From the NCBI GenBank assembly GCA_019454045.1, contig SKCR01001860.1, positions 1 through 64,000 on the forward strand: 64,000 nt of DNA, written 5' to 3'. A program made the position numbers and the translations under genes. The notes under the pieces are model-generated. The model was not told the DNA's origin. It saw only the letters and a program-made list of their open reading frames with translations, and made no database searches. Below are positions 1-64,000 of the stretch, one piece after another. The first letter of the stretch is position 1, and each line of letters begins with the position of its first letter. The stretch is from Zanthoxylum bungeanum (lineage: Eukaryota > Streptophyta > Magnoliopsida > Sapindales > Rutaceae).

Positions 1-1083
1 GTCGCTTCCTGAAGATTCACCGATGATGTATAACTCACTCTTTAATTAATCTAGGATTAATTAGAAGAGAGAGAAAATTAATCTGGGATTAATGGCGGAG
101 ATATTTTATCTGGGATAAAATATTAATTAAAGAGAGAGAACGATTAATTTGGAATTAATCGATAAAATAATATATTTGATATATTATTAGAAATTGGATT
201 TCGACGCAGAATTAAAATTAGATTTTAATTCGGGCGAACGAATTAATTTAGAATTAATTCGTTAGCGACGTGAATAGTGATTTCGCTAGGCGTAATCATT
301 TAATTACGACGCGACGAAAAATTCGTTAATTTGGAATTAGCGAACCCGAGCCCGAGAGTGATTGCGAGCGCATTCGCATTTCGAATTCGAGCGCGGCACG
401 CAAGTCACATCAAGCGTCAAATCGTTAGTCACATCATGCGTCAAATCAATTGTCACTTTGAGTGATGTGACTTGACAACATGTCACTTTATTAAAGTGAT
501 GTGATGTGACTTAAAGTAAAAGTAGAAATGTGAAAAGCATTAATAGACTTTTGCTTTTTACTTTTGAAAAATATGAAAATGATTTAATATATATTTGTTT
601 TGTTTTTGGAAAATAAAAAAATAAATATATAAACCAAAATCATTTTCTCTCTCTCTCTCAACCATTTCACGCATCTCTTCCTCTCCCTCTCTTTTCTCTT
701 CTTCTTCACGGCTTCACTGCCGATTTCTTCTCTATTTTTTCTGGTTTTCACGAAAATCTGAGAAGTAAATTAAGATGAAGAGTGCTAGCACACATGGGTA
801 ATATTATGGTGATAGGGAAACGAATTTGTGAGCATGGAAAAGCTTGAAGCTTGGAGCTTCAATGGTGACATCCATGGCCGATTTTCACAGCCCAAATACA
901 GCCACCAACCGAGCAGTCCACTGCATGAGGAAGCATTGCCGAGCTGGAGAGAGGCAAAAACGCAACTTGTCCTTCATTTCATCAAAATCCGTTCAATGTG
1001 AGTTTATTCCGCACCTCCTTTGATGTGTATTCACTCGTTTTTATGCATGTTTGTGATCCTTGGGACTTGATTAAAACTCAACA
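1..1083 (+). mobile_element. Element Z: 3' part of a copia LTR inserted in the 5' LTR of element A
   Basis: This stretch resembles the reverse complement of the B-family LTR (for example 36822-38853): the same blocks appear in order, including the GCGAGCGCATTCGCATTTCG segment near 365 and the GTGAGT-TATTCCGC block near 998. It ends in ACTCAACA at 1083, the expected CA end of an LTR. The sequence after it (from CGCACGTATTCGG) is the middle of the A-family LTR, as seen uninterrupted near 54530. Z is therefore a solo LTR or the right end of a full element inserted into A; its left half lies outside the window. There is no coding sequence. The candidate TSD on this side is CGCAC (1084-1088). Confidence 0.75.
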
Positions 1084-2063
1084 CGCACGTATTCGGATAA
1101 TTTGACGATCGGATTTACTGCCAACATATCCAGGGATCTATCGGTCGCTTCCCGAAGAATCATCGATAACGTTTGACTCGAACATAATTAATCTGGGATT
1201 AATTAGAAGAGAGAGAAAATTAATCTAGGATTAATTACAGTGAGAATTAATCTGGGATAAAATTCGAATAGAAAAGAGAGAACGATTAATTTTGAATTAA
1301 TCGATAAAATAATATATTCGATATATTAAATGAAATTAGATTTCATAACGGATTAAAATTGTATTTTAATTTGGGTGAACGAATTAATTTAGAATTAATT
1401 CGCTAGCGATGTTCGTAATAATTTTGTAAGGCATTATTATTTAATTAAATTGGATTTAATTACATCACAACGGAAAATTCATTTAATTGGATTAAGCGAA
1501 CCCGAGCCCGAAGTGTGTTGAGCAAGCCACATGAATTTTGAATTAAACTAGGTCCCACCAACTTACATCACTTGTCCATCAAGTGTCAATTTGGTGATGG
1601 AAGTGGTTGGAGGCATTAAAAGCTTTTTTCCCTCCAAAACTTTGCTTAACCTTTTGGTAAAGCATATACCAAAATAGAGTTTTGACTTTTGGATAAGTTG
1701 TGATTGATTTTAGAAATCAAAAATACCAAAAACCAAAAACTCTCTCCTCTCCTCTCATATTGCCGTGAACTTCCTCTCTTAGAAGAAAAATTTGTTGCAA
1801 TTCTTTCTTCAAGCTAGCACTTCCAATAAGGAAACAAAGGTGTTAGGGAAACTTTCCCATTGAGTTTGGAATCAAAGCAAAAGGCTTGGAGCTACACCAT
1901 TCATACAAAGAGGAACTAGGAGCACTACACAAAGGAGCAAAAGTTTTGAACTTTCCTACATCCAAGAAACCGATCAAAGCGAGTATTTTTCCGCTATCTT
2001 ACTTTATGTATTCACATGTTTTATGCTTAATTGATCCTATGAATGTTCTTAGAGAACCTAACA
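1084..2063 (+). mobile_element. Element A 5' LTR, right-hand portion
   Basis: It is collinear with 54530-55511 (the A 3' LTR) and ends in AGAACCTAACA immediately before the primer-binding site. It contains the AT-rich dyads common to these copia LTRs (CGATTAATT...AATTAATCG near 1280, AATATATTCGATATATT near 1308). The ATG-started ORF at 1886-2125 crosses the LTR/PBS boundary and has no recognisable domain; I treat it as chance. Confidence 0.85.
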
Positions 2064-2064
2064 A

Positions 2065-2077
2065 TGGTATCAAAGCC
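2065..2077 (+). other. Element A primer-binding site (tRNA-iMet type)
   Basis: TGGTATCAAAGCC begins one base after the LTR end. Copia elements typically prime minus-strand synthesis from initiator tRNA-Met with TGGTATCAGAGC-like sites, and this matches apart from one or two changes. Confidence 0.85.
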
Positions 2078-4278
2078 AATTTTAAGCATGAAATAGTTAG
2101 GGTTCATAAACTTGAATTTGGGTAATTTTGCTTGGAGCATGATTTAATCAAATTGAGTGTTTGGATATGCTTAGATTATGATAGCTTAGAGTTATGCATG
2201 ATTAATTTGGAGAAAAATTGATTATAAATTTTTTTCCTAATTACCCTAGCTTGGCTGAAAGTTTGGACCCTTTGTAGCTCATGGTGATTTTAATTTTTAG
2301 ACCATTGGATGTGTTTAAAATGGATGAGATATATTGATTTCTGATTTAATTAGATTGAAATAAAAATTGATGATAAAATGCATGAAATTCTGTGAGCTTA
2401 ATGAGCATGTAATGACTTGATTTTGTTTCAATTGTGTTGGACATGAATTGAATATAATAAAGCATGATTAATTAATTAAATTGGTGTTTCGGAAATATTA
2501 ATTTAACTAATCAATTATGGCTATACACTTTAATTAAATAAATTGTGATATTTGGAATATTGGAATTTAATTAATTAGGCTTTAATTTGGAATTGAGATA
2601 AAATTGTTATATTTGGGCCTAATGGGCTTGGTTGGGCCAAGTTGGTTTAGGATAATTGGATTGGATCCAAATTGGGCCTAAAACCATTCCATGAAGTCCA
2701 AATATAATAAATAAGCCTTTTAAAATTTAATTGGGCCTAATGGGCCGAAATTAATTCTATGGCAAATAGGGTGATTCCTGTATTGGGCCATGGCATTTGG
2801 GTTTGACCCATATTGGCTAAAGCCCATGCCTTATGAATTAATTAAAAGCCCATTGGACTTTAATTAAATAAACATTGGATGTTAATTGGGCCTTTGAGAC
2901 CCATTAAGATTAGATTTAGAATCTAAGTCGTAAAGACACATTAATAAAGTGTAATTATTTAATTTAGAATTAAATACGAATTAGAATTGAATACAAATTA
3001 AATCGGATTTAAAATTATAGTTCGATATAATTCAAGAATTTTCACTTTGAGTACTTATTCTTAAACGAGTTGGACTCGCACAAATCAAATCGTTGTTTGA
3101 ACATTAGATGATCACTTAATTCAAAGATTAATTAATTGGATTAGATTGATTGAATAACATGCTTTGTGTGAATAAATGGATGTATTGTATGAATAATGTA
3201 TATCAAATGGATATTAGGCGGGTGAGGGAAATTTTGGAAATTATTGTAATAAATTTAGAATTTATTAAATTGGACTTGCGTGTCCAGCCTTTATCTATTG
3301 ACTCTTTGTAATTCTCTTCTCACCAATTCCCCTCAATGTTAATGAGGTTTCTTTATTGTATTATGTAATTGGGTAGAAGTTAGAATATTGCTAGCCGGGG
3401 AGAGGAAAATGAGTGATTTGTTCTAGGAACAATTTGTTGATTATCCATCTGCATATCGTTATTATTTATTTCATGCCTTATTATGCTTTTAGAATGCATG
3501 TTTAAGGGTGTATGATGAGACCCAATCAAAGATAATAAATTGGTTGCCAATTTACGCGAAAAACCCTCAAACAAATATCAAGCGAATTTCCTTCCATTGA
3601 GTGGTTCTTTCTCAAGATCCAAGATTGGCATTGGTTTGTTGGCCAAAGTCAAGATCAATGTCCATCGCAGATGTGTTTGAACCATTAAAGCTTTGTTCCA
3701 TATCGCATGTCTTGGGCAAGTTGTGATTTGTTGGCCAAAGTCAAGGTCACTTCTTGTTCACAGACATGGATTAAGAAGCTTTCCAAGGTCAATGGGTCCC
3801 GCTTAACTGGAATCATTAAGCTTGTTGAGCCAAAGCCAAGGCTTAGTTGATTCAGAGGAAAAGGTTAGGAAAATATATTGGATATATTGGCATATATATT
3901 GTATATATGTTTCGGACTTGGAGGTCCACCTACCGGATCTAGGAATTGTATGAGATCCAATTGATCTTAGAGATCTACCTAGTTAAATATCATACAGCTT
4001 GTTGGCCAAAGTCAAGGTTGTGTGTTATTTAAATGGATCCTAGCCCACTAGGAAACTAGGTTTCTCGAGTACTTAACAGAGGGTTAGAGGCTCACCGAAA
4101 AATAGTGGGACGCTAGTATTGAATTTGCAATTTCGTTCAAATACTTACCAATATACACTTTCAAATTATTTCGTCATTTTATGTATTTATCAGTTGGACT
4201 AATATTTTATTATTTTCTTGTAATAGTTGGACTGTACCAAAAAATCGTTAATTGAATAGTTAGACTATTGTAAATAAG
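2078..4278 (+). other. Element A untranslated leader (2.2 kb)
   Basis: No supported coding sequence. The leader has a section rich in TGGGCC/TGGGCT (about 2610-2900) and four copies of a GTTGGCCAAAGTCAAG-type motif at 3638, 3730, 3824 (variant) and 4001. A polypyrimidine/AG site, TTTTCTTGTAATAG, ends at 4226, 53 bases before the gag ATG. The same layout recurs in C, F and the B leader. It may be spliced out as an intron from a donor in the LTR; that is inference. Confidence 0.7.
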
Positions 4279-6366
4279 ATGGCGGGAAAGATCAACGTTA
4301 GGGACATTATCATGGGCGAAAATGTCTTTAATGGTGCGAACTTTCCTGACTGGGATATGAACCTTAGGATTGTATTGGGGGCCGAGAAGATGCTCTATAC
4401 GATAGAGAGACCTCTCGGGCCTAAGCCCGGAATTGACTAGCCGCTTGAGCTTGAGCTTGAGCTTTGGAAGACTTATATCGATGACAACTCAACTGCTCAA
4501 TCCGTCATGCTCACTGCAATGACCCCTCAATGTCGTCGCCAGAACAAAGGATTGGATCCATATACTATGATGGCAAAATTGAAGGACCTTCATCGATCTA
4601 ACCTTAGATCGCAAAGGTATGAATTGCAGAAGAAACTCTTTCGCTCTCAAATGTCAGAGGGTTCATCTGTCGAGCACCATGTGTCGCAGATGATTGCTGA
4701 CGTCGAACAGCTAGGTCAGTTAGGCATAACCTTTGAGGCTAAGACTTCTATAGATTTGATCTTACAGACTCTTCCTTACAGCTGGAGCGGGTTCATCATG
4801 AACTACAACATGATGAACCAAGACCATACTCTTGGAGAGTTGATGACAATGCTGTGTGAAGTAGAAAAAGAGCTATTGAAGGGAAAAAAGCGCGAGGCGC
4901 ACTTCGCTTCAACATCTTAGTCTGCCAAGGCTTGGCCAAAGGCTACTGGAGGTGTAAAGAAGAAGAAGAAGAAGAAGAAGGGCAAGGCCAAATCATCAAA
5001 GTCTTATGGGAAGGCTAAGGATAAATCCCAAGATGTCTGCCTATAGTGTGGCAAACGGGGTCACTGGAAGCGTGAGTACAAGGCACACATGAAGGAAATC
5101 AAAGCGGGCAAGGCACCGACATCAGGTATGTGTGTTATAGAAATAAACATGTCTACCTCTATTTTTAAAAATTGTATTTTTGATTCTGGTTGTGGTACTC
5201 ATATATGTACTGATGTGCAGGATCTGCAGATTAGCATGAGACTGGCCTCAAGAGAGATTGACCTCCGAGTTGGAAATGGGACTAGAGTCGCCGTTTTGGC
5301 CGTTGGGACTTATATTTTGGAACTGCCCTCGGGGCATGTACTAAATCTATCAGACTGTTATTATGTACCTAGTTTGACTAGGAATATTATTTATGTATCT
5401 TTATTAGCCCAATGTGGGTATACTTTTGTATTTAGAAATACTGGGTGTTTTATGTATAAAAATGATATTGAGATATGCAGTGTTGATGTGCATAATGGTC
5501 TTTATATTTTGAATATAAATCAATCTCAAAAATATAATGTAACAAACAAAAGGCTTAAATTAAGTAACAAAGATGAAACTTATATGTGGCATTGTCGTCT
5601 AGGACACATTAACAAGACTCACATATCCACACTTTCGAAGAGTGGGTACTTGGACGGATTTGATCCAAATTCATATGACATCTGCGAATCTTGTTTATTA
5701 GGCAAAATGCCTAAAATACCTTTTAGCGGCAAAGGTGCACGTGCCACCGAACTGTTAGCCCTCGTTCATAGTGAAGAATGTGGGCCCATGTCTAGCTAGG
5801 CTAGAGGTAGATATGAATACTTTGTAAACTTTATGGATGATGCATCGCATTATGGTTATGTGTATCTTATGAGACACAAGTCGAAAAATTTTGAGAAATT
5901 CAAAGAGTTTCGACACAAAGTAGAAAAACAGACCGGCAAAAGTATTAAAACATTACGGTCGGACCGTGGTGGAAAATACTTGAGCAATGAGTTTCTCGAT
6001 TACTTGAAAGAGTATGGTATTCTTTCACAGTGGACTCCTCCCGGAACACCTCAAATACACAGTGTGTTCGAACGGAGAAACCGAACTTTGTTGGACATGG
6101 TAAGGTCGATGATGAGTCGCACTGAGCTACATATTTCCTTCTGGGGATATGCATTGAACAATGCAATACTTATTTTGAATAAGGTTCATTCAAAGTCTGT
6201 TCAACAGACTCCGTATGAAATATGGACAGGAAAGAAATCGGGTTTCTCATTCCTGAAGATTTGGGGTTGCTGGGCATATGTAAAACATTTGGATGGTACC
6301 AAACTTGAACCCAAATCGGATAAGTGTCTATTTGTAGGTTATCCTAGGGAAACCAAAGGATATTAC
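4279..6366 (+). pseudogene. Element A gag-protease-integrase (5' part of polyprotein, nonsense-broken)
   Basis: One reading frame runs from the ATG at 4279 to the G insertion at 6366 with no frameshift, but with in-frame stops at about 4438, 4918, 5044 and 5797. The gag domain (UBN2-like) is followed by a lysine-rich stretch and a zinc knuckle near 5038 whose last Cys is replaced by Tyr. The aspartic protease motif DSGCGTHIC is near 5182. The GAG-pre-integrase motif WHCRLGHINK lies near 5587, with C-x2-C following near 5690. The integrase core has DDAS near 5836, SDRGGKY near 5959 and the FERRNRT segment near 6068 (canonical SERRNRT). Element C carries CAG where A has TAG at 5797, so that stop arose by C to T change. 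The polyprotein would package and integrate the element; this copy is dead. Confidence 0.88.
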
Positions 6367-8419
6367 TGTAGGACACAGAAATCGACGACGATGTTCCAGG
6401 CTCGCGGTCTGGTTGGGAGTACGGAGTCACCCGCGGGGAAACTAAACCGGAGAAATAAAATGGATTCGCCACCCAGTGTGAACTGGGAAAATGATTTAAG
6501 GCCGCACTCACCCCTCGCAAGGGATGACCTCAAACCGTTGGGTTCGGAATGGTCCCTTACTTATGCCACTTGTAAAGAATGGATTTGTGTAATAATCTAA
6601 CCAAGTCTACGCAACAATAACCTACATCTAAGTTCGCATATAACCTATTTCTAAGTTTGCATGTAACCTATATCTAAGTTTGCATGCATAAAAGTAAGTC
6701 GAAATAACGGCAAGCACGCAATCTAATGAACATATTGAATTATTAAAGCGAAAAATAAATAACAACCTAAACATAAACATAAATTAAATTCCTAATGCGA
6801 AAGAAATAACTAATCATGCTTTTAAATAACCAACTAAATCATGCATAAAAATAAATAACATACTAAACGATTAAATCATGCTTAGAAAAATAAATAACGT
6901 ACTAAACGACTAAATCATGCTTAGAAAAATAAATAACATACTAAACGGCTAAATCATGCTTAGAAAAATAAATAACATACTAAACGACTAAATCATGCAT
7001 AAACATTAGATTGGATGAAACAAAATATGTGTGTCTCTCAAGTGGTACGTGGAGTTGTTTCCCAAGTACAAACTGCACTACCATCCATTCGGATTCGGTT
7101 ACGGAATTTACGTCTGGGTTTCCATCCGATATACCATGAGAGATAAAATATATTTCATTCATCCCATGGTCATAGCATACACCAATCAACAATACTCATG
7201 CGAAGTAAAATAAGAAGATAAATAAAAAAATAAAGGAGAATAAATAAAAAGGGTGCCCTTAGGTCTAACCTCTTAAGTCGTCTCTTGGAAGTGTGCTACA
7301 CGGTTGTCGGAAGGGTTAATGCTCCGCAACTTTTCCGATTTACTGGGTCGTTGTTTTCCTTCGTTGCCCCGCTGTTTTGGGCTACTGTTTGCTCACTGTT
7401 TTGCTGCTGTTCCGCTGCTAGTTTTGGTCACTATTTTTGCGGCAATTAAGTGCAGTTTTCTGGACAGATTTGCATTAATTTGGGTAGATTTCAGAGGTAT
7501 TTTTAGTGGTGATGTAGTGCAGTTCAAGGGCTATAATTTACGGTTTTAAGGACTGTTTCTGGGGGTTGTTTGATGTGGTTTGGAGTGCAGTTCAGGGGCT
7601 GTGATTTACGGTTTTGGGGGCTGTTTCTGGGGACTGTTTTGCGGTGAATGATAGGGCTGGTTGGACTGTGATTTGCAGTAAACGTGAGGGCTGGTTTAAG
7701 GTGCAATTTGGTGCAGTGGATGGGGGCTGTATGCGGTAGTTTGGGGTTTGATTTCAGGAGTATTGTCGATGGTGTTTGTGCGGCAATGAGGGGAACTTAG
7801 GAGAGCTTGGGCGTGAATGCTTATCCCTAAATGTGTTGGTTTAGGCTTCTTTTTATAGGCAAGGGTTGGGGTTTACCTTGTGCGAATAGGGAAAGAATAT
7901 TGTGTAATTATGGGGGAATATTTAGTTTATGTATCATAAGGAAATCATCTCTTCAATTTAGGAAGGTAATTTGATTTGATTTTATTTTATTTTATTTAGT
8001 TTAGGAATGTGATTTAATTTAATTAGGAAGGTGATTGATGAGATTTAATTTGAATCTTTTAATTTGGGAAGGTGATTTGGTTTGATTTCAACATGTGTTT
8101 AATGTGTGGATTTGTTATTTTGGAAGGCTTTAGGCGTGAGTTAAGGGGTCTTTTGGGCGTGTGGTTGGGCTCTTTTGGTGGGCTTGGTGGTGTATGGGCT
8201 TGGTGTGTGGCTTTGCGGGGGTTTGGGCTGAGGATAAATTTTAAAATAGAGATCTAACGAGCAAACCCGAAGCTAAGCAAACGAATTAAATCCAACAAGA
8301 TATTGATTTCTGACTTTTTCCTTCCGACGTCCATTTCCCGCGAATTCAAAAACTTAAAGAGTAGTGCCTCTGTATGAGACTTATCATCGGGACTTACATG
8401 CAAAAATACAGTGCCTACA
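6367..8419 (-). mobile_element. Element G 3' LTR (left copy)
   Basis: It aligns end to end with 33986-36039 with scattered substitutions. It starts TGTAGGACACAG and ends GTGCCTACA on the plus strand. A repeated AAATAA-CATACTAAACGACTAAATCATGC block (about 6840-7000) occurs several times in both LTR copies. ORFs here on either strand have no domains and are chance. Confidence 0.92.
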
Positions 8420-8434
8420 GTTGCCCCACTTTGA
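8420..8434 (-). other. Element G polypurine tract
   Basis: On the minus strand this reads AAAGTGGGGCAAC directly before the LTR start TGTAGG. This is the expected plus-strand primer position for a Tat element, where AAxxTGGGGCAA-like tracts are common. Confidence 0.75.
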
Positions 8435-8544
8435 TGGGACTTGTGCAGTGTGTAACAGTGACAATCCTATCAAAGTTATGCAATGCATTTTTACTTACCT
8501 AGCTCGCCAGCTGCCACTTGACTTGCCTGTTGCTTCAAACTGAG

Positions 8545-9650
8545 TTGATATTATGGTGAGGTGCTTCAACCCCGAGGTTCATCCCTGCAAGATGCTGCGA
8601 TCTCTAGAAATCACTATTGAACTGAGCTGATATGGTGGCGAGGTGCCTCGACCCCTGGGCTTTGTTCCTGAACCACCGAGTGTGGGCTTTATTCCCGAAC
8701 TATGCTGATGATGTAATGGGCCTCGACCCTAAGACGCATCCTGGAACTACAACTGATGATGCAGTGGGCCTCGACCCTGGGATGCATCCTAGAACTGCAA
8801 CTGACAACGTGGGCCTCGACCCTGGGACGCATCCCAATACCACTGACAATGTGGGCCTCGACCTTGGGACGCATCCCAAAACTAATGATGTAGTGGGTCT
8901 CGACCCTAGGACGCATCCCGGGAAACTACAACTGATGATGCAGTGGGCCTCGACCCTGGGACGCATCCCGGAACTGCAACTGACAACATGGGCCTCGACC
9001 ATGGGACGCATCCCAATACTGCTGACAATGTGGGCCTCGACCCTGGGACGTGTCCCAAAACTGATGATTTAGTGGGCCTCGACCCTCGGACGTATCCCGA
9101 AACTACAACTGATGATGCAATGGGCCTCAACCCTGGGACGCATCCTGGAACTGCAACTGACAATGTGGGCCTCGACCCTGGGACGCATCCCAATACCGCT
9201 GACAATGTGGGCCTCGACCCTGGGACGCATCCCCAAAACTGATGATGTAGTGGGCCTCGACCCTGGGATGCATCCCGAAACTGCTGATGTGGGCCTCGAC
9301 CCTGGGACTCATCCCAAAATTGCTGATGTGGGCCTCACCCTCTGGGACTCATCCCCAAAAATGATACTGATGTGGGCCTCGCCCCCTGGGACTCATCCCT
9401 AAACTGATTCTGATGTGGGCCTCAACCCATGCTCCATTTTCAAAATTGATTCTAATGTGGTCCTCTCCCCTTGGACTCATCCTAAAAACTGATACTGATG
9501 TGGGTCTCGCCCCTGGGGTTCATCCCAAAAAACTGATACAAATGTGGGCCTCACCCCCAAAATGAAACCGATGTGGGCCTCACCCCCTAGGACTCATCCC
9601 TAAGCTGATACTGATGTGGGCCTCGAAATGCCATTCCCGGCATACTGAAC
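8545..9650. repeat. Tandem repeat array in the G 3' UTR, with a 4-monomer higher-order unit
   Basis: About 22 monomers share a core of GTGGGCCTCGACCCTGGGA followed by CGCATCCC and a variable linker. Between 8716 and 9249 the monomers fall into a four-member pattern (linkers of about 48, 45, 42 and 42 bp monomers) repeated three times with starts at 8716, 8893 and 9072, giving higher-order units of 177, 179 and 178 bp. Later monomers (9250-9650) are single, shorter and more diverged. Long ORFs on both strands arise because most unit lengths are multiples of three. Tandem repeats in the 3' UTR are known from Tat/Ogre/Retand-type elements. Confidence 0.9.
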
Positions 9651-10654
9651 CTCATCCCCGAGGCACTGCTGATGTGATGGTTCATTCATGAACCGTGCTG
9701 TATGAGAAAGGGTAGACTGGTCGCCCCCAGTCTTAGTTCATTTTTCTGTGCTTTGCTGCTTTCTTTAGGTCAATGTAGATCTCTTGATGTGATGTTGCTT
9801 ACGAACATACTATGCTTCTTCTCACGAGATAATCCCAGTAGCCAAACATATTTTCGTCCTCAAAGAATGCTTCGTGTCGAAACCAGAAAACCTTCAAAGT
9901 ACTTGATATACTCAAACCCGACCTTCTGAATAAGTGATCTGAACTAGACTCCCAGTGTGTGTGTGTGCCAAGGTTCTTTCGCAGCTTAATCCTTAAGTAA
10001 GCCAACTCAATGATTTTGTCTCGGAGAATTGGATCAGCGGGTCTAACCATTCTAGATGTCTTGATCATACTCTGTGATTACTTCCTCGTACTCAACATGA
10101 TATGGTTTTTTTTTCTTTCGACTCTTTTTTTTCTTTCTTTTCATTTTGAACGTTCTTTTTCTTTTTTCTTTTCTTTTTCTCTTTTCTTTCTTTCTCCCTT
10201 TTTTTTTTCGACACACCTACCCTTTAAGGTAGCATTTCTCCTCATGGTGGTCCTAATACTCGCCCATGGGTAGTTTCACGCTTATCGGTTATAGGTGGTC
10301 TATTTTTTCCTTTTCTTTTCAGAGATTTTTTCTTTATTTTCAACCATATCACATATCGTAGCATAAGTAAACCAGGGTGGACATCTAGGCAAACGTACAT
10401 TCACTGATCTGCCATCTCTTCAACTAGTCATCTCACCGACTACTCAGGCTTCTACTGCTAAGAGCCCGTAATCAAGTGCTCGCGAGTCTATCCGACATCA
10501 ACCATTCAGAATGCCGGATGAGAGCAAGTCTCCCACTTACCATTTCTAAGGTTTCACCCTACAACAAACAATGTCATCAACAGACATATGCCTAACCATC
10601 AAGGACTTTTTTTTTTTTTTTCACTCACTCCACTAGAATTCTTCCTTTCAACTG
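9651..10654. other. G 3' UTR without recognisable genes; pyrimidine-rich tract
   Basis: No supported coding sequence. A strongly pyrimidine-biased tract (mostly T and C on the plus strand, hence purine-rich in the element's own RNA) runs from about 10100 to 10212, with a second run near 10300-10335 and a T-run near 10607-10620. Confidence 0.6.
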
Positions 10655-10845
10655 TTGATAATGTGGGCTTCGCCCCCTAGGATTCCTTTCCCGAAACTGA
10701 TATCGATGTGGGCCTCAACCCTGGGATTTCTTCCCGAAACTAATACTGATGTGAGCCTCAACCCTGGGATTCATTCCCGACTGATACTGATTCATTCCTG
10801 AAATTAATGTGGGCCTCAACCCCTCGATTCGTTCCTAAAATTGAT
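10655..10845. repeat. Second, degraded patch of the GTGGGCCTC repeat
   Basis: At least four diverged monomers (GTGGGCTTCGCCCCCTAGGA, GTGGGCCTCAACCCTGGGA and similar) near 10664, 10707, 10751 and 10810. They match the array at 8545-9650 and are separated from it by about 1 kb of unrelated UTR. From 10846 to 11044 I see nothing recognisable. Confidence 0.8.
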
Positions 10846-11044
10846 GACACTGTATTGTTGCTGCTTCTAGTTGGCTTGCCTTTGCCGCTTTCTTTTTTTC
10901 TTCTTTGAAACCTGTGATTACAAAACAGAACAAACACAAGAAAGAATGCAAATACGTTATGTGTATGCATGCATGCATGAATTTCCTATTCCGTTGGGTT
11001 AGGTCTTCCACCAATTCCCTTAGTGATCGCTCGGTCTTCTCTTC

Positions 11045-12192
11045 CTCAGGAAAAATACTGCTTCAACCTGTCTACGTTGATCGGCTCGGTGAACTCGTTC
11101 CCTTCAAAATCTGACAGTCTCACTGCCCCATTTCCCATTACTTTCTGGACTATGTAGGGTCATTCTCAGTTAGGTCTGAACTTTCCTCTCGGGTCTGTCG
11201 TCGACGGTTTTGACTGCTTGAGTACCAAATCACCCCTTTGATCTTAGTAGGGCGCACCTTCTTGTTGAATGCTCGAGCCAACCTCTTCTGGTATATCTGC
11301 ATGTGATGTAAGGACTTCATTCTCTTCTCATCCAGCAGTGCTAACTGTTCGAATCTATGTGAGGTCTATTCTTATTCAGGTAACTCTGCTTCTGCTAATA
11401 CTCGCATGGATTGTATCTCAACTTCTACTGGCAATACTACTTCTATGCCATAGACCAGAGAGTAAGGCGTGGCTCATGTTGCTGTTCTCACAGAAGTTCT
11501 GTATCCCCACAGGGCGTACGGTAGCTTATATGGCCCAATCTTTGTAGTTCTTCGTCATTTTGGCTAACATCTTCTTTATTGTCTTATTGGCTGCCTCAAC
11601 TGCCCCATTTTCTTGCGGTCTATAAGGTGATGACTTGTGATGTCCTATCTCATACTTATGTAGCATTGCCTTCATTTCTCCTTGAAATTGGACTCCGTTG
11701 TCCGTTACTACCTGATGCGGCATCCCATATCGACAAATGATGTTCCGGGCTATGAACTTTGAAATCTTCTTTACTGTAACATTCGAAACGACTCCGCTTC
11801 CACCCATTTTGAAAAGTAGCCTACTACCACTACTATGAAGCGATGTCCATTCGATGTGTGCGGTCGAATTTCTCCGATCATATCAATTCCCCATGCTGAG
11901 AAAGGCCACGGCTTTGAAAGCCCGTGCAACTCTGTATCTGACAGATGATTCAAGTTACCGTGTGCTTGGCAATCGTGACAATGCTTTACCAGCTTCGCGC
12001 AGTCAGCTTCCATGGTCGACCAGTAAAAACCTTGTCTTACTATCTTGCAAGACAAGTTCAATCCGTTCATGTGCGGTCCACATACTCCGGCATGTACTTC
12101 TTACATCACCTTCTGAGCCTCTTCTTTTCTCAGGCACTTCAGCTAGATGTCATTCGCTTGTCTCTTGTAAAGTTCCCCTTCAAACTCACATA
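11045..12192 (-). pseudogene. Element G integrase (frameshifted)
   Basis: On the minus strand the zinc-binding region (GPHMNG ... HCHDCQ) lies near 12080-11970. The catalytic core follows: GIDMIG (first Asp), VTDNGVQF near 11715 (second Asp) and PQENGAVEA near 11600 (Glu). The C-terminal part is recognisable down to the VDRLKQYF-like end near 11050 but carries several stops. Frame changes fall near 12070 and 11800. The enzyme would insert element DNA; this copy cannot make it. Confidence 0.85.
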
Positions 12193-12834
12193 CTAAGAAG
12201 CTAACTTCTGAATGGCTATCCTGTCTTTTCTACTCGATTTTTTCGGGAGTTCTCCGCGTTCTAAGTATCGCTGAATATCATAGTACCATGGTTTCCCATC
12301 GTCGACTTCTACTTCCAAGATTCTTTCTATCTTATAGACATGTCTGTTTTCCGTTGTCAACACTAGAGGTCTCAACTCCAATTTCTCCGGATTTTCCCAA
12401 GTTGCGGCTAGTGTGGCTAACGCGTCTACCATTTGATTCTTTTCACGCGGTAAGTGCTGGAACTTACAATCGGGGAGGGCCTGTGCCAGACTCCTGAGGT
12501 GGAACAAGTAAGGTTTCAACCATTCTTCCTTCAATTCCCATTCTCCTTGCATCTGTCGGACTACCAACATCGAGTCTCCGTAAACTTCCACATTCTTAGC
12601 TTTCAAGGCTATCAATGCTGTCAGTTCAAAGGCGCATGCTTCATACTCATCCATGGTGTTGGTCACTCCAAACGTCAATCTTTTGGCCATAGGCAAGGTT
12701 TCTACTTTGGGGGTTACTATCACAATTCCAATTCTGGCTTATTTGCAGTTCATTACTCCGTCGAAATACATCTTCCATCCTTGGACTGCTATAACTTGGA
12801 TCTCCTCGTCTGGGAATTCAGACTTGTATTGATC
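12193..12834 (-). pseudogene. Element G second RNase H (archaeal-type, Tat hallmark)
   Basis: Starting with WKMYFDG near 12770, the segment shows the RNase H acidic residues in YEACAFELTALIAL, GDSMLVVRQ and the REKNQMVDALATLA block. This is a second RNase H placed between the retroviral-type RT-RNase H and integrase, a feature of Tat-lineage gypsy elements. It is in the same frame as the upstream RT-RNase H, with in-frame stops at about 12835 (TGA) and 12738 (TAA). Confidence 0.85.
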
Positions 12835-13893
12835 TCATTCTATCGGTTGTAACGCTAAGAACTCTGTCACGGCTCGACCTTTGAATATTTTAGAGGTGAG
12901 ATACTCAACATCAAACTTTGTCAGAAATACCAACCATCTGCCTAACTTCCCTACTAGCAAAGGCACCGAATGTAGATATTTCAAGGGATTCTCCTTTGCT
13001 ACCACTTGGATCTTGTAAGAGTGGAAGTAATGACGCAATTTTCTGGACGCCCACACTACTGCGAAACAGATCTTCTCTACTTCCTGATAGCGGGCTTCAT
13101 ATGGAAGCATCTTCTTACTGAGGTAATAGACTGCATGCTCTACCCCTGTCTCATATGTTTGTACTATAATCGCCCCCAGCGCTTCGGGTTCTATAGCCAA
13201 ATACAGTACCAAGGGTTTGCCCGGTCTCGTAGGTTTCAAGACAGGAGGTTTCACCAAGTATTCCCTGATCTTGTCGAAAGCTTCTTGGTATTGTTCATTC
13301 CATTTCACTGGCTGGTCTTTCCTCAACAATTTGAAGATAGGCTCACATATCAACGTTAGTTTGGTGATGAACCGACTGATGTACTGAATTTTCCCAAGGA
13401 ATGCTCTACCTTCTTTTTTTGTCTTTGGCGAGGGCATCTCGGTAATTGCCTTGATCTTCTCAGGGTCTACTTCTATTCCTACCATTCCCACTGTGTGTCC
13501 TAGCAATTTTCCTGACGTTACCCCAAACAGACACTTCTTGGGATTTAGCCGCAGGTTGTATTGGTCGACTCATTCAATGAACTTCTCCAGTGCTTCTATG
13601 AGTCTGTTTCTTATCTCCGACTTCACCATCATGTCGTCCACATATACTTTGATCTCCTTATGCATCAAGTCATGAAACAACGTAGGGGCCATCCGCTGGT
13701 AAGTGGCTCCTGCATTCTTAAGCCCAAACGGCATCACCTTGTAGCAATACGTACCCCATTCTGTGACAATGGCAGTCTTATACTGGTCTTCTTCAGCCAT
13801 AAGAACCTTATTATATCCTGAGAACCCATCCGCGAACGAGTACATGGTAGATAAAGTCGCGCTATCAACCAGTACGTCTATATGGGGTAGAGG
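12835..13893 (-). pseudogene. Element G reverse transcriptase palm/thumb and first RNase H
   Basis: The minus-strand frame runs from the F insertion at 13893 through HIDVLVDSATLSTM, the FADGFSGYN palm motif, VMPFGLKNAGATYQ and the catalytic YVDDMMV (near 13640). It continues through the thumb (FLGKIQYISRFI) and a gypsy RNase H (PEALGAIIVQ ... YYLSKKM ... LRHYF). An in-frame TGA near 13568, where the family usually has Arg (CGA), and another at 12835 break it. The N-terminal fingers are beyond F at 24137-24472. Confidence 0.88.
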
Positions 13894-15957
13894 TGTTGGT
13901 TTATTCTAAGGTCCCAAGATCAAATCAAGACATGAAATTATGTGTGAACACATCAACGGAGGTAGCGGAATACTCACATTGATCGGTAGAGTCGATTTGA
14001 AGACAAATGAACCCAAAAAACGCACTGCCATGTAAGCCTACTGCATGCAGTCCACTGCCTACAAAAACAGAAAATTAAGTGAAGAAACGGGGCTCCTAGC
14101 TTCGTCGGATGGATCCCGTCTCATGGTCGAACCTCCCTACCACCTTCGCAAGACTTGTAAGTGTGCTAGCACTTGATTTATCACCATGAGAAACCACTCT
14201 TGCTTCCCTTTAGCTCACGCCCAAACTAGTTCCAAACCAGTGAACACTTTGCTCAAATGGGCGTGAGAGAGGAGAGAGAAAATTTGAGAGAGAAGAAATG
14301 TGTTATGTTAATTAAAATGATTTACCAAAAATCAATTTATATTTATGCCATAATTTATTAAATTAATAATAAAATTATGACACATAACATGCAATGGCTT
14401 AGAGTATAAAACACTCAATTTCCATGCAATAATATTGAGTGCATTGTACACAATCTACATGCAATGACATTGAGTACAATGTACACAATCTACATGCAAA
14501 GCATTAGAATGACATGTGTCATGTGGGCCCCACACGTTCCCAAATGAAAGTGGGCCCACGTGCACTCACGCGTTCGGGTTCGATATTTCCGAAATACCGA
14601 GCTTACGTCGCGACGTTAATTCAATCGAATTTAAATAAATAATCGCCCCCGGCGAAATTATTATTTACGTCGCTAACGAATTAATTCTTAATTAACTCGT
14701 TTGCCCGAATTAAAATCTAATTTTAATTCCGCGTCGAAATCTAATTTCGTCTAATATATCGAATATATTAATACATCGATTAATTCCGAATTAATCGTTC
14801 TCTCTCTTTAGACGACATTTTATCCCGGATAAAATATCTCCGTTATTAATCCTAGATTAATTTTCTCTCTCTTCTATATAATCCCAGATTATTCAAGAGT
14901 GCGAGTTGTGCGTCATCGGTGGATTATCGGGAAGCGACCCATGAGATCCCCGGATAAGTTGGCAGTAAATACGGTCGTCGGAGTGCCCGAATCATGTACG
15001 TACCAAGTACTACGTTCTACCGATTTACGAGATAAGGTCGACTCCTAGCAAAGCACCAAGTCTTCCCAAGTTCTCCGGACATATTCATTAAAGAATATCT
15101 AGATCTGTATCAAGCGTAGTATACAATTGTATTGTGTATATTGGCCCAGTATCGGATAATCACGTGCTAGGGCTGGGGCTGGATAAGTGTCTGCCCCGTC
15201 CGAAACACATATCGGATGTCTGGTAACTAGTCTCTATAATCGGATATTCATGACCTGGCCATAATATCACGATTGGATGCGCATCACTTTAAGAGCACTA
15301 ATACCGTATCCTGCGTGACATCATCTCCATTACGACTGGAGTGACACTTCCGTCTTGACATCACATCCAATACACTACGATTCTCTGATAAACCCAGAAG
15401 AGGTGAATACAGAACCAGTTAAGATCCCCCACCACCAAAACCAAAGTTTACCGATTGTCGTAAGTATTAGCGATGCAAGTCTCAGGTTAAGACTATACAC
15501 ACCTACCTTGATTTCGGCCTCCCATAGACACCTAGTCATAATACCAATGGGATTCCGAAGGGTCTATCCAGAGCGAAGCTGTTTCCCGTACCATCGTGTG
15601 TGAAACACGACCTCCTATCGCACTTGCACAAGTATCCAATACTTATATATATGAGAACTATGCCGTTGTGCCCTCACAACGCGCACAAGTGCAATACTAG
15701 CCTATTCCGCATTATCGATGTCCAGTCTCGATAATACTACGGCTAGGGATATTTAATGATTAATCCTTCGTGGACTGATACTGTCTCATATCATCTCAAT
15801 CCAGGAACTAATCATAGGGACCTCTCTTCATTTATATATCTATGGTGATCTAATCACAAACGATGAGAGAGTGCAATTTCCTTATTACATAGTTAATTTG
15901 CTACAACAACACAATGATCTGTGCAAATAGTGACGCTATGGGTCATATTATCCAAAA
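13894..15957 (-). mobile_element. Element F 3' LTR (left copy)
   Basis: It matches 22070-24131 with a few indels (for example GAAGAAACGG here against GAAGAAGAAAACGG). Its last bases are CCAAAA rather than CCAACA. The 82-residue ORF at 15355-15603 is duplicated in the other LTR and has no domain. Confidence 0.92.
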
Positions 15958-15972
15958 ATCTCCCACTTGGCA
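15958..15972 (-). other. Element F polypurine tract
   Basis: The minus strand reads GCCAAGTGGGAGAT-like sequence (here GTGCCAAGTGGGAGAT) just before the LTR. It is the same as the PPT of A, B, C and E. Confidence 0.85.
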
Positions 15973-18780
15973 CGTAGCGAGTCACTCAAGTGTCCTACAC
16001 TCGAACTATGTACAATTCGCTCAAATTGCTGAGGAAAGGTTTTCGTCAGCGGATTTGCTTAATTATTGTTTGACGCGATTTATACGATCATCACATCGCC
16101 ACGATGTATGATCCGAACGAATCAGATGATATAGAAGTTTATATCTGGATCGTCGATGAGACCTTTAATTCCTTAGCCTGTGCTGACCCCTAGCTCAGCT
16201 GCTAACAGAACTATATCTAATCAAATTAGATTTATTCTTGATCCAAATGGCTTCTATTGCTGCCTCAGCTGCAGCAATAATCCGCATTTGTTGTTTATAT
16301 GGCAACAGTTATCTTGCTTGGAAGATTTCCAGCTCACTGTCCCGGTTATTCAAACTTTATAGTACCGCAGTATTTACCGGTTTGGACACTTGCAGCAGTG
16401 ATCCCAGTCACTTCAAGTTCTCCATCTCCATAGTTTAAGACAACATCTTTAGTTCTCTCAGATACTAACAGATGTTCTTTAATCTTCAATCCAGTGACTG
16501 TCACTTGGATTGACCCGATTGTGACTCCATATGCTCGAAGCGTATGAGACACCAATACAAGTACATTTTAAATGTACAATTTCCCAGAGAGTGTTAACAA
16601 CTCCAAATCTATCCCAGTAGATCTTTATTCCTGAATAAAGGTTGTTACTCCCCAGAATTCTACGGAGAATTTCTATTGAAAGAATATCTATGAAAGCCAA
16701 GCTTTCACCAATTGCTTTATGGGAATTTCACTGTCAGTGCGCTCTCCCACTAACCTCCTTATATACACAAGAATTATTTAGCTTTGAATCAAATCATAAA
16801 TCATTATGATTATTTCAAAATAACAGTTCCAAGAACCTTATGCTTGCATCAATCCAAACATGGATCGAATAACCCGCAAACCTTGTTTGTCGGTTATATA
16901 AAATCGTCAGGATGTTGTAAATATCCTCCAAAAGGTTTCCTTTTCAGGAAAGCGATTTTGATTTGTAACTGACATATTTCATTAATGAAATATACAGTTA
17001 TCAACAAGCATCTTCAAAATGGATTTATCATGGCAACAGGTAAAAGAGGTTGAACCGTTATTAACATAATGTTGATAACGCTACCTTTCCGTCAAAACCT
17101 TAGGTTTGCACGTTGGTATGTTGCCTTCCATGTATGTCTTCCTTGAAGACGTTTAATATACCATAGGCACAACGCCTTGTGGTACAACAACTAGTATCCA
17201 AACATAGTTGTTATACATGGAATCCATTTCGAACTCATGGCACTTTGCCATAACAGGGAGTCGATAACTCGTATCACTTCCTCTAAACGTAGTCAGATGG
17301 TACACCACCATAAGATTGACATCTTTATGGGGTGAGATCAGAAACCCATACCCTAGGTTGTTTTCTGACTCTATCCGATCTACTAGTTTCTTGTGTATTT
17401 GAAGATTAATGGTATAGATTCATCATAGATGAACTGTTTGTGTTCCATTAAGGACTTCGTGCCTTGATCAGTATTACTCCGATTTTCATCGAGTATCACT
17501 ATCCTCCCACTGACCACTGCATATCGGTATTCCTCTCAGGAAAACCGCATGGTGAGCAACAATTACATTGTTCTCATGTGGGATTTACAAGTACTATATT
17601 TAAGGTTTCCCTTAGGATAACTTATTGGCACTTATCCAATTTGGGTCCTTAGTTTGGTATCATCCAAACGCTATGCCTCGCATACCCAAATTATCAGGAA
17701 TGAGAAACCTCGTTTCTTCCCTGTTCATATCCTATATGATATCTGTCAAACAGATTTATATGGAACTTATTCTAAATAAGTTTTGCACTGTTAATACATA
17801 TCCTGTTGAAGGAAATAGTAGCTCAGAGCGACTCGTGATAAACCTTATTATGTCCAACAAAATTCGGTTTTTGGTTCGGACACACCGTTTAACTAACGTG
17901 TCTCGGGAGGAGTCCTCATACGAAAGAATACCGTACTCTTTCATTTACATATGAAACTTACTGCTTAAGTATTTTCCATTACGGTTTTACCGTGGCGGAA
18001 TAATACTATAGCCGATCTGTTTGTCTACTTCGTGTCGAAACTCTAAAGTTTCCGATCTGTGTTCTTCAAAAGAAACACATAACCACAACGTGATGTCACA
18101 TCCGTTAAGGTCACGAAATATTCATGTTCACATCTAGCCTAGCTAGATATGGGCCCATTTACTTCACCATGAATAGGGCTAACAGATCGGTGGCCCTTTT
18201 ACTATTACCAAGTGAATAGTATTTTAGGTATTTTACCTAATAAACTAGATTCGCAGACCTTATTTGAATAGTCAAATCAGTCCTAGTACCCACTCTACAA
18301 AAGTGTGGATATACGAGTCTTGTTTAATAAACTAGATTCGTAGACCTTCTTTGAATAGTCAAATCAGTCCTAGTACCCACTCTTCAAAAGTGTGGATATA
18401 CGAGTCTTGTTTAATTGTGTCCCAGACAACAATGCCACAAATAAGTCTCCATTGATCAAATCAATTTGAGCTATTTATTTGTCATTTTATATGTTTGAGA
18501 TTTTATTTATATTCAAAATATAAATTCTGTTATTTATCTCAGTATCATCTTTATATATTGAAACACTTTAGTGTTCTAGAATATAAAGGTTTTATCCGCA
18601 ATGGATTAAACACTGATATAGAGATAATGACTCTAGATAAACTAGTTACATTATGACAGTTCCTAATTTAAATACATACCCAAAGGGTAGTTTCTAAACT
18701 TAGGTATCTACGGTCGAAACAGCGACTTTCGTCCCGTTTCCGATTCGCAGAGAAATCTCGGCTTGAAGCCAGTATCCAGC
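15973..18780 (-). pseudogene. Element F pol remnant (PR-IN-RT-RNase H), many frameshifts
   Basis: The minus strand retains short collinear pieces of copia pol: RNase H end near 15990-16330, the YGDGELEVTG block near 16420, RT fragments to about 17400, and an integrase fragment near 17756-17944 (EYGIL ... NRILLDIIRF). The GAG-pre-integrase region is near 18200-18480 and a protease-like stretch near 18640-18780. No long ORF survives. An 87-bp tandem duplication (starts at 18241 and 18328) falls in the GAG-pre-integrase segment and preserves phase (29 codons). Confidence 0.8.
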
Positions 18781-19394
18781 TCACAGCGGATTCTGAACGT
18801 CAATACATATATTTTATGTACCACACTAAGTATTTAAAATCCAATTTTAATACTAGTAGTGAACATAACTTTGACAAATATTTTAAAGTTAGAGCCTCGC
18901 CCTTTCTTTAATTCCTTCGTGTCTTCCATATCCTACTGGTAGTCACTTGGGATATGTCAATTACCTTTTCAATATTTCACAAACCTTTGGGCAAGCCTTG
19001 GGTTTTAGAATATCGAAATGATGTGCACCTTGTGCTACATGCCCAATTGCAAATTTTGACTTTTCTCCACTAGAATAGTCAATTAATTCTCCAAGAATTA
19101 TTAATTGCAATTTTAATACTTTTAAATCTAAAGATAGATTTATTATAAGTATATCAATTAAGCACTAAAGTCATCATCACATAAATCTTCCAAAGACTTT
19201 ATGCTCTACTATTTGCTTAATTATGGGCTTAGTAATAATAGTTATTTTATCAAATAAATTAACCTATTATTAATTCCCAATTGAAAATTAAATCATTTAA
19301 AACATTTAATCCAATGATTATATATTTTAAATATTCAACCTTTCAATTCTTTACTTGATTTTAATAGTCCAACTATTTAATCAAATTATTAAGG
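18781..19394. other. AT-rich segment in place of F gag
   Basis: The sequence between the protease remnant and the leader, where A and C carry about 0.9 kb of gag, shows no gag similarity and no ORF of note. Composition is strongly AT-rich. Confidence 0.6.
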
Positions 19395-19752
19395 TACTAT
19401 GTATTATAATGATTACAATAATCCAATTATTTAATCAACTATAATTTTAATATTGATTACTATAATCTCATTATAAAATCAACTATCATTTAATTCAATT
19501 ATATTGATTACTATAATCCAATTACAAAATCAACTATATATTGAATGAGTTTGTATATAGTCCAACTATATATTTTAATATTGATTACTATAATCCCATT
19601 ATAAAATCAACTATCATTTAATTCAATTATATTGATTACTATAATCCAATTACAAAATCAACTATATATTGAATTCAATTATATTGATTACTATAATCCA
19701 ATTACAAAATCAACTATATATTGAATGAGTTTGTATATAGTCCAACTATATA
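19395..19752. repeat. AT-rich tandem repeats within F (about 52-75 bp units)
   Basis: At least five units share ATTGATTACTATAATCC followed by AATTA or CATTA and AAAATCAACTAT. Some units carry an extra GAATGAGTTTGTATATAGTCC block. The array abuts the leader sequence that normally precedes gag. Confidence 0.85.
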
Positions 19753-22055
19753 TATTTTTAAAACAACATAAAATATTAGTCCGACTAATACTTTTGATTA
19801 ATATGACGAGTAAAATATAAATGAGCGTGTTTAGCGAGTATTCGAACGAATGTTGCAAATTCAATACTTGCCTCCCACTATTTTTCGTCGAGCCTCTAAC
19901 CCTCTGTGGAGTACTCGGGAAACCGCGTTTCCTAGTGGGCTAGGATCCTATTAAATAACACACAACCCTGACTTTGGCCAATAAAAGTTGTATGCTATTA
20001 ACTAGGTAGATCTCACAGATCAATTGGATCTCATCCAATTCCTAGATCCGGTTAGGTGGACATCCAAGTCCGAAACATATGTATAATGTCAATGTATCCA
20101 ATACATTTTCCTAACCATATCCTCCGAATCATCTAGGCCTGGCTTTGGCCAAAAACCAAACCTAATGATTCCAGTTAAGCAAGGACCCATTGACGAGGAA
20201 AGTTTCGTAATCAATGTCATTGGACAAAAAGTGATCTGACTTTGGCCAATAAAAATCACGATTTGGACAAGACACCGATATGCAACAAAACTCTCATGAT
20301 TCAAGTACATCCTTGATTGACAAAGGTCTTGACTTTGGTCAAAAACAAACCAATGCCAACTTCGGATCTTGAACAAGAATCATTCAATGGAAGGATATTT
20401 GCTTAATATAAATTGAGGGATTTTCGCGTGCAAATTGGCTACCAATTTAATTTCTTTGTTAAGGTCTCATCATCACACCCTTAAACATGCATTCTAAATA
20501 CATAATAAAGCGAGTATGAAATAAAATAATAATGATATGCGGATGGATACTTAACACATGATCCTAGATCAAATCTCTCCCTTTCTCACTCAAGCTAGCA
20601 CTTGTACTACTTCTACCCGTTACACTACACTTTCTAAAGAAACCTCATATACATAGAGGGGAATAGGTGAGAAGAGAATACAAAGAGAAAGAAGGTGATA
20701 AGGCTGGACACGCAGGTCCAATTTAATAAATCGAATTTATTACAACAATTTCTAAAATTGCCCACCCGACTAATATCCATCCGATATACATTATTCATTG
20801 AACACAACCACGTATTCACACACATAAGCATGCTATCAATCAATCTAATCAAATTAATTAATCTGATAATTAAGTGATCATCCAATGTTCAAACAACGAT
20901 TTGATTTTGTTCGAGTCAAACTCGTTTTTGCGAATAAGTACTCAAAGTACGAATTCATGAATAAATTAACTACATCATTAAATCTAATTTAACATGTATT
21001 TAATACTAATTCATTATTCAATTCCAAATTAAATATTACACTTTTATTCATAAACCTTTTCGATTTAAATTCCAAATCTAATCGTAACGCGTCTCAAAGA
21101 CCGATTAACGTCCAACGTCAATTCAATTAAAGTCCAATGGGCTTTTGATTGATTTCTTAAGGCGTGGACTTTTGGTCAACACGGGTCAAACCGATAACCA
21201 AAGTCCAATCCGGGATTTACCCCATAAGCCCATAAATCAATCTTGGCCCATTAGGCCCAATTGAACATTAAAGGTTCATTAGTCGCAATTGGGCTTTATG
21301 GTTAAGGTTTTGGCCCCAATTGGATCCAATCCACTTGGCCTAAACCAAACTTGATAATCAAGCCCAATAGGCCCAATTACAACTTTAAATTCTAATTTCA
21401 AAAATTAGGCCCAATTAATTAAATCCAAAAATCCAATTTTCACAATTTAATTATCAAAAGTGCATTATATGATTAATCAACTAAATCAACATTTTTAAAC
21501 ACCAAATTAGTCCAATTAATCATACTTAATTCATTATTACATGTCAAACACACATAATGAAAAATCAAACCCATTTACATGCTTCAATGTTCTCGGCCAA
21601 GGAAGGGATTTTGTGTCCGATTTGGTTTCGATCCAATCGAACCTACAATCGACATCAAATCACCATCCGATTTGATTTCATACACATCCAATGTCACAAA
21701 ACCAAAAACACCAAGACATTAGGGCATTACACATTCGGCCAAGGTTGAATTTTTGGGGAAAAATCATCCAATGCATTTTTCATAAAATTGATTCCATGTA
21801 ACATCATTCTATATACATGTAAGCATTCTTATTAATCAAATTTCACAAGAACATGCTTCAATCAATTTCATCACACCATTCGGCCAACATCAATGTTTTG
21901 GGGAAAATTATTCCAAATCAATTTTCAACAAATTGGTCCAACCAAAATGCAATAAAACATGTTATAAGCATACTCAAACAAGCAATTTATTCAAATCATG
22001 CTCAACAAACATTTACCAAATTTTAAGCCCTACAAATTTCATGCTTGCAACATTA
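19753..22055 (-). other. Element F untranslated leader
   Basis: This is the reverse-complement equivalent of the A and C leaders. It has four TTGGCCAA-type motifs (near 19973, 20145, 20239 and 20333), a section rich in GGCCCA (about 21120-21420) and no coding sequence. Confidence 0.75.
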
Positions 22056-22068
22056 GCTCTTGATGCCA
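22056..22068 (-). other. Element F primer-binding site
   Basis: The minus strand reads TGGCATCAAGAGC one base inside the 5' LTR, similar to the initiator tRNA-Met-type sites of A and C. Confidence 0.8.
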
Positions 22069-22069
22069 T

Positions 22070-24131
22070 TGTTGGTTTATTCTAAGGTCCCAAGATCAAA
22101 TCAAGACATGAAATTATGTGTGAACACATCAACGGAGGTAGCGGAATACTCACATTGATCGGTAGAGTCGATTTGAAGACAAATGAACCCAAAAAACGCA
22201 CTGCCATGTAAGCCTACTGCATGCAGTCCACTGCCTACAAAAACAGAAAATTAAGTGAAGAAGAAAACGGGGCTCCTAGCTTCGTCGGATGGATCCCGTC
22301 TCATGGTCGAACCTCCCTACCACCTTCGCAAGACTTGTAAGTGTGCTAGCACTTGATTTATCACCATGAGAAACCACTCTTGCTTCCCTTTAGCTCACGC
22401 CCAAACTAGTTCCAAACCAGTGAACACTTTGCTCAAATGGGCGTGAGAGAGGAGAGAAAATTTGAGAGAGAGAAGAAATTGTGTTATGTTAATTAAAATG
22501 ATTTACCAAAAATCAATTATATTTATGCCATAATTTATTAAATTAATAATAAAATTATGACACATAACATGCAATGGCTTAGAGTAAAAACACTCAATTT
22601 CCATGCAATAATATTGAGTGCATTGTACACAATCTACATGCAATGACATTGAGTACAATGTACACAATCTACATGCAAAGCATTAGAATGACATGTGTCA
22701 TGTGGGCCCCACACGTTCCCAAATGAAAGTGGGCCCACGTGCACTCACGCGTTCGGGTTCGATATTTCCGAAATACCGAGCTTACGTCGCGACGTTAATT
22801 CAATCGAATTAAATAAATAATCGCCCCCGGCGAAATTATTATTTACGTCGCTAACGAATTAATTCTTAATTAACTCGTTTGCCCGAATTAAAATCTAATT
22901 TTAATTCCGCGTCGAAATCTAATTTCGTCTAATATATCGAATATATTAATACATCGATTAATTCCGAATTAATCGTTCTCTCTCTTTAGACGACATTTTA
23001 TCCCGGATAAAAATCTCCGTTATTAATCCTAGATTAATTTTCTCTCTCTTCTATATAATCCCAGATTATTCAAGAGTGCGAGTTGTGCGTCATCGGTGGA
23101 TTATCGGGAAGCGACCCATGAGATCCCCGGATAAGTTGGCAGTAAATACGGTCGTCGGAGTGCCCGAATCATGTACGTACCAAGTACTACGTTCTACCGA
23201 TTTACGAGATAAGGTCGACTCTTAGCAAAGCACCAAGTCTTCCCAAGTTCTCCGGACATATTCATTAAAGAATATCTAGATCTGTATCAAGCGTAGTATA
23301 CAATTGTATTGTGTATATTGGCCCAGTATCGGATAATCACGTGCTAGGGCTGGGGCTGGATAAGTGTCTGCCCCGTCCGAAACACATATCGGATGTCTGG
23401 TAACTAGTCTCTATAATCGGATATTCATGACCTGGCCATAATATCACGATTGGATGCGCATCACTTTAAGAGCACTAATACCGTATCCTGCGTGACATCA
23501 TCTCCATTACGACTGGAGTGACACTTCCGTCTTGACATCACATCCAATACACTACGATTCTCTGATAAACCCAGAAGAGGTGAATACAGAACCAGTTAAG
23601 ATCCCCCACCACCAAAACCAAAGTTTACCGATTGTCGTAAGTATTAGCGATGCAAGTCTCAGGTTAAGACTATACACACCTACCTTGATTTCGGCCTCCC
23701 ATAGACACCTAGTCATAATACCAATGGGATTCCGAAGGGTCTATCCAGAGCGAAGCTGTTTCCCGTACCATCGGTGAAACACGACCTCCTATCGCACTTG
23801 CACAAGTATCCAATACTTATATATATGAGAAGAACTATGCCGTTGTGCCCTCACAACGCGCACAGTGCAATACTAGCCTATTCCGCATTATCGATGTCCA
23901 GTCTCGATAATACTACGGCTAGGGATATTTAATGATTAATCCTTCGTGGACTGATACTGTCTCATATCATCTCAATCCAGGAACTAATCATAGGGACCTC
24001 TCTTCATTTATATATCTATGGTGATCTAATCACAAACGATGAGAGTGCAATTTCCTTATTACATAGTTAATTTGCTACAACAACACAATGATCTGTGCAA
24101 ATAGTGACGCTATGGGTCATATTATCCAACA
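22070..24131 (-). mobile_element. Element F 5' LTR (right copy)
   Basis: It is the near-identical partner of 13894-15957, with TGTTGG and CCAACA ends. The TSD AGAGG follows at 24132-24136. Confidence 0.92.
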
Positions 24132-24136
24132 AGAGG

Positions 24137-24472
24137 AAAATCACCTTCGGGCAAGCTTTGTTGAGGTCTCTGTAATCCACGCACATTCTGACCTTCCCAT
24201 ATTTCTTCGGAACCGGCACAATGTTTGCTAACCACTCGGGGTACTTCACCACTTCTAGAAATCCCACATCTATCTGCTTCTTGACTTCTTCTCTAACTTT
24301 CTCAGCCCACTCAGGTCTCATCCTTCGGAGCTTCTATTTTACTGGCCTCATGCTTGGATAGGTCGGTATTGCATGTTGGGCGATACTTCTGTCTACTCCA
24401 GGCATGTCCTCGTAAGACCAAGCGAATACCTTGGCATATTTGACTAACATCTCTTCTAATTTCTTCTGCTCC
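24137..24472 (-). pseudogene. Element G reverse transcriptase N-terminal (fingers) part
   Basis: The minus-strand product includes MRPEWAEKVREEVKKQ, VKYPEWLANIVPVPKK and VRMCVDYRDLNKACP, classic gypsy RT finger motifs. A frame slip follows NKACP close to the F insertion. The RT continues on the other side of F at 13893. Another frame change near 24470 separates it from the upstream linker. Confidence 0.87.
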
Positions 24473-24979
24473 TCAGGGGGTAACCTCACTTGCAATTACA
24501 ATCTCCTTGGGGCTTTCAGGCGTACCAAGGTTAAACGTGTTTTTTTTGGTTGAGTTGATGTCAAATATACTCAAGTCATGTAAGTTGAAAGGAAGAGACT
24601 CAGACAAGTAAGCAAAATGAATGTTTTTATTATTAGCGAATGCAGGGGTACATCTAAATAAATCAGGAAGATAAATGTCTTCATCATCCACAGGCGCTTC
24701 ATTATCCGCTGCTGGGTTTTTCTCAGTATCCTTATTCTCCTCGAGGGTCAGGCTTTCCAGCTTCATCAGCTCTTTTTCCCATTTGTCTTCTTCCTTCGCA
24801 ACTTCTTCTACCATCAGTTTCTTACCCATTACATCTTGGAAGATCTCAAATCCTGAAACCATGACCCCGTTCACTTCCACTGGTTCAGGCTCCCCTTGGT
24901 ACCCTATGGCTTTCACAAAATATTCCATCAGCTCCGATCCTTTCTTCTTAGCCTTCGACTTATCTTCGTCAGACTTATA
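24473..24979 (-). pseudogene. Element G linker between protease and RT
   Basis: An open stretch of 151 codons on the minus strand, rich in Glu and Asp (VEEVAKEEDKWEKELMKLE, DNEAPVDDEDIYLPDL). It is in the same frame as the protease segment and separated from it by one in-frame TGA near 24980. I see no enzyme domain; a variable acidic linker in this position is common in Tat-type polyproteins. Confidence 0.65.
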
Positions 24980-25575
24980 TCACAAACCACTAATGGTGGT
25001 CTGTCCCTTGAAGTCGGGTAATGTTCCTTTAACACCTGAGCCTGTGTCTGGCTCGAACTTCATCTTTTCCATGATCTTAGCCACCTTAGGATCTACCAAT
25101 TCCTCAAAGGTTATCGACACTTGGAACCTCGTGAAAGGTTGTATTTCCAAAGCGGCTACATAATTGTCTCCTTCAGCTCTAATGATGACAATCTCTCCCC
25201 CATACGGAAACTTGATGACTTGGTGCAGAGTGGAGGGCACGCCCCCAAGCTTGTGAAACCATGGCCTTCCCAACAACAAAGTAAAAATGGCCGGGATATC
25301 CAGTACTGTGAACTCAACCTTGTCTTCTACTAGGCCCACTTTGACCACTCCGGCAAAGGTACCCTCAACTCCTCGCTTGCTATCATCATAAGCCTTAATA
25401 GTCATATTTGAGGGACTCGGATCTGTCATCTTCATACCCAGCCTTGACAAGATCTTCAAAGGAAACACATTGATAAATGAGCCGTCATCCACCATTACAT
25501 AAGATGTCTTGTTACCCCTCACTTCAGCTCTTATGAATAAAGGCCTTTTATGATTCTTGTGTTTCAGGTTCTCAG
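24980..25575 (-). pseudogene. Element G aspartic protease
   Basis: The minus-strand frame reads KHKNHKRPLFIRAEVRGNK, then the active-site-like VDDGSFINVFPL, and later LLGRPWFHKLGGVPSTLHQ, a typical retropepsin plus flap pattern of gypsy polyproteins. The usual (D/G)GS triad appears as DDGS. The frame runs upstream to the junction with H near 25575, where homology stops; the preceding gag is missing. Confidence 0.85.
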
Positions 25576-25582
25576 AAACTAC

Positions 25583-27271
25583 ATGAGACGAACCAGAAGC
25601 TTTGAACTCCGACCGTTTGACCTAGAAATTGAAATAACCATTAGACAGTTGAGAAGGGAAAGGCGAGAAGGCCAAGAAGCTTTAGTCAACATGGAACTTG
25701 AACCTTTGGAAGTTGCACCACCGATACCCATTCGAGACAGAACCATTCTGGTGGTCGACGACTTCATTTCCTGTATTGTAGTTCCTCATTTACCAGTAAA
25801 TGCGTGTGACATCAAAACATGCATCCAGATGATTCAGCAGTCAGTACAGTTTGGGGGAAATGCAACTGATGATCCTAATTCCCACATCAGTAACTTCCTA
25901 GAAGTTTGTGATACTTTCAATTACAACTGAGCAGCTGAAGAAGCAATGAGACTGCGTGTTTTTCCATACTCCTTGAAGGACAGAGCTAAAGCTTGGCTAC
26001 ATTCACTACTAGTAGGTTCCATCACAACTTGGAATACTCTAGCCACCAAATTCCTTGCAAAGTACTTTCCACCAGCCAGAACTGCAAAGTTGAGGAATGA
26101 CATCACATCCTTTGTGCCACAAGATTCAGAATCCCTTTGCGAAGCTTGGGAAAGATTCAAAGATTTACTCCGCAAATGTCCTCATCATGAGATCGCAAAG
26201 TGGCTACAAGTCCAAACCTTCTACAATGGACTTTCAGGAATAATGAGAACCATAGTTGATGCTGCTGCTGGAGGAGCTTTGATGGCAAAAGGAGAAGATC
26301 AGGCCTGGGACTTAATTGAAGTAATGGCCAACAACAATTCTTTATGGCCAACAAAAAGGAGCATGATCCAAATAATTACAGGAATTCATGAAGTTGGAGC
26401 CAACACAGCACTAAATTCCAAACTGGATGTGATTTGCAAAAATCTGGAAACTCTTAACATGAAAGTTAATGGTGGATCCACAAGTTCACCATTTGGAGGA
26501 GTACCTGAGTCAGAATCTTACAACCAACAAGAAGAGACAGTGAACTATGTCAACAATTTCAACAGACAATGGAACAATCCATATTCCAACACCTACAACC
26601 CGGGGTAGAGGAATCATCCGAATTTTTCATGGAGCAACAATTCAGGGCAAAAGAACAATCCACCACTAGGATTCCAACAGCAGAACTATCCACCACCTGG
26701 ATTCCAACAACAAAATAAAGGCCAGGAGCATGAAAAAGAACCAGGAATAATAGAAGTGCTGGCCCAGTTGAAGAAGCAAGAAGCAAAATACGATTCTTTA
26801 ACAGCTATGGTTTAAAATCAAGTAGCATTGAATCAAAGCCATTCAGCCTATATCAAAGCACTGGAGAATCAAATGGGACAACTGGCCAATGCTCAGAGTT
26901 ACAGACCCCCAGGTAATCTTCCCATCAACACATAACCAAATCCAAATAACCGAGGGAATGAGCAATGTCAAGCCATCACCTTGAAAAGCGGTACTGAAAT
27001 CAACAAACATGTTGGAGCCAAAACAACTGTTGAGGAAGTTCCAAAAGAAACAAAGCAACAGATAGAGGAAAAAGAAGAAAAGGAAAAAGAACAGATCACT
27101 CCACCTCCACATTTTCCTCAGCATCTTCAGAAGAATAAAGTGGACAAGCAATTTGCTCGATTCTTGGAGTTGTTCAAAAAGCTGCATATCAACATTCCAT
27201 TTGCAGAAGCGTTGGAACAAATGCCCAGCTATGTCAAATTCATGAAAGACATTCTTTCAAGAAAATGAAGA
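25583..27271 (+). pseudogene. Element H Gag (nonsense-broken, frame intact)
   Basis: From ATG 25583 (MRRTRS) one frame continues for the whole region. It shows the retrotransposon gag core: MIQQSVQFGGNATDDPNSH, FLEVCDTFNYN, then MRLRVFPYSLKDRAKAWL, TTWNTLATKFLAKYFPPART and later EQMPSYVKFMKDIL. In-frame stops are near 25928, 26606, 26812, 26932 and 27268. There are no frameshifts. Several stops sit where relatives of this family usually have Gln, Arg or Trp codons, as expected from C to T (or G to A) change. Gag would form the virus-like particle. Confidence 0.88.
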
Positions 27272-27787
27272 TTGAGAGACTATGAAACACTAGCATTGAA
27301 GGAAGAATGCAGTGCCATCATTCAGAGGAAACTTCCCTCGAAGTTGAAAGATCCTGGCAGTTTCACCATTCCATGCATCATAGGAGAACATAACTTTGGT
27401 AAGGCTTTATGTGATTTAGGTTCAAGTGTTAACTTGATGCCTTTTTCTATTTTCAGGAAACTGCAGATTGGAGAAACAATGCCCACTTCAGTCTCTCTGC
27501 AACTTGCTGATAGAACGCTCGTATTTCAAAGAGGCGTAGTTGAGGATGTGCTGGTCAAGGTTGACAAATTCATTTTCCCAGCAGATTTTATTGTCCTTGA
27601 TATGGAGGAAGACGAAGACGTGCCGATCATTCTCAGGAGACCATTCTTGGCTACAAGTCGAACCATTATTGATGGATAAAAAGGAGAATTAACCATGAGG
27701 GTACATGACCAAGAAGTAAGATTCAATATTTTCAAGGCCATGAATTTCCCAGATGATTAAAAGAAGGAAGAATGTTTCAGACTTGAT
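27272..27787 (+). pseudogene. Element H aspartic protease region
   Basis: In the same frame as gag. It contains ALKEECSAIIQRKLPSKLKD, the active-site block CDLGSSVNLMP (Asp codon at 27413) and the C-terminal DVPIILRRPFLATSRTIID, a standard Athila protease arrangement in which the triad is DLG. In-frame TAA stops are at about 27679 and 27757. The sequence then runs directly into the remnant integrase tail without RT. Confidence 0.87.
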
Positions 27788-28279
27788 GTGATACACAGTA
27801 CCATTCAGAACTCCAATGCAATGCAAAGTTCTATTGACAAACTTAAAATATGTCAATTGCCTATGGAGCCTGAAGATAAAGTATCTTTTGCACTGAAAAA
27901 GCCAATTCTTGCACTACAAGCAACAGAAGAGAAAAATTTCCACCAACTCAAAGAATTGGAGGAATTTCACAATCAGCCTTTTGTGGATGCTAAATTGTAC
28001 AAAGAAAAGGCCAAGAAGAGACATGATGAGAAGTTAGTGCGCATATATCTGGAACCAGGGCAGAAGATACTGTTAAACAAATCAAGGGTGAAATTCTTCC
28101 CAAAATCACGGTGGTCAGGTCCATTTGTGATCACCAAGGTTTTACCAGATAGAGCCGTTGAGATATACGATCCCGACTCCAACAAAACAATCAAGGTTAA
28201 AAACAAGCGTGTCAAACACTACTGGGGAGAATCATTTGAGCGACAAAAAGAAAGTGTCACACTTTCAGATCTAGCCTAA
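27788..28279 (+). pseudogene. Element H integrase C-terminal domain fused in frame after protease
   Basis: Residues from KEKAKKRHDEKL through the KILLNKSRVKFFPKSRWSG block to KVKNKRVKHYWG match the C-terminal, SH3-like part of Athila/Tat integrases. All of RT, RNase H and the integrase catalytic core (normally about 1000 residues) are missing between this and the protease. The frame is the same as gag and protease, so a Gag-PR-INc polyprotein would be read through apart from point stops. The first about 55 residues are of uncertain origin. Confidence 0.8.
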
Positions 28280-28401
28280 CATTCGAGAAGTCACGTCTAG
28301 CTAACGACTTTAAACTTAGCGCTAGCAGGGAGGCAACCCATGCAATTTGTGTATAAATTGTGATTTGGTGTGATTTAATTTTGTGTGTTTAGTTTTTGCA
28401 G
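28280..28401 (+). other. Post-pol spacer with conserved GGGAGGCAACCCA motif and acceptor-like site
   Basis: AGCGCTAGCAGGGAGGCAAC (about 28317-28336) followed by CCA is a motif I associate with the region just after pol in Athila/Tat elements. A pyrimidine-rich run ending GTTTTTGCAG (AG at 28400-28401) directly precedes the next ORF and looks like a 3' splice site. Confidence 0.6.
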
Positions 28402-28947
28402 ATTAAGACATTTTATGATGGAAGAAGTTCTCACAAATCTTCACAAGCAATTTCCTTCTCTCCCTCAAAACTCTCTGATGAAAGTCTACAAAGCTCACTT
28501 GGAACGGATGAGATTACTAACGATCATGGTGTTCCTAATGATATTCGTTGGGTAATTGAAGCACGAGTCCGATTGGAAGGTGAGTCTTCTGACTCTTTTA
28601 TTTCACATCTGTCTGGTTTTGAAAGAAGCACCTATGCAAAGAAACGTAGAGCTAAGCAAATAGGTGTTTGTTATAAATGTGCACGCTGGAATTGCAATAC
28701 TCGTTGTCATTCTTTAAGAATGGTGTCTGATAATCGTAAATTAGATTCTTTAAGAATTGAGTCTGTAGATGATATATCTTCAACTCTTGAGACGCATCCT
28801 AGTGGATATGTTCATATAGCCATTCGCAAATTGCATACACAATTCCAAAAAGAAAGACAACAGTTAAGTCTTGGGAATCTGACTCAAAAAGACCCTGTTT
28901 TCCAATTTATAAGAAAATTGGATGGGAAGCTTGTCCCTGACGCATAG
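28402..28947 (+). CDS. Unrecognised Cys-rich ORF of element H (no ATG at its start)
   Basis: About 182 codons are open, ending at TAG 28945. I do not recognise the family. There is no in-frame ATG until far inside; the open frame begins around the acceptor-like TTTTTGCAG, so it may be a downstream exon of a spliced element transcript. The middle carries a basic run (YAKKRRAKQ) followed by a Cys cluster, CYKCARWNCNTRCH (C-x2-C-x4-C-x3-C-H), perhaps metal-binding but not a canonical zinc knuckle. The position between pol and the LOG ORF is that of an env-like or extra ORF. That it stays open while gag and pol have stops is notable. It could be a captured host fragment. Confidence 0.55.
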   Translation: MKTFYDGRSSHKSSQAISFSPSKLSDESLQSSLGTDEITNDHGVPNDIRWVIEARVRLEGESSDSFISHLSGFERSTYAKKRRAKQIGVCYKCARWNCNTRCHSLRMVSDNRKLDSLRIESVDDISSTLETHPSGYVHIAIRKLHTQFQKERQQLSLGNLTQKDPVFQFIRKLDGKLVPDA

Positions 28948-29198
28948 ACGTCAATCAAGCCGCTACATTTCTTTTACATATTATATCTCTTTGTCTTTTC
29001 CTGATAATTGTGATTTGTTTTGTTGTTTTCTTTTATTTTCTCCGACAGGATCCAGACCTTTTTTACTATCAAGATTTATTTTACTGTTTAATTAATAATT
29101 GTCATTTGGCAGGTACTAGTGCTATTATTTTACTCACCCTTTTCAGGTATTATAAATTCAACTCATCATTGCACTTTTGAAGACATCCAGAGTAAAAC
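28948..29198 (+). other. Spacer between the two extra ORFs of H
   Basis: AT-rich, no ORF. Three pyrimidine-AG sequences resembling splice acceptors occur (TTTTCTCCGACAG ending 29049, CATTTGGCAG ending about 29113, ACCCTTTTCAG ending about 29147), the last about 50 bases before the LOG ATG. Confidence 0.5.
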
Positions 29199-29851
29199 AT
29201 GGAAGCCACTTCAAGAAGACGAGTTGAAAACATCTGTGTGTTTTGCAGTATTAGTGTTGGTGTTAAGCCACAATACGTAGAGGCAGCACAGGAATTGGGT
29301 CGAGTCTTAGCTGCAAGGAATATGCACTTAGTATATGGCGGAGGCAATCTTGGACTTATGGGGATCGTTTCAAAAGCTGTACATGAGGGAGGCAATAACG
29401 TTTTGGGAATCATCCCAAAACCCTTGGCTGAGGAAAATCTTATTGAACCATCAAACATAGAGGAACTGATCGTGCCAGGTATGTTTGAACGATTGGTAGA
29501 AATGATTAACCGTGCTGATGCTTTTATTACTTTGCCAGGTGGCTTGGGTACATTGGAGGAAATTTTTACAGTGTTATCTTGGGCGAACATGAACATACAC
29601 CAGAAATCGCTTGGACTGTACAACGTGAAGGATTTTATGATTTTCTTTGTGTGTTTCTTGATGATGCCCGGAGAAATGGGTTCGTGTCAAAACTTTTAAA
29701 AGAACTCCTCTTCACTGCCAGAACTGCTCAGGATCTAATTGACCAAATCTTAGCCTATGAACCACAAATTGACCCTATCCTTTCAAAGATAAATTGGTCT
29801 GAGGACGATCGTGGTAAGAGGCGTCGGATTAATCTGGATCTTAACCTTTAA
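29199..29851 (+). pseudogene. LOG: Captured LONELY GUY-type cytokinin riboside 5'-monophosphate phosphoribohydrolase (one frameshift)
   Basis: LOG enzymes release active cytokinin bases from their nucleoside monophosphates. From ATG 29199 the protein shows ICVFC (residues 12-16), LVYGGGNLGLMG (44-55), HEGGNNVLGIIPK (62-74), MFERLVEM (95-102, with the conserved Arg at 98) and PGGLGTLEE (113-121), the PGGxGTxxE signature with its Glu. Homology continues in the next frame from GAA at 29627 (EGFYDFL ... LLKELLFTA ... IDQILAYEP) to TAA 29849-29851, so a single-base loss at 29625-29627 breaks the gene. Total length over both frames is about 217 residues, normal for the family. It has no introns, unlike plant LOG genes, pointing to capture of a processed transcript. 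The usual CGSS near the N-terminus is CSIS. The C-terminus (GKRRRINLDLNL) is not typical of LOG. Confidence 0.88.
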
Positions 29852-29912
29852 CTTTTCGTGTAGCATTTCAGTTAACCAGGTACTATCTTCTAAACTCTTC
29901 TTCTATTTTTAA

Positions 29913-29930
29913 GACATTGGGGACAATGTC
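29913..29930 (+). other. Stem-loop before an internal PPT-like site in H
   Basis: GACATTG - GGGA - CAATGTC forms a perfect 7-bp stem with a 4-base loop, followed at once by TTTAGGTTTGGGGGAGG. The similar AACATTGAGGACAATGTT hairpin is, from memory, a common landmark of Athila/Tat 3' regions. Confidence 0.7.
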
Positions 29931-30390
29931 TCATTTAGGTTTGGGGGAGGGAATTAGTTGATCAGTATCTTGTTTTTAGTTATGTGTTTTTTTTTTATTT
30001 TTAGTCCAAAAATTTTCGAAAAATACAAAAAAAAAACTTGAAAATTTTTCAAAAATTACAAAAATATTTTGCGTTTTTGTGTTTTTATTTTGACTAAAAA
30101 GGTGAAATTGGTAAGAGATAGCTGAGTAAGGAGTTTCCACTCCTGAGACGTGTCTCAAACCTATTTCAGAACAAGTTAATTTTAGTTTATTTCCTTTTGA
30201 ATTATTTAATTTGTGAATTCTCCATAATACTGACTAAAATGGATCTTCATATGCTCAGTTGGCAGGTATTATCAACATGCATGGTAACATACGGACATGA
30301 GCTAAAATTGAAAAGTTTGTAATATTCAGTGCTCTAGTTTAATTGGAGGAAGCATCTCAAAAAGTGATGGAGTAAAAAAAAATAAAAACG

Positions 30391-30630
30391 TCTGAGATCC
30401 GAGTTATTAAGTCCGTATCGGTGTTTTAACACTTAGTGCCCTAAAACCAACTAGTTTGGGAGTCACTGGCCCAAAGCTCGCTACATGGATCAAGGATGTT
30501 GCAAAAATATATATATATGAAGTCTGAGTAATTAAGTCCGTATGGGTGTCTTAACACATGATGCCCTAAAGCAAACTGGTTTGGGAGCCACCGACCCAAC
30601 ACTCGCTACATAGATGGAAGATATTGTATA
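30391..30630 (+). repeat. Tandem duplication in the H 3' region (period 132 bp)
   Basis: Two diverged copies begin TCTGAG at 30391 and 30523. Both contain ATTAAGTCCGTATxGGTGT, TTAACAC, GCCCTAAA, GTTTGGGAG and CTCGCTACAT blocks in the same order. Confidence 0.85.
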
Positions 30631-31164
30631 TATAAAAAAAAAATCAAAAATCAAAGAAAAAAATCAGAAAAATTATTCCACTGTTGCAAAAGGTGTGAAT
30701 TTTGATAAAATTTTAGGACAAAAATATTACTCTCTTATCAACTGCACTTGTGACTGTTGTGGGCAAAAATGAGTTGATTAATATTTTTTTGGCTATGCAT
30801 ATGGAGAATGGTAAATATAATTGGAGAATTTACTTATTCAGTAATTTAGAAAGAAAGAAACAACTAGTAACTTGGAGTAGAAGTTTCACCTGATTAGTCA
30901 CTAACTTCTTTATTCTCTTTTCTCTTGTCTTTTTGCTTTTGTGTGCATTAGTTTTATTAGCTTTTTACTTTTGTAAAACGTTTGTGGGTATCGTTGCTGT
31001 AAGCCCTCACGAGACTATAACTTGTCCACTAGGGACACATAGGGGTTTAAAGGCTTGTTGCATATGCTAAATGCAACCGTGATCCCTACGAAAGTGGCTT
31101 AGTTTAATTTTAATTATTTCTTGTATTTTATTTTGTTGTTTTGCTCGACGACTAGCAAAATGTT

Positions 31165-31177
31165 AGGTTTGGGGGTG
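31165..31177 (+). other. Element H polypurine tract
   Basis: AGGTTTGGGGGTG directly precedes the LTR start TGATGAGCGG, the usual Athila/Tat arrangement. Confidence 0.8.
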
Positions 31178-33278
31178 TGATGAGCGGAAAATATATCAAT
31201 ATTTACAGCCCCTTTTACTTAATATTTTGTTTAGTTTCTCGGGTTTGATGAACATTTTGATGTGTTTTAGTTTATTTTGTAGATAAAATAATATTGGGAC
31301 ACAATGAAATCATTTAGGACGAAATATGGGTCAAATAAGGGCAAAAATTGGACTTGACATATTAATTTTGGAGATTGGAAACTTGAAAGGGCGTTTTAAC
31401 GAAGTACAGTTTTGGAAATTCCAATTTTGCGCATATGTCGTATTTTGGGAATAACATTTTACTCCGATATCGAATTGAGCTGATTCAAGTTCCAAATTAA
31501 AGAAGACTCAACGATCTACAACTTTAAAACACAAAAAAATTTCGAATTCTGAAGATTTCATACCTGCAATTGATGAACCATCCAAAAGTGTGTTGTGTGT
31601 AATTATTAAAGTCATTTTCAATCATTTTCAAGAAAAAAAATAATTAATAAATAAATAATAAAAATTATCAAATCACCACCAAACATGATAAGCAATTAGT
31701 GGATCAATTAATAATGGATTTGGTGGATGATTTGATGGAGGCAAAATTTTGCCTATAAATACCAAGTCATTTCATTTGTAAAATTCATACTTTCTTCTAA
31801 GGAATTCCTTAATAATACTAAGAAGATTGTATCTTGTTTGTTTATTTACAGCTTACAGTAATTAATTTCCGCTTTCGCACTTTCTTTTCTTTACTTTTTA
31901 GTTTTTACTTTCCGCAATTTACTTTTACGCACATTACTTTTCTTTCTTAATTTTCAGTTTTTTACTTTTCAGTAATGAGGAGGTAACTCCCCTTTACTGG
32001 GGTAAAAGGTAAAACTTTTATTACTAATATTTAGATTAATCTCCTTTAATTATAATATATAAACTAGTTAAAACCTGACTTAACGAGGATACCGCCAAAT
32101 TGGTCGGTTGGTAATTATTTAAATTGGTTTTAACCTAACTAAACTGGATACCGCCTGATTGGTCGGTTGGTAATTAATTATTAATTTGACTTAATCTGGA
32201 TACCGCCTATATGGCTGGTTGGTAATTATCATGCAAAGTTAATATATTATATTAAGGGAGATATCTAAAATAGAAGTAATAAAAGTGGATCATTTTACCT
32301 CAGCATTTTCTTTTATTCTACTTTTACTTTATTTACTTTTCAGCAATTACTTTCAACATTTACTTTTCAGCAATTTACTTTCAGCATTTACTTTTCAGTA
32401 ATTTACTTTCAGCATTTACTTTCAGCATTTAATTTTCAGTATTTAATTTCAGCATTTACTTTCCGTCATTTACTTTTCAGCAATTTACTTTCAGCATTTT
32501 AATTTATGTCTTTTATTTTATTTAAGTTTTTACTACCGTAAATATGTGTCGTAACTAAGCCAGTTATCTGGGGTTGTGATAAATCCAATATCACCGGTTT
32601 ATAATGGATTATTTTATAGTTTTGGTAATTTAAAGGTTTACTTATTAAGTCTTAAGCTTAATGTGTCTTGTTAATTGGCCATTAATAAGATTGATCTGGT
32701 AAATCTAAAATAAACTTGACAAAGGAATTTTAGGTTTCAGCCTTAAACTTAATAGCCCACGATCTTCCTTGAGGATAAATAACCCTTTAATAGATTTCTT
32801 TACAATATAGACATATACATGTCGGGCGGGGGTAGCCATAATTGGAACTTAAACTTAATGAATCCAGATAATTTGGTTGACATAGACATATGGTTCAATT
32901 GGGTTATACTGGGTATTTGCGTCTGACCATCGACAGAGGCATTCACATAATTTAGTGTTCCAGGTTAGTAAACCGATTTATTACACAACATGAAATAACC
33001 ACTTCATCTTTTAAAAGATATTAGAAAGATTCACAACCCTAGATAGTTTCCTAATATCGAATTTTCTTAAATCTATTTTCGTGTAATTTTATTTACTTGT
33101 TTTTAAATTCAAAATCTTCACCATTTCAAATCAATCAATCAACCTGCTAGATACTAGTAATAATTTGACCTCATAAAATTAATAGATTATGTATTAAGTC
33201 CTCGTGGGATTGATACTTTTTATATTACTTGAACGATACGTGCGCTTGCATTATACGCGTGTGATTACGCACCAGTCA
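31178..33278 (+). mobile_element. Element H 3' LTR
   Basis: Begins TGATGAGCGGAAA after the PPT and ends GATTACGCACCAGTCA; about 2.1 kb. Internal repeats: three GGATACCGCC blocks with GGTTGGTAATTA (starts 32087, 32146 and 32198), and about ten short ACTTTTCAGCAATTT / ACTTTCAGCATTT units between 32325 and 32500. No second copy of this LTR exists in the window, so LTR age cannot be estimated. The following TAAAT could be the TSD but has no visible partner. Confidence 0.8.
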
Positions 33279-33962
33279 TAAATGATAGGAGGCCTAAACG
33301 TAAAATGGCCCATCGACATTTTAGAAGCTTTTGGCCCGATTGCCATAAAGCAGGGACTCGTCCCAGTTTAAATGGCCCAACAAGCCCATACCTCATGACA
33401 AAAAGTCCAACTGAATCCAAATGACAATGGTCATAAACGCAAGCATAACAGAATAGTTTATATTGGTCCTACAACTACAGTTCATATGCGGGTTTATAGG
33501 GATAGACAAAGGCTCTCGTTGATGAAGGATTGCCCACAACTAGGACTCCCCACTCAAGGGTTCGAGCGACCAAGTGAGCGCACCTTTTTTATACCCTAAG
33601 GTACGTGCCAACGAGTGATGATACATGAATGACTGTCAAATGGATTCCTTATTGAAGATTCCCTAGAGGGAGGGTGGAGCGAACTCTCTTAAATACCCAA
33701 GCCTCTTAGGCTCTTATCGCCTTGGTGACAGGAATAAACAACAAGTCCTCCAAATTAGTCCATCACAGTAAGCTTCGAGTAAATGATTATCTAGGTGCAT
33801 TAACAACTTTTCCTTATAGAAATGTAGTGAATGAAGGAAGACACCACACCATTACCTAGCCCTAATAGTGCCTTTGATTAAACCCCTTAAACCCACTGTA
33901 GACACGGTTAACTAAAGCACAAATCAGAAACATTACAAGATATTATTTCGGGGATGATTCTC
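33279..33962 (-). other. Element G leader between PBS and the H junction
   Basis: Non-coding sequence with GGCCCA-type words (near 33308, 33373) and no ORF of note. The gag that should follow on the minus strand is missing. Confidence 0.6.
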
Positions 33963-33964
33963 TA

Positions 33965-33983
33965 TCCCCAGTGGAGTCGCTAG
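33965..33983 (-). other. Element G primer-binding site (tRNA-Arg-like)
   Basis: The minus strand reads TAGCGACTCCACTGGGGAT two bases inside the 5' LTR. TGGCGACTCCACTGGGGA-type sites are typical of Ogre/Tat elements and are attributed to tRNA-Arg. Confidence 0.78.
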
Positions 33984-33985
33984 AC

Positions 33986-36039
33986 TGTAGCACACAGAAA
34001 TCGACGACGCTGTTCCAGGCTCGCGGCCTGGTTGGGAGTACGGAGTAGCCCACGGGGGAACTAAACCGGAGAAATAAAATGGAGTCGCCACCCAGTGTGA
34101 ATTGGGAAAATGATTTAGGCCGCACTCACCCCTCGCAAGGGAAGACCTCAAACCGTTGGGTTCGGAATGGTCCCTTACTTATGCCACTTGTAATGAATGG
34201 ATTTGTGCAATAATCTAACCAAGTCTACGCAACAATAACCTACATCTAAGTTCGCATATAACCTATATCTAAGTTTGCATGTAACCTATATCTAAGTTTG
34301 CATGCATAAAAGTAAGTCGAAATAACGGCAAGCACGCAATCTCATGAACATATTGAATTATTAAAGCGAAAAATAAATAACAACCTAAATATAAACATAA
34401 ATTAAATTCCTAATGCGAAAGAAATAACTAATCATGCTTGGAAATAACCAACTAAATCATGCATAAAAATAAATAACATACTAAACGATTAAATCATACT
34501 TAGAAAAATAAATAACGTACTAAACGACTAAATCATGCTTAGAAAAATAAATAACATACTAAACGACTAAATCATGCTCAGAAAAATAAATAACATACTA
34601 AACGACTAAATCATGCATAAATATTAGATTGGATGAAACAAAATATGTGTCTCTCAAGTGGTACGTGGAGTTGTTTCCCAAGTACAAACCGCACTACCGT
34701 CCATTCAGATTCGACTACGGAATTTACGTCTGGGTTTCTATCCGATATACCACGAGAGATAACACATATTTCATTCATCCCATGGTCATAGCATACACCA
34801 ATCAACAATACTCATGCGGAGTAAAATAAGAAGATAAATAAAAATAAAGGAGAATAAATAAAAAGGTGCCCTCATGTCTAACCTCTTAAGTCGTCTCTTG
34901 GAAGTGCGCTACGCGGTTTTCAAAAGGGTTAATGCTCCGCAACTTTTCCGATTTACTAGTTCGTTGTTTTCCTTCGTTGCCCCGCTGTTTTGGGCTGTTG
35001 TTTGCTCACTATTTTACTGTTGTTTCGCTACTTTTTTTTGTCACTGTTTTTGCGGCAATTAAGTGCAGTTTTCTGGACAGATTTGCTGTAATTTGGGGTA
35101 GATTTCAGGGGTATTTTTGGTGGTGATGTAGTGTAGTTCAGGGCTGTAATTTTCGGTTTTAGGGACTGTTTCTGGGGGTTGTTTGATGTGGTTTGGAGTG
35201 TAGTCCAGTGGCTGTGATTTGTGGTTTTGGGGGCTGTTTCTGGGGACTATTTTACGGTGAATGATAGGGCTGGTTGGGCTGTGATTTACAGTGAACGTGA
35301 GGGCTGGTTTAAGGTGTAATTCGGTGCAGTGGATGGGGGCTGTGTGTGGCAGTTTGGGTTTAATTTCAGGAGTATTTTCGATGGTGTTTGTACGGAAATG
35401 AGGGGAACTTAGGAGAGCTTAGACGTGAATGCTTGGCCCTGAATGTGTTGGTTTAGGCTTCTTTTTATAGGTAAGGGTTGAGGTTTACCTTGTGCGAATA
35501 GGGAAATAATATTGTGTAATTATGGGGGATATTTAGTTTGTGTATCATAAGGAAATGATCTCTTCAATTTATGAAGGTAATTTGATTTGGTTTGATTTTA
35601 TTTTATTTATTTTAGGAATGTGATTTAATTTAATTAGGAAGGTGATTGATGAGATTTAATTTGAATCTTTTAATTTGGGAAGGTGATTTGGTTTGATTTC
35701 AACATGTGTTTAATGTGTGGATTTGTTATTTTGGAAGGCTTTAGGCGTGAGTTAATGGGTCTTTTGGGCGTGTGGTTGGGCTCTTTTGGTAGGCTTGGTT
35801 TGTGGCTTGGTGGTTGGGCTTCGTGTGTGGCTTTGCGGGGGTTTAGGCAGAGGATAAATTTTAAAATAGAGATCTAACGAGCAAACCTGAAGCTAAGCAA
35901 ACGAATTAAATCCAACAAGATATTGATTTCTGACTTTTCCCTTCCGACATCTGTTTCCCGTGACTTCCAAAACTTAAAGAGGAGTGCCTCCGTATGAGAC
36001 TCATCATCGGGACTTACATGCAAAAATACAGTGCCTACA
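33986..36039 (-). mobile_element. Element G 5' LTR (right copy)
   Basis: Partner of 6367-8419, same ends, followed by the TSD ATTAC. The two copies differ by scattered substitutions and small indels (for example GGACACAG against GCACACAG near the start), so G is of moderate age. Confidence 0.92.
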
Positions 36040-36044
36040 ATTAC

Positions 36045-36821
36045 TTCTATAACCCACAAGAGAATAAAGTATTTGTTGCTCTACATGCGGTTTTCTTTGA
36101 GAAGGAATTCCTAAATGCAGTGGTTAGTGGGAGGAATATAGAACTCGATGAAAATCAGAGTGATACTGTTCCTGGCACCGATTCCTTAACGGAACATGAA
36201 CAGTTCATCAGGGATGAGACTGTATCACAATCTTCGAATACACAAGAACCGCGTAGGACGGAGAGAGTCGGAAAAAAACCTGAGAGGTATGGATTTCTAA
36301 TCTCACCTTATGTGGATATTAATCTTATTGAGGAAGACGAATCGGCTACGTATGAGGAAGCGATATAAGGTATCGACTCCAGTTTATGGTAAGTTGCCAT
36401 GAAATCCAAAATGGATTCCATGTAAACCAACCAAGTTTGGACACTGGTTGATGCACCAGATGGCGTAAAGCCTATTGGTTGCAAATGGGTCATCAAGAAT
36501 AAGACCGACATGGATGGCAACATACAAATGTACAAAGCTAGGCTTGTAGTGAAAGGGTATCGTCAACGACATGGTGTCGATTACGACGAAACTTTTTCAC
36601 ATGTTTCCATGATTAAATCCATTCGGATAATACTTGCTATTGCTGCATATTTCGATTACGAAATATGGCAGATGGACGTCAAAACCGCTTTCCTTAACGG
36701 AAATATTTTGGAGGATTTTTATATGCAATAGCCTGACGGTTTTTTCATACCAAAACATGCAGATAAGGTTTGCAAGTTAAATCGATCCATTTATGGATTG
36801 AAGCAAGCATCGCGTTCTTGG
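36045..36821 (+). pseudogene. Element A integrase C-terminus and reverse transcriptase, 5' part
   Basis: Continues the A polyprotein across the G insertion: FYNPQENKVFVALHAVF, the RRTERVGKKPERYGFLIS segment, then RT motifs GCKWVIKNKTDMDG, YKARLVVKGYRQ, DYDETFSHV, QMDVKTAFLNG and SIYGLKQASRSW, where B inserted. One frame throughout, with stops near 36366, 36390, 36423 and 36729. Element C has TGGCAAGAAGCC where A has TGGTAAGTTGCC, so at least one stop arose from CAA to TAA. Confidence 0.87.
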
Positions 36822-38853
36822 TGTTGGTTTCTATTAAGGTCCCAAGATCAATAATAAGCATGAATCAAGTGTGAATACAAATCGACGAAGTTGCGGAATA
36901 CTCACATCGAGCGGTTGAGCGACGCAGAGGCAACAAAAACTTTTCTTCTTCACTGCATTCGGTAGTGAGCTGTGAGTGCTCACTGGTTTGGCCTCCATTT
37001 TGGTCCTTCGTCAAGCTCCAAGCTTCGTCGAATGGTTCCCGGCTCATGGGTGGACTTCCCTATCACCTTCGTATGTCTCGTAAGTGTGCTAGCACTTTTG
37101 ATTTTGCCATAAAATCCCACTCATTGCTTCCTACTGCTCACGGTTTTGGAAGAAACCAGTAAGCTTTTTACAGCCCCTTGGGCGTGTGTTGTAGAGAGAA
37201 AGAGAGAAGGAGAGATTGTGTTGAATTGGTTGGAAAAGTGTATATCAAACACTTATATATTTTCCAAAAATAAATAAGTGAATTACCATATTTTTGGCTT
37301 CCAAAAAGTCAAATGGAAAAGCCTTCCAACAACTCCAACAACTACCATCAATCACATCAATCAATCAAGTGTCACATCACTCAAAGTGACATGATTTGAC
37401 GCTTGATATGACTAGCGATTTGATGCTTGATTTGACTTGCGTGCCGCACTCGAATTCGAAATGCGAATGCGCTCACAAACAATCTCGGGCTCGGGTTCGC
37501 TAATTCCAAATTAACTAATTTTTCGTTGCGTCATAATTAAATGAATACGCCTAACGAAGTCACTATTTACGTCACTATTTTCGTTCGCAAATTTAGAATT
37601 AATTCGTTCGCCCGAATTAAAATCTAATTTTAATTCCGCGTCGAAATCTAATTTCATTTAATATATCGAATATATTAATTCTTCGATTAATTCCAAATTA
37701 ATCGTTATCTCTCTTTTAATGATATTTTATCCCAGATAAAATATCTCCGCAATTAATCCCAGATTAACTTTATCTCTCATCTAATTAATCCCAGATTAAT
37801 TTAGAGTGCGAGTCATACGTCATCGGTGAATCTTTGGGAAGCGACCCATGAGATCCCCGGATAAGTTGGTAGTAAATTTGGTCGTCGGACTATCCGAACA
37901 CTTAAGTACCTCGTACTACGTTTATACCGATTTACAAGATAAGGTTGGCCTCTAGCAAAGCGCCATGCCTACCCAATTCTCCGGAAATATCCTTACAGGA
38001 ATAAAGGATCTATATCAGGCGTAGTATACGTAGTATTACGTATTTCTGTCCAGTATCGGATGATCACGTGCTAGGCCTGGGGCTGGAATTGTGTCTGCCC
38101 CGTACGAAGCACATGTCGGATGTTTGGTGACTAGTCTCTATAATCGGATAAACATGACCTAGTCATAATATCCCGATAGCTGCAGCATTTAAGAGTGCTA
38201 GTACCGTATCCTACGTGACCATCATCTCCATATGACTGGAATGACACTTCCGTCTTGACATCACACCCAACACACTACGATTCTCAATATACCTAGTATT
38301 GGCATACACAGAACCTGTTAAAGCCCTGGACGACTGCAACCAAATTATATTGATTGTCACAAGTTTTAGCGGTGCAAGTCTCAGGTTAAGACCAAATACA
38401 CCTACCCTGATTTCGGACTTCTATAGACACATAGTCATACTACCAATGGAATTCTGATGGGGTCTATTCAGAGCGAAGCTGTTTCCCGTACCATCGGTAA
38501 AACACAACCTCCTATTACACTTGCATGAGTATCCTATACCCAAATATATGAGAACTATACCGTTGTGCCCTCACAACGCGCACAAGTGTAATACTAGTCT
38601 TTTACGTATTTATCGATGTCCAATCTCGATAATACTCTAACTAGGGATATTTAATGATTTATCCTTCGTGGACTGATACTGTTTCATATCATTCTCCGTC
38701 CAGGAACAATCATAGGGACCTCCTATCATTTATATATCTAGGTGATCTAATCACAAATGTTAAGAGTGCAATCTCCTTTGTCACATAGTTAATTTGTATA
38801 ACAAAACCATGATCTTTACAAATAGTGATGCTATGGGTCATAATTGTCCAACA
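36822..38853 (-). mobile_element. Element B 3' LTR (left copy)
   Basis: TGTTGGTTTCTATTAAGG to AATTGTCCAACA; collinear with 50491-52491 and 58217-60240 and, in reverse complement, with Z. Confidence 0.9.
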
Positions 38854-38868
38854 ATCTCCCACTTGGCC
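38854..38868 (-). other. Element B polypurine tract
   Basis: The minus strand reads GGCCAAGTGGGAGAT immediately before the LTR, identical to that of C. Confidence 0.85.
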
Positions 38869-39912
38869 TATAGCCAGTCACTCGAGTGTCTGACACCCGA
38901 ACTATGTACGGTTGGCTCAAATTACTGAGAAAAGCTTTCGTTAGCGGATTTTCATGAATATCGTCTGATGCGATTTATTCGATCATCACATCGCCACGAT
39001 GTATGATCCGAAAGAATCAGATGAATAGTCGAAGTACGTATCTGGATCGTTGATGAGACCATTAATTCTTTAGCCTGTGCTCAAGCCTAGCTCAGCTGCT
39101 AACAGAATTATATCTAATCTAATTAGATTTATTTATCGACCCAGAAGGCTTCTATTGTTACCTCAGCTGCAGAAATAACCCGTATTTGTTTTTTATACGA
39201 TAACAGTATCTTGCTTGGAAGATTTCCAACTCACTGTTCCGTTATTCAAACTGTATAGTACCGTTTGCGACTTATAATCATCTTATCGGTTTAGGAAACT
39301 TGCTACAGTGATCCCAGTCACTTCAAGTTCTCCATCTCCATATGACTAAGACAGCATCCTTAGTTCTCTAAGATGCTAACGGATGTTCTTAACTTCAATC
39401 CAGTGACTATCACTCGGATTGGCCTGTTTTTGAATCTATATGCTCAAAGCGTATGAGACACCAGGTCACGTACATTTTTCAATGTACGATTTCTCGGAGA
39501 GTTTTTCATGAAAGCCAAGCTTTCACCGATCGTATTTATGGGAATATCATTTCCAAGAAATGACGTATTATCATTATTTATAGGACAGCCACTGTCAGTG
39601 CGCTCCCACTAACCTCCTCTACCTCCTATATACATAAGAATCATTTCATTTTGAATTATCACACACCATTATAATTACAAATCAAATGATAATTCCAAGA
39701 ACCTATGATGGCTTCAATCCAACATGGATCGAATAACCTGCAACCTTGTTTGCTAGTTTAGGTACGACAAACCGCCAGGAGTGTAAACATCCTCCAAAAG
39801 GTTTCCTTTTCAGGAAAGCGATTTTCCCATTAAGCTGACATATTTCATACATGAAACATGCTGCATTAGCAAGCATTATCCAAATGGATTTATCGTGGCA
39901 ACAGGTAAAAGG
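38869..39912 (-). pseudogene. Element B RNase H and RT remnant
   Basis: Minus strand, heavily frameshifted: RNase H end (TKAISQ..FERTVHSSGVRHSSDWL-like) at 38870-39000, RH/RT pieces to 39600, and an RT stretch at 39703-39930 recognisable by LANAACFMYEICQLNGKIAFL and the PKLANKV segment. Continues beyond C at 50012. Confidence 0.8.
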
Positions 39913-41875
39913 TGTTAGACAGTAATGACCCATAGCGTCACTATTTTGTAAATGATATTGTATTATTGTACAAAATTAACTATGTAGTAATGAAATTGCC
40001 TTTTACCGTTTTGTAATTTATTTACTTTGATATATAAATGGTAAAAGTCCCTATGATTAGTTCCGGATTGTGATGATATGAGACAGTATCAATCCATAAA
40101 GGTTTAATCATTAATATCCCTAGTCGTAGTATTATCGAGATTGGACATCGATAATGCGGAATAGACTAGTACTGCACTTGTGCATGTTGTGAGGGCACAA
40201 CGGCATAGTTCTCATATATTTAAGTATTGGATACTTATGCAAGTGCGGTAGGAGGTTGTGTTTTACCGATGGTACGGAAAACAGCTTCGCTCTGGATAGA
40301 CCCCGCGGAGTCCCATTGGTAGTAGTGTCTGCGCGTCTATGGGAGTCCGCTTCAGGGTAGGTGCATATGATCTTAACCTGAGATTTGCATCGCTAGTACT
40401 TACGACAATCGGTAAAATTTAGGTTTGGTGGTCCAGGGCTTTAACGAGTTCTGTGTATACCTCTTCTGGGTTTATCGAGAATCGTAGTGTACTGGGTGTG
40501 ATGTCAAGATGGAAGTATCACTTCAGACATATGGAGATGATGATCGCGAGGGATTCAGAACTAGTACTCTATAATGGTTGCAACCATCGGGATAATATGA
40601 CTAGGTCAGGATTATCCGATTCAAAGAGACTGGTTGCTAGATGTCCGATATGTGTATCGTACGGGGCAGACACATATCCACCAGCCCCAGGCCTTACATG
40701 TGATCATCCGATACTGGTTCGATACACACTATACTACGGTATACTACGCCTGTTATAGATCTAATATTCCAATAAGAATATTTCTAGAGAATTGGGTAGG
40801 CATGGCGTTTTGCTAGAAGCTAACCTTGTCTTGTAAATCGGTAAAAACGTAGTACTTGGTACGTACGTGTTCGAATAGTTCGACAACCGGATTTACTGCC
40901 AACATATCTAGAGGTCTCTTGGGTCGCTTCCCGAAGATTCACCGATGACGTATGATTCAAACTCGATTAATCTTGGATTAATTACGGAGAGACTTTATCT
41001 TGGATAAAGTATTATATAAAGAGAGAGAACGATTAATTTAGAATTAATCGTAAATTATTATATTCGATATAATAATCGGAATTCGATTTCGACGTGAAAT
41101 TGAAATTAGATTTTAATTCGGGCAAACGAGTTAATTTAGAATTAATTCGTTAGCGACGTAAATAATAATTTCGCTAGGCGCAATTATTTATTTAAATTCG
41201 ATTTAATTAACGTCGCGACGTAAGCTCGGTATTTCGGAAATATCGAACCCGAACGCGTGAGTGCACGTGGGCCCACTTTCATTTGGAAACGTGTGGGGCC
41301 CACATGACACTTGTCATTATTTGCATTATTTAATCAAGATGTATTGCATGAAGATAGTGTACAAAGCACTCAAGGGTATTGCATGGAAATTGAGTGTTAG
41401 ACACTCTAAGTCTTTGCATGGTTTGTGTCATATTTATATTATTATTTAATATAATTATGACATAAATATAAATTGATTTTTGAGACAAAAATCATAATCT
41501 TCTCTCCCTCTCAAGCTTACCGAAACAGTAAGCTCTCACAGCCCTCTCCATTTCTTCATTTTTGTTGCAAAAAGGCTTGAAGAAAGTGTGTGTGTTTGGA
41601 ACATTAAATCACATATTTGGCTAGCACCATCAAGGGATCATACAAGGTGTTATGGGAAACTCATCTTAGAGCTTGGAAGGATCAAACATTGCTTGGAGCT
41701 TCTCTTTTCATCTTGGCCGAAACCCTCACTGCACAAAGGAGGAAGTTTTTGTTTCATCAACGCATCCGGATTCCGTTTTTGTGAGTATTGTTTCCGCCAT
41801 TACTTCAATCTAGTTCATTCTTATATATATTTTGCTTGTTTTTGATCTTGGGACATGGTTATTAGATTTCCAACA
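39913..41875 (+). mobile_element. Element C 5' LTR
   Basis: Starts TGTTAGACAG, ends TTTCCAACA, followed by the PBS. A splice-donor-like GTGAGTATT lies at 41781. ORFs at 40453, 41261 and 41588 recur in the 3' LTR and have no domain; I treat them as chance. Confidence 0.95.
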
Positions 41876-41876
41876 A

Positions 41877-41889
41877 TGGTATCATTGAG
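41877..41889 (+). other. Element C primer-binding site
   Basis: TGGTATCATTGAG starts one base after the LTR, an initiator tRNA-Met-type site with partial match downstream. Confidence 0.82.
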
Positions 41890-44079
41890 CCTAAAAATGC
41901 ATGCAAATATATTAGGATGTTATTTGGGGAAAATTGTTTGAAGCATGATTTGATGAGTTTGCTTGATTAAATATGCTTAGATGTATGTTAAATAGATTAT
42001 ACATCATCAATTTCATGGAAAATAAATTGGATTAATTTTTCCAACCCCAATGAGGCTTGGCCGAATACATGCAAGCATGTGGACTAGATGATTTTTTAAT
42101 TTTAAGACATTGGATGACTTGAAATAATATGGAGATGATCATTTGTAACTTGATTGGATTGAAAACGAAATCGGAACCATATTAATCACCTTGGCCGAAT
42201 GCTTGATGATGATTAGGGACTTGATTTTTTGATTAAATAATGTTGGACATGTATTTAAGATAAAAATATGATTAATAGATTAATTTGATATTTTGGGAAT
42301 ATTGATTTAAAGGATTAATCATGAAAATACACTTAATTAATTAAGTTATAAAATTTGGAATTTTAAAATTTAGTTAATTGGGCTTAAATTGGAATTGGGC
42401 CTAAAACTATTATATTTGGTCATAAATGGGCTTGGTTGGGCCAAGTAGATTTGGACCATTTGGATTGGATCCAAAATGGGCCTTAATCACACCATTTAAG
42501 TCCAAATGTAATAAATGGGCTTTTATGTTTAATTGGGCCTTATGGGCTTGATATTGATTTTATGGCAAATGAGGGTGATTCCTTATTGGGCTTGGAAATT
42601 GGGTTTGACCCAAATTGACCAAGGCCCAAGCCTAATGAAATCAATAGAAAGCCCATCGGACTTTAATTAAACGGACATTAGATGTTAGTTGGGCTTTGAG
42701 ACCCAAAAGTACTAGATTTGGAATCTAAGTTATAAAAGCACAATAAAAGTGTAAATATTTAATTTAGAATTAAATAAAAGGATTAGTATTGAATACGACT
42801 TAAATTGGATTTAACGAGTAGTTCGATATAATTCGTGAATTCATACCATATGTATTTATTCACAAAACGAGTTGGACTCGCGCAAATGCAAACAATTGTT
42901 TGAACATTGTATTGTCACCTAATTAAAGACTAATTAATTGGATTTGATTGGTTGTATAACATGCCTTGAATGAATGAATGAATATGGATGTGTTGTATGA
43001 ATAGTGTATATCGGATGGATATTAGAAGGGAAGGGTAATTTTAGAAATTATTGTAAATTTGGAATTTATAAATTGGACCTGCGTGTCCAGCCTTATCTCT
43101 TTATCTCTTTGTATTCTCTTCTCACCTAATTCCCCTCAATGTAAATGAGGTTTCTCTTATTGTATTATGTAATTGGGTAGAAGTAGAATAGTGCTAGCAG
43201 GGAGAGGAAAGGGAGTGATTTGTTCTAGGAACAAGTTGTTTATATATCCATCCGCATATCACTATTACTTTACTTTACGTGCTTTATGATGTTTTAGAAG
43301 CATGCTTAAGGGTGTATGATGATGAGACCTAACAAAGATAAATTAATTGGTTGCCAATTACGCGAAAAATCCCTCAAACAATATTAAGCGATTTTCCTTC
43401 CGTTGAATGATTCTTTCTCAAGATCCGAAATTGCATTGGTTTGTTGGCCAAAGTCAAGACCTTTGTCAATTGAGGATGTGTTTGAATCATGAGAGTTCTG
43501 TTACACATCGGTGTCCTGTCCAAGTTGTGATTTGTTGGCCAAAGTCAAGATCACTTCTTGTCCATCGACATTGATTACGAACTTTCCTTGTCAATGGGTC
43601 CCGCTTAACTGGAATCATTAGGTTTGTTGTGCCAAAGCCAAGGCTTAGTTGATTCAGAGGAAATGGTTAGGAAAATGTATTGGATACATTGACGTATGTA
43701 TTAGTATATATGTTTCGGACTTGGATGTCCACCTACCGGATCTAGGAATTGGATGGGATCCAATTGATCTTCGAGATCTACCTAGTTAAATATCATACAA
43801 CTTGTTGGCCAAAGTCAAGGTTGTGTGTTTTTAACGGGATCCTAGCCCACTAGGAAATTGGATTTCCCGAGTACTCAACAGAGGGTTAGAGACTTGTAGA
43901 AAATAGTGGGAGGCTAGTATTGAGTTTGCAATTTCATTCAGATACTTAGCTTTACGCGCTTACAAAATTTATTTCGTCAATTTTTAACATTAGTTGGACT
44001 AATAAAATGTTATTTTTCCTGTAACAGTTTGACTGTACCCATTTTATCGTTAACTAGATAGTTGACTATCGTAGTTAAG
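41890..44079 (+). other. Element C untranslated leader (2.2 kb)
   Basis: Non-coding. TGGGCC/TGGGCT-rich section (about 42410-42720); four TTGGCCAA-type motifs at 43443, 43534, 43625 (variant) and 43804; acceptor-like TTTTTCCTGTAACAG ending at 44027, 53 bases before the gag ATG. Matches the layout of A. Confidence 0.75.
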
Positions 44080-44920
44080 ATGGGAAGCAAGGTAAATGTC
44101 CGAGACATCATCATGGGTGACAATGTCTTTAAGTGGATAAACTTTGCTGATTGGGAAATGAACCTAAGGATAGTCCTTGGGGCAGAGAGGATACTGTATA
44201 CGATTCAGAGACCTCTCGGGCCTAAGCCCACTGAGCCACTTGAGCTGGAGTTATGGAAAACTCACAGTGATGATTGTGACACGGCTCAGTCGATCATGCT
44301 TGCTTCTCAATGACTCAACACTTTCGTCGCCAAAATAAGGACTTGGATCCTTATAATATGATGGCAAGATTGCAAGATCTTCACCGCACTAATAAGCGGA
44401 TGGCGAGGTACGAGTTAGTGAAGAAAATCTTTCGCTCCCGTATGACTGATGGTAGTTCTGTTGAGGTCCATGGGACTCAAATGATAGCCGATATTGATGA
44501 ACTGGCTTGTATGGGTATAGTCTTGGAGTCTGAGCTGGCTATAGATGTACTTCTACAGTCACTACCCGATACTTGGAAACAGATTGTCATCAACTACAAA
44601 CTGATGAATTCGGATGACACTCTTGGAGAGTTGTTGTCAATTCTCAAGGAGTCAGAGAAAGAACTTCTGAAAGGCAACAAGCGCGAGGCGCACTTTGCAA
44701 CAACATTTAAAGCTGGGCTCAAGGCAACTGGGGGTGTTAAGAAGAAGAAGCATAAGAACAAAGGCAAGGCCAAGTCAACAAAGGCTTCTGGGAAGCCAAG
44801 GGACAAGTCTCAAGATGTTTGCCTGAAATGCGGCAAAAGAGGTCACTGGAAGCGTGACTGCCGCATGAACAAGGGACATAAGGAGGACATACAGGCGGGC
44901 AAGGCTCCGGCCTCAGGTAT
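44080..44920 (+). pseudogene. Element C Gag with intact zinc knuckle (one frameshift)
   Basis: ATG 44080 (MGSKVNVRD) opens the gag; the frame shifts near 44300 into the frame of MTQHFRRQNK. The UBN2-like gag core (LLQSLPDTW, ELLSILKESEKELLKG) is followed by a lysine-rich segment and the CCHC knuckle CLKCGKRGHWKRDC at 44820-44861, all four ligands present. Gag coats the element RNA; the knuckle binds nucleic acid. Confidence 0.9.
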
Positions 44921-45590
44921 GTTTGTTATTGAGATAAATATGACTACTTCCGTCTTAATAAAAATTGGATTATTGATTCTGGCTGTGGTTCTCATATTTG
45001 TACTGATGTGCAGGATCTGCATGATAGCAGGAGACTGGCTTCGGGGGAGGTAGATCTACGAGTTGGAAATGGAACTTCTGTTGCTGTTTTGGCCGTAGGC
45101 ACTTTTGTTTTGGAACTACCCTCGGGGCATGTATTAAACTAAATGACTGTTATTTTGTTCCTAGTTTAACTAGGAATATTATTTCTGTATCTTTGTTAAC
45201 CCAAACAGGGTACACTTTTGTATTTAAAAACACCAGGTGTTATTTATATATGAATGATGCAGAAATTTGTAGTGCAGATGCAAATAATGGTCTTTATATT
45301 TTGAATATAAATGAATCTCCAAAATGTAAAATAACAAACAAAAGGCTCAAAATGAGTAATCCAAAAGAAGAAACTTATTTGTGGCATTGTCGTCTGGGAC
45401 ACATCAACAAGACTCGCATATCCACACTTTCGAAGAGTGGGTACTTGGACGGATTTGATCCAAATTCATATGACGTCTGCGAATCTTGTTTATTAGGCAA
45501 AATGCCTAAATCACCTTTTAGTGTAAAGGTGAACGCGCCACTGAACTGTTAGCCCTCGTTCATAGTGACGTTTGTGGGCCCATGTCTAGC
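44921..45590 (+). pseudogene. Element C protease and GAG-pre-integrase region
   Basis: The protease active site IDSGCGSHICTDV is encoded from 44972 in a different frame from gag; further shifts occur near 45140 and 45525. GAG-pre-integrase shows LWHCRLGHINKTRI (about 45380) and CESCLLGKMPK (about 45478), the zinc-binding HHCC of copia integrase. Confidence 0.87.
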
Positions 45591-46594
45591 CAGGCTAGAG
45601 GTGGATATCGATACTTCGTAACCTTTACGGATGATGCATCACGTTATGGTTATGTGTATCTAATGATGCACAAGTCGGAAACTTTTGAGAAATTCAAAGA
45701 GTTTCGACACGAAGTTGAAAAACAAACAGGCAAGAGTATTAAAACATTACGGTCGGACCGTGGTGGCGAATACTTAAGTAATGAGTTTCAAGATTACTTG
45801 AAAGAATATGGTATTCTTTCACAATGGACTCCTCCTGGAACACCACAATTAAATGGTGTGTCTGAACGGAGAAACCGTACCTTGCTTGATATGGTAAGGT
45901 CGATGATGAGTCGCACTGAGCTGCCTATATCCTTCTGGGGACATGCATTAGAAAGTGCAATTCTTATTTTGAATAGGGTTCCGTCAAAGTCTGTAGAACA
46001 GACTCCGTATGAGATATGGACAGGAAAGAAACCAGGTTTCTCATTCCTGAAGATTTGGGGTTGCTGGGCATACGTCAAACGTTTGGAAGGTACCAAACTT
46101 GAACCCAAATCAGATAAATGCCTATTTGTTGGATATCCTAAGGAAACCAAAGGATATTACTTCTATAACCCAAAAGAGAACAAAGTATTTGTTGCTCTAC
46201 ATGCGGTTTTCCTTGAGAAGGAATTCCTAAATGCAGTGTTTAGTGGGAGGAAAGTAGAACTCGATGAAAGTCGGAGTGATACTGTTCCTGGCAATGAATC
46301 AAGAACGGAACATGAACAGTCCATCCAGGATGAGACTGAACCACAATCTTCAATTACACAAGGACTGCGTAGGTCGGAGAGAGTCAGGGTAATACCTGAG
46401 AGGTATGGATTCCTGATCTCACCTCATGTAGATATTAATCTTATTGAGGATACTGAACCGGCTACGTATGAGGAAGCGATACAGGGTATCGAATCCACTT
46501 TATGGCAAGAAGCCATGAAGGCCGAAATGGATTCCATGTATACCAACCAAGTTTGGACACTGGTTGATGCACCAGAAGGCGTAAAGCCTATTGG
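45591..46594 (+). pseudogene. Element C integrase core and C-terminal region (open)
   Basis: A continuous frame holds the catalytic triad: Asp in FTDDAS (codon near 45630), Asp in LRSDRGGEY (45756) and Glu in VSERRNRT (45864). There are 35 residues between the second Asp and Glu, the DD35E spacing. Downstream the GKKPGFSFLKIWGCWAYVKR and FYNPKENKVFVALHAVF motifs are typical of copia IN. The frame is intact from 45582 until a shift near 46615. Confidence 0.92.
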
Positions 46595-47500
46595 ATGCAA
46601 ATGGGTCTTCAGAAGAAGACAGACATGGATGGCAACGTACAAACGTACAAAGCTAGGCTCGTAGCGAAGGGGTATCGTCAACAACTTGGAGTTGATTATG
46701 ACGAAACTTTCTCACCCGTTGCCATGATTAAATCCATTCGGATAATGCTTGCAATAGCTGCATATTACGATTACGAAATATGGCAGATGGACGTTAAAAC
46801 CGCTTTCCTTAACGGAAACCTGTTGGAGGATGTTTATATGCAACAACCTGACGGTTTTATCGCACCAAGACTTGCAAACAAGGTTTGTAAGTTAAATCGG
46901 TCCATTTATGGACTGAAGCAAGCATCGAGGTCATGGAACCAACGTTTTGATGAGGTCATAAAAGAATATGATTTCATTCAAAACGTAGATGATCCTTGTG
47001 TATATAAGAAGGTTAGTGGGAGTGCACTGACTTTTATTGTCCTTTATGTCGACGATGTATTGCTTATAGGCAATGACATTCCCATGTTAACGTCGGTGAA
47101 AGCTTGGCTTTCATTGAAATTCTCCATGAAAGATCTGGGAGAAGCAGCTTTTATTCTAGGAATAAAGATCTACCGGGATAGATCTAGAAAGCTACTTGGA
47201 CTCTCCCAGAGTACATATATTGATAAAGTGTTGAAGAGATTCAACATGGATCAGTCCAAGAAGGGACTGTTGCCAACATCACATGGCGTCTTTCTATCTA
47301 GGGACATGTGTCCTAAAACACAAGATGAGAGAGACAACATGAGTCGGACTCCGTTCGCCTCGGCAGTCGGATCGATCATGTATGCCATGATATGTACACG
47401 ACCTGATGTGTCCTATGCTTTGATCATGTGCAGTCGATATCAGGCCGATCCAGGACAGGATCACTGGATGGCGGTTAAGAATATCCTTAGGTATCTTAAA
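46595..47500 (+). pseudogene. Element C reverse transcriptase
   Basis: RVT_2-type copia RT: YKARLVAKGYRQ, DYDETFSPVAMIKSIR, QMDVKTAFLNGNLLEDVYM, SIYGLKQASRSWN and the catalytic YVDD at 47045-47056. The frame stays open from 46595 to 47746 and includes the start of RNase H. It is separated from IN only by the shift near 46615 (extra or missing base in CTTCAGAAGAAGACAG). Confidence 0.93.
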
Positions 47501-48030
47501 AGAACTAAGGATGTTTTCTTAATCTATGGAGATGGAGAACTTGAGGTATCTGGGTATACCGATGCAAGTTTCCAAACCGACAGAGACGACTTCAAGTCGC
47601 AAACCGGGTACATATTTTGCTTGAATAACGGAGCAGTGAGCTGGAAATCTTCCAAGCAAGATACTGTTGCCGATTCAACAACTGAAGCGGAGTACATACA
47701 GCAGCTGAAGCAGCAAAAGAGGCAGTTTGGATCCGAAAATTCCTAATTGGATTAGGAGTAGTTCCGTTAGCAGCTGAGCCCGTTCCATTGTATTGTGACA
47801 ATAGCGGGGCTATAGCACAGGCTAAGGAACCAAGGTCTCATCAACGATCCAAACATGTTCTTCGACGATTCCATCTGATTCGAGAGATCATACATCGTGG
47901 CGATGTGAAGATCGAGAAGATCGCATCAGAGGATAATATTGCAGATCCGCTGACGAAGGCTATTCCTCGGGAAAAGTTTGAGCGACATGTACATAGTTCA
48001 GGTATTAGATGCTTGAGTGACTGGCTATAG
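47501..48030 (+). pseudogene. Element C RNase H
   Basis: YGDGELEVSGYTDASF (first Asp), STTEAEYI (Glu), then a frame shift near 47692, and YCDNSGAIA (Asp) to the C-terminal SGIRCLSDWL and stop at 48028-48030. It removes RNA from RNA-DNA hybrids during reverse transcription. Confidence 0.9.
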
Positions 48031-48044
48031 GCCAAGTGGGAGAT
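48031..48044 (+). other. Element C polypurine tract
   Basis: GCCAAGTGGGAGAT directly abuts the 3' LTR and starts one base after the pol stop codon. Confidence 0.88.
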
Positions 48045-50006
48045 TGTTAGACAGTAATGACCCATAGCGTCACTATTTTGTAAATGATATTGTATTATTG
48101 TACAAAATTAACTATGTAGTAATGAAATTGCCTTTTACCATTTTGTAATTTATTTACTTTGATATATAAATGGTAAAAGTCCCTATGATTAGTTCCGGAT
48201 TGTGATGATATGAGACAGTATCAATCCATAAAGGTTTAATCATTAAATATCCCTAGTCGTAGTATTATCGAGATTGGACATCGATAATGCAGAATAGACT
48301 AGTACTGCACTTGTGCATGTTGTGAGGGCACAACGGCATAGTTCTCATATATTTAAGTATTGGATACTTATGCAAGTGCGGTAGGAGGTTGTTTTTTTAC
48401 CGATGGTACGGAAAACAGCTTCGCTCTGGATAGACCCCGCGGAGTCCCATTGGTAGTATGTCTGCGTGTCTATGGGAGTCCGCTTCAGGGTAGGTGCATA
48501 TGATCTTAACCTGAGATTTGCATCGCTAGTACTTACGACAATCGGTAAAATTTAGGTTTGGTGGTCCAGGGCTTTAACGAGTTCTGTGTATACCTCTTCT
48601 GGGTTTATCGAGAATCGTAGTGTACTGGGTGTGATGTCAAGATGGAAGTATCACTTCAGACATATGGAGATGATGATCGCGAGGGATTCAGAACTAGTAC
48701 TCTATAATGGTTGCAACCATCGGGATAATATGACTAGGTCAGGATTATCCGATTCAAAGAGACTGGTTGCTAGATGTCCGATATGTGTATCGTACGGGGC
48801 AGACACATATCCAGCCCCAGGCCTTACATGTGATCATCCGATACTGGTTCTATACACTATACTACTACGGTATACTACGCCTGTTATAGATCTAATATTC
48901 CAATAAGAATATTTCTAGAGAATTGGGTAGGCATGGCGTTTTGCTAGAAGCTAACCTTGTCTTGTAAATCGGTAAAAACGTAGTACTTGGTACGTACGTG
49001 TTCGAATAGTTCGACAACCGGATTTACTGCCAACATATCTAGAGGTCTCTTGGGTCGCTTCCGAAGATTCACCGATGACGTATGATTCAAACTCGATTAA
49101 TCTTGGATTAATTACGGAGAGACTTTATCTTGGATAAAGTATTATATAAAGAGAGAGAACGATTAATTTAGAATTAATCGTAAAATTATTATATTCGATA
49201 TAATAATCGGAATTCGATTTCGACACGACGAATTGAAATTAGATTTTAATTCGGGCAAACGAGTTAATTTAGAATTAATTCGTTAGCACGTAAATAATAA
49301 TTTCGCTAGGCGCAATTATTTATTTAAATTCGATTTAATTAACGTCGCGACGTAAGCTCGGTATTTCGGAAATATCGAACCCGAACGCGTGAGTGCACGT
49401 GGGCCCACTTTCATTTGGAAACGTGTGGGGCCCACATGACACTTGTCATTATTTGCATTATTTAATCAAGATGTATTGCATGAAGATAGTGTACAAAGCA
49501 CTCAAGGGTATTGCATGGAAATTGAGTGTTAGACACTCTAAGTCTTTGCATGGTTTGTGTCATATTTATATTATTATTTAATATAATTATGACATAAATA
49601 TAAATTGATTTTTGAGACAAAATCATAATCTTCTCTCCCTCTCAAGCTTACCGAAACAGTAAGCTCTCACAGCCCTCTCCATTTCTTCATTTTTGTTGCA
49701 AAAAGGCTTGAAGAAAGTGTGTGTGTTTGGAACATTAAATCACATATTTGGCTAGCACCATCAAGGGATCATACAAGGTGTTATGGGAAACTCATCTTAG
49801 AGCTTGGAAGGATCAAACATTGCTTGGAGCTTCTCTTTTCATCTTGGCCGAAACCCTCACTGCACAAAGGAGGAAGTTTTTGTTTCATCAACGCATCCGG
49901 ATTCCGTTTTTGTGAGTATTGTTTCCGCCATTACTTCAATCTAGTTCATTCTTATATATATTTTGCTTGTTTTTGATCTTGGGACATGGTTATTAGATTT
50001 CCAACA
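48045..50006 (+). mobile_element. Element C 3' LTR
   Basis: Near-identical to 39913-41875. Differences noted are mostly 1-4 base indels (for example CATTAAATATCC against CATTAATATCC, CCAGCCCCAGG against CCACCAGCCCCAGG, GCTTCCGAAG against GCTTCCCGAAG). Confidence 0.95.
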
Positions 50007-50011
50007 AAAGG

Positions 50012-50490
50012 TTGAATCGTAATCAGCACAATGTTGATAACGATACCTTTCCGCTAAAAGCCTAGCTTAGTACGTTGGTATGTTGCCTTCCATGTATGTC
50101 TTCCTTGAAGACTTATATAGTACCAGTAGGCACAATGCCTTATGGTACATCAACTAGTATCTAAACTTGTTGATATACATGGAATCCATTTCGGATTCAT
50201 GACACTTTGTCATAATAAGGGAGTCGATGCCTTGTATCACTTCCTCATACGTAGTCAGTTGGTATACCTCAATAAGATAGACATCTTTATGAGGTGAGAT
50301 CAGAAACCCATACCCCAGGTTGTTTTCTGAATCTCTCCGACTTACGCGGTTCTTGTGTATTCGAAGATTAATGGTATAGTTTCATCCTTGATGAACTATT
50401 TGTGTTTCATTAAGGAATATATGCCTTGAATAGTATTACTCCGATTTTCATCGAGTTTTACTATCCTCCCACTTACCACTGCATATCGGT
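50012..50490 (-). pseudogene. Element B RT remnant beyond C
   Basis: Collinear with 17046-17520 of element F (ATGTTGATAACG, TTGCCTTCCATGTATGTCTTCC, CCACTGCATATCGGTATTCC blocks), that is, copia RT/IN-RT linker on the minus strand. It ends abruptly at the deletion junction with the 5' LTR near 50491. Confidence 0.8.
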
Positions 50491-52491
50491 ATTCCTATTA
50501 AGGTCCCAAGATCAATAAGAATCATGAATCAAGTGCGAATACAAATTGCGAAGTTGCGAATACTCACATCGAGCGGTTGAGCGACGCGGAGGCAACAAAA
50601 ACTTTCTTCCTTCTTCACTGCATTCGGCAGTGAGCTGTAGTGCTCACTGGTTTTGGCCTCCATTTTGGTCCTTCGTCAAGCTCCAAGCTTCGTCGAATGT
50701 TTCCCGGCTCATGGGTGGACTTCCCTATCACCTTCGCATGTCTTGTAAGTCTGCTAGCACTTGTGATTTTGCCATAAAATCCCACTCATGTTCCCACTGC
50801 TCACGTTTTTTGGAAGAAACCAGTAAGCTTTTTTACAGCCCCTTGGGCGTGTGTTGTAGAGAGAAAGAGAGAGGAGAGATTGTGTTGAATTGGTTGAAAA
50901 GTGTAATATCAAAACACTTATATATTTTCCAAAAATAAATAAGTGAATTACAACAACTTTTTGGCTTCCAAAAGTCAAATGGAAAAGCCTTCCAACACCT
51001 CCAACAACTACCATCAATCACATCAATCAATCAAGTGTCACATCAATCAAAGTGACATGATTTGACGCTTGATATGACTAGCGATTTGACACTTGATTTG
51101 AATTGTGTGCCGCAATCGAATTCGAAATGCGAATGCGCTCACAAATAATCCCGGGTTCGGGTTCGCTAATTCCAAATTAACGAATTTTTTGTTACGTCGT
51201 AATTAAATGATTACGCCTAACGAAGTCACTATTCACGTCGCTAACGAATTAATTCTAAATTAATTCGTTCACCCGAATTAAAATCTAATTTTAATTCCGC
51301 GTCGAAATCTAATTTCATTTAATATATCGAATATATTAATTCTTCGATTAATTCCAAATTAATCGTTATCTCTCTTTTAATGATATTTTATCCCAGATAA
51401 AATATCTCTGTAATTAATCCCAAATTAACTTTCTCTCTCATCTAATTAATCTCAGATTAATTTAGAGTGCGAGTCATACGTCATCGGTGAATCTTTGGGA
51501 AGCGACCCATGAGATCCCCAGATATGTTGGTAGTAAATTCGGTCGTCGGACTATCCGAACACGTAAGTACCTCGTACTACGTTTATACCGATTTACAAGA
51601 CAAGGTTGGCCTCTAGCAACGCGCCATGCCTACCCAATTCTCTAGAAATATCCTTACAGGAATAAAGGATCTATATCAGGCGTAGTATACGTAGTATTGC
51701 TTATTTCTGTCCAGTATCAGATGATCACGTGCTAGGCCTGGGGCTGGAATTGTGTCTGCCCCGTACGAAGCACATGTCGGATGTCTGGTGACTAGTCTCT
51801 ATAATCGGATAAACATGACCTAGTCATAATATCCCGATAGCTGCAGCATTTAAGAGTGCTAGTACCGTATCCTACGTTACCATCATCTCTATATGACTGG
51901 AGTGACACTTCCGTCTTGACATCACACCCCCCAGTATTGGCGTACACAGAACCTGTTAAAGCCCTGGACGACCGCAACCAAAGTATATTGATTGTCGCAA
52001 GTATTAGCGGTGCAAGTCTCAGGTTAAGACCAAATACACCTACCCTGATTTCGGATTTCCATAGACACATAGTCATACTACCAATGGAATTCTGAGGGGT
52101 CTATTTAGAGCGAAGCTGTTTCCCGTACCATCGGTAAAACACAACCTCCTATTACACTTGCATGAGTATCATATACCCAAATATATGAGAACTATGTCCT
52201 TGTGCCCTCACAACGCGCACAAGTGTAATACTACTCTTTTACGTATTTATCGATGTCCAATCTCGATAATACTCTGACTATGGATATTTAATGATTTATC
52301 CTTCGTGGACTGATACTGTCTCATATCATTCTCCGTCCAGGAACAAATCATATGGACCTCCTATCATTTATATATCTAGGTGATCTAATCACAAATGATA
52401 AGAGTGCAATCTCCTTTGTCACATAGTTAATTTGTACAACAACACCATGATCTATACAAATAGTGACGCTATGGGTCATAATTGTCCAACA
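50491..52491 (-). mobile_element. Element B 5' LTR, edge lost by deletion (duplication copy 1)
   Basis: Starts inside the LTR at CCTATTAAGGTCCC instead of TGTTGGTTTCTATTAAGG and ends AATTGTCCAACA. Compare 58217-60240, which keeps the edge. Confidence 0.9.
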
Positions 52492-52496
52492 CTTGG

Positions 52497-53572
52497 AACC
52501 AACATTTTGATGAGATCATAAAAGAATATGATTTCATTCAAAATGAGGATGATCCTTGTGTATATAAGAAGGTTAGTGGGAGCGCACTGACATTCATTGT
52601 TCTTTACGTTAGCAATGACATTCCCATGCTACAATCGGTGAAAGCTTGGCTTTCATTAAAATTCTCCATGAAAGATCTGGGAGAAGCAGCCTTTATTCTG
52701 GGAATAAAGATCTACCGAGATAGATCTATAAAGCTGCTTGGACTCTCCCATAGTACATATATTGATAAAGTGTTGAAGAGATTCAACATGGAACAGTCTA
52801 AGAGGGACTGTTGCCAGTGTCATATGGCCTCACTCTATCTAAGGACATGTGTCCTAAAACTCAAGATGAGAGAGGCAACATGAGTCGGATCCCGTTCACT
52901 TTTGCTTTCGGATCGATCATGTATGCCATGATATGTAATCGACCTGATGTCTCATATGATTTGAGCATGTGTAGTCGCTATCAGGCCGATCCAGGTGATG
53001 GTCACTGGGTTGCGGTTAAGAACATCCTTACGTATCTTAGACGAACTAGGGATGCGTTCTTAAACTATGGAGATGGAGAACTTGAGGTAACTAGGTTTAC
53101 CGATGCAAGTTTCCAAACCGATAAAGACGACTGTAAGTCGCAATCCGGGTACATATTTTGTTTGAACAACGGAGCAGTAAGTTGGAAATCTTCAAAGCAA
53201 GAGACTGTTTCCGATTCAACAACAGAAGCGGAATATATTGCAGCAGCTGAAGTAGCAAAAGAGGCAGTTTGGATCCGTAAATTCCTAATTGGATTAGGAG
53301 TAGTTCCGTTAGCAGTTGAGCCCGTTCCATTGTATTGAGAAAATAACGGGGCTATAGTGCAGGCTAAGGAACCGCGGTCTCATCAACAATCCAAGAATGT
53401 TCTTCGATGTTTCCATCTGATTCGTGAGATCATACATCGTGGCGATATGAAGATCGAGAAGGTCGCATCAGATGAAAATATTGCAGATCCGCTGACGAAA
53501 GCTATTCCTCAGCAAAAGTTTGAGCGACATATACATAGTTCAGATGTTAGATACTTGAGTGATTGGCTATAG
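52497..53572 (+). pseudogene. Element A RT (YVDD loop deleted) and RNase H, copy 1
   Basis: Continues A RT after the TSD CTTGG: NQHFDEIIKEYDFIQN. At about 52609 an in-frame net loss of 18 bases turns LYVDDVLLLGNDIP (as in copy 2) into LYVSNDIP, removing both catalytic Asp residues. A frameshift near 52800 (also in copy 2) is followed by RNase H, broken by TGA at 53336 where copy 2 has TGT. Ends SDVRYLSDWL at 53572. Confidence 0.88.
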
Positions 53573-53586
53573 ACCAAATGGGAGAT
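53573..53586 (+). other. Element A polypurine tract, copy 1
   Basis: ACCAAATGGGAGAT before the LTR; one base differs from ACCAAGTGGGAGAT in copy 2. Confidence 0.83.
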
Positions 53587-55511
53587 TGTTAGATAATTAT
53601 GACCAATAGCGTCACTATTTGTAAAAGACATTGTGGTTTTTGTACAAATTAACTATATGACAATGGAAATTGTTATTTTATCATTTTGTAATTAGATTAC
53701 TTGAATATATATAAATGATAAAAGTTCTTATGATTAGTTCCGGATTATAAGATATGAGACAATATCAATCCATGAAGGTTTAATCATTAAATATCCCTAG
53801 TCGTAGTATCATCAAGACTGGACATCGATAATGCAGAATAGACTAGTATTGCACTTGTGCGTGTTATGGAAGCATAACATCATAGTTCTAATATATTTAA
53901 GTATTAGATACTTATGCAAGTGTGATAGGAGGTTGTGTTTGCCGATGGTACGGAAATAACTTCGCTCTAGATAGACCCCTCGCAATCCCATTGGTAGTAT
54001 GACTATGTGTCTATGGGAATCCGCATCAGGGTAGGTGTATTTGGTCTTAACCTGAGACTTGCATCGCTAATACATGCGACAATCAATACGCTTTGGTTTT
54101 GGTCATCCGGGACTTTAACATGTTCTGTATACGCCTCTTCCGGGTTTATTGAGAATCGTAGGGTATTGGGTGTGATGTCAAGACGGAAGTATCACTTCAG
54201 TCTTATAGAGATGATGATCATGCAGGGATACAGAACTGGTTCTCTATTATGTTGCAACTATAGCGATAATATGGCAAGGTCATGATTATCTGATGAAAGA
54301 GACTAGTTGCTTGTGATCTGATATATGCTTCGTACGGGGCAGACACTATTCCAGCCCCAAGCCTTGCATGTGACATCTGATACGGGATCACAATATGTAA
54401 TACTACGTGCAATACGCCTGACAAATATTATATATTCCTTAAAGAATATTTTTGGAGAATTGGGTAGGCACGGTGTTTTGCTAGAAGCCAACCATGTCTT
54501 GTAAATCGGTCAGAACGTGGTACGAGGTACGCACGTATTCGGATAGTCCGACGACTGGATTTACTGCCAACATATCTAGGGATCTCATGGGTCGCTTCCC
54601 GAAGATTCACTGATGACGTTTGACTCGAACATAATTAATGTGGGATAAATTAGAATAGAGAGAAAATTAATCTAGGATTAATTGCGGCGAGAATTTATCT
54701 GTGATAAAATTCGAATAGAAGAGAGAGAACGATTAATTTGGAATTAATCGATAAAATAATATATTCGATATATTAAATGAAATTAGATTTCACAACCGAA
54801 TTAAGATTGGATTTTAATTCGGGTAAATGAATTAATTTAGAATTAATTCGCGAGCGACGTTCGTAATAATTTTGGAAGGCATTATTATTTAATTAAATTG
54901 GATTTAATTACGTCGCGACGGAAAATTCGTTTAATCGGATTAAGCAAACCCGAGCCCGAAGTGTGTTGAGCAAGCCACTTGAATTTTGAATTAAAGTGGG
55001 TCCCACCAACTTACATCACTTGTCCATCAAGTGTCAATTTGGTGATGGAAGTGGTTGGAGGCATTAAAAGTTTTTTTCCCTCCAAAACTTTGCTTAACCT
55101 TTTGGTAAAGCATATACCAAAATAGAGTTTTGACTTTTGGATAAGTTGTAATTGATTTTAGAAATCAAAAATACCAAAAACCAAAAACTCTCTCCACTCC
55201 TCTCATATTGTCGTGATCTTCCTCTCTTAGAAGAAAATTTTGTTGCAATTTTTTCTTCAAGCTAGCACTTCCAAGGAGCAAACAAAGGTGTTAGTGAAAA
55301 TTTCCCATTGAGTTTGGAATCAAAGCAAAAGGATTGGAGCTACACCATTCATACAAAGAGGAACTAGGAGCACTACACAAAGGAGCAAAATTTTTGAACT
55401 TTCCTACATCCAAGAAACCGATCAAAGTGAGTATTTTTCCGCTATATTACTTTGTGTAGTCACATGTTTTATGCTTAATTGATCCTAGGAATGTTCTTAG
55501 AGAACCTAACA
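53587..55511 (+). mobile_element. Element A 3' LTR, copy 1
   Basis: TGTTAGATAATTATGACC to AGAGAACCTAACA, 1925 bp. Its right part matches the A 5' LTR at 1084-2063. The splice-donor-like GTGAGTATT is at 55427. Followed by E sequence; AATAC (55512-55516) would be the TSD. Confidence 0.9.
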
Positions 55512-56157
55512 AATACCATATACATCTACCCTGATTCGGATTCCATAGACACATAGTCATACTTCCCATGGGACTCCGAGGGGTCTATCCAGAGCGAAGC
55601 TGTTCCCGATCCAACGGCTAACAGAACCTCTTATCACACTTGCATAAGTATCCAATACTTAAATATATGAGAACTATGTCATTAAGCTTCCATAACGCGC
55701 ACAAGTGCAATACTAGTCTATTCTGCATTATCGATGTTCAGTCTCGATAATACTACGACTAGGGATATTTAATGATTAAACCGCTCGTGGATTAATACTG
55801 TCTCATATCATATTTATCTATATTAATCATATGGACTATTATCATTCATATATATCCAATTAATCCAATTATAAAATGATAAAAGAGTAATTTCTTTTCT
55901 CACATAGTTAATTTGTACAAAAATACCATGTCTTTTACAAATAGTGATGCTATGGGTCATAATTGTCCAACAATCTCCCACTTGGCCTATAGCCAATCAC
56001 TCAAGTGTCTAACACCTGAACTATGTACGGATCGCTCAAACTTTTGCTGAGATATAGCTTTCGTCAGTGGATCTACAAGGTTATCATTTGATGCGATCTT
56101 TTCGATCTTGACATTTGATGCGATCTTTTCGATCTTGACATTGCCACGATGTATGAT
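55512..56157 (-). mobile_element. Element E: copia LTR fragment and pol end, copy 1
   Basis: 55512-55972 is the inner end of a minus-strand copia LTR (ending AATTGTCCAACA). It is followed by the PPT (ATCTCCCACTTGGCC on plus) and the reverse complement of the RNase H end to about 56157. A 28-bp direct repeat (CATTTGATGCGATCTTTTCG...) is near 56083-56140. A inserted in this LTR. The sequence then switches abruptly to B-type leader. Confidence 0.82.
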
Positions 56158-58202
56158 ATTTGAATGAGCGCGTATGGCAAGTAATTAAACAAATATTGCA
56201 AATTCAATTCTTGCCTCCCGCTATTTTTCACCGAGCCTCTAACCCTCTGTCGAGTACTCGGGAAACCGCATCTCCTAGTAGGCTAGGATCCCGTTAAATA
56301 TCACACAATCTTGACTTTGGCCATCAAATTGTATGATAATTAACTAGGTAGATCTCTAAGATCAATTGGATCCAATCCAATTCCTAGATCCGGTAGAGGG
56401 ACATCCAAGTCCAAAACATATATCTTATTTATGCCAATACATCCAATGTATTACCTAACCGTTTTCCTCTGAATCAACTAAGCCTTGGCTTTGGCACAAC
56501 AAACTTAGTGATCCCAGTTAAGCGCGACCCATTGACCATGGAAAGCTTCGTAATCAATGTCGATGGACAAGAAGTGGTCTTGACTTTGGCCAACAAACCA
56601 CAACTTTGACAAGACACCAATATGGAACAAAGCTCTCGTGATTCAAACACATCATCGACGGACAAAGGCCTTGACTTTGACCAACAAGCCAATGCCAGTC
56701 TCGGATCTTGAGTGAGAATCACTCAATGGAAGGAAAGACTCTTAATATTTTGCGAGGGTTTTTCGAGTGCAAATTGGCAACCAATTTATTATCTTTGTTA
56801 AGGTCTCATCAACATACACCCTTAAACATGCATTCTAAAAACATAATAAAGCGCATATGTAAAATAATAATGATATGCGGATGAATACTTTACACATTGA
56901 TCCTAGATCAAATCTCTACCTTTCTCTCTCCTGCTAGCACATGTATTACTTCTACCCATTACACTACACTTCTAAAGAAACCTCATTTACATTTAGGGGA
57001 ATAGGTGAGAAGAGAATACAAAGAAATGAGAGGTAATAAGGCTGGACACGCAGGTCCAATTTAATAAATCAAATTTATTACAACAATTTCTAAAATTGTC
57101 CCACCCATCTAATATCCATCCGATATACATTATTCATGCATCGCAACCATGTATTCACACAAGCATGTTATCAATCAATCTAATCAAATTAATTAATCTG
57201 ATAATTAGTGACCATACAACTCGTTTTGCGAATAAGTACTCAAAGTACGAATTCTTGAATTAAATTAAACTACATAATTAAATCCAATTCAATATGCATT
57301 TAATTCTAACTCGCTATTTAATTCCAAATTAAATACTACACTTTAATTACGAACCTTTACGACTTAAATTCCAAATTTAATCGCTACGGGTCTCAAAGCT
57401 AGATTAACGTCCAACGTCAATTTAATTAAAGTCCAATGGGATTTTAATTAATTTCTTAAGGCGTGGACTTTTGGTAAACTCGGTCAAACCGAATAACCAA
57501 AATCCTATCCGGGAGTTACCCTATAAGCCTAGAAATCAATTTTGGCCTATTAGGCCCAATTAAACTTTAAAGGTTCATTTAGTCGCATTTGGGCTTTATG
57601 GAGGCGGTTTTGGGCCCAATTGGATCCAACCAATTTTGCCAAAACCCAACTTTGTACAACAAAGCCCAATAAGCCCATTTACAACACAACAAGCCCAAAT
57701 CCAATTTTAAGGCCTAATTTAATTAAACACAAAAATCCAATTTCACATTTAATTAACCTAAAGTGTATATCACAATTAATTAACCAATTCAATATTTCCA
57801 AAACACCAATTAGCCCAATTAATCATGTTCATTTACATTAACACATGTCCAACACATTTTGATTAAAATCAAACCCAATACATGCTCATCAAGGTCTCGG
57901 CAATTAGGGTTTTTGTCCAATTCAAAAATTCAATCCAATTAATTTTCAAATCAACAATCCCAACATGATTCTAACTCATCCAATGAATCAACAAATCAAA
58001 ATTCCAAGACTTTTAGGGCAACTCAACATTCGGCCAACATAGAAAATTTGGAGAAATTTATTCCAAACACAATTTCAACAAATTGATAAATCAAACCTTA
58101 ATTAAAACACATTTAAACATATTCATTCATCCAATTTCATAAATCATGCTCAAACACATTTTTACCCAAATTTTAACCCTAAACATTTCATGCTCAAACC
58201 TT
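56158..58202 (-). other. B-type copia leader (duplication copy 2)
   Basis: Reverse complement of a copia leader as in F and C: the GAGGGTTAGAGGC block near 56240 (read on minus), four TTGGCC-type motifs (near 56312, 56485 variant, 56585 and 56676) and a GGCCCA-rich zone (about 57540-57680). No coding sequence. The ORF at 57620-57841 lies in AT/CA-rich leader and has no domain. Confidence 0.75.
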
Positions 58203-58215
58203 GCTCTAGATGCCA
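58203..58215 (-). other. B-family primer-binding site
   Basis: Minus strand TGGCATCTAGAGC one base inside the LTR. Confidence 0.8.
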
Positions 58216-58216
58216 T

Positions 58217-60240
58217 TGTTGGTTTCTATTAAGGTCCCAAGATCAATAATAAGCATGAATCAAGTGCGAATACAAATCGACGAAGTTGCGGAATACTCAC
58301 ATCGAGCGATTGAGCGACGCGGAGGCAACAAAAACTTTTCTTTTCTTATTCACTGCATTCGGCAGTGAGCTGTGAGTGCTCACTGGTTTGGCCTCCATTT
58401 TGGTCATTCGTCAAGCTCCAAGCTTCGTCGAATGGTTCCCGGCTCATGGGTGGACTTCCCTATCACCTTCGCATGTCTCGTAAGTGTGCTAGCACTTGTG
58501 ATTTTGCCATAAAATCCCACTCATTGCTTCCCACTGCTCACGGTTTTGGAAGAAACCAGTAAGGTTTTTACAGCCCCTTGGGCGTGTGTTGTAGAGAGAA
58601 AGAGAGAAGGAGAGATTGTGTTGAATTGGTTGGAAAAGTGTATATCAAACACTTATATATTTTCCAAAAATAAATAAGTGAATTACCACATTTTTGGCTT
58701 CCAAAAAGTCAAATGGAAAAGCCTTCCAACAACTACCATCAATCACATCAATCTATCAAGTGTCACATCACTCAAAGTGACATGATTTGACGCTTGATAT
58801 GACTAGCGATTTGACACTTGATTTGACTTGCGTGCCGCACTCGAATTCGAAATGCGAATGCGCTCGCAAATAATCCCGGGCTCGGGTTCGCTAATTCCAA
58901 ATTAACAAATTTTTTTTTGCGTCATAATTAAATGATTACGCCTAACGAAGTCACTATTCACGTCAATAACGAATTAATTCTAAATTAATTCGTTCACCCG
59001 AATTAAAATCTAATTTTAATTCCGCGTAGAAATCTAATTCATTTAATATATCGAATATATTAATTCTTCGATTAATTCCAAATTAATCGTTATCTCTCTT
59101 TTAATGATATTTTATCTCAGATAAAATATCTCTGTAATTAATCCTAAATTAACTTTCTCTCTCATCTAATTAATCCCAGATTAATTTAGAGTGCGAGTCA
59201 TACGTCATCGGTGAATCTTTGGGAAGCGACCCATGAGATCCCCGAATATGTTGGTAGTAAATTCGGTCGTCGGACTATCCGAACACGTAAGTACCTCGTA
59301 CTATGTTTATACCAATTTACAAGACAAGGTTGGCCTCTAGCAAAGCGCCATGCCTACCCAATTCTCCGGAAATATCCTTACAGGAATAAAGGATCTATAT
59401 CATGCGTAGTATACGTAGTATTACGTATTTCTGTCCAGTATCAGATGATCATGTGCTAGGCCCGGGGCTGGAATTGTGTCTGCCCCGTACGAAGCACATG
59501 TCGGATGTCTGGTGACTAGTCTCTATAATCGGATAAACATGACCTAGTCATAATATCCGGATAGCTGCAGTACTTAAGAGTACTAGTACCGTATCCTACG
59601 TGACCATCATCTCCACTCTGACTCGAGTGATACTTCCGTCTTGACATCACACCCAACACACTATGATTCTCAATATACCGAGTATTGGCGTACACAGAAC
59701 CTGTTAAAGCCCTGGACGACCGCAACCAAAGTATATTGATTGTCGCAAGTATTAACAGTGCAAGTCTCAGGTTAAGACCAAATACACCTACCCTGATTTC
59801 GAATTTCCATAGACACATAGTCATACTACCAATGGAATTCTGAGGGGGTCTATTTAGAGCGAAGCTGTTTCCCGTACCATCGGCAAACCACAACCTCCTA
59901 TTACACTTGCATGAGTATCCTATACCCAAATATATGAGAACTATGCCGTTGTGCCCTCACAACGCGCACAAGTGTAATACTAGTCTTTTACGTATTTATC
60001 GATGTCCAATCTCGATAATACTCTGACTATGGATATTTAAGGATTTATCCTTCGTGGACTGATACTGTCTCATATCATTCTCCGTCCTGGAACAAATCAT
60101 AGGGACCTCCTATCATTTATATATCTAGGTGATCTAATCATAAACGATAAGATTGCAATCTCCTTTGTCACATAGTTAATTTGTACAACAACACCATGAT
60201 CTGTACAAATAGTGACGTTATGGGTCATAATTGTCCAACA
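58217..60240 (-). mobile_element. Element B 5' LTR, complete (duplication copy 2)
   Basis: TGTTGGTTTCTATTAAGG to AATTGTCCAACA, 2024 bp, followed by CTTGG and A RT exactly as at 52492. Confidence 0.9.
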
Positions 60241-60245
60241 CTTGG

Positions 60246-61339
60246 AACCAACATTTTGATGAGATCATAAAAGAATATGATTTTGTTCAAAACGAGGATG
60301 ATCTTTGTGTATATAAGAAGGTTAGTGGGAGCGCACTGACATTCATTATTCTTTACGTTGATGATGTATTGCTTTTGGGCAATGACATTCCCATGCTACA
60401 ATCGGTGAAAGCTTGGCTTTTATTAAAATTCTCTATGAAAGATCTGGGAGAAGCAGCCTTTATTCAGGGAATAAAGATCAACCGGGATAGATCTAGAAAG
60501 CTGTTTGGACTCTCCCAGAGTACATATATTGATAAAGTGTTGAAGAGATTCAACATGGAACAGTCTAAGAGGGACTGTTGCCAGTGTCATATGGCCTCAC
60601 TCTATCTAAGGGCATGTGTCCTAAAACTCAAGATGAGAGAGGCAACATGAGTCGGATCCCGTTCACTTTTGCTGTCAGATCGATCATGTATACCATGATA
60701 TGTAATCGACCTGATGTCTCATATGCTTTGAGCATGTGTAGTCGCTATCAGGCCGATCCAGGTGATGGTCACTGGGTTGCGGTTAAGAACATCATTATGT
60801 ATCTTAGACGAACTAGGGATGCGTTCTTAATCTATGGAGATGGAGAACTTGAGGTAACTAGGTTTACCGATGCAAGTTTCCAAACCGATAAAGACGACTG
60901 TAAGTCGCAATCCGGGTACATATTTTGTTTGAACAACGGAGTAGTAAGCTGGAAATCTTCCAAGCAAGAGACTGTTTCTGATTCAACAACAGAAGCAGAA
61001 TATATTACAGCAGCTGAAGTAGCAAAAGAGGCAGTTTGGATCCGTAAATTCCTAATTGGATTAGGAGTAGTTCCGTTAGCAGCTGAGCCCGTTCCATTGT
61101 ATTGTGACAATAACGGGGCTATAGTGCATGCTAAGGAACCGCGGTCTCATCAACGATCCAAGCATGTTCTTCGATGTTTCCATCTGATTCGTGAGATCAT
61201 ACATCATGGCGATGTGAAGATCGAGAAGGTCGCATCAGATGGTAATATTGCAGATCCGCTGAAGAAAGCTATTCCTCAGCAAAAGTTTGAGCGACATATA
61301 CATAGTTCAGATGTTAGATACTTGAGTGACTGGCTATAG
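60246..61339 (+). pseudogene. Element A RT and RNase H, copy 2 (YVDD retained)
   Basis: NQHFDEIIKEYDFVQN, LYVDDVLLLGND (catalytic pair present), then the same frameshift near 60570 as copy 1. After it a 253-codon open frame covers the RT thumb and a complete RNase H (FTDASFQT, STTEAEYI, YCDNNGAIV) to SDVRYLSDWL and stop at 61337-61339. Confidence 0.9.
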
Positions 61340-61353
61340 ACCAAGTGGGAGAT
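61340..61353 (+). other. Element A polypurine tract, copy 2
   Basis: ACCAAGTGGGAGAT immediately before the LTR. Confidence 0.85.
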
Positions 61354-63276
61354 TGTTAGATAATTATGACCCATAGCATCACTATTTGTAAAAGACATTG
61401 TGGTTTTTGTACAAATTAACTATGTGACAATGGAAATTGTTATTTTATCATTTTGTAATTAGATTACTTGAATTATATAAATGAAAAAAGTTCTTACGAT
61501 TAGTTTCGGATTATAAGATATGAGACAATATCAATCCACAAAGGTTTAATCATTAAATATCTCTAGTCGTAGTATTATCAAGACTGGACATCGATAATGC
61601 AGAATAGACTAGTATTGCACTTGTGCGTGTTATGGAAACATAACATCATAGTTCTAATATATTTAAGTATTAGATACTTATGCAAGTGTGATATGAGGTT
61701 GTGTTTGCCGATGGTACGGAAATAACTTCGCTCTAGATAGACCCATCGGAATCCCATTGGTAGTATGACTATGAGTCTATGGGAATCCGTATCAGGGTAG
61801 GTGTATTTGGTCTTAACCTGAGACTTGCATCGCTAATACTTGCGACAATCAATACGCTTTGGTTTTGGTCATCCGGGACTTTAACATGTTCTGTGTACGC
61901 CTCTTCCGGGTTTATTGAGAATCGTAGGGTATTGGGTGTGATGTCAAGTCTGAAGTATCACTTCAGTCATATGGAGATGATGATCATGCAGGGATACAGA
62001 ACTGGTTCTCTATTATGTTGCAACTATCGGGATAATATGACAAGGTCATGATTATCCGATGAAAGAGACTAGTTGCTTGTGATCCGATATATGTTTCGTA
62101 CGGGGCTGACAGTATTCCAGCCCCAAGCCTTGCATGTGACATCTGAAACTGGATCACAATACGTAATACTACGTGCAATACGCCTGACAAAGATTATATA
62201 TTCCTTAAAGAATATTTCTGAGAATTGGGTAGGCACGGTGTTTTGCTAGAAGCCAACCATGTCTTGTAAATCGGTAAGAACGTGGTACGAGGTACGCACG
62301 TATTCGGATAGTCTGACGACTGGATTTACTGCCAACATATCCATGGATCTCATGGGTCGCTTCCCGAAGATTCACTGATGACGTTTGACTCGAACATAAT
62401 TAATCTGGGATTAATTAGAATAGAGAGAAAACTAATCTGGGATTAATTGCGGCGAGAATTTATCTGGGATAAAATTCGAATAGAAGAGAGAGAACGATTA
62501 ATTTGGAATTAATCGATAAAATAATATATTCGATATATTAAATGAAATTAGATTTCACAACGGAATTAAGATTGCATTTTAATTCGGGTAAACGAATTAA
62601 TTTAGAATTAATTCGCGAGCGACGTTCGTAATAATTTTGGAAGGCATTATTATTTAATTAAATTGGATTTAATTACGTCGCGATGAAAAATTTGTTTAAT
62701 CGGATTAAGCAAACTCGAGCCCGAAGTGTGTTGAGCAAGCCACTTGAATTTTGAATTAAAGTGGGTCCCACCAACTTACATCACTTGTCCATCAAGTGTC
62801 AATTTGGTGATGGAAGTGGTTGGAGGCATTAAAAGCTTTTTTCCCTCCAAAACTTTGCATAACCTTTTGGTAAAGCATATACCAAAATAGAGTTTTGACT
62901 TTTGGATAAGTTGTAATTGATTTTAGAAATCAAAAATACCAAAAACCAAAAACTCTCTCCCCTCCTCTCATATTGTCGTGATCTTCCTCTCTCAGAAGAA
63001 AATTTTGTTGCAATTTTTTCTTCAAGCTAGCACTTCAAAGGAGCAAACAAAGGTGTTAGTGAAAATTTCCCATTGAGTTTGGAATCAAAGCAAAAGGATT
63101 GAAGCTACACCATTCATACAAAGAGGAACTAGGAGCACTACACAAAGGAGCAAAAGTTTTGAACTTTCCTACATCCAAGAAACATATCAAAGTGAGTATT
63201 TTTCCGCTATCTTACTTTGTGTATTCACATGTTTTATGCTTAATTGATCCTAGGAATGTTCTTAGAGAACCTAACA
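61354..63276 (+). mobile_element. Element A 3' LTR, copy 2
   Basis: TGTTAGATAATTATGACC to GAGAACCTAACA, 1923 bp; close match to 53587-55511 with scattered differences. The ORF at 63099-63299 mirrors 1886-2125 and has no domain. Confidence 0.9.
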
Positions 63277-63739
63277 AATACCATATACATCTACCCTGAT
63301 TCGGATTCCCATAGACACATAGTCATACTACCAATGGGACTCCGAGGGGTCTATCCAGAGCGAAGCTGTTCCCGATCCAACGGCTAACAGAACCTCTTAT
63401 CACACTTGCATAAGTATCCAATACTTAAATATATGAGAACTATGTTGTTAAGCTTCCATAACGCGCACAAGTGCAATACTTGTCTATTCCGCATTATCGA
63501 TGTTCAGTCTCGATAATACTACGACTAGGGATATTTAATGATTAAACCGTTCGTGGATTAATACTGTCTCATATCTTATTTATCTGATACTAATCATATG
63601 GACTATTATCATTCATATATATCCAAGTAATCCAATTACAAAATGATTAAAGAGTAATTTCTTTTGTCACATAGTTAATTTGTACAAAAATACCATGTCT
63701 TTTACAAATAGTGATGCTATGGGTCATAATTGTCCAACA
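63277..63739 (-). mobile_element. Element E LTR fragment, copy 2
   Basis: Matches 55512-55972 and ends AATTGTCCAACA. The preceding A LTR marks the same insertion site as in copy 1. Confidence 0.85.
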
Positions 63740-64000
63740 ATCTCCCACTTGGCCTATAGCCAATCACTCAAGTGTCTAACACCTGAACTATGTACGGGTC
63801 GCTCAAACTTTTGCTGAGATATAATCTTCGTCAGCGGATCTGCAAGGTTATCATTTGATGCAATCTTTTCGATCTTCACATTGCCACGATGTATGATCTC
63901 ACGAATCAGATGAATCCGCCGAAGTACATATTTGGATCATTGATGAGACCGTGGTTCCTTAGCCTGTGTTGTAGCCCAGCTCAGCTGCTAACAGAACTAC
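63740..64000 (-). pseudogene. Element E PPT and RNase H C-terminus
   Basis: Plus-strand ATCTCCCACTTGGCC is the reversed PPT. The minus strand then encodes the copia RNase H end (DWL, SSGV, KFE and the TKAI-like block) running off the window toward AGCTGAGC. Unlike copy 1 it is not cut at the GATGTATGAT breakpoint. Confidence 0.8.

What the first reader, a model, noticed from the sequence alone, without database searches (positions are those of the whole stretch)
29199..29851. LONELY GUY cytokinin-activating gene captured by an LTR retrotransposon
An intronless LOG-family ORF in sense orientation sits between the integrase tail and the 3' PPT/LTR of element H. The conserved Arg (residue 98) and the PGGLGTLEE block survive. 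LOG genes of plants have several introns, so this is likely a reverse-transcribed mRNA copy. A hormone-activating enzyme spread by a retroelement could alter cytokinin dosage or feed small RNAs against host LOG genes. I do not know of a described family of this type but cannot search.
Basis: partly seen in the sequence, partly recalled or inferred. Interest (0 to 1): 0.92.

Follow-up and report, generated by a model that had tools for sequence, protein, structure and literature searches.

The report
Retrotransposon with cytokinin and virus-like genes
A very abundant plant jumping gene carries, next to its own genes, an old copy of a plant enzyme that switches on the growth hormone cytokinin and a second gene resembling a plant-virus protein, and both look as if natural selection has kept them working, so this may be a case of mobile DNA using a host hormone gene for its own ends.

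Summary
Window 29199-29851 is a LOG-type gene (PF03641) in sense between the integrase tail and the polypurine tract/3' LTR of a Ty3/gypsy element; this copy is 5'-truncated, lacks most of pol, and its LOG is frameshifted. It is no local accident: a 30-base LOG probe matches 28,666 places in the 3.96-Gb genome (reversed control 0), and LTR pairs flank LOG in 7 of 10 copies examined. Host LOG genes are separate, intron-containing and 42-68% identical in ungapped exon pieces, so the capture is old. Element-type LOGs form their own clade with relatives in Populus, Xanthoceras, Paulownia, Reevesia and Diplodiscus. Inner-branch dN/dS is 0.21 (LOG) and 0.35 (CRP) against 0.7-1.5 and 1.1-1.2 in the wrong sense frames. 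LOG domains in Citrus and Populus elements are noted in one sentence in print; I found no description of the pairing, tail, selection or scale.

The parts
25554..33278 (+). 5'-truncated, pol-deleted copy of the LOG-carrying Ty3/gypsy element
   Evidence: blastn of two other element copies against the window: homology 25554-31291 (in pieces for the RT-bearing copy) plus LTR up to 33270; LTR end read from the sequence printed there
25946..26608 (+). gag fragment
   Evidence: PF03732, 80.7 bits
27890..28279 (+). integrase C-terminal tail; about 2.7 kb of pol before it is missing in this copy
   Evidence: ORF 27788-28279 without Pfam hit; aligns with the 3' end of pol of the RT-bearing copy C21229
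28418..28947 (+). CRP: cysteine-rich, basic, virus-NABP-like ORF; damaged in this copy
   Evidence: PF01623 Carla_C4 E=2.2e-6, 28.0 bits, cut-off 20.9; 88% identity to an intact copy; one stop and three frameshifting indels
29199..29851 (+). LOG gene (217 codons in intact copies) with C-terminal basic cluster and LxLxL tail; one-base deletion in this copy
   Evidence: PF03641 97.1 bits; 93.7% to an intact copy over 654 bases; tail
29852..31165 (+). spacer between LOG and the PPT, taken as non-coding
   Evidence: 29880-31170 used as the LOG-independent probe, 40 scored matches of 8,233 candidates
31166..31177 (+). polypurine tract next to the LTR
   Evidence: a similar purine run precedes the 3' LTR in the seven copies printed
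31178..33278 (+). 3' LTR (TG...CA, about 2.1 kb)
   Evidence: 83-95% to the LTR of copy C24657 in three pieces; end read

Best explanation
This is a decayed copy of an old, hugely amplified Ty3/gypsy LTR retrotransposon lineage whose 3' region (the place of env-like genes) holds a two-gene accessory module: CRP, a basic, cysteine-finger protein of the kind found in carlaviruses and related RNA viruses, then LOG, a cytokinin riboside 5'-monophosphate phosphoribohydrolase of plant type. SHOWN: element structure, probe copy number, co-travel of the two ORFs, separate old LOG group, retained catalytic residues, purifying selection on inner branches for both ORFs, and a new basic-plus-LxLxL C-terminus on LOG. 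INFERRED: when the element is transcribed, LOG turns cytokinin nucleotides into active cytokinin in the same cell, favouring dividing, meristem-like cells from which new insertions can reach the germ line. CRP enters the nucleus and weakens silencing or alters transcription, as its viral relatives do. The LOG tail takes the protein to the nucleus and binds TOPLESS-type corepressors. Elements that lost pol but kept LOG would be mobilised by pol proteins of relatives.
For: LTR pairs of 1.9-2.2 kb around LOG in 7 of 10 regions, 5-bp TSDs exact in 4 of these 7, PBS and PPT; gag, RT and integrase Pfam hits in one copy. LOG probe 28,666 places, CRP probe 23,664, control 0 for both. Of 72 exact CRP places listed in contigs C1-C155, 35 have an exact LOG place 682-750 bp downstream on the same strand; no other arrangement within 1 kb. 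CRP and LOG distances correlate, r=0.53, 0 of 2000 permutations as high. dN/dS on inner branches: 54 LOG copies 0.21, 38 CRP copies 0.35; the same statistic in frames +1/+2: 0.70/1.54 and 1.21/1.13. Sample picked by spacer only: LOG 0.32 inner, 0.38 tips; CRP 0.36 and 0.56. Arg98 in 52 of 54, Glu121 in 54 of 54. AF2 model pLDDT 85; best PDB match AtLOG3 2a33, TM 0.94 by target length. Tail LxLxL 80 of 102 element-type, 0 of 120 canonical. 53 of 60 CRPs match PF05515 and 52 of 60 PF01623. Viral CRPs as silencing suppressors and, for one, a transcription factor: PMC12172455 (passages).
Against: Most copies are broken: in the spacer-picked sample 3 of 18 LOGs and 1 of 13 CRPs lack stops and frameshifts; in the LOG-score-picked sample 19 of 36 and 6 of 27. 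Terminal-branch CRP values (0.56) are close to some wrong-frame controls (0.73-0.87; 0.65 in the spacer sample), and one antisense frame of LOG also reads low (0.28), expected from shared third positions but still a control that does not separate. Gly48 of the YGGG loop is Arg in 7 of 54 copies. The tail shows no third-position excess among the copies of this genome, so its selection rests on conservation between distant relatives. No expression, enzyme or binding data exist here. LTR context was seen only in this genome; for other plants it rests on two shared contig lengths and PMC9289625. CRP-virus similarity is local (about 85 residues) and its AF2 model is poor.
Confidence: 0.7

Rival explanations
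1. The element LOG is no longer mainly an enzyme. The LOG fold is a scaffold that carries a nuclear signal and an EAR motif, and its job is to recruit TOPLESS corepressors to host or element promoters.
For: Basic cluster in 95 of 102 and LxLxL in 80 of 102 element-type proteins, 0 of 120 for both in canonical LOGs; the tail is of low confidence in the model, as a short linear motif would be. Microbial effectors with EAR motifs that bind TOPLESS are known (PMC7446885, PMC8126959: search listing only).
Against: Catalytic residues are kept (Arg98 52 of 54, Glu121 54 of 54), which a scaffold would not need. Early-branching rows (P0033, P0036, P0037, P0081, P0112, P0117) lack LxLxL. No third-position excess in the tail within this genome.
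Confidence: 0.25
2. LOG and CRP are passengers that spread because they sit inside a successful element, with no benefit from the proteins.
For: Most copies are broken; passenger genes inside elements exist (recalled).
Against: Inner-branch dN/dS well below the wrong sense frames in both ORFs; about 50% protein identity kept between relatives in different plant genera; LOG is kept in elements that lost pol.
Confidence: 0.1
3. Recent reverse-transcribed copy of this plant's own LOG mRNA.
For: No introns in the element LOG; the three host LOGs fetched have them.
Against: 42-68% identity in ungapped exon pieces, separate group 99/96, PGG-Y-GT in 119 of 119 canonical motifs against L 64, F 29, I 2, Y 1 in the element type.
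Confidence: 0.03
4. The CRP is not homologous to viral NABPs: a basic stretch and a cysteine finger arose independently in a retroelement accessory protein.
For: Short match, low-confidence CRP model; a strongly conserved C-terminal block (SLGNLT..KDPVCQFIRKLDGK) lies outside the Pfam match.
Against: Two viral Pfam models pass E<=0.001 in 52 and 53 of 60 members, best E 5.8e-8 and 1.1e-8.
Confidence: 0.3

Closest known systems
YgdH/LOG domain in LTR retrotransposons of Citrus and Populus (Steinbauerova 2011; Alvarado-Marchena 2022, PMC9289625)
   Same: LOG-type domain in Ty3/gypsy elements; my Populus hits (P0044, P0051, P0087, named LOGL10) fall in the same clade as the element LOG here
   Different: Mentioned in one sentence in the section I read, not characterised there. 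Here: the CRP partner, EAR-like tail, selection, tree, and 28,666 probe matches. Steinbauerova 2011 could not be read.
Orchid Ty3/gypsy elements with an AlkB m6A demethylase (PMC9289625; abstract, passages and section 12 seen)
   Same: Host-type enzyme gene fixed in a gypsy lineage, thought to help the element against the host
   Different: RNA demethylase, not a hormone enzyme; activity shown in vitro there, not here
Carlavirus and flexivirus cysteine-rich proteins (PF01623, PF05515)
   Same: Basic stretch followed by a cysteine finger, Pfam cut-offs passed
   Different: Encoded by an LTR retrotransposon, about 182 aa, with a conserved C-terminal block outside the viral match
Canonical plant LOG (AtLOG3, AtLOG8, host LOGs L029-L031)
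   Same: Fold, PGGxGTxxE block, catalytic Arg/Glu
   Different: No introns, PGGLGT instead of PGGYGT, added basic and LxLxL tail, mobile
Athila-type elements with env-like ORFs
   Same: Extra sense ORFs between pol and the 3' LTR; PBS and gag style (recalled)
   Different: No env-like or Athila Pfam hit in the ORFs scanned; RT lineage not placed in a tree here

Membership tests
Ty3/gypsy LTR retrotransposon | Paired LTRs, TSD, PBS, PPT | tested here: met
   7 of 10 twenty-kb regions gave a clear LTR pair around LOG; TSD exact in 4 of 7 (C24657, C27586, C21229, C18558), one mismatch in C32781, not seen in C29888; in C4408 the LTR match stops short of the CA end and the TSD could not be read
Ty3/gypsy LTR retrotransposon | gag, RT before integrase | tested here: met
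   C21229: PF03732, RVT_1, H2C2 and rve in that order, in interrupted frames; in the six other copies no RT or integrase-core frame of 100 aa or more was recognised by eye
Athila lineage | Position in an RT tree; Athila ORF-1 PF03078 in part of the lineage | not tested
   No reference RT set at hand; PF03078 not hit in the ORFs scanned, but only 16% of Athila elements have it (PMC6317226, passages)
LOG (PF03641 type) | PGGxGTxxE block, catalytic Arg and Glu, fold | tested here: met
   (54 copies)
LOG (PF03641 type) | Releases cytokinin base from riboside monophosphate | not testable with these tools
   No assay
Canonical plant LOG gene | Intron-containing host gene, PGGYGT, plain C-terminus, groups with host LOGs | tested here: not met
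Flexivirus CRP/NABP (PF01623, PF05515) | Passes the curated cut-off | tested here: met
   Window ORF 28.0 bits against 20.9 for PF01623; copy L015 26.8 against 23 for PF05515 and 22.7 against 20.9 for PF01623; 52 and 53 of 60 homologues at E<=0.001
Flexivirus CRP/NABP (PF01623, PF05515) | Same fold as a viral CRP | tested here: inconclusive
   AF2 pLDDT 65, pTM 0.29; no fold search run
Flexivirus CRP/NABP (PF01623, PF05515) | Silencing suppression or transcription-factor activity | not testable with these tools
   Known for viral CRPs (PMC12172455, passages)
EAR-motif protein | LxLxL or DLNx(x)P sequence | tested here: met
   80 of 102 element-type against 0 of 120 canonical; 29 of 36 copies of this genome; definition from PMC9956375 (abstract start in search listing)
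EAR-motif protein | Binds TOPLESS and represses | not testable with these tools
   No assay

The most novel reading that the evidence does not exclude
The element carries a two-protein host-control kit comparable in logic to viral accessory genes or retroviral oncogenes: a viral-type silencing suppressor (CRP) plus a nuclear, TOPLESS-recruiting cytokinin-activating enzyme (LOG-EAR) that holds cells in a dividing, meristem-like state so that new insertions reach the germ line. It has been kept by selection in several plant lineages and has seeded tens of thousands of copies in this genome.
Probability: 0.3. Interest if true: 0.95.

Novelty: new variant of a known kind. Interest (0 to 1): 0.8.

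Why it matters
If the LOG is active, a transposable element makes a plant growth hormone in the cells where it is expressed, a route of element-host manipulation of which I know no study (recalled, plus the searches named in the full report). The CRP would be a candidate element-encoded silencing suppressor of viral type, bearing on how gypsy elements escape RNA-directed silencing and on gene traffic between RNA viruses and retroelements. Practically, some element-type LOGs are annotated as host genes (Populus proteins named LOGL10), so LOG gene-family counts and expression work in plants with such elements may mix the two. With 28,666 element LOG probe matches against 31 canonical-exon matches, small RNAs against host LOGs are also conceivable, though at 42-68% protein identity cross-targeting may be weak.

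Tried and rejected
Bacterial origin of the LOG (suggested by PGGLGT): best PDB match is AtLOG3 (204 bits) above Pseudomonas (159 bits), and the fold match agrees; not supported, although no broad bacterial sample was put in the trees. Viral source of the LOG: 24 IMG/VR loci encode LOG-like proteins at 25-43% identity; their contigs were not examined. Viral relative of the CRP in IMG/VR: none with P0140; the single hit with the alignment, L072, lies in a 573-aa ORF beside phage-like ORFs that I take for an SbcC-type coiled coil (recognised by eye, no family search) and count as chance. CRP structure: poor model, no fold search. Candidate splice acceptors before CRP (TTTTTGCAG) and LOG (CCTTTTCAG about 60 bases upstream): the whole neighbourhood is conserved, so this is no test; my loose pattern found one in 9 of 9 CRP and 32 of 53 LOG copies. 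Host species: not named; the host LOG's best matches are 90-91% identical in several eudicots. Tail selection within this genome: no third-position excess, against my reading. The CRP line (2 of 25 undamaged) counted the normal stop after codon 182 as damage; one search recounts.

Full report
What is there. The finding's coordinates hold a LOG-type gene (PF03641) in sense orientation, between the integrase tail and the PPT/3' LTR of a Ty3/gypsy element. The window copy is damaged: homology starts at 25554, no 5' LTR was found in the window, most of pol is missing, and both its CRP and its LOG are frameshifted.

It is an element gene, not a local rearrangement. The window's genome (3.956 Gb, 51,709 contigs) gave 47,331 first-look candidates for PF03641; 150 were scored and all 150 passed the cut-off. 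A 30-base LOG probe with up to 3 mismatches matches 28,666 places, reversed control 0. An exact pattern for the canonical plant PGGYGT exon matches 31 places. I read ten LOG copies in 20-kb context: seven had a clear LTR pair of 1.9-2.2 kb around LOG, with PBS and PPT and 5-bp target-site duplications exact in four. LTR divergence (K2P) is 0.019-0.046 in these seven. Three layouts occur: gag + integrase tail + CRP + LOG with pol deleted (C32781, C27586, C29888, C18558 and the window); gag + RT + integrase + damaged CRP + LOG (C21229, Pfam hits); and a different first ORF + LOG without CRP (C24657, C4408). Three of the ten regions were not resolved.

A LOG-independent check. I searched with the spacer 29880-31170 (40 scored of 8,233 candidates) and read 1.5 kb upstream of the 20 best after the window itself; best by spacer score is not a random draw. 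LOG was matched in 19 of 20 (18 over half its length, one fragment) and CRP in 13 of 20. Only 3 of 18 LOGs and 1 of 13 CRPs have neither stop nor frameshift, so most copies are dead. Among copies picked by LOG score 19 of 36 LOGs and 6 of 27 CRPs are undamaged; both counts include the window copy.

The neighbour: a virus-like ORF. The ORF just upstream of LOG (182-192 aa when intact) matches PF01623 (Carla_C4) and PF05515 (Viral_NABP), the nucleic-acid-binding proteins of carlaviruses and relatives: 28 bits for PF01623 in the window, and 52 and 53 of 60 chosen homologues at E<=0.001. It has a basic KKRRAKR-like stretch followed by CxxCxxxxCxxxC, and a strongly conserved C-terminal block. Its probe matches 23,664 places, control 0. 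Among the exact places listed for contigs C1-C155, 35 of 72 CRP places have a LOG place 682-750 bp downstream on the same strand; no other arrangement occurs within 1 kb. CRP and LOG distances among 38 copies correlate (r=0.53, 0 of 2000 permutations as high). The two genes travel as a unit in many, not all, elements.

Distribution. The protein search with the LOG gave 7,852 matches among 7,999 scored candidates (120 listed), with named ones in Populus, Xanthoceras, Paulownia, Reevesia and Diplodiscus; with the CRP 383 (120 listed), with named ones in Populus, Xanthoceras, Acer, Rhamnella and Orobanche. LTRs around these were not seen. Two contig lengths, 4,511 and 8,723 bases, appear in both lists (P0105/P0142, P0098/P0143; 17 LOG and 22 CRP clusters with contigs of 3-20 kb); by resampling, two or more coincidences have P about 0.001. 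PMC9289625 (section 12 read) reports the YgdH/LOG domain in LTR-element consensuses of Citrus and, with a looser filter, Populus.

Age and origin of the LOG. Three host LOGs, fetched of the 31 pattern matches, have introns and canonical exons; the element LOG is 42-68% identical to L029 and L030 in ungapped pieces (pieces of L031 and one of L030 were aligned across introns and are not comparable). In two trees the element type is separated from canonical LOGs: 105 rows against 4 (98/97) and 63 against 22 (99/96). Both samples are best-hit lists, so intermediate LOGs may be missing. Canonical LOGs have PGG-Y-GT in 119 of 119 motifs; the element type has L 64, F 29, I 2, Y 1. The nearest solved structure is AtLOG3. 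So the capture is old, probably from a plant LOG, and not from this plant's present genes.

A new tail. Element-type LOGs end in a basic cluster followed by alternating leucines, such as GKRRRINLDLNL here and KKRKLDLTLRL elsewhere. LxLxL is in the last 22 residues of 80 of 102 element-type proteins and 0 of 120 canonical ones; a basic cluster in 95 of 102 and 0 of 120. The 120 are the best hits of one host LOG, so they stand for that subfamily; the tails of L029 and L031 lack the motif too. In this genome 29 of 36 copies keep LxLxL. LxLxL is the EAR motif consensus (PMC9956375, abstract start in search listing). Early-branching rows (P0033, P0036, P0037, P0081, P0112, P0117) have the basic cluster only, which suggests a stepwise gain. 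The AF2 model (pLDDT 85) gives residues 204-217 a pLDDT under 50. Against this, codons of the tail show no third-position excess among copies of this genome.

Selection. Parsimony counts on trees of 54 LOG and 38 CRP copies give (N per N site)/(S per S site) of 0.21 on inner and 0.36 on terminal branches for LOG, 0.35 and 0.56 for CRP. The two wrong sense frames give 0.70 and 1.54 inner, 0.76 and 1.09 terminal (LOG), and 1.21 and 1.13 inner, 0.87 and 0.73 terminal (CRP). In the LOG-independent sample LOG gives 0.32 and 0.38 (wrong frames 0.70-1.40 inner, 0.77-1.22 terminal) and CRP 0.36 and 0.56 (1.19-1.20 inner, 0.65-0.88 terminal). Of the antisense frames one reads low (LOG 0.28, CRP 0.46 inner), as expected where third positions coincide. 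An early log line of a codon model gave omega 0.27 for the first 36 LOG copies, without transition bias. Those 36 were picked by LOG score or lay beside such copies, apart from the window, a bias that the spacer sample avoids. The terminal CRP values are hardly below their controls; the inner ones are. The reading is that source elements needed both proteins and that dead copies drift.

How it probably works. Shown: structure, number, linkage, selection, retained active-site residues (Arg98 52 of 54, Glu121 54 of 54; Gly48 changed in 8 of 54), new tail. Inferred: LOG makes active cytokinin where the element is expressed; CRP acts as viral CRPs do, which are silencing suppressors and, for one carlavirus, a transcription factor that causes hyperplasia (PMC12172455, passages; primary paper not held); the tail gives nuclear entry and TOPLESS binding. 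A joint purpose, keeping cells dividing and silencing weak, is my suggestion and untested.

Novelty. Extra ORFs in plant gypsy elements are known (PMC7264820, PMC11963269 and PMC6317226, passages seen), and the LOG domain in such elements has been noted (PMC9289625). The listings showed me no paper on the CRP in retrotransposons, on an EAR-like tail of a LOG, or on selection or copy number of such LOGs; of those listings I opened only PMC9289625, PMC6317226, PMC11963269 and PMC7264820. The held library is open-access only, and Steinbauerova 2011 could not be read. I therefore file it as a new variant of a known kind.

Noticed in passing
window 13894-15955 and 22070-24129: A direct-repeat pair 98.9% identical over 2.07 kb, probably LTRs of a young element beside the LOG element.
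   Followed up: no
window 39913-41876 and 48045-50007, with ORFs 44310-47746: 98.9% identical 1.97-kb repeats flanking copia-type gag, integrase and RVT_2 ORFs: probably a young Ty1/copia element.
   Followed up: partly
window 50488-56115 and 58221-63882: A 5.7-kb direct duplication at 95% identity, not explained.
   Followed up: no
window 32310-32527: Short tandem array (about 14-bp steps) inside the 3' LTR of the LOG element.
   Followed up: no
L011/L012 (C24657) and L027/L028 (C4408): Non-autonomous LOG elements in which gag-pol is replaced by an ORF of unknown family (no Pfam hit for the two C4408 pieces tested) while LOG is kept.
   Followed up: partly
P0044, P0051, P0087 (Populus): Some proteins named LOGL10 in NCBI are of the element type, so plant LOG gene lists may include transposon genes; the same name is also given to canonical LOGs.
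   Followed up: partly
L005 (C22167) and L015 (C27586): Two loci with identical CRP and LOG: either a duplicated assembly stretch or a very recent duplication.
   Followed up: no
CRP copies, codons 11, 52 and 148: The same stop positions recur in several CRP copies (5, 4 and 3 copies at codons 52, 11 and 148): shared descent of broken copies or mutable codons.
   Followed up: no
L073-L096 (IMG/VR): 24 viral contigs encode LOG-like proteins at 25-43% identity.
   Followed up: no
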